Source: a virus. Taken from it: 64,000 nt of DNA. The stretch spans positions 1 through 64,000 of IMG/VR virus record IMGVR_UViG_3300021090_000723; one strand, given 5' to 3'. The first letter of the stretch is position 1, and every line of letters starts with the position of its first letter. Below the pieces are notes generated by a model. That model was not told the DNA's origin. It saw only the letters and a list, made by a program, of their open reading frames with translations, and did no database searches. Positions 1 to 64,000 of this stretch are shown here, piece after piece. The translations under genes and the position numbers were made by a program.

Positions 1-3
1 CGG

Positions 4-195
4 TCACTCGCAACAGGGCCCGTAGGTTTTGCCGAGGTCGGTGACGCGCCATCCGGCTCGGGTCGCGGCCGAGCGCTGCGCGATGTAGCCGTCCTGGTCG
101 AATACCTGAACTTCGCGGCAGGTCTCACAGGTCATCCTTAGGAACGTCGGGCGAGGGCACGGGCCGGTGTCGGCGCCGCCGATCTCAATTCCCAC
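4..195 (-). CDS. small cysteine-rich protein, probable zinc finger
   Basis: A protein of 63 aa from the GTG at 195, overlapping the end of the upstream gene by 11 bp. It has a CETC pair (residues 23-26), a lone Cys at 13 and a C-terminal CC, so metal binding is plausible. An internal ATG at 135 (Met21, directly before CETC) is an alternative start and would give about 43 aa. A GTG at 7-5 overlaps its stop and may begin the next gene of the array, cut off by the window edge. Function unknown. Confidence 0.6.
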   Translation of the reverse strand: MGIEIGGADTGPCPRPTFLRMTCETCREVQVFDQDGYIAQRSAATRAGWRVTDLGKTYGPCCE

Positions 196-349
196 GGCGA
201 TACCAGCTGGTGTGGCGCTGAAGTTGGCGCATCAGTTCGCGCGGCGAGAGTGTGCGAGGCTCAACCGGTGCCGTCGCATTGAAGACGATCGCGCACATCG
301 CCGTGTCGCAGGCGTACTCGCATTGGCGGTTTGTCCTGGGACAGGTCAC
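185..349 (-). CDS. 54-aa cysteine-rich small protein
   Basis: Read from the GTG at 349, which overlaps the preceding stop by 4 bp (GTGA), to TGA at 185-187. The N-terminal third holds four cysteines (C3, C10, C14, C19) in a compact CPRT-x2-QC-x3-C-x4-C pattern, followed by a basic helix ending in RRGN. It fills the only gap between two coupled genes, which supports it. Function unknown; a small zinc-binding module is the simplest reading. Confidence 0.6.
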   Translation of the reverse strand: MTCPRTNRQCEYACDTAMCAIVFNATAPVEPRTLSPRELMRQLQRHTSWYRRGN

Positions 350-537
350 TCGGGCGGCTTCTCGGCGGCGCTGTTGAAGGAATCCACGATCATCTGCTCA
401 ACGATGGGCCTGGACCACATCCGGATGCACGAGACGTCGCAGAACCAGAACGTATGGCCCGGGTCGTCTGGCGAGGCGAGAACCCAGCCTTCGCGCTCAC
501 CCTTTGGCCGTGTGCAGCCGTCGCAGCGGTCCATCAC
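346..537 (-). CDS. small CxxC/CxxxC zinc-finger-like protein
   Basis: 63 aa, coupled by 4-bp overlaps to both neighbours. CDGC near the N-terminus and FCDVSC at about residues 32-37 could make a four-Cys zinc site around a WVLASPDD segment. No known family recognised. The charged C-terminus (NSAAEKPPE) looks disordered. Confidence 0.65.
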   Translation of the reverse strand: MMDRCDGCTRPKGEREGWVLASPDDPGHTFWFCDVSCIRMWSRPIVEQMIVDSFNSAAEKPPE

Positions 538-914
538 TCGGGCTCCTTCGTTTCCGGGGGCAAGGGCTCCATCGGGCGCAGGACCACGGCGCTGTTGACG
601 ATCTGCACCTTGGCGCAGTCCAGCAGCAGGTTGTTGACGCCCGCGCGGCCGGTCGAGGCGAACATCATCAGCCTGCCCTGCCGATCAGCCGCGAGAACCA
701 AGACCTCCTGAAGATCGAACGCCATCGCGCCTTCGAGGACTTGCTGGGCCGGGAGGTCGGCCTTCGTCTCCTGCCGCAGCTTGAGCACGTTGCGCCGTGA
801 TTCCAGCACGCCGTCGAGCCAGCCCTGGACGTACATGAACGCCTGCTTGTCGTAGCCCTCGGCGTCGTTCTTGGCCGCGCCCCAGGCGTCGTGAAACAGC
901 TGTTTGATGCTCAT
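534..914 (-). CDS. hypothetical protein (126 aa)
   Basis: The start is taken at ATG 914 (MSIKQLFHDAW), which overlaps the upstream stop by 4 bp; the longer open frame upstream is only a shadow of the next gene. The first half looks helical and charged. The second half (LVLAADRQGRLMMFASTGR) looks like beta strands. It ends in a PPETKEPE tail. No family recognised. Confidence 0.65.
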   Translation of the reverse strand: MSIKQLFHDAWGAAKNDAEGYDKQAFMYVQGWLDGVLESRRNVLKLRQETKADLPAQQVLEGAMAFDLQEVLVLAADRQGRLMMFASTGRAGVNNLLLDCAKVQIVNSAVVLRPMEPLPPETKEPE

Positions 915-1291
915 GACATGGCTCCTGGCGGTGGCGGCTTGGTCTGGGTGAACATGCCCGCTTTCTCGGCGGCATTGACCATTTGCGGCGTCAGATCGGC
1001 CCCGACCTCCTTGGCCAGGCGGATGCCGATCTCCCACCAGCGCGTGCCGCCATAGCCGACGGCCACGTTGTGGTCGTGCGGTCGTGCGCGCTCGGTCGGC
1101 GGATGGGTGCTCACCCTGATGGTCTTCTCCTTGGGCTCGGGCCCGCGCCAGAGGGCGCCGACTGACCTGCGGACCATGAGGTAGATCGTGCCGTGCTGCG
1201 TCTCCTTGCCGTGCCACCGCACCTCGTAGCCCACCTGTTGCAGCTGCCACGTGAGCTTGTTGGCGATCTTGAGGAGGTGCGGGACGCTCAC
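911..1291 (-). CDS. hypothetical protein (126 aa)
   Basis: Starts MSVPHLLKIANKL at 1291 and overlaps both neighbours by 4 bp. The middle carries a basic segment (KEKTIRVSTHPPTERARPHDH) and a GYGGTRWWEIGIRLAKEVG motif; the tail is proline-rich. No catalytic motif is evident and no family recognised. Confidence 0.65.
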   Translation of the reverse strand: MSVPHLLKIANKLTWQLQQVGYEVRWHGKETQHGTIYLMVRRSVGALWRGPEPKEKTIRVSTHPPTERARPHDHNVAVGYGGTRWWEIGIRLAKEVGADLTPQMVNAAEKAGMFTQTKPPPPGAMS

Positions 1292-1671
1292 TTCGGCAGG
1301 CCCAGGATCTCGTTCAGTTCCTCGTCCGTGATCTCCTCGGGCTCGGGCGCCACTTCATCGGCGCTGGTCAGCGTCAACGTGGTGTCCGCCGAGGACGTCG
1401 CCAGGGATGCGTCGACCGTGACGTAGCCGAAGACGTCAGCGTCACCGTCGATGAATCCCACCTCCCACGTGGGCTCGGGCTGCTTGACCTCGATCAGGAA
1501 GTGCCCGCCCTTCAGGCCGTGATACGCGGGGTCCCAGAAGAAGTCGCCGTTGCGCGGGTTGGCCACATTAGCGACCACGACCTGGTGCGAGCCGTCCGGC
1601 ATCACCTGCGTGATCGTGATCGTCACCGGCCGGTCGTAGTCGAAATCGAAACCACCTATCGAGATTTTCAT
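1288..1671 (-). CDS. hypothetical acidic protein, possible structural or accessory role
   Basis: 127 aa beginning MKISIGGFDFDYDRPV. The composition suggests a beta-rich fold (TITITQV, HFLIEVKQ, TTLTLTSADEV), then an acidic helix (PEPEEITDEELNEILGL). It lies just downstream of terL, where phages often keep portal or head genes, but nothing in it identifies such a role. Confidence 0.6.
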   Translation of the reverse strand: MKISIGGFDFDYDRPVTITITQVMPDGSHQVVVANVANPRNGDFFWDPAYHGLKGGHFLIEVKQPEPTWEVGFIDGDADVFGYVTVDASLATSSADTTLTLTSADEVAPEPEEITDEELNEILGLPK

Positions 1672-1674
1672 CGT

Positions 1675-4323
1675 TCAACTCCCGTATGGGCTCGCCTTTC
1701 CGTGCTTCTCGCGCTCGGCGATCGCGGTGGCCTCGCGCATCTTCTGCTCTTCGAGTTCGTCGGCATCCGGATACAACCGGCCGAGCGGCAACGCGGTGAA
1801 TGTACCAGTTGCCTGGAGGTAGAGCATCGCCTGCGTGATGGCATCCACAGCATCATCGAATTCGATAGAGCCTTCGCCTGCAAAGGTCGTCATCTGCTCC
1901 ACCAGGGGCTCGCACCAATCGCGGAAGTGGCCCTTGCGGTGGGCGAGGCCCGACTCCGGCAGGAAGAGCATGCCCTGCTTGACCAGGGGCGAGGCCACGT
2001 GCGCGCGCATGGTCTTGGACTGGCCGTGCGGCTCGAAGGGCCAGGACGGAACGCCGAAGCGCTGGAGGGTCTGGCGCAGACTGATGCCGCTCGCCTTGTT
2101 CTCGATCAGCACGAGGTTGGGGAAGCGGCCCTGGTACTTCTTGCGGTAGGTGTCGCGCGTCTTCTCGAGTAGCTCGGGGAAGCCTAGGCGCTCCATCCAG
2201 AAGTCGCAGACCAGCGCCGCATACTTGGACCGCACGCCCATCTTCATCAGTTCGCCGGCGGTGAAGCACTGCTTGGTGTTGAAGACGCCGAGCACGATGC
2301 AGCACGAATAGTCGACCTTGCCCGTCCTGTTGTCGCGCGCCTCCTCCTCCATGGCGGTGTCCATGGTGAGCATGACCATCGAGAACTGGGGGAACGGCTT
2401 GCCCGCTGGCCACAGGCGCAGCCAGGACTTCTTGTAGATGCCGAAGTCCTCGCTATCGATGTCCTCGCCCAGGATCTCGATCTTGCCCAGCTGCGTGCCC
2501 GAGAGCGTCATCACCTCGGACAGGAAGCCGGGGCTGAGGTTCGCCAGGTTCTCGTAGGTGGTGCCGGTGACCACGATGCAGTCCGGGCGCTTGTAGAGGT
2601 TCTTCAGGTACGGGATCGGGCGTGGCGTGGTGCCGAAGACCGCCCTCGATGGCGTGCCGTCTTTGTACGGCAGGCGGACGCCGAGCATCATGTTCGAGTG
2701 CACGAATTCGAGGTTGCCCGCCGGGCGGTCCCACTCGCGGAGTTCGTCCCCGATTCCGGCGTGGCACTGCGGGCCACGGAGGCGCCCGCCCTGGTCCTTG
2801 GCGCCGAAGCCGCGGATCAGGCTCCCGTTCTTGAGCAATAGCTCGTGGTGGGTGCTGTCGTAGGCGTGCTCCCACGATTCCTTGTACAGCAGGCCAGCGG
2901 GGATGACGGATCGGAAGCCTGCGGGCCCGAGGAAGAGCGTTCCGCGCACGTCGTTCAAGGTGGGCGCGACCGCGTGCCCGATCAGGTTGGGTAGCCGCGC
3001 CATTTCGTGGCCCAGCCATTGGCACTCGGCCTCGGTGTTGTGGGTTGGGACCATCCCCATGCCAGCCAGGTACAGCTTCGATGGACTATCGACCGTGATG
3101 CATCGCACAGGCACGCTATCGATCGGGGTCACATCCGTGATGTAGCGATGGGTCTGGCGCCGCCATTGAGACCGTTTAGCCAGCTGCCGCTTTGCTTTGC
3201 GCTCAAGCCTGAAGACGGGGAAGTAGGCGGTGAAATGGATGCGCCACTTGTAGCCGCAATCCCTGCCCCGCAGCCTGGACCGGCCAGCCGTCGTGGTCGG
3301 CTTCAGCCCCAACGACCGCAGCAATTCTACAGTATGGGCCGCGAGCATTGGGTTGGTAGTTGTGAACTCGCACGTCCCGTTCTCTGCGTGCGCGTGGCCA
3401 TCCGTGTCCATCAGGCCTTGGAGCAACGCTATGCGCTGCGCGGCACTCGCCCGCAGATAATCCTGAGGGATGTGCTTGTCATCGTAGACCCCCGCTGCGC
3501 GCAGCATTTTCGTGATGGTTTCGTTACGCTCGGCCGCAAGCCTAATTCTGATGTCGAAGCATGTCCGTTGCTTGATGGTCGAGGGCCAGAAGCCAGCGAG
3601 GCGCAATTCACGTTCAAAGTGTTCAACATCCCTGGCGCCGCAGTGAAGCGTGCCGATGTCGCTATTCCCATCCCCAAGCCAAGCCCCCAGAACGTAAGGA
3701 TCGAGCGGCAAATCTTTCGCGGGCAAGCAGAGCGCCTCGGTACAGGCGATCGAATGGTTGGTTTCTTGCTTTCTTCCGACCGTTAGGGTGTCAGCGATCT
3801 GCTTGGTCGTGCGGACTTCAGCGTGGCGCCGCGGCCGGACAGCACGGCCTTGGGACTTCCGGGCCCATTTATCCCAGGTGAGCCATCCATGATCCTCGTC
3901 GGCGACTATTTCGGCGCCATCACTGAATTGCACGAGAAAGCACGGCCGATTGATCTGCACTGGCCATGCTTCGAGTACGGTGCTTATAGCGCCAGCTTCG
4001 TCGAAGACGCGATCGCCGCGCTTGAGCGCACCCATCGTGGTCCAGCCAGACGGTGTTGGGATTGGCGTTTCGAGGCAAAGCGCCTTTCCAAAACCCCTTC
4101 CGCTCTTCCAGATCAGCAGGCGCCAATCGCGCTGATCGGTGGGGACTTGCTTGCCGGCGCGCTTGCCAGCACATGCGCGCTGCGTCCAGAGTTCACTCCA
4201 GTCGATGACCGTTTTGAGATCGGCGTCCGATGCGATGCCCTGGACGCCGGCAGCGTCCATCTTGCTCGTGTAACGGCGCTGATCCTCTGCATCGCCAAGC
4301 GCGGATAGATCAATATCGATCAT
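1675..4323 (-). CDS. terL: terminase large subunit with in-frame intein
   Basis: The DNA-packaging motor ATPase and headful nuclease, made as an 882-aa precursor. The intein occupies residues 81-429, so the spliced product is about 533 aa, normal for TerL. Joining the exteins restores the Walker A loop GRGFGK|TEAE. Further TerL motifs follow: the Walker B-like CHAGIGDEL, the coupling motif GTTPRP, and three nuclease acid motifs (VMLTMDTA, LVLIENKASG, FDDAVDA). The ATG at 4323 is 20 bp downstream of the preceding gene. The small subunit lies 4 kb upstream, separated by many small genes, which is unusual because terS and terL are commonly adjacent. Without splicing, the ATPase could not be active. 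Confidence 0.95.
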   Translation of the reverse strand: MIDIDLSALGDAEDQRRYTSKMDAAGVQGIASDADLKTVIDWSELWTQRACAGKRAGKQVPTDQRDWRLLIWKSGRGFGKALCLETPIPTPSGWTTMGALKRGDRVFDEAGAISTVLEAWPVQINRPCFLVQFSDGAEIVADEDHGWLTWDKWARKSQGRAVRPRRHAEVRTTKQIADTLTVGRKQETNHSIACTEALCLPAKDLPLDPYVLGAWLGDGNSDIGTLHCGARDVEHFERELRLAGFWPSTIKQRTCFDIRIRLAAERNETITKMLRAAGVYDDKHIPQDYLRASAAQRIALLQGLMDTDGHAHAENGTCEFTTTNPMLAAHTVELLRSLGLKPTTTAGRSRLRGRDCGYKWRIHFTAYFPVFRLERKAKRQLAKRSQWRRQTHRYITDVTPIDSVPVRCITVDSPSKLYLAGMGMVPTHNTEAECQWLGHEMARLPNLIGHAVAPTLNDVRGTLFLGPAGFRSVIPAGLLYKESWEHAYDSTHHELLLKNGSLIRGFGAKDQGGRLRGPQCHAGIGDELREWDRPAGNLEFVHSNMMLGVRLPYKDGTPSRAVFGTTPRPIPYLKNLYKRPDCIVVTGTTYENLANLSPGFLSEVMTLSGTQLGKIEILGEDIDSEDFGIYKKSWLRLWPAGKPFPQFSMVMLTMDTAMEEEARDNRTGKVDYSCCIVLGVFNTKQCFTAGELMKMGVRSKYAALVCDFWMERLGFPELLEKTRDTYRKKYQGRFPNLVLIENKASGISLRQTLQRFGVPSWPFEPHGQSKTMRAHVASPLVKQGMLFLPESGLAHRKGHFRDWCEPLVEQMTTFAGEGSIEFDDAVDAITQAMLYLQATGTFTALPLGRLYPDADELEEQKMREATAIAEREKHGKASPYGS
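3037..4083 (-). other. class-3-type intein with LAGLIDADG homing endonuclease, inside terL
   Basis: A 349-aa insertion in the Walker A loop of TerL, between Lys80 and Thr430 of the precursor. It begins with Ala (ALCLETPIPTPSGW) rather than Cys or Ser, and ends MVPTHN followed by extein Thr. The WCT triad that defines class 3 inteins is visible: Trp in DHGWLTW (intein residue 67), Cys in PVRCITVD (328) and Thr in PTHN (347). A two-motif endonuclease lies between: LGAWLGDGN (about 132-140) and LLQGLMDTDG (220-229), both retaining Asp. Splicing and homing thus appear intact. Boundaries are exact if splicing restores GKT. Confidence 0.9.
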
Positions 4324-4343
4324 CGAGGATCAGGCGCACCGCT

Positions 4344-5996
4344 TCAACTCCGGGAGACGCCCGCTCCGATGCGAGCCCGATCAGCCCGGTAAGCCATACA
4401 GTTCGAGCAGTTGCAGCAGCCGACTGGATCGGGCTTGGGGAGCTTGGCGTACATGGGCCCCTTCGGACCGTTCACGAGCGCCGCACCGGGCCCGCCGTGA
4501 CCGGCCTCGATCACTGCACCAGGCCCGCCGAGGTAGACGTCTGGGTGCGCGTGGCGGTCCTCCTGCGCCGCCTTCAGTTCATCGAGGTACGCCATGCTGG
4601 GCGGCGCCATGCCCCCGATATCGCCCATCATGTGCGAGTCGACCAGCCGCTGCATGGCGTCCTTGATGATGGCCTCATACTGCGGCGACCACACTTCGAA
4701 CACATCACCAGGCTCAGCGCCCGCCAGGTCGACCTCGACCTTGATCCCGAGCAGGTTCATCAGACCCTTGGGCGCAGTACGGACAGCCACCCTGTCGCGC
4801 TTGATCTGCGCCATGGCCGTCATGAGCGCCTCCTCGGTCAGGTTGCCCTGCCCAGGCGCGACCGTGTTGGTGAAGAGGAGCGGAGGGTGCGCCGCGTTCA
4901 CGATCGCATCGAGGACCGCACGCTGCTTGGCATCGAGCGCAGCCTGGCCGCAGGCCTCCGCGATCAGCTGCTTGGTGCTCTTGCCGGAGAGCATCGCTCC
5001 AACAGCGTCGATCTGGTCGTCGAACGCCTGGTTCAGGAGGCGCGCGGCTGTGATCTCTTGCTGCTCCCGGTAGGCTTTGCGGGCGGCTTCCATCGCTTTC
5101 AGTTTGGCCTGGCGCTCTTGCTCGATGATGGCTGGGTGCACGCTCGTGTTCAGCGCCACGCCGTCGCCCATCACCGCCTGCGCAGCGGCGGTCTTGCCCA
5201 TGTTGCGCCCGCCCAGGAACACCGCCTTGCCAGGCTTCCTCTGGGGCATGAAGCGATGGCCGTCGCGCGGGTTCGTCAGGTCGGTGTAGGTCGACCAGCC
5301 GCACTCCAGGCACCGGCCCTTGTGGATGCGCGGCTCGCCATCGCCGCGGTAGACGCCCCAGCGGGTGCGGGAGAGCGAGACGAAGCCCAGCTTGCCGCAC
5401 TGGATGCAGAGTTCGTCGCCCACCCGGCCATTGCAGACGCGCCGGTCAAGCTCCGCGATGTCCGTGTAGCTCAGCCCGCAGCGTTTGCAGCTGTCGGTCA
5501 AGCCGTCGTACTCGTGCCCGGCGCGGATGAGCCAGCCGTCCATCGTGAAATGGCGGCTCCCGCGCGACCGCGCTTGCGGGTCCTTCGCGTAGTCCTCGGC
5601 CCACTCGCGGTATTTCGCCTTGTCCTCGTCCGAGTCCGACAGCATCGGGTGGTGGTAGAGCGTGTTTGTCGGCGCCCGCCCATCGAGCACGGCCATTCGG
5701 TTGCGCAGATCCGCATAGGCGAAAACCGCCGGCTGATGGCTCGGTGGGGTGTGGTCGAGATTGATCTCGATCTCTTCGAGCGCGTCCTCGCTCAGGTCGC
5801 GGTCATCTTCGAGCACGTACACGCACGAGGCGAGCTCCTCGAAGTCGTAGACCATGGCGGTTGGCAGATAGTCGGGCATGTCCGCCAAGGCCTCGGCCCG
5901 CACGGTCGGCATCGCCATGTCCCGCTCGATCTCGCGTTGGATCATGCGCATGCGCGCGTTGATGTCCTGGAATTCGTAGATGGCTGCGGTGGTCAA
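4344..5996 (-). CDS. large hypothetical protein with P-loop-like motif and cysteine clusters
   Basis: 550 aa. In order: an acidic N-terminal region; a cluster of CxxC pairs (CKRC, CIQC, CLEC) at about residues 169-238 that could form one or two zinc ribbons; a GGRNMGKTAAA segment (about 262-272) resembling a Walker A loop; a helical region; and a glycine/proline-rich tail ending in GCCNCSNC. I found no clear Walker B. It lies directly upstream of terL in the same transcription unit, so a packaging or head-associated role is conceivable, but I cannot name a family. Confidence 0.75.
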   Translation of the reverse strand: MTTAAIYEFQDINARMRMIQREIERDMAMPTVRAEALADMPDYLPTAMVYDFEELASCVYVLEDDRDLSEDALEEIEINLDHTPPSHQPAVFAYADLRNRMAVLDGRAPTNTLYHHPMLSDSDEDKAKYREWAEDYAKDPQARSRGSRHFTMDGWLIRAGHEYDGLTDSCKRCGLSYTDIAELDRRVCNGRVGDELCIQCGKLGFVSLSRTRWGVYRGDGEPRIHKGRCLECGWSTYTDLTNPRDGHRFMPQRKPGKAVFLGGRNMGKTAAAQAVMGDGVALNTSVHPAIIEQERQAKLKAMEAARKAYREQQEITAARLLNQAFDDQIDAVGAMLSGKSTKQLIAEACGQAALDAKQRAVLDAIVNAAHPPLLFTNTVAPGQGNLTEEALMTAMAQIKRDRVAVRTAPKGLMNLLGIKVEVDLAGAEPGDVFEVWSPQYEAIIKDAMQRLVDSHMMGDIGGMAPPSMAYLDELKAAQEDRHAHPDVYLGGPGAVIEAGHGGPGAALVNGPKGPMYAKLPKPDPVGCCNCSNCMAYRADRARIGAGVSRS

Positions 5997-6340
5997 CGGC
6001 GTGCCCTCCTGCGGTCTTCGGCTTGCGGTGCCGTCGGATGATACAGGAACTTGCCCGTGCGTTCACGCTCGTCCGGCCGAGTGTTCCCAACATTCTTGCG
6101 GCCGTGGAAATCGTTGCGGCGCTCACCCCTCGACGGGAAGCTGTTGCCCTTGATCCTCCGGCGCTCGCGGCGCTGGAGCGGTGGACCCTTCGGGTGCGTC
6201 TGCTTTGCGCGGCGCTCGGCCTCGATCGTGATGTAGCCCGGCGCGCCAGCGAAGCGCGTGTCGATCATTTCGCGGATATCGGCCATGTTGTGGCCCTCGC
6301 GGGCCATGCGCCAGGCGTGCATCACGACGTTGTTCGCCAT
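5993..6340 (-). CDS. basic hypothetical protein (115 aa)
   Basis: The start is set at ATG 6340 (MANNVVMHAW), which has a good GGAGGAAA site and shares one base with the upstream stop. The C-terminal two thirds is strongly basic (runs such as RRERRRIKG, RRRARR), so nucleic-acid binding is likely. The first 30 residues look like a helical pair. No family recognised. Confidence 0.65.
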   Translation of the reverse strand: MANNVVMHAWRMAREGHNMADIREMIDTRFAGAPGYITIEAERRAKQTHPKGPPLQRRERRRIKGNSFPSRGERRNDFHGRKNVGNTRPDERERTGKFLYHPTAPQAEDRRRARR

Positions 6341-6540
6341 CAGGTTTCCTCCCTCTTGAAGATGCACTCGCAAGCGGCCGAGCCCCCGAGCCCGTCGTTT
6401 GGATCGACAATCTGGCGCTGGGCCACCAGTTCCCAGCCCATCGAGCCGTACTGGTTCAGGGTGTCCTGAAGCGACGAATAGCGCGAAAGGGTGGGCACGA
6501 CCACCGGCAGGACCAGGTATGTCCAGTGCTTGCCGCTCAC
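6340..6540 (-). CDS. DUF4177-like small protein
   Basis: 66 aa from the GTG at 6540, overlapping the upstream stop by 4 bp. The pattern YLVLPVV, then LNQYGSMGWELVA, then a terminal IFKRE matches DUF4177-type proteins, which are small, widespread in bacteria and phages, and of unknown function. The longer open frame upstream is a shadow of the next gene. Confidence 0.7.
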   Translation of the reverse strand: MSGKHWTYLVLPVVVPTLSRYSSLQDTLNQYGSMGWELVAQRQIVDPNDGLGGSAACECIFKREET

Positions 6541-6932
6541 GCCTTCGCCTTCAGGTGCTTGATGAGCGCGGCCTTGGTCATCGTGTGGCAGCGGATGCGC
6601 AGGCGAGGCGGGTCGTAGACGATCGTCGGGTATTTGCGCCAAACGACCACGTCATCGCCCTTGGTGCGCTGGCCCTCGAACCACTTCAGCGCGATAGCGC
6701 AGGCCTTGGCCAGGTCCAAGCGGGGCGGTGGCGGCTGGCCATCGGGGCTCGGGACGCCATCGATCAGCAGCAGGTACACGGTCTTGTCGAACTGCGAGTA
6801 GGCGCCGGGGAAGCCCAGGATCTGCGTCGGGAAGAGCGCGCGTATGTCGTTGTCGAGCATGGCGATCAGCGCCCCGGGCTCGATCTTCGGCGGGGGCGTG
6901 GGCTTGGGCTTCTTCTTGCGGACGGTGGTCAT
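6537..6932 (-). CDS. hypothetical protein (131 aa)
   Basis: The start ATG at 6932 (MTTVRKKKPKPTPPP) overlaps the upstream stop by 4 bp. The N-terminus is a Lys/Pro tail. The rest looks like an alpha/beta domain with VYLLLIDGV and a conserved-looking DDVVVWRKYPTIVYDPP strand region. Function unknown. Confidence 0.65.
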   Translation of the reverse strand: MTTVRKKKPKPTPPPKIEPGALIAMLDNDIRALFPTQILGFPGAYSQFDKTVYLLLIDGVPSPDGQPPPPRLDLAKACAIALKWFEGQRTKGDDVVVWRKYPTIVYDPPRLRIRCHTMTKAALIKHLKAKA

Positions 6933-7279
6933 GACTTGCCCCTCGGCACGGTGGCCTGGTCCGGCTCTTCGCCTTGGCCGCGGCCGCCGGCAGCGCGCAA
7001 GCCCTTCAGGTCCATGGCAGGCCCGGCGCGCTCGCCGCTCCCGAAGATCGGTATCTTGGCGGTCGCCATCGGGTGCTCGAAGCAATAGTGCTGCGGGAGC
7101 ACGACAGGGAAGATGGTCTGGAAGAGCGGGCGTTGCACGTTCGTGAGGCGGTCCCGCTCAGCGCCCACGATCACGGTGACGGGCGGGTGCGCTCGGCACT
7201 GGCCGCCGTTCTCCGGCTTGGTGGGCTGGTCTGGGTGGAACTTGTCGCACGTGGTGCAGTCGAAGTCTGGTCGAGCCAT
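6929..7279 (-). CDS. zinc-ribbon-like protein (CxxC..CRxxPP..CxEH type)
   Basis: 116 aa. The layout CTTC, then GGQCRAHPP, then YCFEH is that of a small phage protein family with one Cys3His or Cys4 zinc site. The plus-strand protein at 44931 has the same layout. The start ATG at 7279 follows a run of seven C and has only a weak, distant AGGG upstream. Its first gap upstream (7280-7336) contains no gene. The basic C-terminal tail is probably disordered. Confidence 0.7.
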   Translation of the reverse strand: MARPDFDCTTCDKFHPDQPTKPENGGQCRAHPPVTVIVGAERDRLTNVQRPLFQTIFPVVLPQHYCFEHPMATAKIPIFGSGERAGPAMDLKGLRAAGGRGQGEEPDQATVPRGKS

Positions 7280-7336
7280 GCGGGGGGGCGCCCTGTTTGC
7301 TTCGCAGGAACACCCTTAAACTGATTCGCGCGTCAG

Positions 7337-7717
7337 CTACGAGCGCGGGGCTGGCTTTTCGTCATCGTCTCGGGCGGCCATCAGTTCGCGGAAGGCCCTC
7401 ACGTCATCGGTCCGCACGTCCATGCCCTTGGCGGTGATCGACCAGACCAGGCGCTTGCTCCCTCGGGGCCCATCGATCATGCGGTACTCGATCAGGCCCG
7501 CATCGCGGAGCGTGTCCCAGTCCTCCGGCCAGCCCCACTCGCACTCGGCCTTGCCGATCGACAGGCCGCTCTCGTGGACGAAGCCTTCCGACTTCGCGCC
7601 GTTGAACAGCCCGGCAAAGCAGCCCCTGACGCGCACCGATTGCTTGGCGATCTCGTTGGCAGGACGAGCGGCCATGCTGTCGCGCACGGCCTGCTCCAAT
7701 GGTCCTGGCTCGCTCAT
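7337..7717 (-). CDS. hypothetical protein, winged-helix-like (126 aa)
   Basis: The start ATG at 7717 (MSEPGPLEQAVRD) overlaps the upstream stop. The C-terminal half reads like the third helix and wing of a winged helix (WDTLRDAGLIEYRMIDGPRGSKRLVWSITAKG, described in parts), so DNA binding is possible. The terminator TAG is at 7337-7339, followed by a 57-bp gap before the next gene. Confidence 0.65.
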   Translation of the reverse strand: MSEPGPLEQAVRDSMAARPANEIAKQSVRVRGCFAGLFNGAKSEGFVHESGLSIGKAECEWGWPEDWDTLRDAGLIEYRMIDGPRGSKRLVWSITAKGMDVRTDDVRAFRELMAARDDDEKPAPRS

Positions 7718-7932
7718 CGCTTGGTGACCTCGATGTTGACGGTGGTGCAGATGGAATCGCCCTGATGCTTGGCCCACAGCTGCTCGATCGCGTTGTCCGT
7801 CACGCCGGCGAGCGTCAGCAGGTTCTTCTCCGCGATCAGCCAGTTCACGATGGCCCCACGCCTGGTGTCGCACACGGTGTTGACCAGGATATCCCCGTAC
7901 TCGACCACGGCCCAGCCGGTCTTGGGGCTCAT
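7714..7932 (-). CDS. hypothetical protein (72 aa)
   Basis: The start ATG at 7932 (MSPKTGWAVVEYGD) shares one base with the upstream stop; an upstream in-frame GTG exists but would overlap the next gene by 78 bp. The sequence has a strand-rich start, then a helix (GVTDNAIEQLWAKH). No family recognised. Confidence 0.6.
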   Translation of the reverse strand: MSPKTGWAVVEYGDILVNTVCDTRRGAIVNWLIAEKNLLTLAGVTDNAIEQLWAKHQGDSICTTVNIEVTKR

Positions 7933-8048
7933 CAGCCCATCCTCGAATAGCGCCACCACAGGGCCCAATCCCTCACGGTCCACCGGCGTTGGCAGTAGGC
8001 GCAGCCGCACAGGCGCTTCGGCGTCAGGCGCAGACGATGATCGGTCAT
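7932..8048 (-). CDS. 38-aa basic CxYC microprotein
   Basis: The ATG at 8048 overlaps the upstream stop by 4 bp. The protein is basic and tryptophan-rich, with CGCAYC in the middle (MTDHRLRL to WRYSRMG). Its place in the overlap chain is the main support; function unknown. Confidence 0.5.
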   Translation of the reverse strand: MTDHRLRLTPKRLCGCAYCQRRWTVRDWALWWRYSRMG

Positions 8049-8260
8049 ACCAGGTCTCCCAATGGAACGTGCTCGACGTAGGCGCCCTTGGAGCGCCAGA
8101 CCGCCTTGCAGCTGTTGCATGTCAGCGCGGAATAGTCGCTCGGCGTTTGGTGGCCGCCGCTGAACTTTGAGTGGTTGCAGCGGTATTGCCACACGATCCA
8201 GCGCCGTTGCTCAAGCGGCTTCTTGCTCTCCGGACACCGGCAATAGCCCCCGCTGCTCAT
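8045..8260 (-). CDS. small zinc-finger-like protein (71 aa)
   Basis: Two Cys pairs (YCRC at residues 7-9 and CNSC near 48-51) plus C28 and histidines suggest a zinc site. It starts MSSGGYCRCPESKK at 8260 with a 4-bp overlap to the upstream gene. No family recognised. Confidence 0.65.
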   Translation of the reverse strand: MSSGGYCRCPESKKPLEQRRWIVWQYRCNHSKFSGGHQTPSDYSALTCNSCKAVWRSKGAYVEHVPLGDLV

Positions 8261-8493
8261 TGGAGGTCGAACCCATGGCGCTCGGCGATGCGGCGCACCC
8301 GGCGATCATCGGCGTATGTCGACTTGTGCTCCTGGAACCAAAGCCCCACGCCCTGCTCGTACATATCCCCCGCCTTGGCCTTGGTCGGATCGCGCATAAG
8401 CTCCTCGCGCTGCGAGTCCAGGTCCACCTGGTCCTGAAGCTCCGCGATCGTCTCCAGGTACTCGAAGTCCCGCCGCGCGGTCGCGTACCTCAT
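8257..8493 (-). CDS. hypothetical helical protein (78 aa)
   Basis: Highly charged and predicted helical throughout (FEYLETIAELQDQVDLDSQREEL). It ends RRIAERHGFDLQ. It lies directly downstream of the terminase small subunit, coupled by a 4-bp overlap. No motif recognised. Confidence 0.65.
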   Translation of the reverse strand: MRYATARRDFEYLETIAELQDQVDLDSQREELMRDPTKAKAGDMYEQGVGLWFQEHKSTYADDRRVRRIAERHGFDLQ

Positions 8494-9176
8494 GTGCCCC
8501 CCGGCTTGACCACCGGCGCCGGCAGCTTGGCGAAAATCGGTTTGCCGCCCGCCATCGCGTTGTCCCGGACGATCTTCAGCAGCGCCTTGAACGTCCGTTG
8601 CTTCGCCTCGTCCTCCTCAGGCGTGATCTGGGGCGGAGGCTCGGGCTCGATCTTGCGCCGCCACCTGTTCGGGTCGCGGTTGTGGAGGAAGAGCGCAATC
8701 GCGCCGACCTCCGCGGGGATGTGCTCCTCGAACGGCACGATGACCGGCACCTGCCTGCGCGTGATGATGCGCTGGCCTCGCCCGTTGACCGTCTCCTTCG
8801 TCTCCGTCCCAAGGAATATCTTCACCGCCGTCACGCTGTAGCCCATCGCCCGCTGGACGAGGGAAGCCTCGATCACCTCGTTCACCTGCTCCTTCGTGCG
8901 CGTGACCGCCTGAAGAAACTCTGGGTGCGCGTGCTTCCAGGTGATGAACGTGCGGTGGGTGACGCCGATGATCTGGGCGATTTGCTCGTCGGTCAGCTTC
9001 AGCTTGATGCCCGCCTTTGCCATGGCTGGGATGCCCTGGTGGTACTTGGTCGAGCGTCCGCCTGGGTGGAGGCCGTTGGAGCGTGGCGGGCTGGTTGGGG
9101 CCTTGAAGACGACGCGCTTTGGCGGCACTCGCCTTGCCCGCTTCTTCGGCGCTGGCTTGGGCTTCTTCTTGGCCAT
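8490..9176 (-). CDS. terS: terminase small subunit
   Basis: 228 aa. After a Lys/Arg/Pro-rich N-terminus comes a helix-turn-helix at about residues 61-83 (LTDEQIAQIIGVTHRTFITW), the typical DNA-recognition element of phage small terminases. Then come an oligomerisation-type helix (EVIEASLVQRAMG) and the family signature AIALFLHNRDPNRWRRK at about 159-174. It should bind the packaging start site and deliver DNA to TerL. It overlaps the acyl carrier protein gene upstream by one codon boundary. Confidence 0.85.
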   Translation of the reverse strand: MAKKKPKPAPKKRARRVPPKRVVFKAPTSPPRSNGLHPGGRSTKYHQGIPAMAKAGIKLKLTDEQIAQIIGVTHRTFITWKHAHPEFLQAVTRTKEQVNEVIEASLVQRAMGYSVTAVKIFLGTETKETVNGRGQRIITRRQVPVIVPFEEHIPAEVGAIALFLHNRDPNRWRRKIEPEPPPQITPEEDEAKQRTFKALLKIVRDNAMAGGKPIFAKLPAPVVKPGGT

Positions 9177-9439
9177 CAGGTCTTGGGGCTCCGCATCAGG
9201 CTCTCGATGCGCTCGATGATATCCCCGAGGCTGGCGTTGTCCCCTATCAGATCATCGGGCATGCGCATATCGAGATCGTCCTCTATCTGGAGGAGGAACT
9301 CGGTGACGTCCAGGCTGTCCATGCCCAGGTCTTGGTGGACCTTGCTGTCCTTGGTCATGGGCATGTTGCGCACGAGGATGCCGGCGCAACGGAAAACGGC
9401 CGCGTGGATCTGCTCGTAGGTGGGCGGGAGGCGCTTCAC
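9176..9439 (-). CDS. acyl carrier protein
   Basis: 87 aa from the GTG at 9439, which overlaps the upstream stop by 4 bp. The stretch DLGMDSLDVTEFLLQIEDD is the classic carrier-protein helix II, with Ser42 in the DSLD motif as the expected 4'-phosphopantetheine site. Helices I and III fit too (YEQIHAAVFRCAG; LGDIIERIESL). In cells ACPs carry acyl chains for lipid synthesis. What a phage copy does is unknown: lipid change, protein acylation or binding of a host ACP partner are possible. The preceding gene encodes a small membrane protein. Confidence 0.85.
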   Translation of the reverse strand: MKRLPPTYEQIHAAVFRCAGILVRNMPMTKDSKVHQDLGMDSLDVTEFLLQIEDDLDMRMPDDLIGDNASLGDIIERIESLMRSPKT

Positions 9440-9642
9440 TGCGACCTCTCCAATGGGAACGCCTCGCGGATGTCCCATAACCAGTGCATGCCCGAGGTCC
9501 ACGCGACGTAGAACACCAGGTCCGGCACGTGGTCCCAGTCCCCGAGGATGAAGCCGTCGACTATGACCACGACCGTGACCACGGCCGCCGTGGTCGCCAG
9601 CATGCGTGGCGCCAGGTAGTTCCTGATCGAGCGGTTCATCAA
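9436..9642 (-). CDS. small membrane protein upstream of the ACP gene
   Basis: 68 aa. One clear membrane segment (MLATTAAVVTVVVIVDGFIL, residues about 14-33) and a second weaker hydrophobic, aromatic stretch (LVFYVAWTSGMHWLW). It starts MMNRSIRNYLAP, giving a positive N-terminus. It is translationally coupled to the acyl carrier protein gene, so the two may act together. Confidence 0.65.
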   Translation of the reverse strand: MMNRSIRNYLAPRMLATTAAVVTVVVIVDGFILGDWDHVPDLVFYVAWTSGMHWLWDIREAFPLERSQ

Positions 9643-9830
9643 AACCCTTCCTTGATGCGGGGCGTCGTGTAGACCCCTGGCTTCTTGGGCTTCGTCCCGC
9701 GCTTCACGGCCTTCGTCTCACGTTTGGGCCGTTTCGTCTCACGGCCCCGCATCGCGAGGGGCGCGGCTGGGCCCTTGCAGATGTGCCGCCACTCGGCTTT
9801 GCCACACGATCGGCAGGTGGGAGGGTTCAT
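9639..9830 (-). CDS. small zinc-finger protein with basic repeats
   Basis: 63 aa. CRSCGKAEWRHIC near the N-terminus is a likely half zinc ribbon. A basic imperfect repeat follows (RETKRPKRETKAVKRGTK), so nucleic-acid contact is likely. The chain overlaps on both sides support it. Confidence 0.65.
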   Translation of the reverse strand: MNPPTCRSCGKAEWRHICKGPAAPLAMRGRETKRPKRETKAVKRGTKPKKPGVYTTPRIKEGF

Positions 9831-10228
9831 CAGTTCAGCCTCTCATCGCCGTCGCGCGGACCCTGGTAATCGAGGGTCTCTGCACCAAGCCCCATCATCC
9901 GATGCAGCATCCTCTTCGTCGCGAAGAGCGTATCCCGCGCCGACTCAGTCGGTTCGAGAAGCAATGCCGCTGCCTCTAGCAACGCAGCTGCCGCCGCTAT
10001 CCTGCATTGCGGCGTACCCGAACAGTCCGCGCAAACCTCCGGGCCATCGCGGGGTATCCGAACGACCATAAGGCCGATCAAGCCTTTGCCGTTGGCCATC
10101 GCATCGGCCAACATTGCCGCGTGGCGCCGGTCTAGCTCGTCCTGCGGGACGGCCCCGTCATCGAATTCAAGCAGGGCCGACACCACCTCGTCCACCACCA
10201 GAACGCGCGGCTTTCTTGCTTTGGGCAT
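9830..10228 (-). CDS. hypothetical protein, paralogue of the neighbour upstream
   Basis: 132 aa from ATG 10228 (MPKARKPRVLVVDEV). It shares a layout with the next gene upstream (10228-10587): LDRRHAA, then GLIGLMVVRI, then an alanine-rich helix with LLEAAALLLEP. The two look like a diverged tandem duplication. Function unknown. Confidence 0.65.
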   Translation of the reverse strand: MPKARKPRVLVVDEVVSALLEFDDGAVPQDELDRRHAAMLADAMANGKGLIGLMVVRIPRDGPEVCADCSGTPQCRIAAAAALLEAAALLLEPTESARDTLFATKRMLHRMMGLGAETLDYQGPRDGDERLN

Positions 10229-10587
10229 CAGTTCGGCCTCTTGAGGTCGGTGCGCTCCTCGACCTGCATCACCAGTTCCAGCTTCTCCTGCAATTCGTCC
10301 ACGATGTCCTGGAGGAATTCGCGATCCTCGGTCTCGGACGGCGGGCACATTTCCTTGGCTGATTCCAGCAGCGTGATGGCGCTCAGCACGAGGGCTGCGG
10401 GCGAGCCGGAGTGGGTCTGGTCGAGGCCGCCCCGGTTGTCGAACTTGCACACCACGAGCGAGACGAGGCCCGCGCAGTTCTTGACCAGGTCGAGCGCCAC
10501 GGCGGCATGCCGGAGATCCAGGTCGACTTGCGATATGCCCGTGTCGTCGGCGGCAATGGATTTGGATAGGTCGCTCGATCCCATCAT
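10228..10587 (-). CDS. hypothetical protein, paralogue of the neighbour downstream
   Basis: 119 aa from the first of two ATGs at 10587 (MMGSSDLSKS). The core LDLRHAAVALDLVKNCAG, GLVSLVVCKF and SAITLLESAKEM matches the gene at 9830-10228 position by position. It adds a longer acidic helical C-terminus (DIVDELQEKLELVMQVEE). Function unknown. Confidence 0.65.
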   Translation of the reverse strand: MMGSSDLSKSIAADDTGISQVDLDLRHAAVALDLVKNCAGLVSLVVCKFDNRGGLDQTHSGSPAALVLSAITLLESAKEMCPPSETEDREFLQDIVDELQEKLELVMQVEERTDLKRPN

Positions 10588-10805
10588 CAGTTGAACCCCT
10601 CCACCCAATGGCGTACCGCGCCGGTGTCGCCCTTCGCAGCGTCCATCATGCCGACGGTCGCGAGGAACATGGTCGTCTCGTAGTCGAAGCCCTCGTGCTT
10701 GAGCAAGTCGCTGGTCATCGAGGTCACCGCGTTCTTGAGGTCGCCATGCTCGACGTATTCGAGAGCGCGCTCCTTGGCCCATGCCAGGTGTTCTAGCCGC
10801 GTCAT
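10587..10805 (-). CDS. hypothetical phage protein (72 aa)
   Basis: The start ATG at 10805 (MTRLEHLAWAKERALEYV) overlaps the upstream stop by 4 bp. Fully helical-looking, with AVTSMTSDLLKHEG in the middle. I recall proteins of this form as common phage hypotheticals, but no function is known to me. Confidence 0.7.
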   Translation of the reverse strand: MTRLEHLAWAKERALEYVEHGDLKNAVTSMTSDLLKHEGFDYETTMFLATVGMMDAAKGDTGAVRHWVEGFN

Positions 10806-11029
10806 TGCTCTTGGCCCTTGCAGCGGCACGCCGGATCGGTCGAGCCGCATCCCGTGCAGAACTGGTTCGCGATCGACTGGAACACCACGCGCCTGCCGGC
10901 GGCGTCGAGCGTCTTCAGACCCTCGATGAAGCGCTGGCCCATCAGCTGAGCCCGGCGCTCTTCGGCGTCGAACTTGCCCGCGATCATCTGGTCGACAACC
11001 CCAGATGCGCCCAAATGTTGCTTGCTCAT
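10802..11029 (-). CDS. hypothetical protein with C-terminal Cys cluster
   Basis: 75 aa. A helical N-terminal two thirds, then FCTGCGSTDPACRCKG at the end, which could bind one zinc ion. Starts MSKQHLGASGVV at 11029. Coupled to both neighbours by overlaps. Confidence 0.65.
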   Translation of the reverse strand: MSKQHLGASGVVDQMIAGKFDAEERRAQLMGQRFIEGLKTLDAAGRRVVFQSIANQFCTGCGSTDPACRCKGQEQ

Positions 11030-11286
11030 GCGCTCCCCCTTTGCCTTTCCACGCCCTGGATCAGGATTTCTTGAAGCCCCGCGATATCGCGGAGGAATTT
11101 GACGAAGCGATCGAGATCATCGAGCGGTATCTGCGCCTCGACGTGGCCCTGGGCGCGGACGGCCGCGACTTGCCGCTCCAGGTCGAGCGCCTTGGCCATG
11201 ATCTTGCCGTTGAGCGTCACGACCTCGAAGAGCGCGCTCTCCAGCGCCATGTCCATGGGCACGGATGTGAACCTCGGGTCAGCCAT
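11026..11286 (-). CDS. hypothetical helical protein (86 aa)
   Basis: Begins MADPRFTSVPMDMALE. Helical with a likely short coiled coil (KALDLERQVAAVRAQ) and a second helix (LDRFVKFLRDIAGLQE). It lies 15 bp downstream of the gene at 11302, a rare non-overlapping junction here. Function unknown. Confidence 0.65.
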   Translation of the reverse strand: MADPRFTSVPMDMALESALFEVVTLNGKIMAKALDLERQVAAVRAQGHVEAQIPLDDLDRFVKFLRDIAGLQEILIQGVERQRGSA

Positions 11287-11301
11287 CGGAGGTGAGCGTC
11301 T

Positions 11302-11505
11302 TCATGGCTTGGTCACCGCGCGGTTTGCCATGGCTTGGAGCTCGCTCAGGGGGCGAGAAGCGACTGCCATGGTGACGGGAATCACCGCAATAACGCCGAG
11401 CATAGGCTCGCTCGGGACCGGCGCGAAGAGCACGCTGACGAACAGTTCCTTGCCCTTGCCACGGCGCACGATCAGGAACGGTGGCTGGCCGCCTCTGCCC
11501 TTCAT
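11302..11505 (-). CDS. hypothetical small protein (67 aa)
   Basis: The start ATG at 11505 (MKGRGGQPPFLIVRRG) overlaps the upstream stop by 4 bp; the longer open frame is a shadow. Two hydrophobic strands (FVSVLFAPV, MLGVIAVIPVTMAVA) suggest a beta-rich or membrane-associated protein. No family recognised. Confidence 0.55.
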   Translation of the reverse strand: MKGRGGQPPFLIVRRGKGKELFVSVLFAPVPSEPMLGVIAVIPVTMAVASRPLSELQAMANRAVTKP

Positions 11506-11660
11506 GGCACGATCTCGATCCAGCCGAGTTCCAAGGCGGCAAGGCACGCGAGGACGTTGGCCGCGATGACGATAAAGCCGAGCCTGGGACCAAAGACGGC
11601 GCCGACCAGCGAACCACCAGCCAGCAGCCCCATCGCGATAGCCGAAAGATGCCATGTCAT
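11502..11660 (-). CDS. 52-aa membrane protein
   Basis: From ATG 11660 (MTWHLSAIAMGLLAGG). Two hydrophobic stretches, residues about 4-23 and 28-46, separated by GPR, make a two-pass hairpin likely. The 4-bp overlap with the upstream stop fixes the start. Function unknown. Confidence 0.6.
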   Translation of the reverse strand: MTWHLSAIAMGLLAGGSLVGAVFGPRLGFIVIAANVLACLAALELGWIEIVP

Positions 11661-11842
11661 ATCGGCCACCCATTGGCGCGCGCTATCAGGATCACGCGGG
11701 CCTGTTCGCGCATGTCGGGCGCGGGGCACTCGATCGAGCATTGCCCCCGACACTCTTGCAGGTGTCCAAGCTCCTTGCTGGACAGCGTGTTCAGCGGCCG
11801 AACGGTGAGATCACCGCACAGCTTGACCTCGTAGATCCTCAC
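11657..11842 (-). CDS. small cysteine-containing protein (61 aa)
   Basis: Begins MRIYEVKLCGDLTVRPLN. CRGQCSIECP at about residues 32-41 may bind metal. It ends ILIARANGWPI. Coupled to both neighbours. No family recognised. Confidence 0.6.
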   Translation of the reverse strand: MRIYEVKLCGDLTVRPLNTLSSKELGHLQECRGQCSIECPAPDMREQARVILIARANGWPI

Positions 11843-12771
11843 GACCCCATTCTCCCTCGATCAATGCAGATGCCGCAATCGCAGCTACGCTTGTGCCGGT
11901 GCGAGAACATGACGCTATTGAAGCCTATGCCCGCGTGCTCGGCCAAGAAGATATCCGTCGACCACGAGCGGATATCCACATCCATCAGCGTGTACCAGGC
12001 GTCGACCGTCAGCAGGCGCCGGGCGAACTCCTGGTCGGCCTCGCCGCCGTTGAAACCGGTGAAGCGCACGAGGCGCCCCTTGCCCAGGTGCTCGACGCCC
12101 GCAAGGTTCTCGGGCCACATGCCCTCGCGCTCGTCCATCGTGAAGCCGACCACCTTGCCCTCGCGCACGCCCTCGGCGAAGGCGTTAGCTGCTCGCGACG
12201 TGCTCTTCGATTCCAGGAAGTAGTCCACGTTCATCGTGTGGACGAGGAACGTGACGGCGCAGACGTCGGGGTTGTCGTCCCAGGAATCGACGCCGTGCAG
12301 CCTGATCCAGATGTCCTTGTAGGCCTCGACCGGGAACGACTGCGGCACCTTGCCCAGCTGGTCCATGCCCTCGGCCCTGGCGTCCGCGTTCGAGATCGAC
12401 TGAAGCCGCTCGATGCGGTTCTCGGTCACTTCGAGCGTCAGGCGGTTGAACGTGCGCGGCATGTGCATCGCCGACGCCGGATCGCGCGTCCAGTCGGCGG
12501 GCCACATCATCGGCTTGAGCATCCCGGCGCTGTCCATGCCGTAGGCTTGCTTGCCATCCGCGACGTATCGAGCGTAGGCGCCTGAGCGTGTCAGTTCTTC
12601 CCGGACATAGATCAGGTCGCCAGGCTTCAGCTTCTGCCAGGTCGAGGGCTTGTAGCTCGTGCTGGCCCGCCCCTTGGTGACGATCCAGGCCAGGCGCCGC
12701 GTCTGGGTCTTCATCCCAGCGAGCAGCGCCTGGACCATAGGCGTCGAGAAGATGGCGCCGTGGATCTTCAT
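11839..12771 (-). CDS. ASCH-domain phage protein with C-terminal extension
   Basis: 310 aa. Residues 1-175 match the phage ASCH (PUA-like) protein pattern: ALLAGMKTQTRRL, LKPGDLIYVREE, LTLEVTENRIERLQ, SNADARAEG and the WDDNPDVCAVTF ending. ASCH domains are RNA- or nucleotide-binding folds; some are nucleases or amidohydrolases. The extra ~130 residues carry a FTGFNGGEADQEFARRLL segment and CDCGIC near the end, and I do not recognise them. It may be a fusion of two proteins. Two more ASCH-type proteins occur in this window (22935, 32994). Confidence 0.75.
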   Translation of the reverse strand: MKIHGAIFSTPMVQALLAGMKTQTRRLAWIVTKGRASTSYKPSTWQKLKPGDLIYVREELTRSGAYARYVADGKQAYGMDSAGMLKPMMWPADWTRDPASAMHMPRTFNRLTLEVTENRIERLQSISNADARAEGMDQLGKVPQSFPVEAYKDIWIRLHGVDSWDDNPDVCAVTFLVHTMNVDYFLESKSTSRAANAFAEGVREGKVVGFTMDEREGMWPENLAGVEHLGKGRLVRFTGFNGGEADQEFARRLLTVDAWYTLMDVDIRSWSTDIFLAEHAGIGFNSVMFSHRHKRSCDCGICIDRGRMGS

Positions 12772-13094
12772 GCACGTGACTTCCGGAGCCGCTTGTTGGC
12801 GCGGATCATCGCTGCCGGCGATGGGAATGGTTTGGCCTTCTTGGCCTTCCGCAGCTTCACCTTGTCGCCGTTTTCGTCATCCATCACGTGGACGATGACG
12901 GCGGTCATGAACACGAAGCGCGCACGGCGCAGCGCGCGATCGACCTTGGACTTCGAGGGATGCGCCTCGCCCGTCAGCATGATCTCGCCGTTGCCGCCCA
13001 GCAGACGCCAGCGCCACCCGTCGCCGCCCGGGTAAACCTCAATCCGTCCTGGTCTTTTCGTCACTGCCGCCAACTTTCCCGTTCCGTAAGTCAT
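12768..13094 (-). CDS. DUF1508-like small protein
   Basis: 108 aa. IEVYPGGDGWRWRLLGGNGE followed by MLTGEAHPSKSKVDRAL resembles the DUF1508 (YegP-like) strand-strand-helix unit, found in one or two copies in small bacterial proteins. A basic C-terminus follows (KVKLRKAKKAKPFPSP). Starts MTYGTGKLAAV at 13094. Function unknown. Confidence 0.55.
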   Translation of the reverse strand: MTYGTGKLAAVTKRPGRIEVYPGGDGWRWRLLGGNGEIMLTGEAHPSKSKVDRALRRARFVFMTAVIVHVMDDENGDKVKLRKAKKAKPFPSPAAMIRANKRLRKSRA

Positions 13095-13363
13095 TTGTTT
13101 GCCCCTTCCTCATCTGCCGTGAGTGCTTCAAATCGGATGCGGCTCCACTCACGTTGGAAAGCCGCCGCCGCCTCAAGTGCCTGTCGTTTGCGCGTCATGT
13201 CGGGAGATCCGGAGTCCCAGCCACCCTCGCCCTCGATGGCGTCGAGGATGGCCTGGGGGTTCGCGGCCTCGATCAGCATGGCCGCCTGCCGGATGCCGTT
13301 CCACACCAGCGCCTGAGCGCGCTTGTGTTCCTCGATCACGTTCACCAGCCGACGGTCCGTCAT
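13091..13363 (-). CDS. hypothetical protein (90 aa)
   Basis: The start ATG at 13363 (MTDRRLVNVIEEHKRA) overlaps the upstream stop. Helical start and end with a short glycine-rich loop (GEGGWDSGSPD) between. Function unknown. Confidence 0.65.
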   Translation of the reverse strand: MTDRRLVNVIEEHKRAQALVWNGIRQAAMLIEAANPQAILDAIEGEGGWDSGSPDMTRKRQALEAAAAFQREWSRIRFEALTADEEGANK

Positions 13364-13641
13364 GTTCCGGTGCGCTCCTTGAGCTTCTTCCAGTGGAGAA
13401 AATGCTCCAGGAATTCCAAGCTCTTCATGCCCTGGATGCAGATCACGTTCTCGGCGCGGCCCATCTGCTCGCCGATCCGCTCGGAGTGGAAGCGCTTGAC
13501 CTCGATATGGACGTCGAAGTCCGGCAGGTAGAAGTCGAGGCGCGCCGGGCCCTGGTCGCGATCGACGAAGCGGATGCCGTTCGCGACCAGCCAACGCTCG
13601 GTCATTTCCTCCATCGGATCGACTTTGCCCTGCCAAGCCAT
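13360..13641 (-). CDS. small PD-(D/E)XK nuclease-like protein
   Basis: 93 aa from ATG 13641 (MAWQGKVDPMEEM), which shares a base with the upstream stop; an ATG 15 bp earlier (MEEALMAW) is the alternative. ARLDFYLPDFDVHIEVKRFH is a minimal PD-(D/E)XK core: Asp, then Glu-Val-Lys on the next strand. RAENVICIQGMKSLEFLEHF follows as in Vsr/VRR-like phage proteins. It may cut or bind DNA; the exact family is uncertain. Confidence 0.65.
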   Translation of the reverse strand: MAWQGKVDPMEEMTERWLVANGIRFVDRDQGPARLDFYLPDFDVHIEVKRFHSERIGEQMGRAENVICIQGMKSLEFLEHFLHWKKLKERTGT

Positions 13642-14108
13642 CAGCGCCTCTTCCAATAGTCACGCGGTATCTGCACCTGCCTGCCGGACGTGGATTCGAT
13701 CCCGAACGCCGGCAGCTTGCCCGAGGCCATCGCACCCAGAAGCTCGACCCATGCGTCCTTCTCGCTGATGCCGCGGCGCTTGGCGATTTCCCTGGCCGCT
13801 TGATCCAGGTCCAGGCGTTCCAACTCCGCATCCTTGGTCTCGGCGCAGACCTGGTCGACCGCGCTGGCCTTGACGACAAGCGCCATCCACTCGGGCGTGG
13901 GGGGCTGCTTCCCCAGTTCCTTCCAGAGCAGCACGCGCAGCGATTCGCTCGGGATCGGGGCCGCGAAGACCAGGGCGCGGTCGGGCACGGGGATCTTGTC
14001 CCAGAACGTCGCCGGGACCGGATAATGGTTCTCGCCGTCCCACACCTCGACCAAGGGGCGCAGCTTGCGCAAGGCTTCCATGAACGCGCGGTCTTCTGCC
14101 GTTCTCAT
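13641..14108 (-). CDS. hypothetical protein (155 aa)
   Basis: The start ATG at 14108 (MRTAEDRAFMEALRKL) overlaps the upstream stop. An alpha/beta N-terminal half is followed by a charged helical half (LERLDLDQAAREIAKRRGIS) and a basic end (RQVQIPRDYWKRR). No motif recognised. Confidence 0.65.
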   Translation of the reverse strand: MRTAEDRAFMEALRKLRPLVEVWDGENHYPVPATFWDKIPVPDRALVFAAPIPSESLRVLLWKELGKQPPTPEWMALVVKASAVDQVCAETKDAELERLDLDQAAREIAKRRGISEKDAWVELLGAMASGKLPAFGIESTSGRQVQIPRDYWKRR

Positions 14109-14995
14109 GCTGCGATCCCGGCCTTCGGCCACTCGCGCACGCGGGTCCAGCCCGGCCACTCTGCCATGTCCTCGCCCTTCTTGTGCGTGAACTTCAGCGG
14201 ATGCAGAACGAACGTCGACCAATCGGCTGGCCCATAGTGGGGCCGCGCGCCAGCCTGCTTGTTGAACACCGCCACGCCCCTGGGCTGGCACTGCTGGATG
14301 ATGTTCTCGCCCCACTTGAGATTGTAGATGCGCGCCCTGGGGCCAGACTCGCCGCCGATGATGATCCAAACGCGATCAGCGAAGGCGAGGAAGTCGTCCG
14401 GCAGCTTCAAGGGCCCGATGGCGGGCTCGTAGGAGCAGTAGACGATCCACCCGGCCTCGGCGAGCTTGCGCATGATCGGCCAGCGCTCATCGAAGCGGAC
14501 CTGGTCCTCGGCCGAGAAGCCCAGCCAGAAGCGAGGGTGGGGAGGGCAGCCGGGCCCACCAGATTCTTCGAAATACCTCGCCATCACCGCTGGACGCTTG
14601 GTTAGAAACTGGCAGATGTGTTTCGACGTGAGGCATGGCTCCACCACGCGATAGATGACATCGGTGGAGCGCTTGGGGTGGAAGAGATCGCTCATGTCGG
14701 CGACGAAGATCATAGAGCGCATGCCCGGTCCGAGCCGCGGGTTCTTGGCGCCCTTCCAGCGCAGCGGCCACTGGAAGGCGTCCGGGTTCGGGTGCTCGGT
14801 CAGATGGCCGTTGAACACGTGGCTTCCGTTCACGAGCTTGGTGGTGCCGCCGTACATCGGGTGCTTGTGCAGGCGCGTGCCGCACAGGTTCATCGCGTAG
14901 CAATGGATGCAGCCCGGGGACTCGATCTCGCAGCCGCCCACCGGGTTGTGGGTTGCGTCAGTCCAGCCGATGGGGGTTTCAGCGGGCACGGACAT
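14105..14995 (-). CDS. DUF5131 (phage Gp37/Gp68) family protein
   Basis: 296 aa, full length for the family. It opens with the signature IGWTDATHNPVGGCEIESPG and CIHCYA, a CxxxxxxCxxC cluster like that of radical-SAM enzymes. Then FVADMSDLFHP, FLTKRP, WLGFSAEDQ and IIIGGESGP follow in the expected order. Family members occur in many phages and prophages, and their chemistry is not settled. The start ATG at 14995 overlaps the upstream coding region by 17 bp. A second Cys-cluster protein of similar flavour is at 27553. Confidence 0.85.
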   Translation of the reverse strand: MSVPAETPIGWTDATHNPVGGCEIESPGCIHCYAMNLCGTRLHKHPMYGGTTKLVNGSHVFNGHLTEHPNPDAFQWPLRWKGAKNPRLGPGMRSMIFVADMSDLFHPKRSTDVIYRVVEPCLTSKHICQFLTKRPAVMARYFEESGGPGCPPHPRFWLGFSAEDQVRFDERWPIMRKLAEAGWIVYCSYEPAIGPLKLPDDFLAFADRVWIIIGGESGPRARIYNLKWGENIIQQCQPRGVAVFNKQAGARPHYGPADWSTFVLHPLKFTHKKGEDMAEWPGWTRVREWPKAGIAA

Positions 14996-15158
14996 ACTCC
15001 GGGTAAAGGATGGCGATGAACTTCTTTCGAAGGGTCTGGCGCGTGTAGGCCGTCGCGCGCTCGTCGGCGTTCTCGGGCTCGCAGACGCTAATCACCGCGT
15101 CGAGGAGCTTCTCGATCGTGCGCTCTTTCTTGATGCCCAAGTTGATCTCAGCGGGCAC
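14979..15158 (-). CDS. hypothetical helical protein (59 aa)
   Basis: From the GTG at 15158 to the TGA at 14979. Charged helices (TIEKLLDAVISVCEPENADE, TRQTLRKKFIAILYPEY). It overlaps the upstream gene by 11 bp and the DUF5131 gene downstream by 17 bp. Both junctions contain the same 13-bp sequence, so its ends may come from a small duplication. Confidence 0.55.
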   Translation of the reverse strand: MPAEINLGIKKERTIEKLLDAVISVCEPENADERATAYTRQTLRKKFIAILYPEYVRAR

Positions 15159-15492
15159 GGGCGACCTGCTTTCCACGGACCGGTTTGAACTCGGACATTT
15201 CCGGGCGCGAGCACGACACGCACGGGGCGCGCCAGCCGCGCTCGCGACCGTTCTCAGCGAATCGGCACGTCTCGCACGAGCCCAGCGGCTTCTTGGTGCG
15301 CGCAGGTTCGCGATCGAGAACGGCGAAGATGGCCTTGACGTCCTCCGCCTTGATCTGCACTCCGAACGAGACCACGCCGACAGCCTCCCAGGCGCCGGTA
15401 TGGTCGCATGGCTTATGGTGGTCCAGCTGGTCGGCGATGATGTTGAGCAGGCGCGTGGCTTCCTGCCCCTCTTCAAACGTCCGGCTTCTCAT
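15148..15492 (-). CDS. hypothetical protein with C-terminal zinc-like Cys pairs
   Basis: 114 aa. A helical N-terminal half (EEGQEATRLLNIIADQLDHH, SFGVQIKAEDVKAIFAVLD), then CETC and CVSC in the last third, a likely zinc ribbon. It starts MRSRTFEEGQ at 15492. Function unknown. Confidence 0.65.
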   Translation of the reverse strand: MRSRTFEEGQEATRLLNIIADQLDHHKPCDHTGAWEAVGVVSFGVQIKAEDVKAIFAVLDREPARTKKPLGSCETCRFAENGRERGWRAPCVSCSRPEMSEFKPVRGKQVARAR

Positions 15493-15716
15493 TTCTCGTC
15501 CTCCTGCTGGAGCGCGATGTACACCAGCTGCTTGCCGTAGATCTGTTCGAGCCGGGCCTTGGACATGCCTTGGCCGCCGTTCCAGCGGAAGCGGATGGCC
15601 TCGATGCTCTGCTTGTTGCGGTTGACGATCGCCTGCGCCAGGCGCGCGGCCTCGAGTTCGCGATAGGCCGATGCGATGCCGGGATCGATCTTGAAGGGGG
15701 GCGTGGGCCTGGGCAT
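15489..15716 (-). CDS. hypothetical protein (75 aa)
   Basis: Begins MPRPTPPFKIDPGIASAYRE. A long charged helix (LEAARLAQAIVNRNKQSIEA) precedes a short helical C-terminus ending LQQEDEK. Coupled to both neighbours. No family recognised. Confidence 0.6.
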   Translation of the reverse strand: MPRPTPPFKIDPGIASAYRELEAARLAQAIVNRNKQSIEAIRFRWNGGQGMSKARLEQIYGKQLVYIALQQEDEK

Positions 15717-15988
15717 CAGAACCTATCCCTCATGAACAGCGGCAATGCCTGGCGCAGCCGCTGCTCGATCTCGTGGTGGGGGTGGACGTAGTCCTTGCCG
15801 AACACATCGCAGATCGCTTCGAGGTAGCGCATGGCGGCCAGGGCCGAGCCGGTCGGGACGAGCTCTCCTGACTCGAAACGAGTCACGGCGCGCACGGCGC
15901 TCTTCTTGGCAAAGCCGATGGCCTGCCCGAAATGGCTGGGCGAGAGGCCGAGCTTGGCGCGCAGCTTCTGGACGTCTTCCTTCGTCAT
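15716..15988 (-). CDS. helix-turn-helix protein (Xre-like)
   Basis: 90 aa. KLRAKLGLSPSHFGQAIGFA, then VTRFESGELVPTGSALAAM, fits the five-helix Xre/Cro fold, with an extra AVRAV insertion before the recognition region. Then comes a C-terminal helix (IEQRLRQALPLF). It probably binds an operator in phage or host DNA. Its own operator is not obvious, since it sits inside the gene chain. Confidence 0.7.
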   Translation of the reverse strand: MTKEDVQKLRAKLGLSPSHFGQAIGFAKKSAVRAVTRFESGELVPTGSALAAMRYLEAICDVFGKDYVHPHHEIEQRLRQALPLFMRDRF

Positions 15989-16137
15989 GCGCGGCCTTTC
16001 ACGATCAACAGCACGAGTAAAAGGAGCAGCGCCGCGGAGACTGCCCAGGTCGCGCAGTCTTTGCTTCGGCGGTAGGTGCGCTCGTCGAACCCAAAGGCCG
16101 TGCGCGCAGCGTGCTCAAGTTGGTCACCGTCCTTCAT
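15985..16137 (-). CDS. 50-aa single-pass membrane protein
   Basis: From ATG 16137 (MKDGDQLEHAARTAF). A polar N-terminus, then one membrane segment (ATWAVSAALLLLLVLLIV, residues about 29-46) and KGRA at the end. This looks like a small C-tail-anchored peptide. Function unknown. Confidence 0.6.
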   Translation of the reverse strand: MKDGDQLEHAARTAFGFDERTYRRSKDCATWAVSAALLLLLVLLIVKGRA

Positions 16138-16394
16138 GTGAACCACTCGACCATGGCGGGGATGCCCTCGCCGTCCCACAGCCAGACCATGCCGACGTCC
16201 CTGCAATCATCCTTCGCCTTCACCCACTCCTGCGCCTGGTCGAGGGTGTCGAAGCCTTCGGTGTGGTGGCCGAACGACTTGTACCGATAGGCCGGGCCAT
16301 TCTCGGCGTTGCCTGGCATGGGCGCCTGGCGGAACGAGATCGGGTGGTATCGGTTGGTCTTGGCGTTTTGCAGGATGCCGGTCGGATAAATCAT
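16134..16394 (-). CDS. hypothetical protein (86 aa)
   Basis: Start ATG 16394 (MIYPTGILQNAKTNRYHPI), overlapping the upstream stop by 4 bp. FDTLDQAQEWVKAKDDCRDV reads as a helix, then strands with VWLWDGEGIPAMVEWF. No family recognised. Confidence 0.6.
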   Translation of the reverse strand: MIYPTGILQNAKTNRYHPISFRQAPMPGNAENGPAYRYKSFGHHTEGFDTLDQAQEWVKAKDDCRDVGMVWLWDGEGIPAMVEWFT

Positions 16395-16534
16395 GGCTTG
16401 GGCTCGCTGGTGTTGGCGTTGAAGGCGTTGGCGATCGAGGCGCCGAAGGTGCCTACCCACCGGCCGGTCCGCTCGGGCTCGAAGGCGCCCGCGATCAGGA
16501 CCACGATCAGCAGCAGGTAGAACAGGTCCCTCAT
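16391..16534 (-). CDS. 47-aa membrane peptide
   Basis: Runs from ATG 16534 (MRDLFYLLLIVVLIAGAFEP) to a TGA that overlaps the next start. One hydrophobic N-terminal segment (residues 4-18) could be a membrane anchor or signal, then a Gly/Asn-rich tail. It exactly fills the gap between two coupled genes. Confidence 0.55.
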   Translation of the reverse strand: MRDLFYLLLIVVLIAGAFEPERTGRWVGTFGASIANAFNANTSEPKP

Positions 16535-16785
16535 GCAGGCGCCCGCACCTTCCACAGCCGCCAGCGCAGGAAATCTTCCATTTCCTGCTTCGCCGTTTCG
16601 AAGCGCATGAAGTAGCGCGGGAAGGCGTCCTGGATGTCGTGTTCAAGCTCGATCGCTGCCTGCCAGTGCCCCCGGTCGCAATAGTCCGGCCGCTTGTGTA
16701 GCCACCCGACCATGCGGCCGTTGACGCGGGCCTCGTGGAGGTTGGGGTGTTCGGGATTTACCCGCCACTCGATCGTGCCGGTCAT
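16531..16785 (-). CDS. hypothetical protein (84 aa)
   Basis: Start ATG 16785 (MTGTIEWRVNPEHPN). Beta strands (EARVNGRMVGWLH), then a long helix (YFMRFETAKQEMEDFLRWRL). Overlaps both neighbours by 4 bp. Function unknown. Confidence 0.6.
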   Translation of the reverse strand: MTGTIEWRVNPEHPNLHEARVNGRMVGWLHKRPDYCDRGHWQAAIELEHDIQDAFPRYFMRFETAKQEMEDFLRWRLWKVRAPA

Positions 16786-17108
16786 TGGTCTGGGTCCAGC
16801 ATCTTGTCGATCGCCGCCTTGATCTCGGTCTCGGTCTTCACCCAGGACTTCTCCGGGGGAAGCTTGCCGACAAAGGCGAACTTGAAGTTCTGGTAGTGGA
16901 CCGGGTGGTTCTCCAAGCGGTCGCCGTACAGGTCGCACATGATGGCGAGGGCGAGTTGCGCCGGGCCCGAGCCGCCGTAGCCCCAGTTGAAGCCATCGGG
17001 GCTGTGGTTGCGGATCTTGAACTGAGGGTTCAACGCGCTCTCGTTGCCGCGCTCCTCCACCACCACGGTGTTGACGGAGCCGGTCCACGTGCCGATGTAC
17101 GTTTTCAT
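16782..17108 (-). CDS. DUF6166-like protein
   Basis: 108 aa from ATG 17108 (MKTYIGTWTGSVNTVVVEE). The signature GFNWGYGGSGPAQLALAIM, then FKFAFVGKLPPEKSWVKTET, matches small phage/plasmid proteins I know as DUF6166, of unknown function. It is likely a compact beta domain. Confidence 0.7.
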   Translation of the reverse strand: MKTYIGTWTGSVNTVVVEERGNESALNPQFKIRNHSPDGFNWGYGGSGPAQLALAIMCDLYGDRLENHPVHYQNFKFAFVGKLPPEKSWVKTETEIKAAIDKMLDPDQ

Positions 17109-17626
17109 AGCGCAGGCTCCCCGTCGTTGTAGTTCCAGCCGCAAAACGAGCAGGGCCCGTCGGAATCCTCCGTCAGGCCATGCTCGCCGCAGCGGTGGCA
17201 CATCGTCTCGGCCAGCGAATCGCACGCATCGGTTATGCGCTCAGCCGGGCCTGGAAGGCCGTGGGTCTCGTAGAACGTGCCGCCACCCCAGCCATGGCAG
17301 ACCTTGCAGGCGTTGGGCCACTTCCGGCGCCAATCCAGCGCCGCGCGCACGCCAAGTTCGTTGATGTGGTGCTCGATCGCGTCGTCGATCGCGCTCTCAA
17401 GCGCTTCGTCATGCCGCTGGTAGAGGCCCATGGTGCTCCCGATGACCTTGCCCATGCGGGCCCAGCGCTTGAGCGGGCCGAAGATGCCATCGCAGCGCAC
17501 GATCTCGTAGGTGATGGTGCGGTCGGTCGGGCCCGAGAACAGCGGGATGCGGATGCGGAAGGTGCAATCTGGCAGCGCCTTGTAGAGGCGCGCAAGCTGG
17601 TAGCTCAGAGCTTCGTCGCTCATCAT
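17105..17626 (-). CDS. zinc-binding protein with DnaJ-like Cys motifs
   Basis: 173 aa from the first of two ATGs at 17626. An alpha/beta N-terminal domain is followed by a helix with DEALESAIDDAIEHH. The C-terminal third has CKVCHGWGG, then CHRCGEHG and CSFCGWN, three Cys pairs like DnaJ-type zinc repeats. It may bind RNA, DNA or unfolded protein. No exact family recognised. Confidence 0.65.
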   Translation of the reverse strand: MMSDEALSYQLARLYKALPDCTFRIRIPLFSGPTDRTITYEIVRCDGIFGPLKRWARMGKVIGSTMGLYQRHDEALESAIDDAIEHHINELGVRAALDWRRKWPNACKVCHGWGGGTFYETHGLPGPAERITDACDSLAETMCHRCGEHGLTEDSDGPCSFCGWNYNDGEPAL

Positions 17627-17799
17627 GGCGCCTCTCCCGAGCGGTCTGGCAGGCAGATCACGCGCTGGGGCAGCTTCTGCGCGCTCTCCAGCGCTTCCTT
17701 GAGCGCAAGCTCCGCGCCGACGCCGTCGCCCTTCTTGAGCGCCTGGAGCCCCACATCGAGCAGCTGTGCCAGCCGGTCGGCGTCGTCGTCCGCCGTCAT
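17623..17799 (-). CDS. 58-aa helical protein
   Basis: Read from ATG 17799 (MTADDDADRLAQLLDV) to a TGA that overlaps the next start. An acidic N-terminus, then a tandem helix (LQALKKGDGVGAELALKEAL, LESAQKL). It sits in an otherwise empty slot of the chain. Function unknown. Confidence 0.5.
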   Translation of the reverse strand: MTADDDADRLAQLLDVGLQALKKGDGVGAELALKEALESAQKLPQRVICLPDRSGEAP

Positions 17800-17805
17800 G
17801 CGATC

Positions 17806-18150
17806 CTAGCCCCATGCCGTAAGATTAAGATGCTCCTGGGCGCGCGCATGGCACCCGTTGGTGTAGATGGCCTCGCGTTTCATGCGTTCGAGGTGCCTAG
17901 CCAGAAACGCACGCGGTGGCATGTCCACCACCATCCACTTGATGCCCCTGAACTTGTCGCTGTAGTCGTAGCGGTTAGCCAATTCCTCGACGAAGGATTT
18001 GAGTTCAGCCTTTTCCCGCTCAAGACGCGAAATTGGCTGCTCTGTGTAGTCCCATTGGCCGTAATGCCCCGCCCACGTGGTGCGATGCTTGATCCAGAGC
18101 CAATAGTATCCGGCGTATTTGCGTGGCGGGTCCACGATCTCCATGGTCAT
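17806..18150 (-). CDS. hypothetical protein (114 aa)
   Basis: Begins MTMEIVDPPRKYAGYYW. Aromatic-rich start (HRTTWAGHYGQWDY), then a charged helix (RLEREKAELKSFVEELANRY) and a C-terminal helix with KREAIYTNGCHARAQEHL. No family recognised. Confidence 0.65.
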   Translation of the reverse strand: MTMEIVDPPRKYAGYYWLWIKHRTTWAGHYGQWDYTEQPISRLEREKAELKSFVEELANRYDYSDKFRGIKWMVVDMPPRAFLARHLERMKREAIYTNGCHARAQEHLNLTAWG

Positions 18151-18353
18151 GGCCCGCCGCGTTCGTCCAGGTCAGCGCATTGATCGCACTGATAGCCGAG
18201 CGCCCTGTCCTTCGGCGTCAGCCGGTTGGGCTGGCCGCACGATGGGCAGGGAAGGTTGCGCGGGTTCTTCTTGGACGAGGCGCGCAGCGCGCTCTTGCCG
18301 CCCGGGTCCATGAATTCCGGCTCGTCTCCGTCGTCTGGATCGTATCTGCTCAT
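18147..18353 (-). CDS. zinc-ribbon protein (68 aa)
   Basis: CPSCGQPNRLTP and, 15 residues on, CDQCADL make a complete four-Cys zinc ribbon in the C-terminal half. The acidic first half (SRYDPDDGDEPEFMDPGG) is probably disordered. Possibly a small nucleic-acid or polymerase-binding protein. Confidence 0.7.
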   Translation of the reverse strand: MSRYDPDDGDEPEFMDPGGKSALRASSKKNPRNLPCPSCGQPNRLTPKDRALGYQCDQCADLDERGGP

Positions 18354-18688
18354 GGTTGCCTCGCTGCGATGCCATCAGGCGTGATCTCGAACCCGCCGTG
18401 CACGTAGGGCTTGACCAACCCCGCGACCGCCAGGCGCTTCATCATCCGGGTCCAGTTCGACTTCCGGAACCCGTTCCGGCCAGGGACCTCGATCACGCCC
18501 AGCGCATTGGTGCCCCGCAGGGCGACGTATTGCGGCCGGGTGATGAACACCCCTTTGACCACCGCTTCCTTCTTGAGCATTTCGATGCGCTCGGCGATTG
18601 CACCGTCGCGGGACGGGCCTTGGCCGAACGAGTTCTGGAGCCGGTTGATCTCGTCCAGGATTCTGCCGCGCATTTCGAGAGTAATCAT
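18350..18688 (-). CDS. winged-helix-like protein (112 aa)
   Basis: An N-terminal helix pair (RGRILDEINRLQNSFG, IAERIEMLKKEAVV) precedes FRKSNWTRMMKRLAVAGLVK and PYVHGGFEITPDGIAA, which reads as recognition helix and wing. Probably binds DNA; target unknown. Confidence 0.6.
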   Translation of the reverse strand: MITLEMRGRILDEINRLQNSFGQGPSRDGAIAERIEMLKKEAVVKGVFITRPQYVALRGTNALGVIEVPGRNGFRKSNWTRMMKRLAVAGLVKPYVHGGFEITPDGIAARQP

Positions 18689-18957
18689 GTCACGTCCTTA
18701 TTCGCCATCGCCTTGAGGCGCGGCATGTGCTTGGCCATCAGGCAATCCGCAGTGTGGGCCACCAACTCCAGCGAAGGACGCTCGCCGGGCGGCCGCTCGG
18801 CGTCGGTGCCAGGGCAATGCAGGCATCGCGTGTAATACCGCGCCTCCGGTCCGGCGCGCCCGTCCACGCGCTGAAAGGACCGCGCGATCATTGCGTCGAG
18901 TACCGAACCGAACGTGAGGTCGGCCGCCCCAGGCGCCGTGCAAAGATCCTCGGTCAT
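18685..18957 (-). CDS. hypothetical cysteine-containing protein (90 aa)
   Basis: Begins MTEDLCTAPGAADLTFGS. CLHCPGTDAERPP in the middle and HTADC later could bind zinc. A helix, MAKHMPRLKAMANK, closes it. Overlaps both neighbours by 4 bp. Function unknown. Confidence 0.6.
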   Translation of the reverse strand: MTEDLCTAPGAADLTFGSVLDAMIARSFQRVDGRAGPEARYYTRCLHCPGTDAERPPGERPSLELVAHTADCLMAKHMPRLKAMANKDVT

Positions 18958-19112
18958 CTGCGCCCCCTGAGGCTGTCGACCTCTTCGCGCGCGCCAGCGA
19001 ATTCGTGGAACTCGCCCGGCAGGAAGGGCTGGCCGGGCTTGCGCACGCGCCAGTTCGCCTTCTCGCCGTCCTTCACGATCTCGTACCCGCGGTAGCCTAC
19101 GATGTGTTCCAT
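18954..19112 (-). CDS. hypothetical small protein (52 aa)
   Basis: Start set at ATG 19112 (MEHIVGYRGYEIVKDGEKA). A GTG three codons earlier at 19121 overlaps the upstream stop (GTGA) and may be the true, coupled start. A beta-hairpin-like start is followed by a short helix (EFAGAREEVDSL). Function unknown. Confidence 0.55.
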   Translation of the reverse strand: MEHIVGYRGYEIVKDGEKANWRVRKPGQPFLPGEFHEFAGAREEVDSLRGRR

Positions 19113-19117
19113 GGCGG

Positions 19118-19462
19118 TCACTCGTAGTGCGGGCGAATGGAGGGGAAGTGCCGCTCGGGGAGATCGTCGCAGATGCGCGCTTGATAGCGCCCCTCCGAGA
19201 GCACGGACGAGATTTCGCGCCTGCCCTTGTTCAGCGTGGCATCGAGCAGCGTTTGCATGCGCGCCACGTAGGTGCAGGCCTTGTCGATGTTCCTGAAGAG
19301 GCGGCTGACGCGGACGAGCTCGCCCACGTCGTACCACCAGCCGCCTTCCTCCGGCCCGCCATAGGCCTTGTCCACCATATAGACCGCGACGAACCAGACC
19401 TTGGGCGGCGGTGGGTCTTGGTCCAGGGGTTCGAGATCGAAGCTGGTTTCTGCTTCCATCAT
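19118..19462 (-). CDS. hypothetical protein (114 aa)
   Basis: Begins MMEAETSFDLEPLDQDPPPP, an acidic, proline-rich lead. The middle is alpha/beta (KVWFVAVYMVDKAYGGPEEG), then a helix (LFRNIDKACTYVARMQTLLD). Function unknown. Confidence 0.6.
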   Translation of the reverse strand: MMEAETSFDLEPLDQDPPPPKVWFVAVYMVDKAYGGPEEGGWWYDVGELVRVSRLFRNIDKACTYVARMQTLLDATLNKGRREISSVLSEGRYQARICDDLPERHFPSIRPHYE

Positions 19463-19677
19463 CGGGATGCCCTCCGCCTGATGCGATCGGGTGGCGAGTT
19501 GGCGTGGACCTGCGCGTTGCGCAGCGCGCCCTCGGCAGACTTCAGGGCCTTGCGGACCCTGTTGGCTGCGTTGGGCGCTTGCGCGAACACAAGCTGGTCT
19601 CGCGCGTCACGCAGGTGCGCGATGGCGACGCGGATGGCGGTCTCTTGCCGCTGGTTCACAATGGCCGTGGCTTGCAT
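19459..19677 (-). CDS. hypothetical helical protein (72 aa)
   Basis: Start set at ATG 19677 (MQATAIVNQRQETAIRVAI). As at 19112, a GTG three codons earlier overlaps the upstream stop. Two long helices (HLRDARDQLVFAQAPNA; RVRKALKSAEGALRNAQ) and a basic tail (RIRRRASR). Function unknown. Confidence 0.6.
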   Translation of the reverse strand: MQATAIVNQRQETAIRVAIAHLRDARDQLVFAQAPNAANRVRKALKSAEGALRNAQVHANSPPDRIRRRASR

Positions 19678-19682
19678 GGCGC

Positions 19683-20063
19683 TCACCCGTAGACCAGGTC
19701 GCCAAGGACGACGCACTGGAGGAACACGTCGGCGGTCTCAGCGTCTTCGTTCTCGCGCATGAACTCACCGAAGTGGTGGCCGTATTTGGTGGCCATGAGT
19801 TCAAAGCCCTTCTTCACATCGTCGGGGCCGATGGTCTTGCGACCCTTGCCGTTGCCCTCAGGCTTGGCCGGATCATCGAAGCGAACGTCGACCGAGAAAG
19901 AGCCCTCCCAGAACTTCGGATCGCTGTACCAGGGGCTCTCGTATTCCTTGCCGAGCGGCATGGATGGGTGAGCGGCTTGGGCCCAGTAGGTGGTGGCGCC
20001 CTCGAAGGCGCTGACCATCAGATCAGCGAGGCGCTTGGACGGGATGTCGAGTGTGATTTGCAT
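19683..20063 (-). CDS. hypothetical phage protein (126 aa)
   Basis: Start ATG 20063 (MQITLDIPSKRLADLMVSA) with a strong GAGGAGAC site. The upstream ATG in the same frame lacks one. The protein looks alpha/beta (WEGSFSVDVRFDDP; KGFELMATKYGHHFGEF). It is first behind the promoter-like site at 20123-20151, so it may head a sub-operon. Function unknown. Confidence 0.65.
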   Translation of the reverse strand: MQITLDIPSKRLADLMVSAFEGATTYWAQAAHPSMPLGKEYESPWYSDPKFWEGSFSVDVRFDDPAKPEGNGKGRKTIGPDDVKKGFELMATKYGHHFGEFMRENEDAETADVFLQCVVLGDLVYG

Positions 20064-20122
20064 TGTCGTCTCCTCGGGCCAAAACGGCCTCATAGGCGCG
20101 ATGGGGTCACCGCGACGTGTTC

Positions 20123-20151
20123 CTTATATCGCATGCCGTGCAAGTCATCAA
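20123..20151 (-). promoter_or_regulatory. sigma70-like promoter candidate
   Basis: On the minus strand, TTGATG at 20151-20146 and TATAAG at 20128-20123 are separated by exactly 17 bp. It lies in one of the few intergenic gaps (20064-20177) and points to the gene starting at 20063, about 60 bp downstream. It would boost the downstream half of the minus-strand array. Confidence 0.5.
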
Positions 20152-20177
20152 TCACGTTTCGCATTATCCACAGCGGA

Positions 20178-20405
20178 TCAGTTCACCCAGTTCGAGCGGA
20201 CCTGCTCTTCGGTGAGGGCGCGGACCTCCGCGTCCCTAAGAAAGCGCTTAAGGCTCTGGTCCCAGACGCCCCAGCCGCCCGAGCCCGGCGCCCGGTCGGG
20301 GAAGGCGCGGGCGAGATAGCGGCGGTGCATTGGTATCGTCTCGCCCTCAGCAAAGGCCGTCGTCTCCTCGTAGATGATCTTCAGGTTGCGCTTGAGCTTG
20401 CTCAT
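20178..20405 (-). CDS. hypothetical protein (75 aa)
   Basis: Start ATG 20405 (MSKLKRNLKIIYEETTAFA), overlapping the upstream stop. A basic start, then charged helices ending DAEVRALTEEQVRSNW. Last gene before the 114-bp gap that holds a promoter-like site. Function unknown. Confidence 0.6.
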   Translation of the reverse strand: MSKLKRNLKIIYEETTAFAEGETIPMHRRYLARAFPDRAPGSGGWGVWDQSLKRFLRDAEVRALTEEQVRSNWVN

Positions 20406-20995
20406 AGGAGCTTTGGCCCGGTCGGACGGTCGATGTCGGCCTGCTGCGCGAACTTGCGGCGCTTGGCGGTCCGCCGCCGGGCGCGCTGGTCCGGCTCGCA
20501 CGGCACGAGCGCGGGGACCTCGGGCGGCTTGTCGTTCAGGATCGCATCGATCCAGGCGCAGATCCGCGTCGGCTGCTGGCCCGGGTTGCCCTCCCATTTG
20601 CCGGGGTAGACCGGACCGGTGCCGCGGTGGTCGTTGTGGAACGAGACCTGGCCGCATGGGGTGTCGACGTAGATCACGTTCCGGTGCGGAGCGTCGGGGT
20701 TCATCTGGATGTCCACCTGCCAGCCCCACGTGATGCCGAGATCGTCCGCCTTCATCGTCAACGCCTCGCAAAGGTTGTCGATCGACCACGACTTGGTGTC
20801 GTAGGCCTGGTCGCGATAGCGGCCCTTGCCGTTTCCGCCGCGATAGTTCTTCGCCCGCTCGCTCGTTTTGCAGGCGCGGAAGAGGTTGAGCGCCACGTTT
20901 CCGGCCTGGCCATACTGGGCCAGCTTCACGTAGAGCGCCTTGGTCCAATCGCCGTTCGAGCCTTTGTAGATGGTCATGATCTCTTCGAACGTCAT
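20402..20995 (-). CDS. hypothetical phage protein (197 aa)
   Basis: Start ATG 20995 (MTFEEIMTIYKGSNGDW). Helical N-terminus with LALNLFRACKTSERAKNYRG-like phage signature (seen as VALNLFRACKTSERAKNYRG), then strands ending in GQVSFHNDHRGTGP, and a basic tail (RARRRTAKRRKF). I recall this arrangement from other phages but not with any function. Confidence 0.65.
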   Translation of the reverse strand: MTFEEIMTIYKGSNGDWTKALYVKLAQYGQAGNVALNLFRACKTSERAKNYRGGNGKGRYRDQAYDTKSWSIDNLCEALTMKADDLGITWGWQVDIQMNPDAPHRNVIYVDTPCGQVSFHNDHRGTGPVYPGKWEGNPGQQPTRICAWIDAILNDKPPEVPALVPCEPDQRARRRTAKRRKFAQQADIDRPTGPKLL

Positions 20996-21543
20996 GCCGC
21001 CACCCTCTCTCGGAACTTGCGGATGTTCTTCTGATGCACGTGCCAGGTGCCCTTGGTCAGCTTGTGCCCGGCCGGAGCAACCTGCCGCATGTCGCGGAAC
21101 TCGTCCTTGGTCAGCCACCCCATGATCTCGAACTCGTTGCCGTCGTGCGTCACCAGGGCGAGGGTGTTGAACTTCTTCTTCTCGAAAACAGCGTTCTTGC
21201 CGATCGGCCAGAAGAGGTACTGGCCGCCTCGCCGCGTCGACTTCACGTCGACCAGGCGTAATATGCCGCCGCCTTCCCACTTGATGTCCCGATCATCATC
21301 GTCTCCGCGTTTCGCCTGCACCCAATTTACCGCCACGCCGGGGTCCAGGCCGAGGTAGATGCAGAACGCACACTCGCACCGCTTGGCATTGGCGAGCTTC
21401 TTGACGTCGCGCTCTATCCCGTGGGTCGACTGGTAAATGCTGCACTCGCCGTTCTCGTACCGCTCAGCCTGGACCTCGGCGTAGGCCCACGACTTGTCCA
21501 TCCACTCTTGGGACAGGATGACCTTCGGGTTCCCGCTGGTCAT
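20992..21543 (-). CDS. possible PD-(D/E)XK-type nuclease
   Basis: 183 aa. RLVDVKSTRRGGQYLFWP on a central strand has the D-x-K arrangement of PD-(D/E)XK nucleases, preceded by an acidic segment (GDDDDRDIKWEGG) and followed by strand-rich sequence (TLALVTHDGNEFEIMGWL). CECAFC near residue 57 is also notable. Such proteins serve in phage DNA processing. The match is partial, so this is a suggestion. Confidence 0.5.
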   Translation of the reverse strand: MTSGNPKVILSQEWMDKSWAYAEVQAERYENGECSIYQSTHGIERDVKKLANAKRCECAFCIYLGLDPGVAVNWVQAKRGDDDDRDIKWEGGGILRLVDVKSTRRGGQYLFWPIGKNAVFEKKKFNTLALVTHDGNEFEIMGWLTKDEFRDMRQVAPAGHKLTKGTWHVHQKNIRKFRERVAA

Positions 21544-22361
21544 AGATCGAGCAAGGGGAAGGGCTCCGGCTTCTGCCCTTGGTTCTGCCAGCGCAGGGCC
21601 CCGGTTGTTTTGCCGGCGGCGGCTAGGTTCGCGGCCTTGATGGTCAGGGCGATCACTACGAGCGGATCTCTATCGGCCCTGTCGACCTTTGCCCGCAACA
21701 GCCACTCCCGTAGCTTGAAGAACGGGTCAGTCATGCCGATGCCGGAGGGATTGGACATGGTGCTGACCATACGCGCCGCAATCTCGGGGCTCCTGGTGGT
21801 GATGACGTAGTGCAGGAAGGCGAACAGCGACGGCGTCACCACGCCCTTCAGCGTCATCGCGATCTCGACCGACCGGATCAGAGCGCTGTTCTCGATATAG
21901 GCGTCCTGAACGTCGGCGTTCTCTACCCGGTTGCTCGGCTCGCGATAATTTTCGATCACCTTGCGCTGATATCGGATCAGCCAGACCAGCGCAGCCGCGG
22001 CGACGTTGCGATAGCGCTGGCACCCGGCAAGCGCGATCACGTCGCCGGCGGAGCGTGGGGCCCTCAACGTGTCGATCGTCGAGAAGGCTTCGCGATCGAT
22101 CCCCGTCACCACATAGCTCTCGACGGCCGTGTTGGCCTCAATGATAGCCCAGAGCCGGTGCTGGCCGTCCAGGACGTCATTGGAGGTCGCGAATTTGATG
22201 GTGTCGCCGTTAAGATGCCACCGGCCGCGTTTGATTTCGTCCGCGATCCGATTCACATGGCCCTGCCTCAGAGGGCGGTTGAGCTTGTTGGCTTCCAGCA
22301 TCTTGGCCGCCATTTGCGGCGTGATGAGAATCTTCGTCATGTTTTTTGGCACTGACAACAT
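21540..22361 (-). CDS. ParB-like/DGQHR-type protein
   Basis: 273 aa from ATG 22361 (MLSVPKNMTKILITPQ), which has a strong GGAGGA site 8 bp upstream; MTKI seven codons on is a weaker option. RPLRQGHVNRIADEIKRGRW, then DVLDGQHRLWAIIEANTAV, follows the ParB/sulfiredoxin-like N-domain order, with DGQHR replacing the usual G-HR box. The C-terminal helical part (about 120-260) is common in phage homologues. Probably DNA-binding or nucleotide-hydrolysing. The 5' end overlaps the preceding gene out of frame by about 150 bp. Confidence 0.7.
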   Translation of the reverse strand: MLSVPKNMTKILITPQMAAKMLEANKLNRPLRQGHVNRIADEIKRGRWHLNGDTIKFATSNDVLDGQHRLWAIIEANTAVESYVVTGIDREAFSTIDTLRAPRSAGDVIALAGCQRYRNVAAAALVWLIRYQRKVIENYREPSNRVENADVQDAYIENSALIRSVEIAMTLKGVVTPSLFAFLHYVITTRSPEIAARMVSTMSNPSGIGMTDPFFKLREWLLRAKVDRADRDPLVVIALTIKAANLAAAGKTTGALRWQNQGQKPEPFPLLDL

Positions 22362-22938
22362 TGTTGAAATCCTCCAGCCATTGGGTTGCGATTGCGAGCT
22401 TGGACGCTAAGAACTTGAACCTCGGCTCGTACTTGGCCGCGATCAACATCATGTCCGCGGCGGACGGCAGTGTGGCGATGGCTTCGATGCCGACGCGCAG
22501 CTTGCCCCAGAGCGCGGCCTCGTCCCGTTGGCGGTCATACTTGCCCGGGTCGTAGCGCTTGCTCTTCGGGAGCTTCCAGCGCTCGATGCGCTGGGCTTCG
22601 GTCAATCCCTTGCGCATCACCTTCCGAAAGGTGCTGGGCGCGAGGCGTCCGGCCATCATTTCCGCGATCTCGAAAGGAGCGGCGATTTCAAGCGCCCGCT
22701 TCGCGTCGCTCACAGCGGTTACCCCAACGCCGAACATTTCCGCCATCCCGTAGCCGCTACGCCAATCGCCGCCGCCATAGCGCGGCCCCTTAGCCACGCC
22801 ACTGATCGTGTTGACGAGACTGCCGGCGATAAGCTCCAGCTGGATGCGGTTGAATTGCTTCTTCAACTCGGCCACGTGCGCTGCCTTGTCAGACGCGGCC
22901 AGGTACGCCGCCGTCTCTAGTTTCAGGTTCATGCTCAT
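22210..22938 (-). CDS. hypothetical protein with HTH-like segment and long 3' overlap
   Basis: 242 aa from ATG 22938 (MSMNLKLETAAYLAASDKA). Helical, with YGMAEMFGVGVTAVSDAKRA as a helix-turn-helix-like segment, then a basic region (ERWKLPKSKRYDPGKYDRQR). The last ~50 residues lie over the next gene in another frame and have typical shadow composition (Gln/Ser/Arg-rich). The useful protein probably ends near WLEDFNNVVSAKK. An A6 run sits there, so a natural overlap, a frameshift site or a homopolymer error are all possible. Confidence 0.6.
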   Translation of the reverse strand: MSMNLKLETAAYLAASDKAAHVAELKKQFNRIQLELIAGSLVNTISGVAKGPRYGGGDWRSGYGMAEMFGVGVTAVSDAKRALEIAAPFEIAEMMAGRLAPSTFRKVMRKGLTEAQRIERWKLPKSKRYDPGKYDRQRDEAALWGKLRVGIEAIATLPSAADMMLIAAKYEPRFKFLASKLAIATQWLEDFNNVVSAKKHDEDSHHAANGGQDAGSQQAQPPSEAGPCESDRGRNQTRPVAS

Positions 22939-23408
22939 GCTGCCTCCTTCATCGGCCAGTTCCAAAAGCCTTGCAGGCCCCGGCACGGGATCGGATGCGC
23001 GAACGGCTCGATGTCCGTCAGCGGCCACGCGAACATACGATGGTTCAGCCGGTTGCTGTCGTAGCCCTTGCCCTTGAACAGGTCCGTGACCTTGATGGGC
23101 TTGCCGATGATGCAGGTCCCGAGCCCGGCCGATAGCTCGAGTATCCCCCGCGCCTTGTAGGCTTGGCTCAGCCGGTTGAGCAGCGGCCACGCGATCTCGG
23201 TCACCAGGGTGGATTCCTTCTCGCGCACCCGCTCCATCAGGTCGGCGATCTCCGCCGGCTTGATCGGCCGCGCGCTCGCGTGGTTCACGATCCGCTGTCC
23301 GACCAGGTCCGGGTAGCGCTCCGAATAGTCCCACTCCCGGAATTCGTAGGGCTTAGCCTTCAGGTTCACGAGCGAGGCCCACGGTTGGTAGATCGTCAGC
23401 GCCTTCAT
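22935..23408 (-). CDS. ASCH-domain protein
   Basis: 157 aa from ATG 23408. It has the full ASCH layout: MKALTIYQPWASLVNLKAKP, the E-x-R-x-W of EFREWDYS, GQRIVNHASARP, then CIIGKPIKVTDLF and FAWPLTDIEPFAHPIPCRG-type end. ASCH proteins bind RNA or modified nucleotides, and some are N4-acetylcytidine amidohydrolases. Here the role is open. It overlaps the genes on both sides by 4 bp. Confidence 0.8.
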   Translation of the reverse strand: MKALTIYQPWASLVNLKAKPYEFREWDYSERYPDLVGQRIVNHASARPIKPAEIADLMERVREKESTLVTEIAWPLLNRLSQAYKARGILELSAGLGTCIIGKPIKVTDLFKGKGYDSNRLNHRMFAWPLTDIEPFAHPIPCRGLQGFWNWPMKEAA

Positions 23409-23671
23409 CCGAGCATCCTCAGCGATTTCCTCAGCGCCAGGCGCACCTGGACTTCGGCCGCGAGCATCGCTGCCTTCGCCGTCCGGAAGCGGCCGCGGTA
23501 TTTCTCCTCGTACCCCCCGATTCTGTACATCCAGGGCATGCCAGGCTCTTTCCGCGCCACGCGGGCCTCGGGCTCGATCGGCAGCATGAGGTCGTACTGG
23601 ATCGGGCCGGTGCGCCCCACGATTCGCCACCCCGTCGCGTGCCAATGCTCGCGGATCTTGCGGCTTGCCAT
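23405..23671 (-). CDS. hypothetical basic protein (88 aa)
   Basis: Start ATG 23671 (MASRKIREHWHATGWRIV), sharing a base with the upstream stop. Strand-rich start, then a basic helix with FRTAKAAMLAAEVQVRLALR. Function unknown. Confidence 0.6.
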   Translation of the reverse strand: MASRKIREHWHATGWRIVGRTGPIQYDLMLPIEPEARVARKEPGMPWMYRIGGYEEKYRGRFRTAKAAMLAAEVQVRLALRKSLRMLG

Positions 23672-24573
23672 CACGCCACCTTCGGTTTGATCTTGGCGTG
23701 CGCTTCGGGCGGCACGCGGCATCCCTTCTCGTGCGGAGCGGGCCCCCACTTTTTTTGCCAGGTGCCCTTCGGCAGCGGGTATTCTTTGTCCTCGCTGACG
23801 TAGCCGTAGTAGATCCGCAAGCGCTCGATCCAGTCGTTCACGCTCGCTGCGCGGTCTTCCATCTGGATGACGGTCGCGCCGCCGGCGCCTGGCCCGCCAC
23901 CGAACGGCGCGCGGTTCATCTGGAGGGCGTTGCAGTACCAGGTCTGGAAGGCGGCCTCCCAGTCCACCATCCGCGAGCCCTTGCCGGTGTGGAAGCCCGT
24001 GAATTTGAAGACCTCGTCCTCGATGTTCAGGTCTGGCCGCTTGTGCCTCGCCCAATAGGCCACCGCCTTCGCCTTCGCAGACTCGGAAGGAGTGTAGTCC
24101 CCTATCAAGACCTTGGGTCTCGAAACCAGTCGCTTGGCCGCGGCTTCTGCCGCGGTGGCTTCAGTGAGGGTTCTTTGACGGTTCATACTAGAAGGTTCTG
24201 CCTGCACCGTGCGCCCCACCCCGCCTGCACCACGTTCCGGTTTTTTGGCGCCAGCTGCCCCAGGGGGTGCAGGATTCGTATCTGTCGGCGCCACCTGCCC
24301 CCTCCCCCCCATACACAACTGGTAGACGTTCGATCGATTCGACCCGTCATCGTTTTTGCGAGGGATGATCCTTATGAGCCCGGCGTCCTCCAGCTTCCGC
24401 AAATGCTCCCGGATGGCCCGCTCGGACAGTTCGGTGTGGCGCACCATGTAGCCGACCGATGGCCACGACACCCCGTCATCGTTCGAATTGTCGGCGAGCT
24501 TCACGAGGACGAGCTTGCTGGCGTAAGCCCCCGTCTGTTGCTCAAACGCCCACGTCACGCACCTACCGCTCAT
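23671..24573 (-). CDS. winged-helix replication-type protein
   Basis: 300 aa from ATG 24573 (MSGRCVTWAFEQQTGAYAS). Residues about 18-82 form an HTH_36-like winged helix (KLVLVKLADNSNDDGVSWPS, LSERAIREHLRKLEDAGLIR). The middle is a disordered Pro/Ala stretch. The C-terminal half (DWEAAFQTWYCNALQM; ERLRIYYGYV) resembles phage replication/primosomal proteins that load DnaB. Lying directly downstream of dnaB with a 4-bp overlap, it is probably the initiator or helicase loader. Confidence 0.7.
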   Translation of the reverse strand: MSGRCVTWAFEQQTGAYASKLVLVKLADNSNDDGVSWPSVGYMVRHTELSERAIREHLRKLEDAGLIRIIPRKNDDGSNRSNVYQLCMGGRGQVAPTDTNPAPPGAAGAKKPERGAGGVGRTVQAEPSSMNRQRTLTEATAAEAAAKRLVSRPKVLIGDYTPSESAKAKAVAYWARHKRPDLNIEDEVFKFTGFHTGKGSRMVDWEAAFQTWYCNALQMNRAPFGGGPGAGGATVIQMEDRAASVNDWIERLRIYYGYVSEDKEYPLPKGTWQKKWGPAPHEKGCRVPPEAHAKIKPKVA

Positions 24574-26072
24574 GTGAATAGCCCTCTCGCTTCCTCTTCG
24601 GTGATGACCTTGCCGATGGGCCGCTGATCGCGGACGGCGGATGCGGTCATGTCGCACCACAGTTCGAAGTCCACGCGGCGGCCGCCGCGGTTCTTGAAGC
24701 ACAGCATTTCGAACTTGTGCTTGGCGTTCTGGTAGTCGGCCTGCCAGGCATCAAACTCAGCTTGGCTCGCGGCCTTGGCCTCGGCGCGGCGCTGCTCGAG
24801 ATACCAACCTGGGCGATAGGTGGCGAAGAGCACGTCGCACTCGTTCTCGATGCCACCCGATTCCCGGATGTCCTGCGCGGTCGGCCGGCGCTCGGCCTCC
24901 ACGCCCTTGCCCATACCCTTGTTCAGCAACTGGATTCCGGCGACCACCACCCAGCCGAGCTTCTTGGCCAGGGACTTGAGCCCGCGGGCGATGTGGTTGA
25001 CCTCCTGCTCGCGTGATCGATCGCGGCCCATGTCGGACGGGGCCACGATCTGCGTGTAGTCGACCACGACCATGCCGAGGGGCCCGCGCCCGATCGCCCA
25101 CGTCCTGGCGCGCGCGGCCACATCTTCGATGGTCAGCTGGTCGTCATCGATGATGAAGAGCGGCAGGTTGTTCAGGCGGAGGCGCGCGCGGGCGGCGCGG
25201 TCGAACTCTTCCTCGGTCAGCGTGCCGTTCCGGAACTTGCGATATTCGAGCGCGCTCTTGCCGCCGTTCTCGAAGTAGTCGATGTCGCACAGCGTGCGCT
25301 CAGCCCATTGCCCGTTCGCCATTTCGATGGAGAAGACGATCACCGGTGTCCCCCGGAGCGCGGCGCCGAGCGCGATCCCACCCATCAGGGCGGACTTGCC
25401 CATGCCGGACCGCCCGGCGATTCCCACCAGGTCGCTGCCCCTGAAACCGCCGATCTCGGAGTCCACCGTGTGCAGGCCGATCTTGACCGTCGGGAACTTC
25501 TCGCCTTGAAAGCGGCGTTCGTGCATGTCGAGTACCTCCCCAGCAACCTTGTCGAGTGAGAGCGCTGGCTTCCCCTGTCCCTGGCTCGCGGCCTGGAAGA
25601 GTGCTTCCGAGGCGCGCCCGGCGACCTCGGTAGCCGCCACGCCATAGGGTGCGGCGTATGCCTGGTTGACAACGTCCTCGCCGATGCGGATCAGATGCCG
25701 CCGCAGTTCGAGATCCTTGAGGATGGCGATGTAGTCGGGGACGTTCGGCAGCGCTGGCGCGGAGCGCGCGAGGCTCAGCAGGTACTGGATGCCGCCGACC
25801 TCGGCCATGCCGGCGTCGTTCTCCAGCATCGCCTTCAACGTCAGCGGCGTGACGTACATCCCCTTGGCGAAGAGCCCCACCATTTCGGCATACATCCGCT
25901 GGTGGAACGGGTCGTAGAACTCCTCGGGCCTGAGCGTGAGGGCTGCACGCTCGAACCAATGGTTGTCGACCATGAGGGCGCCGAGCAGCGCCTGCTCGAT
26001 CTCGACGTCATAGGGGATTTTCCGCTCCGGCGTCTCCGAATCCAAAGCATAATGCGGCTTAGACGACGCCAT
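24570..26072 (-). CDS. dnaB: replicative DNA helicase (DnaB family)
   Basis: 500 aa, close to host DnaB length. The N-terminal domain is clear (VEIEQALLGALMVDN, FYDPFHQRMYAEM). The RecA-like domain has Walker A GRSGMGKSA (220-228), VFSIEMANGQWAER, Walker B MVVVDYTQI (334-342), and the IRESGGIENECDVL element. It should unwind phage DNA as a hexamer at the fork. No polymerase or primase of its own is in the window, so it may recruit host ones. Confidence 0.93.
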   Translation of the reverse strand: MASSKPHYALDSETPERKIPYDVEIEQALLGALMVDNHWFERAALTLRPEEFYDPFHQRMYAEMVGLFAKGMYVTPLTLKAMLENDAGMAEVGGIQYLLSLARSAPALPNVPDYIAILKDLELRRHLIRIGEDVVNQAYAAPYGVAATEVAGRASEALFQAASQGQGKPALSLDKVAGEVLDMHERRFQGEKFPTVKIGLHTVDSEIGGFRGSDLVGIAGRSGMGKSALMGGIALGAALRGTPVIVFSIEMANGQWAERTLCDIDYFENGGKSALEYRKFRNGTLTEEEFDRAARARLRLNNLPLFIIDDDQLTIEDVAARARTWAIGRGPLGMVVVDYTQIVAPSDMGRDRSREQEVNHIARGLKSLAKKLGWVVVAGIQLLNKGMGKGVEAERRPTAQDIRESGGIENECDVLFATYRPGWYLEQRRAEAKAASQAEFDAWQADYQNAKHKFEMLCFKNRGGRRVDFELWCDMTASAVRDQRPIGKVITEEEARGLFT

Positions 26073-26084
26073 GAACGCAACGCC

Positions 26085-26249
26085 TCAACCTACTGAGTTT
26101 GTGGGGAAAGTGTCTCGCGCGATGTCGACCGCCACGCGCAATGGGCTGGTCTCACGGCACTCGCCGTCGCCCGGCTTCAGATGGTCGAGCCGGAACAGCA
26201 GGGAGATCAGGTACTGGTCCTCAGCGGGCCAGTGGCTTGGAAGCTCCAT
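26085..26249 (-). CDS. 54-aa small protein
   Basis: From ATG 26249 (MELPSHWPAEDQYLISLLF) to the TGA at 26085, overlapping the upstream gene by 29 bp and ending 12 bp before dnaB. Helical first half, then GDGECRETSPLRVAVDIARD. It fills a gap with no other gene. Function unknown. Confidence 0.5.
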   Translation of the reverse strand: MELPSHWPAEDQYLISLLFRLDHLKPGDGECRETSPLRVAVDIARDTFPTNSVG

Positions 26250-26457
26250 GGGCCCTCGCGAATTCGTCGCCTGCTTTTGTCGGGGTGATGATGAACAGGC
26301 GATTGCGGCCCTTGATTCCGATCTTCTTGATCTTGACCGCTATCAGCTTGTTCCGTCGGAGGGTTTCGACCGGACCGGCGCGCTTGCCGTCAACGGCCAA
26401 CGTGCGTTCGAGGACGACGCGGGCAAGGAGCGTGCGCTGGCCAGGGGTCATCCTCAT
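26221..26457 (-). CDS. small winged-helix-like protein (78 aa)
   Basis: Begins MRMTPGQRTLLARVVLERTL. PVETLRRNKLIAVKIKKIG and NRLFIITPTKAGDEFARAHG resemble the recognition helix and wing of a MarR-type fold ending in a typical TxKGxxF-like motif. Likely DNA-binding. It overlaps the proQ-like gene by 4 bp. Confidence 0.6.
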   Translation of the reverse strand: MRMTPGQRTLLARVVLERTLAVDGKRAGPVETLRRNKLIAVKIKKIGIKGRNRLFIITPTKAGDEFARAHGASKPLAR

Positions 26458-26798
26458 GCTGCTTTTGCCCTCGGCAAGCTGGAGGCCTCGCGCTCGGCGA
26501 ACTTCTCGGCGCAGAACTTGGCCTCCGATTCGGTGACCGCCCCGTCCGCGCCTTCGAACCCGTAGCGCGTGGCGCCCTCGGTGCAGCGTTCGAGGTAGTC
26601 GCGCCGCCGGGTGAGCCAGGCGAGCAGACCCATCACCACGTGGCGCTTGATCTCCGGGAAGCGCATGCGGAGATCGAAGTTGATGCCGATCTTGAGCGGT
26701 ACGGGGTTCTCAAGACTGAACAATTCGGGATGGAGCGCCGCCAGAGCGATCCGCGCCCGGTGAATCGCGACCCAGTCAAAGTTCGGCTTCTGTTTCAT
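26454..26798 (-). CDS. ProQ/FinO-family RNA chaperone
   Basis: 114 aa from ATG 26798 (MKQKPNFDWVAIHRARIAL). It has the full FinO-domain order: LAALHPELFSLENPVPLKIG, INFDLRMRFPEIKRHVV, LAWLTRRRDYLERCTEGATRY, GFEGADGAVTESEAKFCAEK. ProQ/FinO proteins bind structured RNA and act with small RNAs or as antisense chaperones. A phage copy could control phage mRNAs or displace host sRNA regulation. Its leader (26799-26983) contains a perfect 10-bp inverted repeat, a possible self-target. Confidence 0.85.
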   Translation of the reverse strand: MKQKPNFDWVAIHRARIALAALHPELFSLENPVPLKIGINFDLRMRFPEIKRHVVMGLLAWLTRRRDYLERCTEGATRYGFEGADGAVTESEAKFCAEKFAEREASSLPRAKAA

Positions 26799-26819
26799 GG
26801 ATTGCCCCGAGCAGGCTCC

Positions 26820-26878
26820 GGGTCGGTCGATGCCGACTGTCGAGGGGGGCAAATGACGTAGCCTGGACCGACCGACCC
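26820..26878 (-). repeat. 10-bp perfect inverted repeat in the leader of the proQ-like gene
   Basis: GGGTCGGTCG at 26820-26829 and its exact complement CGACCGACCC at 26869-26878, 39 bp apart. It lies 22 bp upstream of the ProQ-like start on the minus strand, in a 185-bp stretch (26799-26983) without a gene. It would fold in the mRNA leader, or could be a protein-binding site. A weak -10-like TACAGT near 26935 suggests transcription starts before it. Confidence 0.5.
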
Positions 26879-26983
26879 TGGAACCGATACCGCACCACCT
26901 TTCGAGGGGTGATTCGGCGAGGCGGACTGTACACGAAGCCCGCGGTTGTTGAACGGAACTGTCGCTCGAATTCACAGAAATCG

Positions 26984-27310
26984 TCAGGTCTGTGGGTATG
27001 TGGATCGATTCTCCCGCAGGTAGCGCAGGGTCTTCTTCAGGTGGCTGCTCCAGTTGCCGTAGCACTCGGCGTTCCGCTTGAGCCGCCGGGCGGAGCGCCG
27101 CTGGATCTTCGCCGGGGCCAGCTTCCACGCCGGCATGGCGGACACCGGGACCCTGATGTGCTGGCCGGTCGCGAGCATGATGAGATTTACCCATTTCGGC
27201 CCAAAGCTGGCCGAGTAGTGGCGCCACCCGATCGGGAACGGATCGGGGAGGTTCGCCTCGATGATGTAGATTGCCCCGCGCTCGGGGATGTGCTTTACGT
27301 CGTCGCTCAT
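26984..27310 (-). CDS. hypothetical protein (108 aa)
   Basis: The start ATG at 27310 (MSDDVKHIPERGAIYIIEA) has AGGAG nine bases upstream. The ATG two codons earlier would be too close to that site. Beta-rich middle (HYSASFGPKWVNLIMLATGQ), basic C-terminus (AKIQRRSARRLKRNA). It lies between two gene-free stretches that carry inverted repeats. Function unknown. Confidence 0.65.
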   Translation of the reverse strand: MSDDVKHIPERGAIYIIEANLPDPFPIGWRHYSASFGPKWVNLIMLATGQHIRVPVSAMPAWKLAPAKIQRRSARRLKRNAECYGNWSSHLKKTLRYLRENRSTYPQT

Positions 27311-27331
27311 TGGCATGACTCCTATCGTGGT

Positions 27332-27364
27332 CTCCGTCGGGTCCTCAGAACCGGTCCGACGGAG
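27332..27364. repeat. 9-bp perfect inverted repeat upstream of the gene at 26984
   Basis: CTCCGTCGG at 27332-27340 and CCGACGGAG at 27356-27364, 15 bp apart, about 20 bp before the start of the minus-strand gene. A second small palindrome (TTGTCCG..CGGACA) follows near 27383. With no T-tract on either side it is more likely an operator or mRNA structure than a terminator. Confidence 0.4.
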
Positions 27365-27454
27365 GTCATGCTACCAAATCGAGTTGTCCGATTTTCCCGG
27401 ACAGTTGGGGTAGACCCATGAAAAAGCTTAATAATGCTCGATTAGCGCATTAAA

Positions 27455-27550
27455 ATGCCCACCCTTGACACCGATGCCATAACGCTTCTCGCACGTGCCT
27501 GCGGCGTGTCGATGCGCGATTTGCTTGAGCTTCCTGCGGGTGAAAATATA
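27455..27550 (+). pseudogene. possible remnant of an Xre-family repressor
   Basis: The 236-bp gap 27317-27552 has no intact gene. On the plus strand, ATG 27455 opens MPTLDTDAITLLARACGVSM and RDLLELPAGENI, which is how the C-terminal helices of Xre/Cro repressors read (PTLDTL..IA.ALGVS..LL). The preceding helix-turn-helix part is missing (stop at 27443-27445), and the frame runs on into antisense of the next gene. This may be a truncated regulator, or chance. Confidence 0.3.
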
Positions 27551-27552
27551 TT

Positions 27553-28389
27553 TCAGTGCTCGATGAACACGATGGGCTTGGTCGTCGCCCAGCAGAGGGA
27601 ACAGGTCCCGCAATTCTTCGTCTTCCCGGTCTCGACCGGGCACACGATCGCGCCCGATAGTTTTACCCAATCCGACACAGTTTCCTTCACCACGACCGTC
27701 CTGGGGCCGTGTGTGGCGCCCGAGGTCCGGATGGCGAAGCGGTCCCACCGCCGGTCCCGCAAGGCCGCCAGGGCGCGCCCTATGCGCGTCGTGGGTTGCC
27801 AGGCGGTGTACCCGAACACCCGCAAGGCCGGGAAGGCATCCAGGGCCTCGGCCCATAGCTCGACATAGCCGACCGACCAGAAGTCACCGAGGATGTGCAG
27901 GCGCACCACGAAGCCGCGGCGGTGCCGGCGCTGGAGCTCTATAAGCTCGCTCCAGATCTTCGCTTCCAGGTCGGGCCCATGCACCATGCGCTTCGACCAA
28001 TGCAGGTTGTTCCCGTAGCAGGCCACCCACAGCTTGCAGTCTCGTGGGCACGTGGCGCGCTCTTCGAGCGTCAGGGCATAGATCGGCATGCCCCTCCACT
28101 TGCCCTTGGTGACGCGCTTGCCGAGCTTCCTCTGGAAGGCGCCGGTCTTGAGCGCCGCGCCCTCGCTGGTGACGCTGCCCGGGAACCTGGTCCGGCCCTC
28201 GCGCACGGCGGGCGCGTCCGGATTGTGGAAGCGGGGCTCGCCCTGGGGCTGGAGGGTGTACTTGGTCGCCCGCCCGTTCAGCTGCCCACGGGTGATGCCC
28301 ATTTCCCGTATGATGACGCTGGGCTTCTGCTTGAGCACGTTCCAGCGGTGCTCGAGTTCAGACCGGCGCTCGTCCGTCCAAAAGCGCAT
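27553..28389 (-). CDS. GcrA-like HTH fused to a Cys-cluster phage domain
   Basis: 278 aa. The first ~45 residues (MRFWTDERRSELEHRW, then VIIREMGITRGQLNGRATKY) follow the GcrA helix-turn-helix pattern (WTDER..L...W..G.....IA..LG.TR.AV.GK). The rest is a phage domain with TLEERATCPRDCKLWVACYG, LHILGDFWSVGYVELW, ALDAFPALRVFGYTAW and a final CPVETGKTKNCGTCSLC. The many Cys recall the DUF5131 protein at 14105. The role may be DNA-guided modification or regulation. It overlaps the methyltransferase gene upstream by 32 bp. Confidence 0.7.
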   Translation of the reverse strand: MRFWTDERRSELEHRWNVLKQKPSVIIREMGITRGQLNGRATKYTLQPQGEPRFHNPDAPAVREGRTRFPGSVTSEGAALKTGAFQRKLGKRVTKGKWRGMPIYALTLEERATCPRDCKLWVACYGNNLHWSKRMVHGPDLEAKIWSELIELQRRHRRGFVVRLHILGDFWSVGYVELWAEALDAFPALRVFGYTAWQPTTRIGRALAALRDRRWDRFAIRTSGATHGPRTVVVKETVSDWVKLSGAIVCPVETGKTKNCGTCSLCWATTKPIVFIEH

Positions 28390-29074
28390 CCTTCGCCCCG
28401 TAGACCAGGTAGTCGGTGTCGACCCGCTCCAACCTGGCGCGGCATGGCGGTATCCAATCGAAGATCGTGTCGTCCGCCCGCTTGTTCTTGTCCCAGACCA
28501 GCCAGCAATAGGCGGTCGCGGTGGTGAGCTTCTTGCCGTCGTCCTTCATCCGGATGCAGCGGCCCTTCACCAGGGGAAGGCGCTCGACGAACTGGAAGAC
28601 GAACGTCGGCCGGTCCCGCTTGTAGAGGTTGTTGTAGCGGTCGACGGTCTCAAGGAACGGCATGCGGACCAGGATCGCGCAGCCGAACTCGGCGCGATCG
28701 AGCGCGGTGAGCGCGAACTCCTCGCCCAGCCGGAACGGCGGGTTCGTGATGATCCAGTCGAAGCGCGGGTCGCCCTCGTACCGGATCAGGAAGTCCCGCT
28801 GCGCGTAGCCGGCGCCATAGTCGAAGACGTCCGAGCCGTGGACCAGGCGAAAATGCTCGGTCAGCGGCCGCGCCATGTAGCCCCGGTTGGCGGCGGGCTC
28901 CCAGCAGGCGCCATGACCAGGCTCCTGCATCACGAGCCCGCGCTTCTTCAGCATCATGATGAGGGCGCGCGTGCCCCAGGGCTGGGTCGGGAAGTCGTCG
29001 AGCACACCGTCTTCGTCGGGGTCGACCCGCTGGCTCATGTGGCTCGTGATGGTCTGGTTCCGCCTGCTCTTCAC
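28358..29074 (-). CDS. N6-adenine DNA methyltransferase-like protein
   Basis: 238 aa from the GTG at 29074 (GTGA overlap); Met13 is an alternative. CWEPAANRGYMARPL fits SAM-binding motif I and DWIITNPPFRLGEEF is motif IV (NPPF), the catalytic site of amino-methyltransferases. The first motif lacks the usual GxG (has ANRG), as in many phage proteins of this type. It may mask phage DNA from restriction. No matching restriction enzyme is nearby. Confidence 0.8.
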   Translation of the reverse strand: MKSRRNQTITSHMSQRVDPDEDGVLDDFPTQPWGTRALIMMLKKRGLVMQEPGHGACWEPAANRGYMARPLTEHFRLVHGSDVFDYGAGYAQRDFLIRYEGDPRFDWIITNPPFRLGEEFALTALDRAEFGCAILVRMPFLETVDRYNNLYKRDRPTFVFQFVERLPLVKGRCIRMKDDGKKLTTATAYCWLVWDKNKRADDTIFDWIPPCRARLERVDTDYLVYGAKDALLDGRAPV

Positions 29075-29322
29075 GGGGCGGACTGTCGGTTATCATCCGT
29101 CGTTTTGTCGGTATGTAACTGACTAACCGACATGGCCATCCGGATCACCGTTGAGGCTGTGAAGAGCTTGCCGTTCACGAGGGCCATCGAGCGGCCCGCG
29201 CGGACGACTGTAAACCCGGATTTTCGGAGAAGCAGCACGGCGTCGTAGTAACGCACAGGTTCTCGACGCTTCCGGCGCGGCTGACGCGGGTCATCGAACA
29301 GCGGCGGCTGGTGCTCGCTCAT
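29071..29322 (-). CDS. hypothetical protein (83 aa)
   Basis: Begins MSEHQPPLFDDPRQPRRKRR. After a basic lead, DAVLLLRKSGFTVVRAGRSM and ALVNGKLFTASTVIRMA look like a small alpha/beta fold. Coupled to the sigma-like gene upstream. Function unknown. Confidence 0.6.
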   Translation of the reverse strand: MSEHQPPLFDDPRQPRRKRREPVRYYDAVLLLRKSGFTVVRAGRSMALVNGKLFTASTVIRMAMSVSQLHTDKTTDDNRQSAP

Positions 29323-29819
29323 CCACAGGCTTTCCGGAGCGTCTTGCGCGCCCGCGCCACGCGGCTCTTCACGGTCCCGACTGCGCAGCAGACGTTGTCC
29401 GCGATCTTCTCGTAGGAGTGGCCGCGCGCGATCAGCAGCAGGCTATCGATCTGATGGAGCGGCAGTTTCGAGAACGCCTCCAAGATGTCCCGGAGGTCGG
29501 CGGCGTCCTCCTGGTTTCCAGGCACGGCCATGTCGTGGACGACGCTATCGCCCTCCTCGTTCCCGATGGTGGCCGAGATCGGGTTATGCACGCCCAGCCG
29601 GCGCATCTGCGAGAAGTGCCCGTTGCGCAGGATGGTGAAGAGCCAGGCCTTCATGTTGGAGCCGGGCCGGAACGCCGCGCGATGCTCCCAGGCCTTGAGC
29701 ATGACAAACTGCGCCAGGTCTTCGGCATCCTCACGCGAGCGGTGAAGCCTGGACCTGGCGAAGGCGAACAGGAACTTCCGGTGAGCCATGATCTCGCGTC
29801 CGAAGTCGCGGTCGCTCAA
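29319..29819 (-). CDS. ECF sigma factor, EcfG/ECF15-like
   Basis: 166 aa from the TTG at 29819, whose T-TGA overlap couples it to the gene upstream; ATG 29789 (MAHRKFLF) is the fallback start. Region 2: FLFAFARSRLHRSREDAEDL then FRPGSNMKAWLFTILRNGHF, very close to alphaproteobacterial EcfG. Region 4: LPLHQIDSLLLIARGHSYEK and CCAVGTVKSRVARARKTLRK. EcfG normally runs the general stress response and is held by NepR/PhyR. A phage copy could redirect host polymerase to phage promoters or hijack that pathway. Confidence 0.85.
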   Translation of the reverse strand: MSDRDFGREIMAHRKFLFAFARSRLHRSREDAEDLAQFVMLKAWEHRAAFRPGSNMKAWLFTILRNGHFSQMRRLGVHNPISATIGNEEGDSVVHDMAVPGNQEDAADLRDILEAFSKLPLHQIDSLLLIARGHSYEKIADNVCCAVGTVKSRVARARKTLRKACG

Positions 29820-31228
29820 AACGTCAGCGGCGGCAGTTCGGCTTCCACCCGGTGCCTGTTCACCAGCGCCACCACCGCATCCCACTCCGTTCGTTTGCCG
29901 TCGATCATCCATGCAGATCTGTGGGGGCCCGAGTCCGCGACATGGTGGCCCTTCTTCCTCAAATACTCGGCAATGTTGAAGCTCGCCGCCGAATCGGCCT
30001 CAGGGAACTTACGCACGCCGTTCGCTTCCGTGAACCTCTCGATGGCATCCCTCGCGGCCGGGTCGCGCTTGAGCGGCACGTCCTTGGGCTTCTCCTGGCG
30101 GACCACCGGCATCGAGACCTTCACTTCGAGCGGGCCCGGTCCCTTCTTGGTCTTGATCTCCTCGGCGATGCGCTCGCCGGCGGGGGTCAAGTGCCACTTC
30201 CCGCCGACACCCATCCCGACCAGGCCGTGCTCTCGCAGCCTGAGCAGGATTTTCGAAAGCTCATGCGTGCCGATACCGGCCAAGGCCAGCATGCGGTCGC
30301 TCAGGTCGTCCTTGCTCACGCAGATCAGCGCGGAACGCTGGCGGGCGCTCAGGTCGTCGGCATAGATCGCACTGTCGGCTGGCTCGGACTGCGGCTCGAT
30401 GCTCGAGACCGGCCCCGGCTCCTTGCGCGGCAGCGCCGGCGCCGACGGGCCCGACGGTCCTCTGTCCCTGTTGCCGCCCTGCCTCGGCATATCGACCTGA
30501 GGTTCGCCCTCCGCGATGACCCGGTAGTCCGGCGCCATGTGGACGCCCACGTTCCGGATGTAGCCCTTGCGTTCGAGCGAGACGAGCAGGGTCGTGATGC
30601 TGCCTTTGGCCACGCCGGCGCGCTCGACTATCACCAAGGCGGTCGGCCGCCGCTGGAGTTTGGTGAAATACCTTAGGGCCTCAAACACCTTGGCCTCGTT
30701 CGGGGTGAGCGGCCTCAGGTTTGGATTGGCCACAAACCCCGGCTTGCCGATCTGGTCGGCATGAACCGGGAGCGCAAGCGGCATGGTGTTAAGATTCTCG
30801 CCCGGCTCGGAGGCTGGCGGCGGCGGGGCGGCCGGACTATCTCCTGGTAGGCGCGGCTTGGGCAGCGCCCATACTTGACCCTGCTCCGGCTCGCTCTCCT
30901 CAACCTCCTGATGCGCGATCCTCGTCCGGGTGGTCTCCACGACCGTGGTGCGCCGGACGCTCAGCGCAGATCTCGGCTCGGCTACATGCGCCGCGGCTGG
31001 CTGGTCGTCGCCCTCGCGGCCCTGGAGCAGTTGTTCTAGGCCGGCGCCGGTGGTGGCGCCCGGCCGGAAGTCGTTCTCCATGTCGGCATAGTCTTCGGCG
31101 CGGACCTTGTTCGTGAAGGTCGCGACCCGTCGGAAGATGTCCGGCGTGGCCTCATGCACCACAAAGACCAGGTGCTCGGTCTCCGCGATCGTTCCGACCA
31201 CGTACCAATACTTGGGCGCTTCGCTCAT
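29816..31228 (-). CDS. two-module winged-helix regulator
   Basis: 470 aa. An N-terminal alpha/beta part (about 1-55, YWYVVGTIAETEHLVFVVH) is followed by a disordered Pro/Glu linker. Then a winged helix at about 185-245 (LTPNEAKVFEALRYFTKLQR, SITTLLVSLERKGYIRNVG) and a second at about 300-365 (LSKILLRLREHGLVGMGVGG, WHLTPAGERIAEEI). The C-terminal ~100 residues are basic. Probably a transcription or replication regulator. It sits between the sigma factor and the RuvC-like gene. Confidence 0.65.
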   Translation of the reverse strand: MSEAPKYWYVVGTIAETEHLVFVVHEATPDIFRRVATFTNKVRAEDYADMENDFRPGATTGAGLEQLLQGREGDDQPAAAHVAEPRSALSVRRTTVVETTRTRIAHQEVEESEPEQGQVWALPKPRLPGDSPAAPPPPASEPGENLNTMPLALPVHADQIGKPGFVANPNLRPLTPNEAKVFEALRYFTKLQRRPTALVIVERAGVAKGSITTLLVSLERKGYIRNVGVHMAPDYRVIAEGEPQVDMPRQGGNRDRGPSGPSAPALPRKEPGPVSSIEPQSEPADSAIYADDLSARQRSALICVSKDDLSDRMLALAGIGTHELSKILLRLREHGLVGMGVGGKWHLTPAGERIAEEIKTKKGPGPLEVKVSMPVVRQEKPKDVPLKRDPAARDAIERFTEANGVRKFPEADSAASFNIAEYLRKKGHHVADSGPHRSAWMIDGKRTEWDAVVALVNRHRVEAELPPLTF

Positions 31229-31773
31229 GACGTGAGGGCCTTCTTCTGCTGCGACCGTTGTAGGCCTGCACTGATGAAGAGGGGGGTGCGCGCGTGGGCG
31301 GTCTTAGGTTCGAGCTCGTTCAGTTTGAAATCGACCACGCACAGCGCATCGCCCGCGTGGTTGTCGCAGCAGGGCCAGCCGCGCTGGCGGCAACCGGTGA
31401 CCACGGCCAGCTTGATCGCAGCGCTTCCGGCGGGGACAAAGCCGAGCAGCGCCTTGCGGGCGTCCGCCTCAGCGATCCGGTAGAAGGGCACGCTGTGTTC
31501 GTCGGCGATCTCCTGCACGCGGCAGGGGAACGCCATGATGGGGATCAGCTGGACCGGCGTCACGTTCTTGCCGATGAACGGCATGGCGACCACGATGAAG
31601 TCCGGCTTCTGGGCAACGATCAAGCCATTGATGATCGGCACGAGCGAGGCGAAGGCCTGGCCCATCTGCTCCGAGGACCCGGCCAGGTGGTAGGACCCGG
31701 AGGCAGGGGGTTTCCTGCCTCCGAGTGCTCCAAAGCCGGTCCTAAAACCACAATCGATGCCGAGCCCGCGCAT
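31225..31773 (-). CDS. RuvC-like Holliday junction resolvase, possibly missing one acid
   Basis: 182 aa. GIDCGFRTGFGAL (Asp7) is the first RNase-H-like acid motif. ADARKALLGFVPAG and DNHAGDALCVVDF give the later motifs. The usual second acid, in a strand like VVFEAPF-GKN, is replaced here: the matching stretch reads VVVAMPFIGKN, with Ala in place of Glu. Either the alignment shifts or activity is altered. It should cut branched DNA before packaging. The C-terminus is basic. Confidence 0.75.
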   Translation of the reverse strand: MRGLGIDCGFRTGFGALGGRKPPASGSYHLAGSSEQMGQAFASLVPIINGLIVAQKPDFIVVAMPFIGKNVTPVQLIPIMAFPCRVQEIADEHSVPFYRIAEADARKALLGFVPAGSAAIKLAVVTGCRQRGWPCCDNHAGDALCVVDFKLNELEPKTAHARTPLFISAGLQRSQQKKALTS

Positions 31774-32210
31774 TAGCCGTGGTCGTCCGCTCCCGCGTGC
31801 TCGCCGGCGTCCTCGCGCTCCGAGGCCGACTGGCCCAGGGGCGTGTTGAGGAAGATCCCGAGCGCATCGCGCAAGGACTTCAACTGGGTACGCTCATCGG
31901 GCTCCATTTCCTTCTCGGCCGCGATGCGCTTCTTTTCCCGGCGGTCTTCCGACAGAGCCGTCCGCATGATCGAGCGGGGGATGCCCGTCTCGTTCGCGGC
32001 CTTCTCCAGCAGGTTCTTGACGTCGGACATGCACTCGCCGGATAGCTTGTCCTTCTCGTCCAACAGCCGGTTGTATTCGGCCGCATAGGCTTTCGCCGCG
32101 GTCTTGCTGACCCCGACGTTCTTCCGGCGCTCGGACTTGGTCGCCGCCGCCTTTTTGGGAGCGGCAGGGGCCTTTCCATGGCCCTTACCGTTTGCTGCTT
32201 TGCTTGCCAT
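31773..32210 (-). CDS. basic coiled-coil protein, weakly GapR-like
   Basis: 145 aa. A Lys/Ala-rich N-terminus (GKAPAAPKKAAATKSERRK), then AAEYNRLLDEKDKLSGECMS and VKNLLEKAANETGIPRSIMR, resembling the GapR/UPF0335 layout (coiled coil followed by a short DNA-clamp helix). GapR is an alphaproteobacterial nucleoid protein. The likeness is of pattern, not of many identical residues. Overlaps the Xre gene by 26 bp. Confidence 0.5.
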   Translation of the reverse strand: MASKAANGKGHGKAPAAPKKAAATKSERRKNVGVSKTAAKAYAAEYNRLLDEKDKLSGECMSDVKNLLEKAANETGIPRSIMRTALSEDRREKKRIAAEKEMEPDERTQLKSLRDALGIFLNTPLGQSASEREDAGEHAGADDHG

Positions 32211-32520
32211 GCGTTTGGCCCTCCTTGGGCCCGTTCACCGCGTTGTTGAAAGCCCTGACGGCGGTGCGGCTTGCCGTTCGCTGGGCGATTGATTCTTGTG
32301 GATGATTCTGACGCCAGGCTTCCAGGTGATCGCTGATCGTGACCGGCTCCGGCCCCAAAGCTTCCGTGACCAACTCGATCCGGAGCGCAACTTCAGGACG
32401 GGGGAACGTGAGGCCCTTCTCGATTCTGTAGGTGTGACTGGGGCCTAGACCGAACAGTTCGCCCGCTTGGCGGAAGCTCAGTTCGTTCTTCTCGCGCCAG
32501 CGAATCATCTGCATGCGCAC
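32185..32520 (-). CDS. Xre-family transcriptional regulator
   Basis: 111 aa. RWREKNELSFRQAGELFGLG, HTYRIEKGLTFPRPEVALRI is a clear helix-turn-helix. Possible starts are GTG 32520, ATG 32514 or ATG 32508. There is no strong ribosome site, and a TATAGA lies only 3 bp before the GTG, so the message may be leaderless from ATG 32514. It faces the divergent plus-strand operon and probably controls both directions, a switch-like position. Confidence 0.75.
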   Translation of the reverse strand: MRMQMIRWREKNELSFRQAGELFGLGPSHTYRIEKGLTFPRPEVALRIELVTEALGPEPVTISDHLEAWRQNHPQESIAQRTASRTAVRAFNNAVNGPKEGQTHGKQSSKR

Positions 32521-32523
32521 GAG

Positions 32524-32553
32524 TCTATATGTTGCGGTGTTCTACAAACAGAA
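32524..32553 (-). promoter_or_regulatory. promoter candidate for the minus-strand array
   Basis: Minus strand TTCTGT (32553-32548) and TATAGA (32529-32524), 18 bp apart, immediately before the Xre gene. The -35 is poor. It is placed where the 32-kb minus-strand array must begin. Confidence 0.35.
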
Positions 32554-32574
32554 ACGCCAGAGGCGCGTTCTTCT

Positions 32575-32603
32575 TTGCAGGGCATGCGAAATCAGAGTAA
32601 TGA
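32575..32603 (+). promoter_or_regulatory. promoter candidate for the plus-strand operon
   Basis: TTGCAG (32575-32580) and TAATGA (32598-32603), spacing 17 bp, 30 bp before the first plus-strand gene. It stands back to back with the minus-strand candidate in a 112-bp gap (32521-32632). Confidence 0.4.
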
Positions 32604-32632
32604 TTCGCGTCACGAACTGAGGGGTTCAGCGC

Positions 32633-32797
32633 ATGCCCGCGAGCCGTCGTAACTGCCGCCTTTGGCCGTTCACCACCATCGGAACCATCGTCTTTCTCGG
32701 CGCCGCCGTGATCGTCGGCTACATGGGCTACTCGGCGTTCTGGTACATCGCCGCCAACCCGGATGAAGCCGCGCTGATGCTGGGGGCGCTCAAATGA
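32633..32797 (+). CDS. 54-aa single-pass membrane protein
   Basis: First gene of the plus operon, from ATG 32633 (MPASRRNCRLWPFTTIG), GAGGGG about 9 bp upstream. One membrane segment (TIGTIVFLGAAVIVGYMGYS, residues about 15-34) with a basic N-terminus. It ends in an ATGA overlap with the next gene. Function unknown. Confidence 0.6.
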   Translation: MPASRRNCRLWPFTTIGTIVFLGAAVIVGYMGYSAFWYIAANPDEAALMLGALK

Positions 32798-32997
32798 TGA
32801 ACGAGCCAGCCGAGGGGCAGATATGGCGCGACAACGACAGGCGAAAGTTCCGCTTGGTCTACGTGATCTCGAACAGGGGTGGCTGGGTCCGCGTCTTCAC
32901 CTGCGAAGAGGACGGCACCCAGAAGCGCGGCACCCGCGCCACTCACATCGCTGCTGACCGATTTATCGTGGACTTCACCTTTGCGAGGCAGAAATGA
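32794..32997 (+). CDS. DUF6354-like small protein
   Basis: 67 aa. EGQIWRDNDRRKFRLVYVIS, then GTRATHIAADRFI, matches a short phage/plasmid family I know as DUF6354 (GQVWxDNDPR core). Beta-rich; function unknown. Starts at the first of two ATGs. Confidence 0.6.
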   Translation: MMNEPAEGQIWRDNDRRKFRLVYVISNRGGWVRVFTCEEDGTQKRGTRATHIAADRFIVDFTFARQK

Positions 32998-33332
32998 CCA
33001 ATGATCCCGTGCGGGTCCACCTGCTGAAAAGCTGGCCCGAATCGTTCGATGCGATCCTCTCCGGGGACAAGCCGTTCGATGTCCGGGTTGCCGATCGCGA
33101 CTATCAGGTGGGCGATTGGGTCAAGCTGCACAAATACGACCCGCAGCTGAAGGCCTACATGGGCGAGGTCTGCTACCGGCTGATCGGGTTCATGCAGCCC
33201 GTGATAATCGCCGAGGACACTTGGGAGGAGGGCATAGCGCACCGCTGGGATGTGCTGCATGAGCAAAGTGTCATCCTCGGCTACTCGTCCGGCGGCCATC
33301 CCGGCGACAACATCGTGATCGTCAGCCCATGA
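32994..33332 (+). CDS. DUF3850/ASCH-type protein
   Basis: 112 aa. VHLLKSWPESFDAILSGDKP, FDVRVADRDYQVGDWVKLHK is the DUF3850 (ASCH/PUA-like) signature, normally found alone in small proteins. Probably binds RNA or a nucleotide. Third ASCH-type protein in the window. Confidence 0.8.
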   Translation: MTNDPVRVHLLKSWPESFDAILSGDKPFDVRVADRDYQVGDWVKLHKYDPQLKAYMGEVCYRLIGFMQPVIIAEDTWEEGIAHRWDVLHEQSVILGYSSGGHPGDNIVIVSP

Positions 33333-33532
33333 CAGGCGAAACCCCATACGACCTGGTCCTGGAGATCGCCGAACTGAAGGACACTCCGGCCGGGCAGGCC
33401 GCCTGCGAGACGGACCCGGCTCTCATGCTCAACACGATCATCGATCGAGCCAAGGCCGTGCTCAGAGGTGGCGGGCCGGCCCCGCCAACTGGCCGTGACT
33501 TCCATCGCGGGCGCGGCTTCGAGAACAGATGA
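33329..33532 (+). CDS. hypothetical protein (67 aa)
   Basis: Begins MTGETPYDLVLEIAELKDTP. A helical first half, then a basic, glycine/proline-rich tail (GGGPAPPTGRDFHRGRGF). Coupled by ATGA overlaps to the exonuclease gene. Function unknown. Confidence 0.6.
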   Translation: MTGETPYDLVLEIAELKDTPAGQAACETDPALMLNTIIDRAKAVLRGGGPAPPTGRDFHRGRGFENR

Positions 33533-34800
33533 CGGGGCACCTTCTCTTGATCGACGCCTCCGGCTTCGCCTATCGCGCCTACCACGCGATGTCCCCGCGG
33601 TTCCGGTCCGATGGTATGCCCACGCACGCCATCATCGGCTTCATGTCGCTGCTGTCCCGGATGATCGACCGCGCGGACAAGGACCCCTACCAACTCGCCG
33701 CGGCGGTGTTCGACGCGCCGGGCCCGACCTTCCGGCACAAGCTGTACCCCAAATACAAGGCGCAGCGCGTGCGGCCCGAGGATCTCAACCGGCAACTGCC
33801 CATCCTGCGCGAGGCCGCCCACGTCATGGGGTTCGAGCCGGTCGAACTCGACGGCTACGAGGCCGACGACATGATCGCGACCCTTGCCACCCTCGCCAAG
33901 GCGGCCAAGCTCCGGACCACCATCGTGTCGATCGACAAGGATTTCTGCCAGCTGGTGGAGGACGACGTGATCGAGATCGCCAACCCGGTCGAGCGGGTGC
34001 GCGTGCTCGAGTACGACGTGCTCCAGAAGTTCGGCGTGGCGCCGGACCTGGTCCCCGACGTTCAGGCGCTGTGCGGCGATGCCGTCGACAACATCCCCGG
34101 CGTGCCTGGCATCGGCCTCAAGACGGCGTCCGGCCTGATCCGCCGGTTTGGTTCGCTCGAAGGGCTCCGCAAGGCCCTCAGCCGGCCGACCGAGTGGACG
34201 GGGCGCACCCGGATTCGCGACTCCTTGCGGAAGGAAGCGCCGAACTTCCCGCTCTACCGGAAGCTGGTCACATTGAAGCGCAACGCGCCTTGGCCTGGTG
34301 AGATCCTATCCTTGCGGCCGCAGCACACGAGCGAGCCAGCGATCCGCGACATGCTCCGTCTGCTCGATGCTGGGGCGCTGTACGAGAGCATGTTCGAGCG
34401 CGGCGCGCGGCCGCCGCGCGTGGTCCAGGCCGATCCCGACCCCTATGCCTGGTGGAAGGAAGAACTGCTGGCCCGGGGGCAGGTGATCCCGCCCATCCCG
34501 CAATGCGGCTTCTACGAGCGGCGCCTGAACAAGTTCACCCAGCCGGTGGTGGCGCGCATCTGGCGCGAGCCCGAGCGCGACTTCATGACCGAGCAGCCGA
34601 CGGGCATGGACGTCCTGCGCTGCGAGGTCAACGGCGACCGCAAGGACCCCTACGATATGTGGGGCTATCTCTGCGCCAAGCCGATCACGCTCAAGGCCTA
34701 CGAGACCCGCAGCGGCACGCGCATCGAGACCATCAATTCCCCCGTCGATTTCACCAAACTCCCACCGCCGACCTTCGGCAGAAAGCGCAGCAAGACATGA
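33529..34800 (+). CDS. 5'-3' exonuclease (PolA N-domain/FEN family) with extra C-domain
   Basis: 423 aa. Acid motifs in order: LLLIDASGFAYRAYH (Asp9), ELDGYEADDMIATLA, VSIDKDFCQLVEDD and CGDAVDNIPGVPGIGLKTA with its helix-hairpin-helix. This is a flap/5' exonuclease. It probably removes RNA primers and resects ends for RecT. Residues from about 305 form an extension not usual in the family (FERGARPPRVVQADPDP to the end). Next genes encode a coiled-coil protein and RecT. Confidence 0.9.
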   Translation: MTGHLLLIDASGFAYRAYHAMSPRFRSDGMPTHAIIGFMSLLSRMIDRADKDPYQLAAAVFDAPGPTFRHKLYPKYKAQRVRPEDLNRQLPILREAAHVMGFEPVELDGYEADDMIATLATLAKAAKLRTTIVSIDKDFCQLVEDDVIEIANPVERVRVLEYDVLQKFGVAPDLVPDVQALCGDAVDNIPGVPGIGLKTASGLIRRFGSLEGLRKALSRPTEWTGRTRIRDSLRKEAPNFPLYRKLVTLKRNAPWPGEILSLRPQHTSEPAIRDMLRLLDAGALYESMFERGARPPRVVQADPDPYAWWKEELLARGQVIPPIPQCGFYERRLNKFTQPVVARIWREPERDFMTEQPTGMDVLRCEVNGDRKDPYDMWGYLCAKPITLKAYETRSGTRIETINSPVDFTKLPPPTFGRKRSKT

Positions 34801-36299
34801 GCGACGAATTCGCCCGGTCCCCCAGCGTCAACCGTCAGCACAACAAGCCGCCGATCGAGGCGCCCACGCCGGTTGATGCTCAGGCCGATGTCAGGGAACG
34901 CTACCCCGATGTCGAGAAGCGCGCTGAAGAGCTTCTGGCCTCGGCCAAGCAGGTTCCGGAGCGCATCGAGGACGAGGCGACGGCCAAGGATGTCCAGACC
35001 CTGCTGCGCTCGATGACCGAAACTATGGGCGGCTGGAAGTCGCTGCGCACCAACGAGAAGGGCCCATGGCAGAAGGTCGCCGACACCGTCTATGCGTTCT
35101 TCACCACGCCGTTGGAGAAGGTCAAGAAGTCCCACGACGACATCAAGGCCCGCTACACCGCCTATCAGGAGATCGTCCGGGAGAAGGAGCGGCAGGCGCG
35201 GGAAGAGCGGGCCCAGAAAGAGCGGGATGAAGCCGCCAGGCTGCAAAAGGAGGCCGAGGAAGCGCGTGAGCGCCGGGAGAAGGCCGAGGCCGACGAGCGC
35301 GCGGCGCGTGAGCGCGAAGCCGAAGCCCAGCGCAAGGCCGCCGAGGCTGAGCAGCGTCGCATCGATGCCGACGCCGCGGCCGCACGGGCCAAAGCCGAAG
35401 CGGAACGCATCGCGCGCGAGAAGAAGGACCGTGACGACCGCGAGCGCCGGGTGCTGATGGACAACCTCTCGATGCTGCGCCGGCAGGCGACCCTGATCGA
35501 GCAGTTTATCGGCAAGGAAATCGCCGGCAAGATCGAGGAGGACGAACTGGTCCGGCTCGAAGACCTGCTCAGTCCCCATGGCTCGATGGCGCAGATGGCC
35601 GCGCCGATCCTGCGTGGGCTTGATCTCCTGGACGAAACCCAGCAGGCCGGGTTCAAGCTGATCCGGGAGCGGCGCTCGCTTCTGATCGCGGAGCGTGACA
35701 AGCGCATCGCCGACCACGTGGCCGAGGTCCGGCGCAAGGAGCAGGAAGAGGCCGACCGGCGCGAGGCCGATGCCGCCGAGGCACGCCGCAAAGAGCGGGA
35801 GGATGAAGAGGCCCGCCTTGAGACGGCCCGCCGTCAGCGTAAGGATGAGGAGGACAAGGCCGCCGCCGCCCGCCTCGATCAGAAGGCCGCCAAGGCAGAC
35901 GCGCGCGAGGCGAGGTCGGACGCGCGCGACGCCTATTCCGAGGGCAAGGACGCGGGCAAGACCGAGAAGGCCGCCGAAGCGATTGCCGAGAAGACCGACG
36001 CCAGGGCCGACCGGCTCCAGCGCTCGGCCGACGGCGCGACTGATGCCGACCTCACGCGGCTGCGGGGCGAGCACGGCACGGTCGGATCGCTGACCGCGCG
36101 CTGGACCGTTGCCGCCATCGACCACGACGTGGTCCCGCTGGAGAAGCTTCGCGGCTTCTTCATGGCCGACCACGTCGACGCGGCGATCTACCGCTACATG
36201 CGCGCCAACCAGGGCGAATGGGCGGGCAAGGAAATTGTGGATACCGCGCTTGAGGGCGTGATCTTCGAGCGGATTCCCGAGACCAGGATCAAGGGCTGA
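34797..36299 (+). CDS. coiled-coil protein of the recombination cassette
   Basis: 500 aa from ATG 34797 (ATGA overlap). After ~130 residues of helical sequence comes a very long Lys/Glu/Arg/Ala coiled coil (about 125-220) and a second one (about 300-390). The C-terminal 80 residues (TARWTVAAIDHDVVPLEKLR, GFFMADHVDAAIYRYM, EGVIFERIPETRIKG) look like the domain shared by phage proteins that accompany exonuclease/annealase sets (DUF1351-like). Likely a scaffold for recombination. Confidence 0.7.
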   Translation: MSDEFARSPSVNRQHNKPPIEAPTPVDAQADVRERYPDVEKRAEELLASAKQVPERIEDEATAKDVQTLLRSMTETMGGWKSLRTNEKGPWQKVADTVYAFFTTPLEKVKKSHDDIKARYTAYQEIVREKERQAREERAQKERDEAARLQKEAEEARERREKAEADERAAREREAEAQRKAAEAEQRRIDADAAAARAKAEAERIAREKKDRDDRERRVLMDNLSMLRRQATLIEQFIGKEIAGKIEEDELVRLEDLLSPHGSMAQMAAPILRGLDLLDETQQAGFKLIRERRSLLIAERDKRIADHVAEVRRKEQEEADRREADAAEARRKEREDEEARLETARRQRKDEEDKAAAARLDQKAAKADAREARSDARDAYSEGKDAGKTEKAAEAIAEKTDARADRLQRSADGATDADLTRLRGEHGTVGSLTARWTVAAIDHDVVPLEKLRGFFMADHVDAAIYRYMRANQGEWAGKEIVDTALEGVIFERIPETRIKG

Positions 36300-36586
36300 T
36301 GCCACACTATCTGGCGGAGTTCGAGTTCTACGACCGGGAACACACGGTCCACTCGACCAAGATCATGGTCGAGAGCCCCGACGATAAGGCCGTGGTCGAA
36401 GACATCCGCCGGTGGATGAAGCGCCGCCAGGAGTGCGTGCCTGAATGGTTCACGACCTATCTGGCGGTCAAGATCCACGGCTTCTTCATCGGGCGCGTGG
36501 ACGAGAAGGGCAGCATCGACCCGGGCATCCGCCACCGCGTCTACGAGTGGAAAATCGATCACGACACCAACCCCTACGGCACATAG
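36299..36586 (+). CDS. hypothetical protein (95 aa)
   Basis: Begins MPHYLAEFEFYDREHTVHST. An alpha/beta protein with a DDKAVVEDIRRWMKRRQECV helix and FTTYLAVKIHGFFIGRVDEK strands. It lies between the coiled-coil and RecT genes in the cassette. Function unknown. Confidence 0.65.
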   Translation: MPHYLAEFEFYDREHTVHSTKIMVESPDDKAVVEDIRRWMKRRQECVPEWFTTYLAVKIHGFFIGRVDEKGSIDPGIRHRVYEWKIDHDTNPYGT

Positions 36587-36594
36587 GAGCGACC

Positions 36595-37836
36595 ATGACG
36601 ACTGATCTTCCAGAAAATCTGCCCGCCATCACCAAGGCGGACTTGCAGGAGGTTGGATTCCCCGAGGGCATGCAGATGGCCGCGGGGCTTGCCGTCTTCC
36701 TGAACGACAGCCTCTTCAAGCGCTGCTCATCGATCGCGGTGCGCATGGCCAATGCGGCCAAGGAGGGCGTGCTCCCCAAGCATCTGGCCGACCGGCCGGC
36801 GGCGTGCTTTGCCATCATCAGCCGGGCCATCACCTGGAACCTCGATCCGTTCGCCGTCGCGCAATGCACCTATGAGACCCCGGGCGGGCGCATCGGGTAC
36901 GAGGGTAAGCTCGTCCAGGCCATCCTGGAGAACAGCGGTCACCTTGAGGGTGGCGTGCGCTACGAACACAGAGGCGATTGGAGCCAGGTCGAGGGCAAGT
37001 ACAAGATGATCGACAGCCAGAGGGGTGGAAAATACCCGAGCCCGACCTGGACGCCGGAGGACGCGAAGGGTCTTTCGGTTGTCGTCTCCGCCAAAGTGAA
37101 GGGCCGCGCCGAGGCTGAGACCCTGACCTTCAAACTGACGGAAGCCTTCCCGCTGAATTCACCGCTGTGGGCGACGGCGCCGCACCGGCAGATTTGCTAC
37201 ACGGCCGTGCGCGCGTTCGCGAACCTGTGCCTGCCCTCGATCCTCATGGGCGTACCATTCGACGTGGACCCGGTCTCGTTCTATGGCGACCCGATGCCGC
37301 CGACGACCGATATCACGCCGCGCAAGCCGGACGCGCCAGCGAAGGGCAATGAGTTCGACCGCTCGTCTCCGCGCAAGGACGCGGAGTTCAAGCCGGACGA
37401 GACGATCCCAGCGGGCAAGGCGGCCGACCCACCAGCCGTCCAGGAGACGCTCCAGCAGCAGGGCGAGCCCGCGCCCCAGGCCGAAACTCAGTCAACTGGA
37501 ACGCAGGAAACCCCGGCTCAAGTAAAGCCGATTCCCGAAACCCAGCCCCAGACCATCGTGGCCAAGGCCGAAATGGAGCCGCAGCCCGATCTGCTGGACG
37601 ATCCAGCCGCGCGGAAGCTGCAAGGCCTCAAGGACTACCTCGCGGATCTGATCGGGGGCGACCTCAAGAAGTGCAAGCACGTCCGCGACGTGACCGAGCT
37701 TTACAAATCCGAGGAGCACAACTTCACCGACCCGGAGCACAAGGCGCTTTTGGAGGAATGGGGCAAGTCCTGCAAGGCCAAGCAGCAGGAGATCATCGCC
37801 GCGGCCAATGCTCCGAAGGCCGGAGCCAAGAAGTAG
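36595..37836 (+). CDS. recT: RecT-family single-strand annealing protein
   Basis: 413 aa from ATG 36595 with AGGAG six bases upstream. The RecT core spans about residues 35-225: ACFAIISRAITWNLDPFAVA, GGRIGYEGKLVQAILENSGH, FPLNSPLWATAPHRQICYTA, FANLCLPSILMGVPFD. A disordered Pro/Gln/Glu linker follows, then a helical C-domain (about 325-413). It anneals complementary strands resected by the upstream exonuclease. The C-domain could bind SSB or the partner nuclease. Confidence 0.9.
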   Translation: MTTDLPENLPAITKADLQEVGFPEGMQMAAGLAVFLNDSLFKRCSSIAVRMANAAKEGVLPKHLADRPAACFAIISRAITWNLDPFAVAQCTYETPGGRIGYEGKLVQAILENSGHLEGGVRYEHRGDWSQVEGKYKMIDSQRGGKYPSPTWTPEDAKGLSVVVSAKVKGRAEAETLTFKLTEAFPLNSPLWATAPHRQICYTAVRAFANLCLPSILMGVPFDVDPVSFYGDPMPPTTDITPRKPDAPAKGNEFDRSSPRKDAEFKPDETIPAGKAADPPAVQETLQQQGEPAPQAETQSTGTQETPAQVKPIPETQPQTIVAKAEMEPQPDLLDDPAARKLQGLKDYLADLIGGDLKKCKHVRDVTELYKSEEHNFTDPEHKALLEEWGKSCKAKQQEIIAAANAPKAGAKK

Positions 37837-37839
37837 GCG

Positions 37840-38310
37840 ATGCCGACACTCTGGCTCAAACGCCGTCGCGGGCGTGCGCTCATGGAGTGGGCCGCCAAGG
37901 GCGGGAGCGCACTCGTGCCCTATGACGAATATGGCGAGGAAGAGATCAACGAGGTCCCGCTCGACCAGCCATGCCGCACGGTGCTGAACGTCTACAGCAG
38001 CGATCCCACCTTGCGCCGGCTCTTCCACGTGATCGTGGGCAAGGTGTCGAAGGGCACGGGGCGGAGCCGGGATGGCATCGTTGACGAACTGAAGGTGCGC
38101 GCCGGGCACTGCGAGACGTTCTTCATCGGCGAACACACGGTGAAGATGCCGAAATCGATCAGCGAGAAGAAGGGCTGCGACGAACTGAAGTTCCGGGAGT
38201 TCTTCGACGCGGCCATGGTCGCGCTCGCTGACGACCCCTTCAACATTGACCCTGCGGTGATCGAGGGCTGGATCGCCGAGGCCAGACAGAAGCGAGCACA
38301 AAGACGATGA
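37840..38310 (+). CDS. DUF1367-like recombination-cassette protein
   Basis: 156 aa. HVIVGKVSKGTGRSRDGIVD, ELKVRAGHCETFFIGEHTVK and PKSISEKKGCDELKFREFFD follow the DUF1367/phage NinB-neighbourhood layout (KAGxCE... SISF..M...F..FYD). Those proteins lie in lambda-like recombination regions. Starts MPTLWLKRRRGRALME, 4 bp after recT. Confidence 0.65.
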   Translation: MPTLWLKRRRGRALMEWAAKGGSALVPYDEYGEEEINEVPLDQPCRTVLNVYSSDPTLRRLFHVIVGKVSKGTGRSRDGIVDELKVRAGHCETFFIGEHTVKMPKSISEKKGCDELKFREFFDAAMVALADDPFNIDPAVIEGWIAEARQKRAQRR

Positions 38311-38687
38311 AACGACTGAGACACCGCACCGCCGATGAGGTTAAGCGTCTGATCGGCGCCCGCATCCGAGAGCGGCGCACGCTGGTAGAAATGACGCTGG
38401 AAAACCTATCGGAAATGATCGGTCTCTCCATGGGCCAGGTGGCGCGCTACGAGACCGGCGAGACGCCCGTGGACACCGTGACGCTGGTCCGGATCGCGCT
38501 CGCGCTGAACTGCTCGGTTGTCTCGCTGATGGCCGACTTCATGGAAGAACAACCGGCGCCAGCGCTGCCGCCCGACGTGATCGAGATCGCACACGCGGCG
38601 AACGCCATCAAGAACGGCGGGCTCCGCGGCGCGGTCAAGCAGCTGGCCGTCGGGCTCGCCAAGTGGGAACAGGCCAATGGGCGGTGA
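38307..38687 (+). CDS. Xre-family helix-turn-helix regulator
   Basis: 126 aa. IRERRTLVEMTLENLSEMIG, LSMGQVARYETGETPVDTVT is a standard Xre domain. The C-terminal part (IEIAHAANAIKNGGLRGAVK) is helical and may be a sensor or dimer region. It resembles alphaproteobacterial regulators of this class. No adjacent operator was recognised. Confidence 0.8.
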   Translation: MKRLRHRTADEVKRLIGARIRERRTLVEMTLENLSEMIGLSMGQVARYETGETPVDTVTLVRIALALNCSVVSLMADFMEEQPAPALPPDVIEIAHAANAIKNGGLRGAVKQLAVGLAKWEQANGR

Positions 38688-38895
38688 GGACTACGTCGAG
38701 GTCGTCGTGGTGCTGAAGACGGTGCGGGAGAAGTCGATCCTCGTATCGGCGGCCGAGGACCGGACCGTTCAGGCCTGGATCGGGCGGAATTGCATCTATG
38801 GTCCGGACGAGCAGGGCCTGGGAAGGCTCCGCACGCCGCAAGAGACAACCATCCGCATGTTCCGCTGGGTGGCCGAGAAAGAGGGCCTGATATGA
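38677..38895 (+). CDS. hypothetical protein (72 aa)
   Basis: Begins MGGEDYVEVVVVLKTVREKS. Beta-rich (ILVSAAEDRTVQAWIGRNCI), then TTIRMFRWVAEKEGL. Overlaps the regulator by 11 bp. Function unknown. Confidence 0.6.
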   Translation: MGGEDYVEVVVVLKTVREKSILVSAAEDRTVQAWIGRNCIYGPDEQGLGRLRTPQETTIRMFRWVAEKEGLI

Positions 38896-39389
38896 TTAAG
38901 TGGACCGGCACTCGCAACGGCCGCCAGCTGCTCGGGATCGGTCTCGAGGAGGGCAACTTCAGGAAGCTCCGCGAGGGCATGCCCATCTTTGTCGATGGCA
39001 CCAAGATCAACCTGCCCATGGACCTCCTTATCCACTCTGGCCCTAGCAAGGAGGCGATGCTCACCGAGTTGAAGGCGCTGGGCGTGGAACTGCCGCCACT
39101 CCAGGACTGGATCGGGGCAGAGCACGTGGACCCCGGCGCCATGGTGCGGGAGGAAGAGCGCAACAAACACGCCCTCGCCAAGGACGAGATCATACAGATC
39201 CTGCCCGCCCATAAATGGGGCGGGTGCCTGGCGATCGTCAGCGAAGTCAAATCGTGGGGCGTGCTGGCCTATGTCACGGTCCCGGGCAGCGAAGGCATGC
39301 CGGCGGGCCACGCCCATATCCGGCTGGTCGCTGGCGACTTCGAGCGCATCGGGGCCAAGGCGACTTACATTCCAGCGGACGGCGGCTGA
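38892..39389 (+). CDS. hypothetical protein (165 aa)
   Basis: From ATG 38892 (MIKWTGTRNGRQLLGIGLEE), overlapping the previous stop. Domain one (about 1-60) has a PIFVDGTKINLPMDLLIHSG strand-helix. Domain two includes GCLAIVSEVKSWGVLAYVTV and VAGDFERIGAKATYIPAD strands. No family recognised. Confidence 0.65.
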   Translation: MIKWTGTRNGRQLLGIGLEEGNFRKLREGMPIFVDGTKINLPMDLLIHSGPSKEAMLTELKALGVELPPLQDWIGAEHVDPGAMVREEERNKHALAKDEIIQILPAHKWGGCLAIVSEVKSWGVLAYVTVPGSEGMPAGHAHIRLVAGDFERIGAKATYIPADGG

Positions 39390-39601
39390 TGCAGTACCAC
39401 ATCAACGACTTCATCGAGATCATGAAGAGTCCCGCGCGCGTCGAGCAGTTCAAGCGCGATCACGCCGACGGCGAGCCCATCGAGCTATCGCTGGACGGCT
39501 ACAGCCTGGAAGAGCGCGAGCGCATCTGGACGCAACTGGCGGAAGGGTTTCGTCAACTGAACCCCGACCTGGTTGTGACCGACAAGAGGGGACGCGCGTG
39601 A
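39389..39601 (+). CDS. hypothetical helical protein (70 aa)
   Basis: From ATG 39389 (MQYHINDFIEIMKSPARVEQ), sharing a base with the upstream stop. Helical with SLEERERIWTQLAEGFRQLN. Function unknown. Confidence 0.6.
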   Translation: MQYHINDFIEIMKSPARVEQFKRDHADGEPIELSLDGYSLEERERIWTQLAEGFRQLNPDLVVTDKRGRA

Positions 39602-39927
39602 CGATCGTCTACGCCAAGCACGAGCCGTGGGACCACAAGATCGGCGGCATCGTGGCCGACATGCGCCGCCTCGGCCCTCCGACGCTGCGCGCGGTCTACT
39701 ATGGCGGCTTCCACGCGCTTGAAGGATCGCACCGGCTCGCGGCCGCCCACTATCTGTGGCTCACCCCAACCCTGATTATCGAGCCACTGGACGCGCCCGA
39801 CGATGGACTGGCGGCGTTCTGGCTGAAGGCGCGCGATCGTCTGCCTTGGTACGACTTCCAGGGCTTGGTGGTCAGGTGGCCGATCGAAGATATGGGCGGC
39901 CGGTGGTATGGCAGCGCCGGCAGATGA
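39598..39927 (+). CDS. ParB-like small protein
   Basis: 109 aa from the GTG at 39598 (GTGA). YYGGFHALEGSHRLAAAHYL and WLTPTLIIEPLDAPDDG are the G-HR-x-A box and following strand of a ParB/sulfiredoxin-like domain. It is too short for full ParB, so it is probably a single-domain nuclease-like or NTP-binding protein. It overlaps the HNH gene by 20 bp. Confidence 0.6.
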   Translation: MTIVYAKHEPWDHKIGGIVADMRRLGPPTLRAVYYGGFHALEGSHRLAAAHYLWLTPTLIIEPLDAPDDGLAAFWLKARDRLPWYDFQGLVVRWPIEDMGGRWYGSAGR

Positions 39928-40567
39928 CCCCAAGGTCCGCGACCCCAGCCCCTGCATCGCCGCCGTCTTCGCGCAGCACCTGCCGCGCGTGGTGGGCAAA
40001 TGCCCATGGTGCGGGCTCGAACAGACCGACCGCACGCCGGTCAAGAAGCTGCTCAAGTTCATGCACAACGCCTGTCAGGCGGAGCTCGACGTCATCAAGA
40101 GTCCCGGCTATGCGCGTTGGCATGTCTGGAAGCGGGACCACGGGATCTGCGCGGAGTGCGGCGACGACTATTCGCAGATGTACCGGTTCGAGCCGGAGCA
40201 CCGCGATCGGATCACCAGGCTTCCCACGATCAGCTACGACATTCACGGCTGGAACACGAAGCACGAGGTCCGGATCGCCTACACCGCGCTCCGCGCCGTC
40301 TCGCTTTGGCACGTCGACCATAAGGTCCCGCTCTGGAAGGTCCGGCACATGCCGCCGCTCCAGCGCGTGGGATACTTCAAGCTCGCGAACCTGGTCACCC
40401 TGTGTGACCGGTGCCACGACAAGAAGACCCGCGAGGAGAACACCGACCGTGGGAAGTCCAAGCGCGCCGTCAAGCCGAAGGACAAGCCGAAAACGAAGTG
40501 GCCGAAGGGCCGGAGACTCCAGGGCCGCGGCTTCTCACGCGGCAAGCGTTCGATGAGAAGGCAATGA
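39908..40567 (+). CDS. HNH endonuclease
   Basis: 219 aa. CPWCG near residue 32 and CAECGDDYSQMY begin the zinc-supported fold. WHVDHKVPLWKVRHMPPLQR, then LANLVTLCDRCHDKKTREEN, is the HNH core (His-Asn-His with a second Cys pair). The C-terminus is a Lys/Arg-rich tail. It could be a packaging-associated or free-standing nuclease. Neither an intron nor a group-I-like structure was seen near it. Confidence 0.8.
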   Translation: MAAPADDPKVRDPSPCIAAVFAQHLPRVVGKCPWCGLEQTDRTPVKKLLKFMHNACQAELDVIKSPGYARWHVWKRDHGICAECGDDYSQMYRFEPEHRDRITRLPTISYDIHGWNTKHEVRIAYTALRAVSLWHVDHKVPLWKVRHMPPLQRVGYFKLANLVTLCDRCHDKKTREENTDRGKSKRAVKPKDKPKTKWPKGRRLQGRGFSRGKRSMRRQ

Positions 40568-40622
40568 GCCACCGCACCGTAGCAACCCCACACTTTAGAA
40601 ACCCAATGATTGCGAGCGAGCT

Positions 40623-41444
40623 ATGATAAAAGTCATCTACGGTGAAGGCTTTCCTGCCCGCTTCGAGGCGTCCACGTTCCCAGGCGGAGAACAGCACTTC
40701 CGGTTCAAGTATTTCGTGCAGCACCGGACCTGGGACATCCACACCGCGCTGACCTCGTCCGATGCCATCATGCAGCTGGCCATGGCTGTCGATGCCATCC
40801 GGCAACTCAACCCGCACGCGGATATCAAGCTCACCGCGCCCTATCTGCCCTACGCGCGCCAGGACCGCGTCTGCAATGATGGCGAGGCGCTGGCGCTCAA
40901 GGTCATGTGCCAGATGCTGAACGCGATGCGCTTCAGCGAGGTCGAGATCTGGGACGTTCACAGTCCGGTGTCGCTTGCGCTCCTCGATCGCGTCAGGAAC
41001 ATCCAGGCATCCCGCTTCGTCGATCGCATCGTCTACGAGGACCCGCTCAAGTATGTGCTCGTGGCGCCCGATGCTGGCGCGGTCAGCCGCGTTCGGGAGT
41101 GCGCCAAGCACCGGGGCATGGCCGTGGTGCGCGCGGACAAGATCAGGGACCCGAAGACGGGCGAGATCACCGATACCGTCGTCTATTCGGACCACATCGT
41201 GCACCACAACTTCCTGATCGTGGACGACATCTGCGATGGCGGCGCTACGTTCATCGCGCTGGCAAAGAAGCTCCGCCCACTGACGGACGGCGCCGTGTTG
41301 CTCTATGTGACGCACGGCATCTTCAGCAAGGGCCTGGAGGTCTTCCACGGCCTGATCGACCAGATTTACTGCCCGAACATTTGGCCGGGGGTCTCCATGT
41401 CGGGGAACGCCTCGGGGATTCTGTCACCCATAGGAGACGACTGA
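40623..41444 (+). CDS. prs: ribose-phosphate pyrophosphokinase-like protein (Prs/Adps type)
   Basis: 273 aa, a little shorter than host Prs (~315). Motifs: STFPGGEQHFRF, KLTAPYLPYARQDRVCNDGE, VAPDAGAVSRVRECAKHRGM and the PRPP/phosphoribosyl loop NFLIVDDICDGGATF. It makes PRPP, or in the phage NARP1 pathway the related enzyme Adps makes pyrophosphorylated ADP-ribose. Sequence alone does not tell which. It shares a base with the nadV start and is surely co-translated with it. The 55-bp gap before it holds nothing I can support. Confidence 0.85.
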   Translation: MIKVIYGEGFPARFEASTFPGGEQHFRFKYFVQHRTWDIHTALTSSDAIMQLAMAVDAIRQLNPHADIKLTAPYLPYARQDRVCNDGEALALKVMCQMLNAMRFSEVEIWDVHSPVSLALLDRVRNIQASRFVDRIVYEDPLKYVLVAPDAGAVSRVRECAKHRGMAVVRADKIRDPKTGEITDTVVYSDHIVHHNFLIVDDICDGGATFIALAKKLRPLTDGAVLLYVTHGIFSKGLEVFHGLIDQIYCPNIWPGVSMSGNASGILSPIGDD

Positions 41445-42937
41445 TGCCCTTCGACATCTTCATGCCGCACGCGACCGACTTCTATAAGACCGGCCATATC
41501 CGTCAGTACCCGGAGGGCACGTCGTTCGTCTATTCGAACTGGACATGCCGCTCGGACAAGCACGCGCAGGTGCTGCCCGACTTCGACCACAAGGTGGTGT
41601 TCTTCGGGCTCCAGGGCGTCTGCGACTGGATGCTGAACCAGCAGTGGCGCCGGTCGTTCTTCAACCGCCCGCTTTCCCAGGTCATCCGGCGGATCGAGAA
41701 GCGCATGGACGGCGCGCTCGGCGCAGGCGCCGTCGGCCTGGGGCCGTGGACCGCGCTGCACGGGCTGGGCTATCTGCCGGTCAAGATCAAGGCCGTGCCG
41801 GAGGGGAGCCGGGTGAACGTGCGCGTGCCGGTCTTCACGATCCAGAACACGCTCAACGAGTTCTACTGGGTGACGAACTACCTGGAGACCATGCTATCGG
41901 CGGAACTGTGGAAGCAGATGACCACGGCCACGACGGCCTACGAATACCGGCGCCTGCTCACGCGCTTCGCCCAGGCAACCGGTGCTGATCCAGGTTTCGT
42001 CCCCTGGCAGGGCCACGACTTCAGCATGCGGGGCTTGAGCGGGATATCCGACGCCACCCAGAGCGGCGCTGCGCACCTGACCTCGTTCCTGGGCACGGAC
42101 ACGATCTCCGCGCTGGACTACGTCGAGGAATTCTACGAGGGGGACGAGACCTTCATCGGCGGGTCCGTGCCGGCTACCGAGCACTCTGTCATGTGCATGG
42201 ACGGCGAGGGCAGCGAGATCGACACGTTCCGCCGCCTGATCTGCGAGCTTTACCCCAAGGGCATCGTCTCGATCGTCTCCGACACCTGGGACTTCTGGCG
42301 CGTCATCAACGAATATGCCCGTGAATTGCGGGAGGTAATCCTCAACCGGCAACCCGATGCGACCGGCAACGCCAAGGTGGTCTTCCGCCCCGACAGCGGC
42401 GATCCGGTCAAGGTGCTGGTCGGCGATCCGTCGGAGCCTTTCGGGTCTCCGGCGTTCAAGGGTGCGGTCGAGTGCCTGTGGGATATCTTCGGCGGGACGA
42501 CGAACGCCAAGGCTTATCGCACTCTCGACAAGCATGTCGGGCTGATCTACGGGGACTCGATCAGCCTCCAGCGCGCCCAGGAAATACTCGAGGGCCTGAA
42601 GCGCAAGGGCTTCACGTCCGGCAACGTGGTCTTCGGGCTCGGGTCATATACCTATCAGTATGTTACCAGAGATACGTTCGGCACAGCCATCAAGGCGACG
42701 TTCGGCCGCGTGAAGGGGCAGGACCGCGCCATCGCCAAGAAGCCGAAGACCGACGACGGCGTGAAGTTCTCCGCGCGCGGCCTGCTGCGCGTCGAGCAGG
42801 AGCGCGGCGAATTCGTGCTGCACGAGGACCAGGCCACCGAGCAGGAGGGCCAGGGCGTGCTGGAGACGATGTTCGAGGACGGGATTCTCGTGCGCCGCGA
42901 GAAGTTCTCGGACATTCGCAAGCGCCTCTGGCCGTGA
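41444..42937 (+). CDS. nadV: nicotinamide phosphoribosyltransferase-like protein (NadV/Namat type)
   Basis: 497 aa, full length for NAMPT/NadV. Motifs: ATDFYKTGHIRQYPEGT, GHDFSMRGLSGISDATQSGA, FLGTDTISALDY, VPATEHSVMCMDGEG, SDTWDFWRVI, VVFRPDSGDPVKVLVGDP and FGLGSYTYQYVTRD. It joins nicotinamide to PRPP to give NMN; the NARP1 enzyme Namat uses ADPR-PP to give NAD+ directly. Paired with the preceding gene it rebuilds NAD+, which known phages use against NAD+-depleting defences. RBS AGGAGACGACTG. Confidence 0.9.
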   Translation: MPFDIFMPHATDFYKTGHIRQYPEGTSFVYSNWTCRSDKHAQVLPDFDHKVVFFGLQGVCDWMLNQQWRRSFFNRPLSQVIRRIEKRMDGALGAGAVGLGPWTALHGLGYLPVKIKAVPEGSRVNVRVPVFTIQNTLNEFYWVTNYLETMLSAELWKQMTTATTAYEYRRLLTRFAQATGADPGFVPWQGHDFSMRGLSGISDATQSGAAHLTSFLGTDTISALDYVEEFYEGDETFIGGSVPATEHSVMCMDGEGSEIDTFRRLICELYPKGIVSIVSDTWDFWRVINEYARELREVILNRQPDATGNAKVVFRPDSGDPVKVLVGDPSEPFGSPAFKGAVECLWDIFGGTTNAKAYRTLDKHVGLIYGDSISLQRAQEILEGLKRKGFTSGNVVFGLGSYTYQYVTRDTFGTAIKATFGRVKGQDRAIAKKPKTDDGVKFSARGLLRVEQERGEFVLHEDQATEQEGQGVLETMFEDGILVRREKFSDIRKRLWP

Positions 42938-43059
42938 ACTGGAATTCCTACTGGGTCCCATCACCATTGCGTCCGCTGTTCGTGCGGTTTAGGCGCTGGT
43001 GGTGGGCCCGCAAGCCGCGGAACGCCCACTATCGCGCGATGAGAAAGAAGCTTCGATGA
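42934..43059 (+). CDS. 41-aa basic, tryptophan-rich microprotein
   Basis: From the GTG at 42934 (GTGA with nadV stop) to a TGA that overlaps the next ATG. MNWNSYWVPSPLRPLFVRFR followed by RWWWARKPRNAHYRAMRKKL: strongly basic and aromatic. May bind membrane or nucleic acid. Coupled to NadV and HerA genes. Confidence 0.5.
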   Translation: MNWNSYWVPSPLRPLFVRFRRWWWARKPRNAHYRAMRKKLR

Positions 43060-44921
43060 CCCTACCGATCCCAGACGCAGCGCTCGCCCGGCACATCGCG
43101 GTCGTGGGCGAAACCGGAAGCGGCAAGACGCACGACACCAAGGCGGTGATCGAGTATGTCGTGGCGCAGGGCCACCGGGTGTGCGTGCTCGACACGATCA
43201 AGTCCGACTGGTGGGGCATCACGTCGAGCGCCAGCGGGAAGAAGCCCGGCTTGCCGTTCACGATCCTGGGCGGTCCGCGCGGGCACGTGCCCCTTCTGGC
43301 GAACTCCGGCAAGGCCATCGGCCAGCTGGTCGGCGAGGGCAAGCTCCGGCTCTCGATCATCGATATGGCGGACTTCGAGCCGGGCGGGCCCCAGCGATTC
43401 TTCGAACACTTCGCGCAGTCGCTGTGGAAACACATCAAGGGCGTCGTCTACCTCGTGATCGAGGAAGCCCACGAGATTGCGCCGAAGGAACGGGCCGGAT
43501 TCGAGAAAGAGAACATGGCCATCCACTGGGCGAAGAAGCTCGCGACCGGGAGCCGGAGCAAGGGCATCCGCCTGATTATCGCCTCGCAGCGGACCCAGGC
43601 GGTGCACAATGCGCTGCTCGGCAGCTGCAAAACGCTGATGGCGCACAGCCTATCGCTGCCGGCGGATCAGAAGCCGATCATCGACTGGCTGAAGGCGAAC
43701 GTCCGCGACGGCAGGCTCCGCGACAACATCGAGCGCGACCTGGCGTTTCTGCCGACCGGCACGGCCTGGGTGTGCAGCGCCAAGGACGAGTTCTTCAAGA
43801 AGGTCCATTTCCCGAAGATCGAGACATTCGACAATACGGCCACGCCAGATTTGGATGCCGACGAAGTCGAGGTTGAGACGGCGCCGGTCGATCACGAGGA
43901 ACTCAAGGCCATCATCGGCGAGGCGGTCAAGGAGGCCCTGGCGAACGACCCGAAGGCGCTCAAGGCAGAGATCGCCAAGCTGAGGATCGAGCTTGCGAAG
44001 AAACCGGGCGTGTCCATTTCTTCGCCCTCAAATGAGGCGGCAAAAACGAACATGGCCGCACTGCGGGCCGAACTCCAGAAGGGTGTGGACGAGGGCTACG
44101 GCCACGGCTTTGGCCGCGGCTATGCCGAGGGCCTGATGGATGGCTACAAGAACGCCGCAACCGAGATCGGCGTGGCCCACCAGGATCTGGCGCGCCGGGC
44201 ATCCGATGCGGTCGCGCGCTACAAGGAGATCGAGAGGGCGCAACGATCGCGCTTCGGCCAACACAAGCGGGTTCCCGAAACCCCCGTTCCAGCACAAGCG
44301 CCGTACACAAAGCCGGCTCCGGTGATCGACGCCAAGGACGGGTTCGCCCCATCCCTCACGACGCGCCCAGATTTCCAGGAGGCGCAGCGGCAAGAGACCG
44401 CCCGGATACGTGGCCTGCTTCAGAACGGGGAGGTTCAGATCACTGGCGCGGGCCAGCGCATCCTCGATGGTCTGGCGGAGCTCGAAGCGCTTGGCGTCAG
44501 CCAGGCGCCGCGCGTGCTGGTCGCGTTCCTCGCGGGCTATTCCCACCTACAGAGCAAGGGCTTCGTCAACGCGATCGGCGCGATCCGCTCGGCGGGGATG
44601 GTCGAATATACCGGGGATGGCGCGGTCTTCCTGACCGATGCCGGCCGCGTCGCCGCCCATCCGCCGGAGGTGGCGCTCACGACGCAGGACGTCCAGAAGC
44701 GCATCATGGATCTGCTCGGTGGCGCGTCGTCCAAGATCCTTGCGCCGCTGATCGAGGCCTACCCCGACAGCCTGCCACGCGAAGAGGTCGCGCAGCACGC
44801 CGGATACGGGCACCTTGGGAGCAAGGGGTTCGTGAACGCGCTGGGCCGGATGAAGACGCTCGGGTTCGTGGAATACCCGCAGCAAGGCCGCGTCCGCGCG
44901 AGCGATCTGCTATTTCCATAG
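43056..44921 (+). CDS. HerA/FtsK-like ATPase with C-terminal repeats
   Basis: 621 aa from ATG 43056. Walker A VGETGSGKTHDTK (17-29) and Walker B VVYLVIEEAHEIAP (130-143), then IRLIIASQRTQAVHNALLGS, are HerA/DUF87 traits. The middle (about 270-370) is coiled coil, then GYGHGFGRGYAEGL. The C-terminal ~160 residues hold two repeats of a winged-helix-like unit: YSHLQSKGFVNAIGAIRSAG and YGHLGSKGFVNALGRMKTLG. HerA-like motors translocate DNA with a nuclease (NurA, Sir2 and others); none is adjacent, so the partner is open. Confidence 0.85.
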   Translation: MTLPIPDAALARHIAVVGETGSGKTHDTKAVIEYVVAQGHRVCVLDTIKSDWWGITSSASGKKPGLPFTILGGPRGHVPLLANSGKAIGQLVGEGKLRLSIIDMADFEPGGPQRFFEHFAQSLWKHIKGVVYLVIEEAHEIAPKERAGFEKENMAIHWAKKLATGSRSKGIRLIIASQRTQAVHNALLGSCKTLMAHSLSLPADQKPIIDWLKANVRDGRLRDNIERDLAFLPTGTAWVCSAKDEFFKKVHFPKIETFDNTATPDLDADEVEVETAPVDHEELKAIIGEAVKEALANDPKALKAEIAKLRIELAKKPGVSISSPSNEAAKTNMAALRAELQKGVDEGYGHGFGRGYAEGLMDGYKNAATEIGVAHQDLARRASDAVARYKEIERAQRSRFGQHKRVPETPVPAQAPYTKPAPVIDAKDGFAPSLTTRPDFQEAQRQETARIRGLLQNGEVQITGAGQRILDGLAELEALGVSQAPRVLVAFLAGYSHLQSKGFVNAIGAIRSAGMVEYTGDGAVFLTDAGRVAAHPPEVALTTQDVQKRIMDLLGGASSKILAPLIEAYPDSLPREEVAQHAGYGHLGSKGFVNALGRMKTLGFVEYPQQGRVRASDLLFP

Positions 44922-44930
44922 GAGGACCGC

Positions 44931-45248
44931 ATGGTTGTTGACCTGAAGAAGCACGCCGAGCCCCGCTGTGGGAACTGCAAGCATGCCACCCCGCGCGATG
45001 GTGGTGATCCGGAGAAGAAGGGCTATCTCTGCCGCCGCTTCCCGCCCCAGGTGCAGCTGGTCCCGCTGTGCCCGGCGGTGATCCTGCCATACGTGCTCGA
45101 GATCGCCCCGGCGCCGGCGGCGCTGAAGGAGGCGGTCGCCGAGTTCAAGGGACTGCCGGTCTTCTACCCCCTGGTCAACTTCCCAGGCGTGGCGGGCGGC
45201 GATGTGTGTGGAGAGCACACCCCGGCACTTATGAGGGCGATGAACTGA
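44931..45248 (+). CDS. zinc-ribbon-like protein (CxxC..CRxxPP..CGEH type)
   Basis: 105 aa. CGNCKHATPRDGG, GYLCRRFPPQVQLV and VCGEHTPA give the family layout also seen at 6929-7279. Likely one zinc. Starts MVVDLKKHAEPRCGN with GGAGGA upstream. Function unknown. Confidence 0.65.
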   Translation: MVVDLKKHAEPRCGNCKHATPRDGGDPEKKGYLCRRFPPQVQLVPLCPAVILPYVLEIAPAPAALKEAVAEFKGLPVFYPLVNFPGVAGGDVCGEHTPALMRAMN

Positions 45249-45526
45249 TGCCCGAGCCATGGTCGAAAGACAAACGCGCCCAGGTCGCGCGCAAGGTCAC
45301 CAAGGAGGCGGCGCGCGCGGCCGGACGGCTGGGCGCGAAGGCGGTGATGATGATCGCGTTCTTCCCGGAGGGCCGGGAGCATTTCCACATCATCGAAGGT
45401 GGTGTAATGCCTGGGTCGTCGGATGCGACATCGCCTCAAGACGCCAAGCGCAAGTTCTACCTGCAAATGGCGTCGATGTGCGAAGTGCTCGACCAGAACG
45501 ACGGGGAAGACGTCGCACTGAACTGA
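45248..45526 (+). CDS. hypothetical protein (92 aa)
   Basis: ATG 45248 (MPEPWSKDKRAQVARKVTKE) shares a base with the previous stop. A basic helical start is followed by VMMIAFFPEGREHFHIIEGG strands and a helical end. Function unknown. Confidence 0.6.
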   Translation: MPEPWSKDKRAQVARKVTKEAARAAGRLGAKAVMMIAFFPEGREHFHIIEGGVMPGSSDATSPQDAKRKFYLQMASMCEVLDQNDGEDVALN

Positions 45527-45530
45527 AAGG

Positions 45531-45581
45531 ATGGTGATGGATAACACGCAGTCGCAAAGAAGGAATTCAGCGAAATGCTAG
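45531..45581 (+). CDS. 16-codon leader-type ORF
   Basis: MVMDNTQSQRRNSAKC, ending TAG at 45579-45581. ATG 45537 (third codon) has GAAAGG seven bases upstream. The stop overlaps the first base of the hairpin at 45581-45610. The layout recalls an attenuator leader peptide; whether it is translated is unproven. Confidence 0.35.
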   Translation: MVMDNTQSQRRNSAKC

Positions 45582-45610
45582 AGCCCCGGGGGTCCTTTTA
45601 CCCGGGGCTC
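45581..45610 (+). terminator. perfect 10-bp GC hairpin (terminator or attenuator)
   Basis: GAGCCCCGGG at 45581-45590 pairs fully with CCCGGGGCTC at 45601-45610, loop GGTCCTTTTA. No T-run follows, so it may not be an efficient intrinsic terminator. It separates the main plus operon from its last gene and could act as attenuator or mRNA-stabilising structure. Confidence 0.55.
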
Positions 45611-45627
45611 ACTCACCGGAGGAACCC

Positions 45628-45870
45628 ATGCCATTTCCCAAGATTGACGACATCAAGCGCGGCGACAAGCTGATCGCCGATGGCGGCTTCACTTGCATCG
45701 ATGAAGACGAAGTCCTCGAAGTCATGGAGGATGAGGGCGGCCTCTACGTGTTCTGCCGCGGCGAGGACGGGCTCCACGGGCCCGGCAATCACCACTACCT
45801 GGAAGGTCAGGTCGATGACGACGACGGCGCGTGCGTAGGCTTCAAGTTCGCCCCGAAGGTCACTGCGTAA
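45628..45870 (+). CDS. acidic hypothetical protein (80 aa)
   Basis: Begins MPFPKIDDIKRGDKLIADGG with GGAGG upstream. Beta-rich and acidic (DEDEVLEVMEDEGGLYVFCR, then DDDDGACVGFKFAPK). Ends 11 bp inside the end of the convergent membrane-protein gene. Function unknown; a small Tudor/SH3-like barrel is conceivable. Confidence 0.65.
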   Translation: MPFPKIDDIKRGDKLIADGGFTCIDEDEVLEVMEDEGGLYVFCRGEDGLHGPGNHHYLEGQVDDDDGACVGFKFAPKVTA

Positions 45871-46258
45871 CCAGGTGCAGCCAGAAGCCAGTGCTACCGA
45901 TCACGGCGATCGCCACAAGGTAGGCCGCCGAGTTGAGCGCCACGCGCCGCACCGGCACATCGAACCGGAAGGCGGCCCAAGCAGTCAACGCGAGATAGTG
46001 GGCCACCGTGATAACCACGATCCCGATGAACACGGTGCTGATCGAGCCATGGAACTCGCCTGGCATCGCGATCATGATGTAGCCGCTGTTGATGTTCGTG
46101 AACCCCGCGCCCAGCGCGAAGAGCCAGACGGCGGCGCCCAGGCGGTCCTCCGTCCCTCGGCCATGGAGGAATTCATAGATCCGCGCTGAAAAGCCGTAGA
46201 CCACGCCCAAGGTCAGCGCCATCAAGACGCACCTTAAGCCGAACAGGGCCACCAGCAT
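45860..46258 (-). CDS. four-pass membrane protein
   Basis: 132 aa from ATG 46258 (MLVALFGLRCVLMALTLGVV), one base after the upstream stop; ATG 46273 is an alternative. Four hydrophobic segments: about 1-20, 43-62 (AAVWLFALGAGFTNINSGYI), 75-97 (STVFIGIVVITVAHYLALTA) and 110-130. Last gene of the lysis cluster and convergent with the plus operon. Role unknown; an extra holin-like or exclusion function is possible. Confidence 0.65.
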   Translation of the reverse strand: MLVALFGLRCVLMALTLGVVYGFSARIYEFLHGRGTEDRLGAAVWLFALGAGFTNINSGYIMIAMPGEFHGSISTVFIGIVVITVAHYLALTAWAAFRFDVPVRRVALNSAAYLVAIAVIGSTGFWLHLVTQ

Positions 46259-46259
46259 G

Positions 46260-46442
46260 CTAGTTGTCACCATTGCCGCCTAAGGCCTCCCTGAGCATCT
46301 TCCGTTCGCGGATGCGCCGGATGTCTTCTACGAGCTCATCCTTCTGCCGCTCGACGGAGTGCACGATGCGATCGAGGGATTGCTCCTTCTGGGCCTCCTG
46401 GGCCAACTCCCCCGCGGTCTTCCGTTTGAAGATGCTGAACAT
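46260..46442 (-). CDS. 60-aa charged helical protein
   Basis: From ATG 46442 (MFSIFKRKTAGELAQEAQKE). After a short amphipathic N-terminus it is a coiled-coil-like helix (VERQKDELVEDIRRIRERKM). Ends in GGNGDN. Could pair with the next coiled-coil protein upstream. Function unknown. Confidence 0.6.
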   Translation of the reverse strand: MFSIFKRKTAGELAQEAQKEQSLDRIVHSVERQKDELVEDIRRIRERKMLREALGGNGDN

Positions 46443-46447
46443 CGATC

Positions 46448-46651
46448 TCAGCCTTTCACTGCGGCTCTGAGTTCCGCGAGAACCTGAGCCGTTGACGACC
46501 CCAAAGAGATAACCTGATCGGTCAGCTTTTCGATCCGAGCGTCCTTCTGCTCGATGACCCTCTGCTGGGTCCGGATGATCCACCACGCGAGCACTGCCGC
46601 TGGCGCGAACGCGCCGAGAGACGGCAGGATCGTTTGAAAAATTTGGTCCAT
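46448..46651 (-). CDS. membrane-anchored coiled-coil protein (67 aa)
   Basis: N-terminal membrane segment (ILPSLGAFAPAAVLAWWIIR, residues about 8-27), then a helix with RVIEQKDARIEKLTDQVISL. Lies directly after the o-spanin candidate in the lysis cluster. It may be a lysis regulator. Confidence 0.6.
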   Translation of the reverse strand: MDQIFQTILPSLGAFAPAAVLAWWIIRTQQRVIEQKDARIEKLTDQVISLGSSTAQVLAELRAAVKG

Positions 46652-46654
46652 TAC

Positions 46655-46963
46655 TCACTCCCTCGAACACGCCTGGATCTGGATTTCGTCGAGGGCAAGC
46701 CACGTCCGGTAAATCCCCCGCGCGGCCCTGTAGATTTTTCCAAGCGTTTCGAAGTCGCCATCGGGCACTGCGGCGAGGTCTTCGTCATCGTCAGGCAAGT
46801 CTTGAGTGCGCGGCGGCCGGCGGTCGGGGCAGACCCGCTGCTCGACGCGGGGGACCTCCACGCGGATGACCTCCGCGGGCGGGCGTTCGGGCGTCGGCGG
46901 GGTTTGGCAGGCCGCTGATGCAAAAACGGCCGCAATTATGCAGAACCTATGCAAATTATTCAC
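46655..46963 (-). CDS. o-spanin candidate (Rz1-like lipoprotein)
   Basis: 102 aa from the GTG at 46963 (GTGA overlap with the gene upstream). MNNLHRFCIIAAVFASAACQ is a signal peptide with lipobox SAAC (Cys19), then a Pro-rich start of the mature part (TPPTPERPP), as in outer-membrane spanins. It overlaps the inner-membrane spanin candidate. Together they would join inner and outer membrane at lysis, so the host is Gram-negative. Confidence 0.75.
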   Translation of the reverse strand: MNNLHRFCIIAAVFASAACQTPPTPERPPAEVIRVEVPRVEQRVCPDRRPPRTQDLPDDDEDLAAVPDGDFETLGKIYRAARGIYRTWLALDEIQIQACSRE

Positions 46964-47403
46964 GGCAAGGCCCCCCGGAGATACTTCTCGCCCGCGGAAC
47001 ATGAAGCGAGCGTGCCTGGGGTGGTCACCGTCGGGCGGGCCAGGATCAGGGCGGAGTTATCGAGCGCACCCTTGGCCTGCTTGGCCGTGGCCGCCATGCT
47101 CTTCTGAAGCCCCTCGTCCCTGGCCTTATCGCCGTCCTCGCGGTCCTTGGCGTTCTTGTCGACGTCGGCGATGGCCTCGCGCAGGCCGGTGGTGTTCGTC
47201 AGGCACTGGGTGACCTGGCGGGTGTAGCCGGTGTCCGGGTTCTCGATCCGCTCCTTGTAGCTGTCGCGATCTGCTTCAATTAACGAGATCCGCCAGGACC
47301 ACACGCCCCACTGCACGGCGTTCCCGATGAGCGCACCGAGGGCAATGATGCCGAAGAGCGGACCAGCGATTGGCCCGATGAAGAACTTCAGCAGCGCAGT
47401 CAT
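46960..47403 (-). CDS. i-spanin candidate (Rz-like)
   Basis: 147 aa from ATG 47403. One N-terminal membrane segment (IAGPLFGIIALGALIGNAVQ), then a periplasmic helical region (SLIEADRDSYKERIENPDTG; NAKDREDGDKARDEGLQ). This is the layout of inner-membrane spanins, and the order i-spanin then o-spanin fits. Confidence 0.65.
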   Translation of the reverse strand: MTALLKFFIGPIAGPLFGIIALGALIGNAVQWGVWSWRISLIEADRDSYKERIENPDTGYTRQVTQCLTNTTGLREAIADVDKNAKDREDGDKARDEGLQKSMAATAKQAKGALDNSALILARPTVTTPGTLASCSAGEKYLRGALP

Positions 47404-47621
47404 CCGGGGATGAGCTTCGCCACCGCAATGGCGCCCGCGAGCAGGCCGACACCGACGGCGGCGCCGACGATGGGCCCAACGGTCGCGACGGCCGTGGTCG
47501 TGAGCGCGCCGATCACAACGCCGCCCCAGAATCCGGTGAGCGGGTGCTTTTTGATGTACTGGCGGAAGAAGCCCCACTCTTCATCGAACTTCTTCTGCGC
47601 CTCACCTGTGTTCAGCGACAT
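47400..47621 (-). CDS. holin candidate
   Basis: 73 aa from ATG 47621 (MSLNTGEAQKKFDEEWGFFR). Two hydrophobic stretches, about residues 30-49 (GFWGGVVIGALTTTAVATVG) and 51-70 (IVGAAVGVGLLAGAIAVAKL). Small size, two membrane passes and a place between endolysin and spanins fit a class II holin. Confidence 0.6.
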   Translation of the reverse strand: MSLNTGEAQKKFDEEWGFFRQYIKKHPLTGFWGGVVIGALTTTAVATVGPIVGAAVGVGLLAGAIAVAKLIPG

Positions 47622-47623
47622 GG

Positions 47624-48169
47624 TCAGACCTCCTTGTTGGGCGAATCGCCGCCCGCGATCATGCCGGTCACGATGTGGACCGGCTTCACTTCCGTTGGCT
47701 GGAGCTTGTAGATCGGACGACGGCAGGCATGGAGCCGCGCCTTCTCCTTCGCGACGATCGTCACGGCATCGCCCTGGTTCCCGCCCAGGCAATAGAAGCG
47801 CGTCTCGTCCTCGCCGACATACAGCGCCACGTGGCCGCCGCCTTGCCGCTGGAACGTGAGCACGTCACCGAGCGATGGCTCCGGCGAGGCCACGCCGAAG
47901 GTCGCCCAGGACAGCGCGCGCAGCGGGACGGCGGGCGGGTTCTTGCCTGCGCGCTTGGCGATCAGCGCCATGAAGAGGCCGCACCACGGGACATCGTCGC
48001 CCGTGTAGCCGGCGTGATCGAGCCCGGTCTCTTTCGCCCACGCCATGATGGTCGGGTTGTTGCCCGGGCCAGGCGTCTCCAGGGTTCCGTAGAGCTTGAC
48101 GGCATGGACGACCATCAAGGGGCCGGTCAGGGCTGCGAGCCACGCGAATTGGGATGGCAGGGTGCTCAA
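47624..48169 (-). CDS. endolysin, TIGR02594/CHAP-like
   Basis: 181 aa from the TTG at 48169 (GAGGA about 10 bp upstream). DVPWCGLFMALIAKRAGKNP gives the catalytic Cys, GGGHVALYVGED the His, and YCLGGNQGDAVTIV the third motif, as in TIGR02594 cell-wall amidase/peptidases. No signal peptide is visible, so it needs the holin. C-terminal part (HACRRPIYKLQPTEVK) is short. Confidence 0.8.
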   Translation of the reverse strand: MSTLPSQFAWLAALTGPLMVVHAVKLYGTLETPGPGNNPTIMAWAKETGLDHAGYTGDDVPWCGLFMALIAKRAGKNPPAVPLRALSWATFGVASPEPSLGDVLTFQRQGGGHVALYVGEDETRFYCLGGNQGDAVTIVAKEKARLHACRRPIYKLQPTEVKPVHIVTGMIAGGDSPNKEV

Positions 48170-48291
48170 GGCGGCTTTTCCTCACAGGTTTTGAGGGAAG
48201 CCGACGGACGAGCGCCGACGCGAACAATGACAACTTATCAGGCCCATGGGACCGTTGGTAGAGGGCGGCGTGATTCGCACCAGGGATGGCG

Positions 48292-48381
48292 ATGCGCCTG
48301 TACGATTATTGCGTGTGGCTCGTGTTCGGGGGACCGCTTCTTCTCGCGATCCTGGTCGGCCTCATCAAGGTCTTCGCCTAG
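48292..48381 (+). CDS. 29-aa hydrophobic micropeptide, opposite strand
   Basis: MRLYDYCVWLVFGGPLLLAI, LVGLIKVFA, ending TAG at 48379. AGGG lies six bases before the ATG (an earlier in-frame ATG at 48286 is too close). A single membrane helix. It sits in the 195-bp gap between endolysin and the giant gene (48170-48364) and overlaps the latter's 3' end by 17 bp. The rest of that gap shows no clear promoter or terminator. Could be an antiholin-type peptide, or chance. Confidence 0.4.
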   Translation: MRLYDYCVWLVFGGPLLLAILVGLIKVFA

Positions 48382-51300
48382 TCCGCTCCAGATATTCGGC
48401 GTTGAACATGCGGATGATACGTTCTTCCGCCTCGTTCAAGATCCGCACCTGCTCGTTGTAGCGCGGCCTCGCCATCCTGCCCTGCTCCAACGCCATCTTC
48501 GCCTGAGCGCGCGATGCCCTGATCTCGGACAGTTCCGTCCTGGCGTTGTTCGCGTCGTTGTAGAGCGAGAGCATTGCCCGATTCTCCTGGACGAAGCCAC
48601 GAGCCTCAGGTCTCCGGCCCTCGCGCTGGTAGTCCCTGGCATAGGCGCGCGACTGCTCGATCTTGTTGATCCGCTCGTAGAACGTCGCCTTGTCGATCCA
48701 GGGCGGCTTGGATGTGACGACGCGGCGCACGAAGGGGATGTCGTTGAACGTGATCGTGCTGGTCGGGTCGGCAAACTTCATGGGCAGATCGAGGAAGTTG
48801 CGCTCGTAGAACGTGCCTGCGGCGCCCCAGGCCACGCCGAACCCATAGTCCAGCCACTCGGGCGAAATCTCGATCAGTCCGGGCTCGACACCCGTTCCGC
48901 CCGAGGCCGTGCTCAGGAAGTCTGTGACCGCTTTGTAGGCGGGCGAGACCGAATTCCAATAGCGCTGGCTGTTCGGGACCTGTGGGCCGTACTGGGACTG
49001 CTCCGGCGCGATCGGCCGCCCGGCATAGTCCTTGTTCATGAAGAGATCGACGACCGGGTCCATGGTGGTGGGCGCGATCATGTTGAGCAGGTTCTGCGCG
49101 CCGCCAACCGGGTTGAACGAGTCCATGATGGTGATCGCGAGGTTGCCGGCCGACTCCAGCGGGTCCTTGCCACGCATAACCTCGGCGATCGAGCGGCCGA
49201 CGCCGTAGAAGATGTTGTAGCCGTAGGGCAGCGGGATCTTCGCCGCCACTCCGCCCTCGCTCGGCGTCATGACGATCAGGTTCCGGCTCTTATCGAACGG
49301 CGTCACCTTGTCGTAGAGCAGCTGGCCGTCATCGTCCTCATCGCTGACAAAGGCGTTGAGGAAGTCCAGCAGGAAGCCGGTCAGCACCGCGAACGCTGCA
49401 ACCTTGCGCACGCGCGGGGACTTCCAGGCGGTGAGCAACGTCGCGGTGCCTTGGATGCTCGCGTTATAGAACAGGTAGAGGCTGTTCATCAGCGGGCCCC
49501 ACGAGCCGCGGCGGTTGAAGTTCACCGTCAGGTTCTTGGCGAGAGACGCCGCCTTCGCCGGGGTGAAGCCACGCTCGCGCGCGTTCTTGTAGGCCGAGAG
49601 ACGGATGGCGTTTTCCACCCCGATGTTCGTGTTCTCGATGATGCGGCCGAGCGTCTTCATCGCCATGATCGGGTTGAGCTTGGACGTGCCGATCTCCCGC
49701 ATCTGACCGTCCAGGCGCTTCCGTAGCTCGAGCACGTCTTCCATCTGGTTGAAGTAGACGCGCCCGCCGTTCTCGCGGAACTCCTGGGCCCAACGGTCCC
49801 ACTCGGCCTGGTCCTTCGCCATCCACGGCATCAGGGTTTTGCCCGGCTCCGCCTTGAACGCGCTGCGGCTCGATGCCACCAGCGCCTTGCGGTAGTCCTT
49901 CACCGTTCCCTTGGTGATGCCCTTGATGTCGCCGTGCGCCTGGATGTTCGAGAGCGCGGTCTGCGCATCGCGGAAGGCGTTCGTGATGACGAACTCCGGG
50001 TTGAGCGTCGTGTTCACGTGGCTGAGAATCCGGTTGATCGCGCCAAAATTCCGGATCAGCAGGCTGATCTGATCCTGCCCCAGGCCCTTCAGGCCCTGGG
50101 CGAGATCGCGCGCGACCGGGTTGTTGCGGTTGAACGTGATGCGATGCTCTTGCCCGTCGATCTTGGTGGACAACGTGTACGGAGCATCTTCGGCGAGGAT
50201 GCGCCGGACCGGCCAGTATTGGACCTCCTGGCGGGCCTTGATCCACACCGGCCGCATCGCGACCTTGTCGACCTTCCAGAAGTTCTCGTTGGGCGCGGCC
50301 TTCGCCAGTTCGTAGATCGCGTTGCCGATACGATTGTTCTCTCCACGGATGATCGCTTCCTCGGCCTGCATGAACGCATAGGCCAGGATGTCACGCGCTG
50401 GCGACTGACGGCCGAAGGCACGGTGCGATTCCTTGCCCTTGACGTCGAAGCCCTTGCCCGGGCGCGGGCGGTCGGCCTCGACCTCAGGGTCCAGTTCGGC
50501 CACGCCGCGCAGCGGGACATAGTCGCGATAGGTGGCGCGCCAGGCCTCGGCCTGCTCTTCCGACATAAGACCCGCTTCGACGCGCGTGTTCAGCGCGAAG
50601 GCCAGGACGTCGTCGACCATGCCTGCCAGGGCGTCGAAGTCCGCGCGCCGGCCGGTCTTATCGACCTCGTCCATGATGCCGCGCGCATCTTCATCGCTCA
50701 TGCCCGAGCCAGCGATGCCCTCTTCCCGGAACTTCGGGTTGATCTCATTGATCCGCGCGTTGCGTTCCGGCGCGTGCCGGGCATAGAGGAACGTCTCAAG
50801 CTCTTCCCGGCTGATGCCGCGCTCGTGCATGGCGAGCACAAGCGGCCGGATTTGGCGCTCGAACAGATCCTCCAGCTTCGCGCCCTTGCGGCCGGACGAC
50901 AGTTCCTCGGCCAGATAGGCGTTCTCTTCCTCCGTGAGCGGACGACCCAGCATCTGCTCGATCGCCGCCTGCATGCGCGCGACCTTGAGATAGCGGTCCT
51001 GGAAGCCCACGCGCCACTTGTCGAACGACGCATTGATGGCGGAGAGCGAAGCGGCGCCCTTCAGCCGCTCCATCAGGGAGAGGTTCGAGTTGCGGAGATA
51101 GTCCACCACGCTCGGCTGCGGGGAGTCGGTGAACATCGTGAAGGCGTTCGCGCCGGGTGGCATGCGGCGGGCGAACAGGCCCTGGCCCTCCATCACGGAC
51201 TCGCGCATGGCAGGCGTCACGTCGAGCGAGTGCACGTCGATCACGCCCTGCTTCTTCTGTGGGTGGGTCTCGGCCACGGTCCACGACGGCTCCGATTCCT

Positions 51301-54300
51301 TGCCGGTGTCGATCTTGGTGGTCCCGACCTTCGCGTCCCACTTCTTGGCGTACCGGTTCAGGAACTGGGGCACGATCCTGTCGTAGAAGCCCTTCATGCC
51401 CTCGCCGCCGACGGTCAGGTCGAGGCCGGAGATTTCACGCACGCGCACACCAAGTCCGGCTGACCGCCCCTCTACTGGTGTTACAGCCAACAGCTTATCG
51501 GCAAGCTCCGCTCCGACCAGTTCCGCCAAGTCATCGCGCGACTCGATCTGACGATTGATGGCCTCCTCATTGCGCTTCCCGTAGGCAATGAGGTGCCCAC
51601 GTTCGAATGGCCCGTCCATCCGCGGGCGCCCAATCCCGCCGCTGACGTTGTCTGTCAGCCGGAGGCTGTTGACGTGCTTGGCAAGATTGTACCGCTCAGC
51701 CTGCTGCGCACCGGTCGTCCAGGCGAGGCGGTCGTAGCCGTTCTCGGCGGCGTAGCGCAGCATCCGCTTGAGGGCGATCTCGTGCCAGGTCGACTTGAAC
51801 GGCGCGTCCGGGACGCCGGTGCGCTTCTCGATCGCCTCGCCTTCCTTGATCGTCCAATTCGTCGTGTCCATCGGCGCTTGATCGTCACGATTCCACGCCG
51901 GCCGCCGCCCATGCTTATCGCGGATGAATTCCTGCGCCTGGTCCAGCGTCGGTCGAGTGCCTACCAGTTCGCCTTGATCGTCGAAGATTGAAAAGACCGG
52001 CGAACGGGTTTCCTTGACGCTATAGCCCTGGCGTCTGCCCTTCTGATGCCAATCGCTCTGGATCTCCTCGATGAAGAGCACCCTCTTGCCGTCGGCGTCT
52101 GCGCGATCCTTGAAGCGCACATGGGCCAGGATATTCGCCTCATCGAAGTGACCTGAGCGGAACTGGCCGCTGAGCGCATCGATCGCGAGGCTCCTGTCGC
52201 CGGGATACCGGCGCCGCATGACATCGATCCAATGCGCGTCGTTTGGGCCCTCGTATTTTTTCGTGACGCTATTGAGCACGATCGGGTCATCCCAGGTCCC
52301 AACCTTATGGTCGCCGTAGAAGACCGTGACGTCGCCCTGGGTGGTCGACCGACGATTGCGCTCGATGCGGACCTTGGCCGGGTCGAAGGGCACGCCGATC
52401 TGCGGCAGCGTCAGCAGCAGTTCGCGGTAGTTCTCGCCGCCAGGGAGGGTTTGGGACTCAAACTTGGTGGCGCCGCCCTCGGCGACGATCCCGGCATCAC
52501 GATGGATCGCTTCACGCGCTTCGATGAAGTCCCCGAAGTCGCCCAACTCTCGACCAGCCCGGATGGCATTTACGCGAGTAACCACTCCGCGCTGGTCGTA
52601 ATGGAACGTGACGCTAGCATCGTCAGCGTCAAAGGCCATTTCCGAATAATACCGTTGACCCTCAGGTTGGATGGTCCTTTCTTCATCGGGGAGCCAATCC
52701 TCGATATTCTCCGGATAGGGTCCCTCATCGTCGCCAGGCGCGCGGCCCTTCTCGACCTCCTCGATCTGGACGTTGTTCTCGCGGATGAAGTCGAGCAGCG
52801 CCTGCTTCGTGACCGGTCCCTGCTGGGACTCGAGCCATTCGTTCACGCCGGTCCACTCGGTCTCGTCCTTCGTGATGCCGCGCGCGTTCTTGATGAAGGC
52901 CTGCCACTGGATGCCCGACGCCTTCTCCTGCTTGGAGGCCTCGATCGTGCGCGCGAGCGTCGAGAAGAACGGCGCCGGCGGCTGTGGCTTCAGGGCGAAC
53001 TTCGCCTCGGACCTGGTGGGCCCGGCCTTGCCGCGCTTGCCGATCCTGCCGGACTCGATGCGCTTGAAGATGTCCTCTGGCGTCTGGAAGCCGCGGCCGC
53101 GGAAGAAGTTGCGCAGGCCCTCGAAGAAATTGCGCACGCGCTGGAGAACCTTTGTCGCCAGGCCTGCCTTCGCGAATTCGTTGCTAGGCTCATAGTTCTG
53201 CGCCGCGAACGCGATCGTTTCCTCGGTCTGGACGTCGGGCTTGTAGTATTTGCCGACGATATCGAACGTCCGTTTCCACTTGTCTTTTGCGGCCGCTTCG
53301 AGTGTGGCCCACTCTGACTTGGTGAAGAAGCCGAGATTGCGCAGGCCGTGGATGACCTCATGCGTGATGGTGCCGAACGGGTCCTTGGTATCGAGCGCAA
53401 TGGTGATGAGGTTTTTTGTGATGTCGAAGTGGCCGTCGGCCTCGTGGCCCTCAGGGTCCGCAATCGCATCGGCCACGCGCACGGCGAGCGGAAGGTTGCG
53501 ATTGACCAGATAGGCGCGGAGATCGGCGGCCAGCTGCTCGCGCTTCGCCTCGAACTCGGGGCTGAATGTGAAGGTGACGCCGTCGCCGGTCTCGATGACC
53601 GGTGGCGCCTGCGGGAGCCTTAGTCTTTCAAGGCCTCTTCCAACGCCTTCTGGGCGCGCGCCCTCGCCTGCTCCACCTCTGGGCTCGACGGCAAGTCCTT
53701 GGTCCTCGCCAAGAATCTCCGCAATGCCATCGGCGAACTGAGTGGGGGCGGTTCCTCGATCAGATACATTGACGACTCCAATCGCTTTCAGCGGCGAGGC
53801 GATGGCCTCGGCCCCGGCTTGCGCCATCGTATCGAACGTGGCCGCAAGGCTTTCCGGAACAACAACGGATGAACGGTAATCGATGAGGCCGGCGCGCGCT
53901 AGACCCACCGCGAAGTTATGGCTGAAGTTGGCGACGGCGAGGTTGCGATCGAGGCCCCGCTCGCGGATCAGCGAACGGCCGACGCGGCCCTGGGCGTTCT
54001 GCGATTCTTGCAGCATCTTGTTCAGGATGTCGGAGGGGCTGGACCACAGCGTCAGGTCCAGATCGGCGAAGGCCCGGCGCGTCTCGGGGGTGAGACGGGC
54101 GGCGTGCCACTGCCCCTCCGTGGTGTGGGCGATCATCCAGTCCAAGCCAGGGAGATCCAGCAACGTCAGGTCTGCGAAGGACAGGCCGTATGGCATCGTG
54201 TGGTTATGGTGGAACACGATCCGCGCATCTGGCTTGCTGAGCGCATCCTCGATCTTGCCCCGGAGGTTCACATATGTGTCCTTGCCGGAGGTCTCCGCCG

Positions 54301-57300
54301 CGATGACCGTCTGGGTGGCCGGGTCGTAGGCCACGGCCGCTTCGGTCTTGGTGCGCTCACCGAAGGCGCGGAGCCAGTCGCCGATCGCCACGTTCACGGC
54401 TGCTGGCGTCTTGGCCTTCTTCTTCGCGACGAATTTCCCGAGGTCGTCGGCCAGGTCCGAATTGCCCTCCACGATCCGGCGCGCGAGCATGCCCTCGTCC
54501 CTCGGCGGCCGGGCGGGCGGCGCCAAGCCCAGGCCTTCGCCAGGCGCCTCGCTCAGGATGAAGCCGGCGGAGCGGCGCGGCGGGAGGTCCGGCTCGGGCG
54601 CCCCGGCCACGGGCTGGGGATCGGCCTCGATGAGGCCAAGCGCCTGGTCGATCTTGCGCTGACGCTTCAGCGCCGCCTGGTATTGGTCCTCGCGCTCGAA
54701 CGGGACCTTGACCAGTTCCTTGAAGTCCACGAGCTTCTTCTTCGCCGTGTCGATCTTGGCCTGGCGATAGTCGATCTCGCCTGGGCGGCTCTTGAAGAAG
54801 TTCTCGATGCGGCTGATGGCGCCCAACTTGAGCGACTGGAGATCGAGCTCCACCTTGTCGGTCATCTTGCCGTGGATCACGGCCTGCGGCTGGTAGTAGC
54901 CGTCGACCTCAACCGAGATCGGGAAGCCGTACATCTTGCCGATCGGGATGTCCTCGATCTCGGCGTTGCGCTTCCGGCCCTGGGCCTCGTTCTTGGACTT
55001 CTGGAGGTTCCAGGCCTTCTCGATGATGTCGGCCAGCGCCTTGGACGCATCGACGCGCTTCTCATAGACCGTGCCCAGGATGGTGTAGTGCGGCTTGTCC
55101 TTGCGTTCGAGGTAGGCGGCGTGGTCGGCTTTGACCCGCCCGCGCGCCTCTTCCATCCCGGCGATCTCGCCCGGCAGGCGGTGGATCTGCCACTCCATTT
55201 CGTGGATGTTGTCGTAGTGCGCACCGCGCAGGCGCGAGAGACGATCGACGTCCGAGTCCGCCTTCGCCTTGTCCAGGATCAGCGGGTTGCCCGCGGCGAG
55301 GGCCTTGGCCTCGGCGAACGACAGCACCTGCTCATCGATGTCTTCGGCCTCGCGGACCGAGGGATCGCCGCGCTTGATCTGGTTGATGAAGCGGGCCTTG
55401 CGCTCGACGGTCTGCCACATATAGGCGTCGAACGATCCTTCGGTGACGTAGCGGAAGAGGTCGATCTCTTCGTTCGTGTTGCCCTGACGCTCGATGCGGC
55501 CCTCGCGCTGCTCGATGTCCGATGGGCGCCACGAGGGGTCGACGTGGTGGAGCGCCTTCAGGCGGTCCTGCACGTTCGTGCCGATGCCCATCTTCTCGGT
55601 CGAGCCCAGCAGGATGCGCTTGCGGCCGGCGCGCACGTCGGCGAAGAGGTTCGCCTTCTTCTGATCGGTGTTGGCGTCCTGGACGAACGCGACATCGTTC
55701 GCGTTCACGCCCTTCTTGACCAGTTCCTCCTTGATGTCGCGATAGATGCTGTAGGCCACGTTCGACGGGACCGACATATCGCAGAAGATGATCTGGGTGT
55801 GCTTTTCCTTGGCGCCCGCCTTGTAGATGCGCGCCGCGTTGCTCGCGACCTCGGAGGCCTTCCGGACCTTTTCCTTCCTCGCGGCCGGGTCCACCACACG
55901 CAGATCGAGCGATGCCTTGCGGCCGTCGGTCGAGATCAGCAGCATGTTGTCTTCGTCGGGCGTCACCTCGCGCTTGCGGACCGCCTCGGCGCGCTCGCCG
56001 ATCTCCGCGATGTAGGCCTTGAGCGCATCGCTCGCGGGCACGATGATGGTCTTGGGCCCGCCGCCGCTGATCTTCGGGAGCTTCACCTGGCCGGTCGCGA
56101 TCAGGTCGTCCTTGCTCACCAGGTCCGAGAACTGCCGGTACATCGAGATCAGTTCGGGGATGTTGCGGAAGCGCGCGAAGCGGGTCTTCAGCATCGCCTT
56201 TCCGCCCTCGGGCGTGATCTCGGCTTGCGTGACGGTGTCGCCGAAGGTCGAGGCCCAGGCGTCGAAGTGCGAGAGGCCGCGCTCGGCCAGCCCGCGCGGC
56301 TGGAGATAGCGCTGCATCGTGTACATTTCGGCCATCGAGTTCGAGATCGGCGTGCCGGTCATGAACATGAGGCCGCGGCCCGGCGTCATCTTGTCGATGT
56401 ACTTGGTCTTCAAATAGAGATCGAACGCCCGCTGGCTCGACGGCGGGTTCATGTTCGTGATCTTCGTCGCGAATTCCAGGTTCTTGAACAGGTGGGCTTC
56501 ATCGACAAAGATGCCGTCGACCCCCATTTCCTCGAACGACAGGCCCCGGTCCTTGTCCTTGGCCTGCATCAGTTCGCGGAGCTTTTCCTCACGGCGCTTC
56601 TTCGCGGCTTCCAGCTGCTTGACCGTCGGGCTGCGGCCCCCGGTGTCGGTCTCGCGCGCGGCACGGATCAGGTCCGCATATTCGGCGATCTCGTCGCGGA
56701 TATAGTCAGCCTGGAACTTGGCCGACATGCCGACGCGCTCGAAACTGGAGTGCGTCATGATGATCGCGTCCCAGTTTCCGGCCGCCGCACGGGCGACGAA
56801 GCGACGGCGATTGTCGCCAGCGAAGGCGCGCTCGTCCGCCACCAGGATGCTGGCGTTCGGGTACAGCTGCATGAACTCGCGGCTGAACTGCTCCAGCATG
56901 TGGTTCGGGACGGAGAACAGCGGCTTGCTCAGCAGGCCTATGCGCTTGGCCTCCATGGCGGCCGCGATGGCCGTGAACGTCTTGCCGGCGCCCACCAGGT
57001 GGTCGAGCAGCGTGTTGCCCGAGACCAGGTAGCGCCAGACGGCCTTCTTCTGGGTGGAGCGCAGTTCGATCGTGCTGCTGGAGCCAGGAAGCGTCAGGTG
57101 ATCGCCGTTGAAGGTGGCGACCCGGAGGTTGTTGAAGTTGTCGTTGTAGAAGCGGGACAGCCGCGCACCGCGCTCTGGGTCCTTCCAGATCCACTTGGAG
57201 AAGCGCTCCTTGATGTCGTTCTGCTTTTCCTGCGCCACGATGGTGGCGTTCATGTCCGTGTGGGTCTTGCCCTCGGAGTCCTGCCAGGAAATGACGGTCG

Positions 57301-60300
57301 ACTTCTGGTTAAGCGCATCGCGGATGAGGTCGATGCCGCGGCGCGCGATCGACTTGCCCTCGGCGCGCGAGGTCGTCCAGTTGACCGACCAGGTCTGGGT
57401 GTTGGGCGCGGTGCCCTCCTGGGCAATGCGCACGTGCCAGGTCGCTTCCTTCGGCACGTATTCAACGATGGCCTCGGTCTCGAGCAGTTCGGAAATGAAC
57501 CCCTCGACGTCCGAGTTGGGAATCCACGGCGTGCCCATGCGCACCGCGATCTGAGACGGCTTCAGATCGACTGGCTGGACGACTTCGAGCGCCTTGACGT
57601 TCTCGGCCCACTCGGGCTCGCCCTTGGCAGCGTCACGCGCGAAGGCCAACTTTCCGCGCACGTTGCCCGAGAGATAGACCTCGGACGGCTCGTAGGCGCC
57701 GGTCGCCGGGTTCTTGAAGATGCGGCCCTTGAGTTCGTTGAGGAACGTGCTCGGCTGACGGCCCAGGATTTTTGCCATGTAGGGCACGTCGACTATGCCC
57801 TTCATGTTCATGGACGCGATCAGCGCCTCGTCCGGCGTGTTCACGCGGAGGATTTCGCGCGTCGGCTCGACCACGCGATCGGTGAAGATCGGGCCTTTGA
57901 TGCCCTCGTTCTTCTCTTCATCGAAGCGCTCGAGCGCGGAGACCAGCGCCGCGTCCGGATCGTCACGGAACGCCAGCATGTTCGGGTAGCGGCGGTATTC
58001 GCGCACCTCACCGTCCGGCATCGTGCGCCGGCTGATCTGAACCTGGTTGATGTAGCCGAACGCCTTGACGAACTGGGCGTAGAGTTTCCCCAGTTCCTTC
58101 TGCGGCGCGACCCACGGGGCCGTGCCCTTGCCTTCCCACTCGCCGCGCTGCGCGGTCAAGATCTCGCGGGCCTTGTCGCGGAGCCTGATGAGCAGGCGCA
58201 CGCGCCCGGCCTGGCCGTCGGAGAGTTCGACCGGCACGGAGGATTGCAGCACGCGCTGGAACAGCTTGCCGTCACGTTCGAAGAAGGCGTTGTCCTTCAC
58301 CGTGTCGGGCGGCGGCGCCAGGTCATCGTATGTGTCCACGTCCCCGGCCTCGGGATCGAAGCGGAGCGCGGACTTCTCCATCATGGCCTGGACGGCATTG
58401 GCGATCTTCTCGCGCAGGCCCGTTGCCGTTCCGGTAACGGTGTATTCGTCCTCGCGGTACATGCCGCGCGTGACGGCGTTCGTCCCCAGGATCATGTTGG
58501 GGTTGTCTTTGAAATACTGATTGACCGTCGCCGGGCTCGTGCCGACGCGGAACTCCTTGGCCTCCAGCCAATCCGGCTTCCCGGCAGGCTCGCCCTCCTT
58601 CCGCTTACGGATGAACAGGATGTCCGTGACGACTTGGGTCCCGGCGTTCTCCTTGAAGGCGGTGTTGGGGAGACGGATGGCGCCGATCAGGTCGCCGCCG
58701 GCGTCCCGGATCATGGTGCGCGCGGTCTTGTCCTGCGAGTCCATCGTGTAGCGGCTGGTCACGAGCGCAAGCACGCCGCCAGGTTTGACCAGCTTCAGGC
58801 TCTTGAAGATGAAGTAGTTGTGCAGGCTGAGCGGGCGGCCCTTATTGTACATCTTGTCGGCCGGGCGAATGTCGCCGAACGGCACGTTGCCGATGACAAG
58901 GTCCACGCTGTCTTCCGGAAGCGCGGTGTCCTCGAAGCCCTGCACGAAGATGCGCGCCTCGGGGTAGAGCGCTCGCGCGATCTTGCCGGTGACGTCGTCA
59001 AGCTCCACGCCGATGAACTTCGGATCGCTGCCCTTCGGGCGCATGCCCATGAAGTTGCCGATGCCCATGCCGGGTTCGAGCACGTTGCCCGAGCCGGTGA
59101 AGCCGAGTTCGGTCACGCCGTCCCAGATGCCGCGAACCACATCCTGGCTGGTGTAGTGCGCGTTGATGGTGGTCGCGCGAGCCGACGCGAACTGCTCCGG
59201 CGTCAGCATGGCCTTCAGCTGCTCGCGGTAGGGGATCAGGCCGTAGTCGAGCCCGCGGCCCTCATCGAAGATCTTGGCGAGGCCCGTGGCGCCCCAGCCC
59301 ACGTAATGGGCAAGCTGCTCCTGGTCCTCACGGCTGGCGAGTTGCCCGCCCTTCTCCAGGTCGAGAGCGACCCGGATGGCTTCGATGTTCTTGACGATGC
59401 GCTGGGCTGGACTGCCGGTGGCATAATCGGCGTCTTCAGCGATGCGGAAGTTTAGTCCTCGTATCCCCCGCTTGGCCCGATCCCCGAGGCTTCCCTCTCG
59501 CTCATCGGGAGATACTCCCTCAGGGCGTCCGACTCCGCCATCAGGAGGGCGCTCCGCTCCAGCTTGATCCGTCTCTCCAGAGGCTCGTCCTGGCTCACTT
59601 GCGGAAGTTGGCTGTTGACCCAGTTCGCTATCGATTCCGATAGGTCCTGGACCCTCTGCTCCAGCTTCCCCTCCGCCTTCAGGCCCGCGAACTCCTGTGG
59701 TCGGTGCACCCGCAGGTGCCCTTCCACCTTGCTCCGGTAGCTTTCCGGGCTGACCTTTTGCACGTTTTTCCCTTTCGAGCTCGGCCCAGCGCTTCGGAAT
59801 ATCGATCTTTTTGAGCGCTTCTTCAACTGCCTGCTTGGAGTCGGGCAGCGGCGTGTAGGTCTTTTCCTTGAGCGATCCGTCCTCGTTCCACTCCAGCTGG
59901 TCGAGCAGGCCGCGCCACATCAGGGCGAAATTGGCGCGCTCTTCCTCGGCGGGATAGGGCGTGCCGCGATAGCCGGCTTCCTTGGTCGTCTGGCCTTCCG
60001 CCACCCAGCCATTGACCAGGTAGGGCGAGGTCTGCCCCTTGGCGGCCAGTTCATCGTAGATGAAGGACTCGAACGAGCGCGCCCACAGTTCCTCGGGCCG
60101 CACCCAGTATTTGCCAAGCTCTTGGGCGTTGCGCTTGAACTTGGTCGTGAGCTTCGCGCTCCACCCCTCGTTCTGCCAAAGGTGGTCCACGTACTGCTCG
60201 GCGGTCTTGAGCGGGCCCAGGCCTTGCCTGCCCCGGATGTGCGACCGGCCGGTGAGCAGATTGTCGACCATCTTGATCGCACCCTCCACGTCCCAGGTGT

Positions 60301-63300
60301 GGGAGAGCGTGCCGTTGACGCTTGCGAGCAGGGCGCGCGCACTCTGACCGGCGGCCAGCAGCGCCTTCTTCTCGGCCTGGAGCGGCTTGACCTTGTCGGA
60401 CAACTCCATCGAGTTGATCGTGCCCTCGCGGTTCCGCTTCACCAGCGCCTCGATCTCCTTGTCGATCGCCGGGACCCGGACGCCGCCTGCGCGCAGGTTG
60501 AAGTCGAGCGCATGGCCCCATTCGTGCGACAGGGACCCGTCGCCCTTGGTCTTGGTCAGGTTGATGACGTTGGTGTCTGGCTCGTAGTGAGCGGAGCCGA
60601 ACCCAGATCCGCGCGAGCCGAACGCCAGGCCCAGCTTACCGCCGATGGAGATTGCCTTCGCTGGCACACCCATTATCTCGGCGAAGTCCATGAGCGCGTC
60701 GTAGGCGGCGTTGACGTGCGCCTGGCCCTCGCGGCCGGTGACCCAGTTCCCGAACTCGACGCCGCGGAAGCCGAAGGTCTTGCGGAAGTCCTCGGCCTTG
60801 ACGTTCTTGCCCGCCTTCCGGCGCTCGGGCAGGCCCGGGCGCGTGATGTCCTCGATCCGGATGCTCGGCCGCACGAGGGGCGTGGCGCGTGTCGGCATCG
60901 TGTTGTCGTCGCGGAAGTGGGGCAGGCCTTCGTCCAGGCGCCACAGGTTCGGCCACGAATAGTGGTGCAGGTACGGCCGCAACGTCTTCTGCGCCCAGTC
61001 CGTGGCGATGACGCGCGCCGACATGCCTTCCGGGCGCTGGACCTCTTTGACGATCAGGCGCTTGAGCGCGGCGTGGATGTCCTCGACGTTCTTCGCGCCG
61101 GCGAGCGCATCGCCCAGGATCTCCATCGCGCCGATGTATTCGGCGGCGTTCTCCAGGATGGTCTCGCGCTTCTCCTCCCAGCGCTTCTCCAGCGTCTTTC
61201 TGAACGGCGTGCGCCATTTGCCACGGCCGCCGCCCTGGTTCTTACCCTCCTGCTCGGTGAAGGTGACGAACGAGCGGGAGACGAAGTCGGCGAAGACGTG
61301 GGCGCCGGTCGTGGCGTCAGCCGCCAGGCGGGAGCGGAGGTCCCGCGCGTCCAGAGCCTGCTCGAGCATCTTGTCCAGATCCTCGATCTTCTCGACCTTG
61401 GCTTTGGCCTGGGCGCGCTTGCCCGCCATGGCCTCGCCCACGTCCGTCATCTTCGGCATGGGCGCGCGGCGGTCGGTGACCGGCTTCCTTGGTTCTTTGA
61501 CCGGCCTCTTCTCGGGCGCCTCGATTGTTTCACGTGAAACATCAACGGCCTGGGGCAGAATCGCGGTGGTCGTGTCGCCCTCTTCGATCCACCGTTTGAA
61601 GTCGGCCACGTTCATTTCGAGGCCGCCGTTCTTCCGGCGCTGCGGCCCCGAGCCGTCCGAGTACCCGGCGTCATAGACCGCGATGGCCTGCTCCGGGGTG
61701 TCGACCGCGGCGATGGCCTTGTGCTCATCGAACTTGCCGGTCTTCGGATCGTACTGATCGATGACGAAGACCTTGTCGCTCTTCAGGTTCGGTCCGAGGT
61801 AAATGTCCAGCTTTTCCTGCTGGTTAGGCGGGGCGTTCGGCTTCGCATCCGCACCGATCGAGCGCTTGATGTAGCCGTAGTCGGCCAGGATGTTGACGTT
61901 CGTCCAGATCGGCTTGCCGTCCTCGCCCTCGGGCCCAAGGCGATCCGTGCCCTTCGGCGTCTCGATAGTGATGTCCAGGCCGTTCCAGTTCTCGATGTGG
62001 CCCTTGGCGTAATTCCCAGCCTCGCGCTGCGCCTCGGTCGTCTCCTTGGCGACCGCGTCACGCGCCGGCTGGATGTCTTCCTCGGTCTCCGGACGCTTGA
62101 CGGGGTTGGTCTTGGTGCCTTCCGGCGCCCGGGCGACGTGCTTGATCTTCGCAAGCTGCTCTTTGGCGCTGGCGATGAGGCCGAGGGCGTCCCGCTTCGC
62201 AGAGTCGGGCCAGCTGCCCGACATTGCCCGCTCGACATAGCTGGTCACATAGGCCTTGGCTTCGTCCAGCGTGGCGAATTCGTTCGCGTGCGAGCCGCCC
62301 ATGCCGCCCGCTTGGCTGGTGATGTTGTACGAAATGCGCGGGACCGTGTAGCGGGCCTCCTGCGGGTCGTAGACGATCATAAACGCGAGGTTGCTGCTGC
62401 TCTTCTTCGCCTTGGCCGGGAGCAGTTTGCCGGTGTCGAGCACCACTTCGCCGCGCTCCATGACGGCCTCGTGCTCGTCCCGGGCGACCTTCTCGCGCGC
62501 CCTCCGGGCGTCGTGCTCGGCATCCTCGGCGGCGCGCTGGCTTTTGGCTTCCTTGGCGATCGTCGGCCACTTGTACTCAAGGTCGGACTGCTCGGCCTTC
62601 GCCTTCGCGATGTCCACTTTGTAGCGCTCGATCTGGCTCTTCCACGTGTCGAGGTTGATCTTGGATGGCTTCTTCGGTCCCGCCAGGGCCTCGTCCATGC
62701 GCTTCTGCGTCTCGGCCATGTTGTGCTGGTAGGCCGAGAGGTGGAATTCGCGCTGGCGGTAGTCGTCCAGATCCTGCGCCATCGGATGCTCGGGGGCTTC
62801 CGGCTGCTCGCGCTCCACCAGGTAGTCGCCAATGTCCTTGACCAGGTCCGGGAACTTCTTGCCGTACCACTCCAGGCGCAGGCCCTTGGCCGCGGCGCGC
62901 GCGGCGTAGATCGACTTGTCCCAGCCCGGCTCCGGGGTGAAGCGCTCTTCCTGCGCCTCTTCCTCGGCGCGATCGGCCTCCATCTGGACGATCTCGTCCG
63001 TGGTGGGCTCCATCACGTCTTCGCCGGACTTCTCGCCGGGCGCGAGTTCGCGCGCTGGCGGGGTTATGAGACCAGGCAGCGGCTCAACGGGACCTTCGCC
63101 TTCGCGTTGCGCCATGCGCCGGGCTTCATCGGCGCGCTCATCGGCAATGCGCGTTTCCAGCGCCGCGCGCATCAGCCCGGTTTTGGTGTCGTAGTTCCGG
63201 AGGATGTGCTCCTGGAACACATCGGCGGCTTCCACGCCGAACGAGTCGGCATAGGCGCCCCACCAGTTCACGAATTCCTCAGGGGCGGCGGTGAAGGCCT

Positions 63301-63958
63301 CCTTGGCCTCTTTATCGAGCCGGTCCTTGGCCTTGGCGTTCTTCGGCGGCTTGCCGGTGGCGGGATCGTTGCCCGAGTCGATGTAGGCCTGCGCCGCGCG
63401 CAGCTGGTTGATGGGCTCTTCGAAGTGCCGCAACGCCTCATCGTGGAAGGCGCGCAGCGTTTCGGTGCGCTCTTCCGGCGTCTCGGCCGGGTTCTCGTCC
63501 CAGAAGCCGGGGCGTCCGGCTTCGCGCAGCGCTTCATCCGCAGGCTCGGGGAACGTCTTCTTGAAGTCGAAGGGCAGTCGTTTGCCGCTCGACTTCTTGC
63601 CCTTTTCCTTGGCGAGATCGGCGGCCTCGCGCTCGATCTGGGCCATTTCCGCCTCGACGTCCTGGGCGGGCTTGGTGCCCGGCACGGTGAACGTCTCCTT
63701 GGGCGGCGTCTCCCTGATCCATTCCTCACTAGGCTCACCTGGCGGCTGGGTGAGATCGGCGCGCTTGACGTCGCCGGTCTTCACGTTGTGCCAGCCGATC
63801 TGGTTGTCCTCTTCGTCGAAGAGCGCTTGCCAGTCCTTGCCACGGGGCTTGGGCGGCATTTCTGCCTTCGGCGGCTGGGTTGGTGGCTTGGGCGGTGGCT
63901 CTGGAGCCTGTTCGGCCGCACCCGCTGGCGGCTCTCCTGGCGCGCCTGGGCGCTCCAT
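48365..63958 (-). CDS. giant polyvalent protein (methylase, helicase, proteases, LPD domains), 5' end open
   Basis: At least 5197 aa; the frame stays open past 63958 to the window edge, so the start is unknown. Domains in order: Pro-rich N-terminus; inorganic-pyrophosphatase-like domain (~685-800, YGYIKRSIGADAK); LPD1-type zincin with HEWGH at 1145-1149; Gly/Pro-rich linker (~1400-1500); N6-adenine methylase, motif I LEPGMGIGNF (~1627) and NVPF (1691-1694); SF2 helicase with GAGKT (2323-2327), DEAH (2486-2489) and REGRIERQGN (~2820); JAMM-like HNH..S..D (3251-3263); zincin HEVIH (3533-3537); a FIEEIQSDWHQKG domain (~3960); LPD38-like C-terminus (~4400-5197). Polyvalent proteins are known to be packaged and injected to protect incoming DNA. 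The lysis genes follow. Confidence 0.93.
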   Translation of the reverse strand: MERPGAPGEPPAGAAEQAPEPPPKPPTQPPKAEMPPKPRGKDWQALFDEEDNQIGWHNVKTGDVKRADLTQPPGEPSEEWIRETPPKETFTVPGTKPAQDVEAEMAQIEREAADLAKEKGKKSSGKRLPFDFKKTFPEPADEALREAGRPGFWDENPAETPEERTETLRAFHDEALRHFEEPINQLRAAQAYIDSGNDPATGKPPKNAKAKDRLDKEAKEAFTAAPEEFVNWWGAYADSFGVEAADVFQEHILRNYDTKTGLMRAALETRIADERADEARRMAQREGEGPVEPLPGLITPPARELAPGEKSGEDVMEPTTDEIVQMEADRAEEEAQEERFTPEPGWDKSIYAARAAAKGLRLEWYGKKFPDLVKDIGDYLVEREQPEAPEHPMAQDLDDYRQREFHLSAYQHNMAETQKRMDEALAGPKKPSKINLDTWKSQIERYKVDIAKAKAEQSDLEYKWPTIAKEAKSQRAAEDAEHDARRAREKVARDEHEAVMERGEVVLDTGKLLPAKAKKSSSNLAFMIVYDPQEARYTVPRISYNITSQAGGMGGSHANEFATLDEAKAYVTSYVERAMSGSWPDSAKRDALGLIASAKEQLAKIKHVARAPEGTKTNPVKRPETEEDIQPARDAVAKETTEAQREAGNYAKGHIENWNGLDITIETPKGTDRLGPEGEDGKPIWTNVNILADYGYIKRSIGADAKPNAPPNQQEKLDIYLGPNLKSDKVFVIDQYDPKTGKFDEHKAIAAVDTPEQAIAVYDAGYSDGSGPQRRKNGGLEMNVADFKRWIEEGDTTTAILPQAVDVSRETIEAPEKRPVKEPRKPVTDRRAPMPKMTDVGEAMAGKRAQAKAKVEKIEDLDKMLEQALDARDLRSRLAADATTGAHVFADFVSRSFVTFTEQEGKNQGGGRGKWRTPFRKTLEKRWEEKRETILENAAEYIGAMEILGDALAGAKNVEDIHAALKRLIVKEVQRPEGMSARVIATDWAQKTLRPYLHHYSWPNLWRLDEGLPHFRDDNTMPTRATPLVRPSIRIEDITRPGLPERRKAGKNVKAEDFRKTFGFRGVEFGNWVTGREGQAHVNAAYDALMDFAEIMGVPAKAISIGGKLGLAFGSRGSGFGSAHYEPDTNVINLTKTKGDGSLSHEWGHALDFNLRAGGVRVPAIDKEIEALVKRNREGTINSMELSDKVKPLQAEKKALLAAGQSARALLASVNGTLSHTWDVEGAIKMVDNLLTGRSHIRGRQGLGPLKTAEQYVDHLWQNEGWSAKLTTKFKRNAQELGKYWVRPEELWARSFESFIYDELAAKGQTSPYLVNGWVAEGQTTKEAGYRGTPYPAEEERANFALMWRGLLDQLEWNEDGSLKEKTYTPLPDSKQAVEEALKKIDIPKRWAELEREKRAKGQPGKLPEQGGRAPAGAPTTGVRGPEGGGEAGAEGPGPIGIDSELGQQPTSASEPGRASGETDQAGAERPPDGGVGRPEGVSPDEREGSLGDRAKRGIRGLNFRIAEDADYATGSPAQRIVKNIEAIRVALDLEKGGQLASREDQEQLAHYVGWGATGLAKIFDEGRGLDYGLIPYREQLKAMLTPEQFASARATTINAHYTSQDVVRGIWDGVTELGFTGSGNVLEPGMGIGNFMGMRPKGSDPKFIGVELDDVTGKIARALYPEARIFVQGFEDTALPEDSVDLVIGNVPFGDIRPADKMYNKGRPLSLHNYFIFKSLKLVKPGGVLALVTSRYTMDSQDKTARTMIRDAGGDLIGAIRLPNTAFKENAGTQVVTDILFIRKRKEGEPAGKPDWLEAKEFRVGTSPATVNQYFKDNPNMILGTNAVTRGMYREDEYTVTGTATGLREKIANAVQAMMEKSALRFDPEAGDVDTYDDLAPPPDTVKDNAFFERDGKLFQRVLQSSVPVELSDGQAGRVRLLIRLRDKAREILTAQRGEWEGKGTAPWVAPQKELGKLYAQFVKAFGYINQVQISRRTMPDGEVREYRRYPNMLAFRDDPDAALVSALERFDEEKNEGIKGPIFTDRVVEPTREILRVNTPDEALIASMNMKGIVDVPYMAKILGRQPSTFLNELKGRIFKNPATGAYEPSEVYLSGNVRGKLAFARDAAKGEPEWAENVKALEVVQPVDLKPSQIAVRMGTPWIPNSDVEGFISELLETEAIVEYVPKEATWHVRIAQEGTAPNTQTWSVNWTTSRAEGKSIARRGIDLIRDALNQKSTVISWQDSEGKTHTDMNATIVAQEKQNDIKERFSKWIWKDPERGARLSRFYNDNFNNLRVATFNGDHLTLPGSSSTIELRSTQKKAVWRYLVSGNTLLDHLVGAGKTFTAIAAAMEAKRIGLLSKPLFSVPNHMLEQFSREFMQLYPNASILVADERAFAGDNRRRFVARAAAGNWDAIIMTHSSFERVGMSAKFQADYIRDEIAEYADLIRAARETDTGGRSPTVKQLEAAKKRREEKLRELMQAKDKDRGLSFEEMGVDGIFVDEAHLFKNLEFATKITNMNPPSSQRAFDLYLKTKYIDKMTPGRGLMFMTGTPISNSMAEMYTMQRYLQPRGLAERGLSHFDAWASTFGDTVTQAEITPEGGKAMLKTRFARFRNIPELISMYRQFSDLVSKDDLIATGQVKLPKISGGGPKTIIVPASDALKAYIAEIGERAEAVRKREVTPDEDNMLLISTDGRKASLDLRVVDPAARKEKVRKASEVASNAARIYKAGAKEKHTQIIFCDMSVPSNVAYSIYRDIKEELVKKGVNANDVAFVQDANTDQKKANLFADVRAGRKRILLGSTEKMGIGTNVQDRLKALHHVDPSWRPSDIEQREGRIERQGNTNEEIDLFRYVTEGSFDAYMWQTVERKARFINQIKRGDPSVREAEDIDEQVLSFAEAKALAAGNPLILDKAKADSDVDRLSRLRGAHYDNIHEMEWQIHRLPGEIAGMEEARGRVKADHAAYLERKDKPHYTILGTVYEKRVDASKALADIIEKAWNLQKSKNEAQGRKRNAEIEDIPIGKMYGFPISVEVDGYYQPQAVIHGKMTDKVELDLQSLKLGAISRIENFFKSRPGEIDYRQAKIDTAKKKLVDFKELVKVPFEREDQYQAALKRQRKIDQALGLIEADPQPVAGAPEPDLPPRRSAGFILSEAPGEGLGLAPPARPPRDEGMLARRIVEGNSDLADDLGKFVAKKKAKTPAAVNVAIGDWLRAFGERTKTEAAVAYDPATQTVIAAETSGKDTYVNLRGKIEDALSKPDARIVFHHNHTMPYGLSFADLTLLDLPGLDWMIAHTTEGQWHAARLTPETRRAFADLDLTLWSSPSDILNKMLQESQNAQGRVGRSLIRERGLDRNLAVANFSHNFAVGLARAGLIDYRSSVVVPESLAATFDTMAQAGAEAIASPLKAIGVVNVSDRGTAPTQFADGIAEILGEDQGLAVEPRGGAGEGARPEGVGRGLERLRLPQAPPVIETGDGVTFTFSPEFEAKREQLAADLRAYLVNRNLPLAVRVADAIADPEGHEADGHFDITKNLITIALDTKDPFGTITHEVIHGLRNLGFFTKSEWATLEAAAKDKWKRTFDIVGKYYKPDVQTEETIAFAAQNYEPSNEFAKAGLATKVLQRVRNFFEGLRNFFRGRGFQTPEDIFKRIESGRIGKRGKAGPTRSEAKFALKPQPPAPFFSTLARTIEASKQEKASGIQWQAFIKNARGITKDETEWTGVNEWLESQQGPVTKQALLDFIRENNVQIEEVEKGRAPGDDEGPYPENIEDWLPDEERTIQPEGQRYYSEMAFDADDASVTFHYDQRGVVTRVNAIRAGRELGDFGDFIEAREAIHRDAGIVAEGGATKFESQTLPGGENYRELLLTLPQIGVPFDPAKVRIERNRRSTTQGDVTVFYGDHKVGTWDDPIVLNSVTKKYEGPNDAHWIDVMRRRYPGDRSLAIDALSGQFRSGHFDEANILAHVRFKDRADADGKRVLFIEEIQSDWHQKGRRQGYSVKETRSPVFSIFDDQGELVGTRPTLDQAQEFIRDKHGRRPAWNRDDQAPMDTTNWTIKEGEAIEKRTGVPDAPFKSTWHEIALKRMLRYAAENGYDRLAWTTGAQQAERYNLAKHVNSLRLTDNVSGGIGRPRMDGPFERGHLIAYGKRNEEAINRQIESRDDLAELVGAELADKLLAVTPVEGRSAGLGVRVREISGLDLTVGGEGMKGFYDRIVPQFLNRYAKKWDAKVGTTKIDTGKESEPSWTVAETHPQKKQGVIDVHSLDVTPAMRESVMEGQGLFARRMPPGANAFTMFTDSPQPSVVDYLRNSNLSLMERLKGAASLSAINASFDKWRVGFQDRYLKVARMQAAIEQMLGRPLTEEENAYLAEELSSGRKGAKLEDLFERQIRPLVLAMHERGISREELETFLYARHAPERNARINEINPKFREEGIAGSGMSDEDARGIMDEVDKTGRRADFDALAGMVDDVLAFALNTRVEAGLMSEEQAEAWRATYRDYVPLRGVAELDPEVEADRPRPGKGFDVKGKESHRAFGRQSPARDILAYAFMQAEEAIIRGENNRIGNAIYELAKAAPNENFWKVDKVAMRPVWIKARQEVQYWPVRRILAEDAPYTLSTKIDGQEHRITFNRNNPVARDLAQGLKGLGQDQISLLIRNFGAINRILSHVNTTLNPEFVITNAFRDAQTALSNIQAHGDIKGITKGTVKDYRKALVASSRSAFKAEPGKTLMPWMAKDQAEWDRWAQEFRENGGRVYFNQMEDVLELRKRLDGQMREIGTSKLNPIMAMKTLGRIIENTNIGVENAIRLSAYKNARERGFTPAKAASLAKNLTVNFNRRGSWGPLMNSLYLFYNASIQGTATLLTAWKSPRVRKVAAFAVLTGFLLDFLNAFVSDEDDDGQLLYDKVTPFDKSRNLIVMTPSEGGVAAKIPLPYGYNIFYGVGRSIAEVMRGKDPLESAGNLAITIMDSFNPVGGAQNLLNMIAPTTMDPVVDLFMNKDYAGRPIAPEQSQYGPQVPNSQRYWNSVSPAYKAVTDFLSTASGGTGVEPGLIEISPEWLDYGFGVAWGAAGTFYERNFLDLPMKFADPTSTITFNDIPFVRRVVTSKPPWIDKATFYERINKIEQSRAYARDYQREGRRPEARGFVQENRAMLSLYNDANNARTELSEIRASRAQAKMALEQGRMARPRYNEQVRILNEAEERIIRMFNAEYLERTRRRP
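53620..53769 (-). CDS. nested small gene inside the giant ORF (49 aa)
   Basis: Same strand, different frame from the giant protein. ATG 53769 has TTGGAG seven bases upstream; stop TAA 53620-53622. MYLIEEPPPLSSPMALRRFL, ARTKDLPSSPEVEQARARAQ, KALEEALKD looks like a normal small helical phage protein. The giant protein's own frame here is a low-complexity linker (EPRGGAGEGARPEGVGRG), as expected if the nested gene is the constrained one. Main-frame residues about 3397-3446. Confidence 0.6.
   Translation of the reverse strand: MYLIEEPPPLSSPMALRRFLARTKDLPSSPEVEQARARAQKALEEALKD
59452..59763 (-). CDS. nested gene inside the giant ORF (103 aa)
   Basis: Same strand, different frame. GTG 59763 has AAAGGG six bases upstream; an ATG 21 codons earlier also exists. 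KVEGHLRVHRPQEFAGLKAE, GKLEQRVQDLSESIANWVNS, RRIKLERSALLMAESDALRE: balanced composition and amphipathic helices. It resembles small phage/plasmid proteins with HL..RP...LKA.GKLE. The giant protein in this stretch (about 1399-1502) is a Gly/Pro/Glu linker with no start codon from which a separate downstream gene could begin. Confidence 0.65.
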   Translation of the reverse strand: MQKVSPESYRSKVEGHLRVHRPQEFAGLKAEGKLEQRVQDLSESIANWVNSQLPQVSQDEPLERRIKLERSALLMAESDALREYLPMSEREASGIGPSGGYED

Positions 63959-64000
63959 CGTGGGCTCGACGCGCGGCTTTTCCGGCTCGCCCTCGCCCCG

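Follow-up and report, generated by a model that had tools for sequence, protein, structure and literature searches.

The ACP gene and its neighbors

The window, that is, the whole stretch of 64,000 bases that was analyzed, is bases 1-64000 of a 104,903-base phage record in IMG/VR, in which the phage genes besides that for an acyl carrier protein (ACP) include terL, terS, and a DnaB helicase gene. ACP is the small shuttle of the cell that holds growing fatty acids. Its gene belongs here to a run of small, tightly overlapping genes that leads into terS, and the four minus-strand genes listed in Table 1 overlap end to start. The stop of the upstream gene meets the start of the membrane protein gene in TTTTGATGAAC, the stop of the membrane protein gene overlaps the start of the ACP gene in CGCAGTGAAG (GTGA), and the stop of the ACP gene overlaps the start of terS in ACCTGATGGCC (TGATG). 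These last two junctions bear out the original prediction that the ACP start overlaps the stop of a membrane protein gene and that both are next to terS. The same style of overlap was found in nearly all genes on this strand.

Table 1. Overlapping minus-strand genes around the ACP gene of the window
Feature	Coordinates	Strand	Basis
63-aa protein with a CxxC...HxC motif; precedes the membrane protein gene; conserved anchor in the related phage L023	9639..9830	-	Identity with L023
Membrane protein, 67 aa, ATG start, no family	9436..9639	-	Hydropathy, coding score
ACP, 87 aa, GTG start, Ser42 in DLGMDSLD	9176..9439	-	PF00550, PHROG 5934, coding score, ACP-like model and PDB matches
Terminase small subunit (terS); ATG overlaps the ACP stop	8490..9176	-	PHROG 309, E 9.6e-30

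The open frame at 9176-9502 on the minus strand matched PF00550 with an E value of 9.9e-8 and a score of 32.6 bits, above the 20.8 cut-off, and when the whole record was searched with PF00550 the ACP scored 33 bits. The likely start is the GTG at 9439, which has GGAGAGG 5-6 nt upstream, and the extension of the frame from this GTG to 9502 falls within the membrane protein gene. Ser42 lies at the start of helix II (D41 S42 L43 D44), and in an alignment of eight phage ACPs, whose diversity made it unsuitable as a scanning query, the serine of D-S-L was invariant. The protein also matched PHROG 5934, named acyl carrier protein, at 1.3e-8, which places it, within a phage genome, in a family of phage ACPs, and PHROG 14581 at 2.1e-8. 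The AlphaFold model, of moderate quality (pLDDT 72), has the four-helix fold and the helix order of an ACP, with helices at residues 8-25, 34-37, 45-56, and 71-83, and the best PDB matches to it in Foldseek were nearly all ACPs, with modest scores and E values above 0.02. It is thus nearly certain that the gene product is an ACP, and the original prediction of a complete ACP with a DSLD serine at position 42 is upheld by PF00550, the motif, and the ACP-like predicted fold.

Compared to the type II AcpP of bacteria (TIGR00517), the window ACP shares the fold, the DSLD motif, and the acidic positions of helix II, those matching D35, D38, E41, E47, D51, and D56 of E. coli all being present. These acidic positions, together with DSLD, have a role in recognition by AcpS and by the enzymes of fatty acid synthesis (FAS). 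The window ACP differs from AcpP, however, in that it scored 43.2 bits against TIGR00517, the equivalog for the ACP of fatty acid synthesis, which is below the cut-off of 70.45, and in that its charge is -6 compared to -15 in E. coli AcpP. It also differs at hydrophobic positions of helix II and the pocket, where LVM, Phe50, and Ile54 of E. coli are replaced by FLL, Leu, and Met, and because of these replacements FAS enzymes may not accept it. A recent copy of a host ACP is not supported as its source: the similarity to bacterial ACP models is weak, and among 84,980 species genomes a scan for exact short peptide patterns brought up no close relative.

With codon scores trained on the remaining genes of the record, the per-codon score was 0.341 for the ACP and 0.246 for the membrane protein, against a maximum of 0.077 among 115 ORFs of 55-85 aa in non-coding frames of the same genome. 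Both scored above all 115 of these null ORFs, and a spurious ORF was therefore ruled out for either gene; a hydropathy of 2.3 was likewise reached by none of the 115. In the membrane protein, residues 14-32 form a single strongly hydrophobic segment (Kyte-Doolittle 2.32), and a weaker one follows. It had been described as a protein of 68 aa, and while the gene is real, that length is obtained only from an upstream TTG, the ATG giving 67 aa. Searches of IMG/VR and of 50,697 phage records gave no homologue of it. Elsewhere on the minus strand, at 46960-48115, a gene for a CHAP-domain protein (PHROG tail lysozyme / endolysin) stands ahead of two genes whose products have strong hydrophobic segments. 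This is likely a lysis cassette, in which case the phage has no need of the 67-aa membrane protein (9436) as a holin.

Relatives of the phage

When IMG/VR was scanned with TerL, a single close relative emerged, L023 (IMGVR_UViG_3300021408_000080, 55.5 kb). Between the two phages, TerL identity is about 90% in the main segment outside the intein described below and 73% in the first 83 residues, TerS is about 71% identical, the orthologue of the 63-aa gene shows 87% identity over residues 1-30, and many flanking genes share their order with the window. The ACP of L023, at 4890-5138, is 42% identical to that of the window and carries DLGFDSLD, and thus Ser42, the conservation of which was a check put forward with the original prediction, is retained as FDSLD in the nearest homologue. 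As in the window, the gene has the 63-aa gene (here its orthologue) on one side and terS on the other, with one or two extra ORFs separating it from terS. What differs is the gene directly upstream, since an unrelated, soluble ORF of 126 aa at 4513-4893 replaces the membrane protein and its stop overlaps the ACP start (ATGA). The ACP and its location have therefore been kept while the coupled partner has been swapped.

In the more distant L027 (TerL identity 57%) no ACP was found in its 26.7 kb, nor was one found in the distant and partial TerS-related contigs L001-L007. Scans of viral and genome contigs with the ACP alone and of genome contigs with TerL gave no relatives, and megablast of 25 kb of sequence against phages gave no match.

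Two further observations concern the comparison with L023. TerL of the window (1675-4323, minus strand, 882 aa) is interrupted at the Walker A motif by an intein of about 350 residues, which begins with ALCLETPIPTPSGW after GFGK and ends with VPTHN before T and has a LAGLIDADG match at 3e-6, whereas TerL of L023 is uninterrupted (534 aa). A DUF5131 protein at 14105-14995 on the minus strand (E 6e-46, PHROG 2045) is 77% conserved in L023.

ACPs in other phages

The original prediction held ACPs to be rare in phages, a view at odds with the named PHROG families, the published isolates, and 72 loci in IMG/VR. With E. coli AcpP and the window ACP as tblastn queries, ACPs, annotated or not, were found in many phages, including Caulobacter phages of the phiCbK type and phages of Brevundimonas, Xanthomonas, Erythrobacter, Prochlorococcus, Pseudomonas, Vibrio, and others. 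Phage ACPs have been described as auxiliary metabolic genes or as being of unclear function (PMC5463345, PMC8224337, PMC11705849, PMC10152775, PMC3037559), in some phages an ACP and its synthase occur together (PMC3037559), and a Kuttervirus ACP was recovered once by mass spectrometry of virions (PMC10892097). The window ACP is a divergent addition to the solitary phage ACPs, a class that is already known.

The phiCbK-type ACP of Caulobacter phages (PHROG 14581, YP_006988093) is similar to the window ACP in length, in its N-terminal helix, and in the DLGxDSLDIIE core, the identity being 31%, but its gene is flanked by an HNH endonuclease gene on one side and by other small genes on the other, and it adjoins neither terS nor a membrane protein gene. 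PHROG 14581 is listed as of unknown function and is in fact the family of these ACPs (L012, Caulobacter phage phiCbK, 2992-3249; E 2.9e-53). PHROG 5934, which includes gp32 of Erythrobacter phage R6L, a protein of ICP1, and others, consists like the window ACP of ACP-fold phage proteins. The R6L ACP gene likewise shares 4 nt with the gene downstream of it, but the protein is only 22% identical and has different neighbors; the family also differs in having a member, from ICP1, that lacks the serine. In Vibrio phage ICP1 (L019, 2584-3246) two ACPs lie in tandem, the first with DELD and the second with DSLD, and the DELD copy, which has no attachment serine, still matches PHROG 5934 at 7e-32. The attachment serine was kept in 12 of 14 ACP-like proteins from the 12 phages read, those without it being this ICP1 copy and the protein of Vibrio phage 277E43-1 (DNLD). 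These copies suggest that not every phage ACP functions as a carrier.

The 72 IMG/VR loci came from one narrow scan with the window, L023, and phiCbK sequences that mostly required the DSLD pattern, and they were used for gene neighborhoods only, being uninformative on conservation of the serine. At only 3 of these loci, two of them copies of each other, was the directly upstream ORF hydrophobic enough to reach the threshold, a hydropathy cut (about 1.9) that, like the home-made gene caller, is crude. When all ORFs around 85 ACP loci, which form 61 independent groups, were clustered, sharing of any family between groups, apart from the ACP itself, was confined to the Caulobacter jumbo phages and to the cyanophages. 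Phage ACPs recur across unrelated phages, yet over these 61 groups the ACP has no phage gene as a companion beyond a single lineage. This is a useful general negative, and it points to host rather than phage partners.

Probable role of the phage ACP

The explanation that we prefer, and hold with moderate confidence, is that the window encodes a solitary ACP of the moron or auxiliary metabolic kind, which would be charged by the host and would work with the acyl-ACP enzymes of the host. Translation of the ACP would be coupled to that of the preceding gene. Since a search of the record detected no phosphopantetheinyl transferase, charging by a phage-borne transferase was discarded, and it is a host transferase of the AcpS type that would convert the ACP to its holo form. 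The holo ACP may then join the pool of host acyl-ACP substrates and either supplement or compete with the host ACP for enzymes of fatty acid, phospholipid, or lipid A synthesis during infection. That it acts on host enzymes is suggested by the lack of a co-travelling neighbor and by a Pfam scan of about 38 proteins of the phage, chiefly its larger ones, in which no recognized ACP-using enzyme appeared. The membrane protein upstream is probably an incidental neighbor in the operon.

The original prediction instead treated the ACP and the membrane protein as a pair. If they formed a module, the 67-aa protein would be a coupled partner that recruits the ACP to the membrane, and the GTGA overlap of two real genes fits this. 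However, overlaps of this style join nearly all genes of the strand, the ACP of L023 has no membrane protein beside it, the membrane protein has no homologue in the databases searched, and a hydrophobic upstream protein is exceptional among the 72 loci; the pairing thus did not hold up, and we regard such a module as the least probable explanation. That the ACP gene was recently acquired or is decaying and has no function in this phage is scarcely more credible. Its patchy presence, with none in the 26.7 kb of L027, and the low identity of the ACPs of the window and L023 compared to that of TerL and TerS would agree with a neutral passenger, but the frame is open, it has a good ribosome-binding site and codon use like that of the genome, and the DLGxDSLD core has been kept despite an overall identity of only 42%.

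The two other explanations give the ACP a task of its own, and we consider both unlikely. It might serve mainly to bind, block, or redirect host proteins that sense or use ACP, such as SpoT, MukB, IscS-type proteins, or acyltransferases, acyl transfer being secondary. Cellular ACP has many partners outside FAS (PMC3340395), MukBEF-ACP structures were among the Foldseek matches, and other phages have ACP copies without the serine, all of which speak for this; but the serine and the DSLD core are retained in the ACPs of both the window and L023. A decoy for (p)ppGpp synthases, as had been proposed, found nothing here in its favor, and recognition of ACP by SpoT has been described for beta- and gamma-proteobacteria (PMC3340395). 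This recognition relies on helix II, which other ACP partners use too, and the specificity is thought to reside in SpoT (PMC3340395). Somewhat less likely still is a phage-specific carrier, from which an acyl group, or a different one, would pass to a phage protein, to a phage DNA modification, or to a product made by the phage, by way of an unrecognized phage enzyme. For a large number of genes in the record no family is known, and some phages carry an ACP with its synthase, as noted above, both of which would fit such a role, but neither a transferase nor a recognized acyl-using enzyme was found, and there is no conserved partner near the ACPs of the 61 groups. The lipid change, protein acylation, and decoy activity originally listed are in any case indistinguishable from sequence, and to choose between supply of acyl groups, competition with host ACP, and binding of a regulator would likewise be beyond it.

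An extension of our preferred explanation, of a solitary ACP charged by the host, is that the phage ACP would compete with host ACP at chosen enzymes or regulators and in this way remodel the membrane or stress response to suit late infection, and that this would be common to many solitary phage ACPs. We put this forward as a speculation, and an improbable one.

Other genes of the window

Genes of other kinds were also seen in the window. On the plus strand at 40623-42937, a ribose-phosphate pyrophosphokinase-like gene and a nicotinamide phosphoribosyltransferase-like gene (PHROG 619 and 448) adjoin each other, and the pair, putatively Adps and Namat, resembles NARP1, a phage pair for NAD+ reconstitution (PMC12774641). 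A phage-encoded factor of the sigma-70 family is found at 29319-29819 on the minus strand (Sigma70_r2 4e-13, r4_2 3e-7). Finally, an open frame of 5766 aa on the minus strand runs from 48365 to 64000 and on to 65665 of the record; it encodes a giant protein of the polyvalent type with pyrophosphatase-like (InPase), LPD1, Eco57I-methylase-like, and helicase-like domains.
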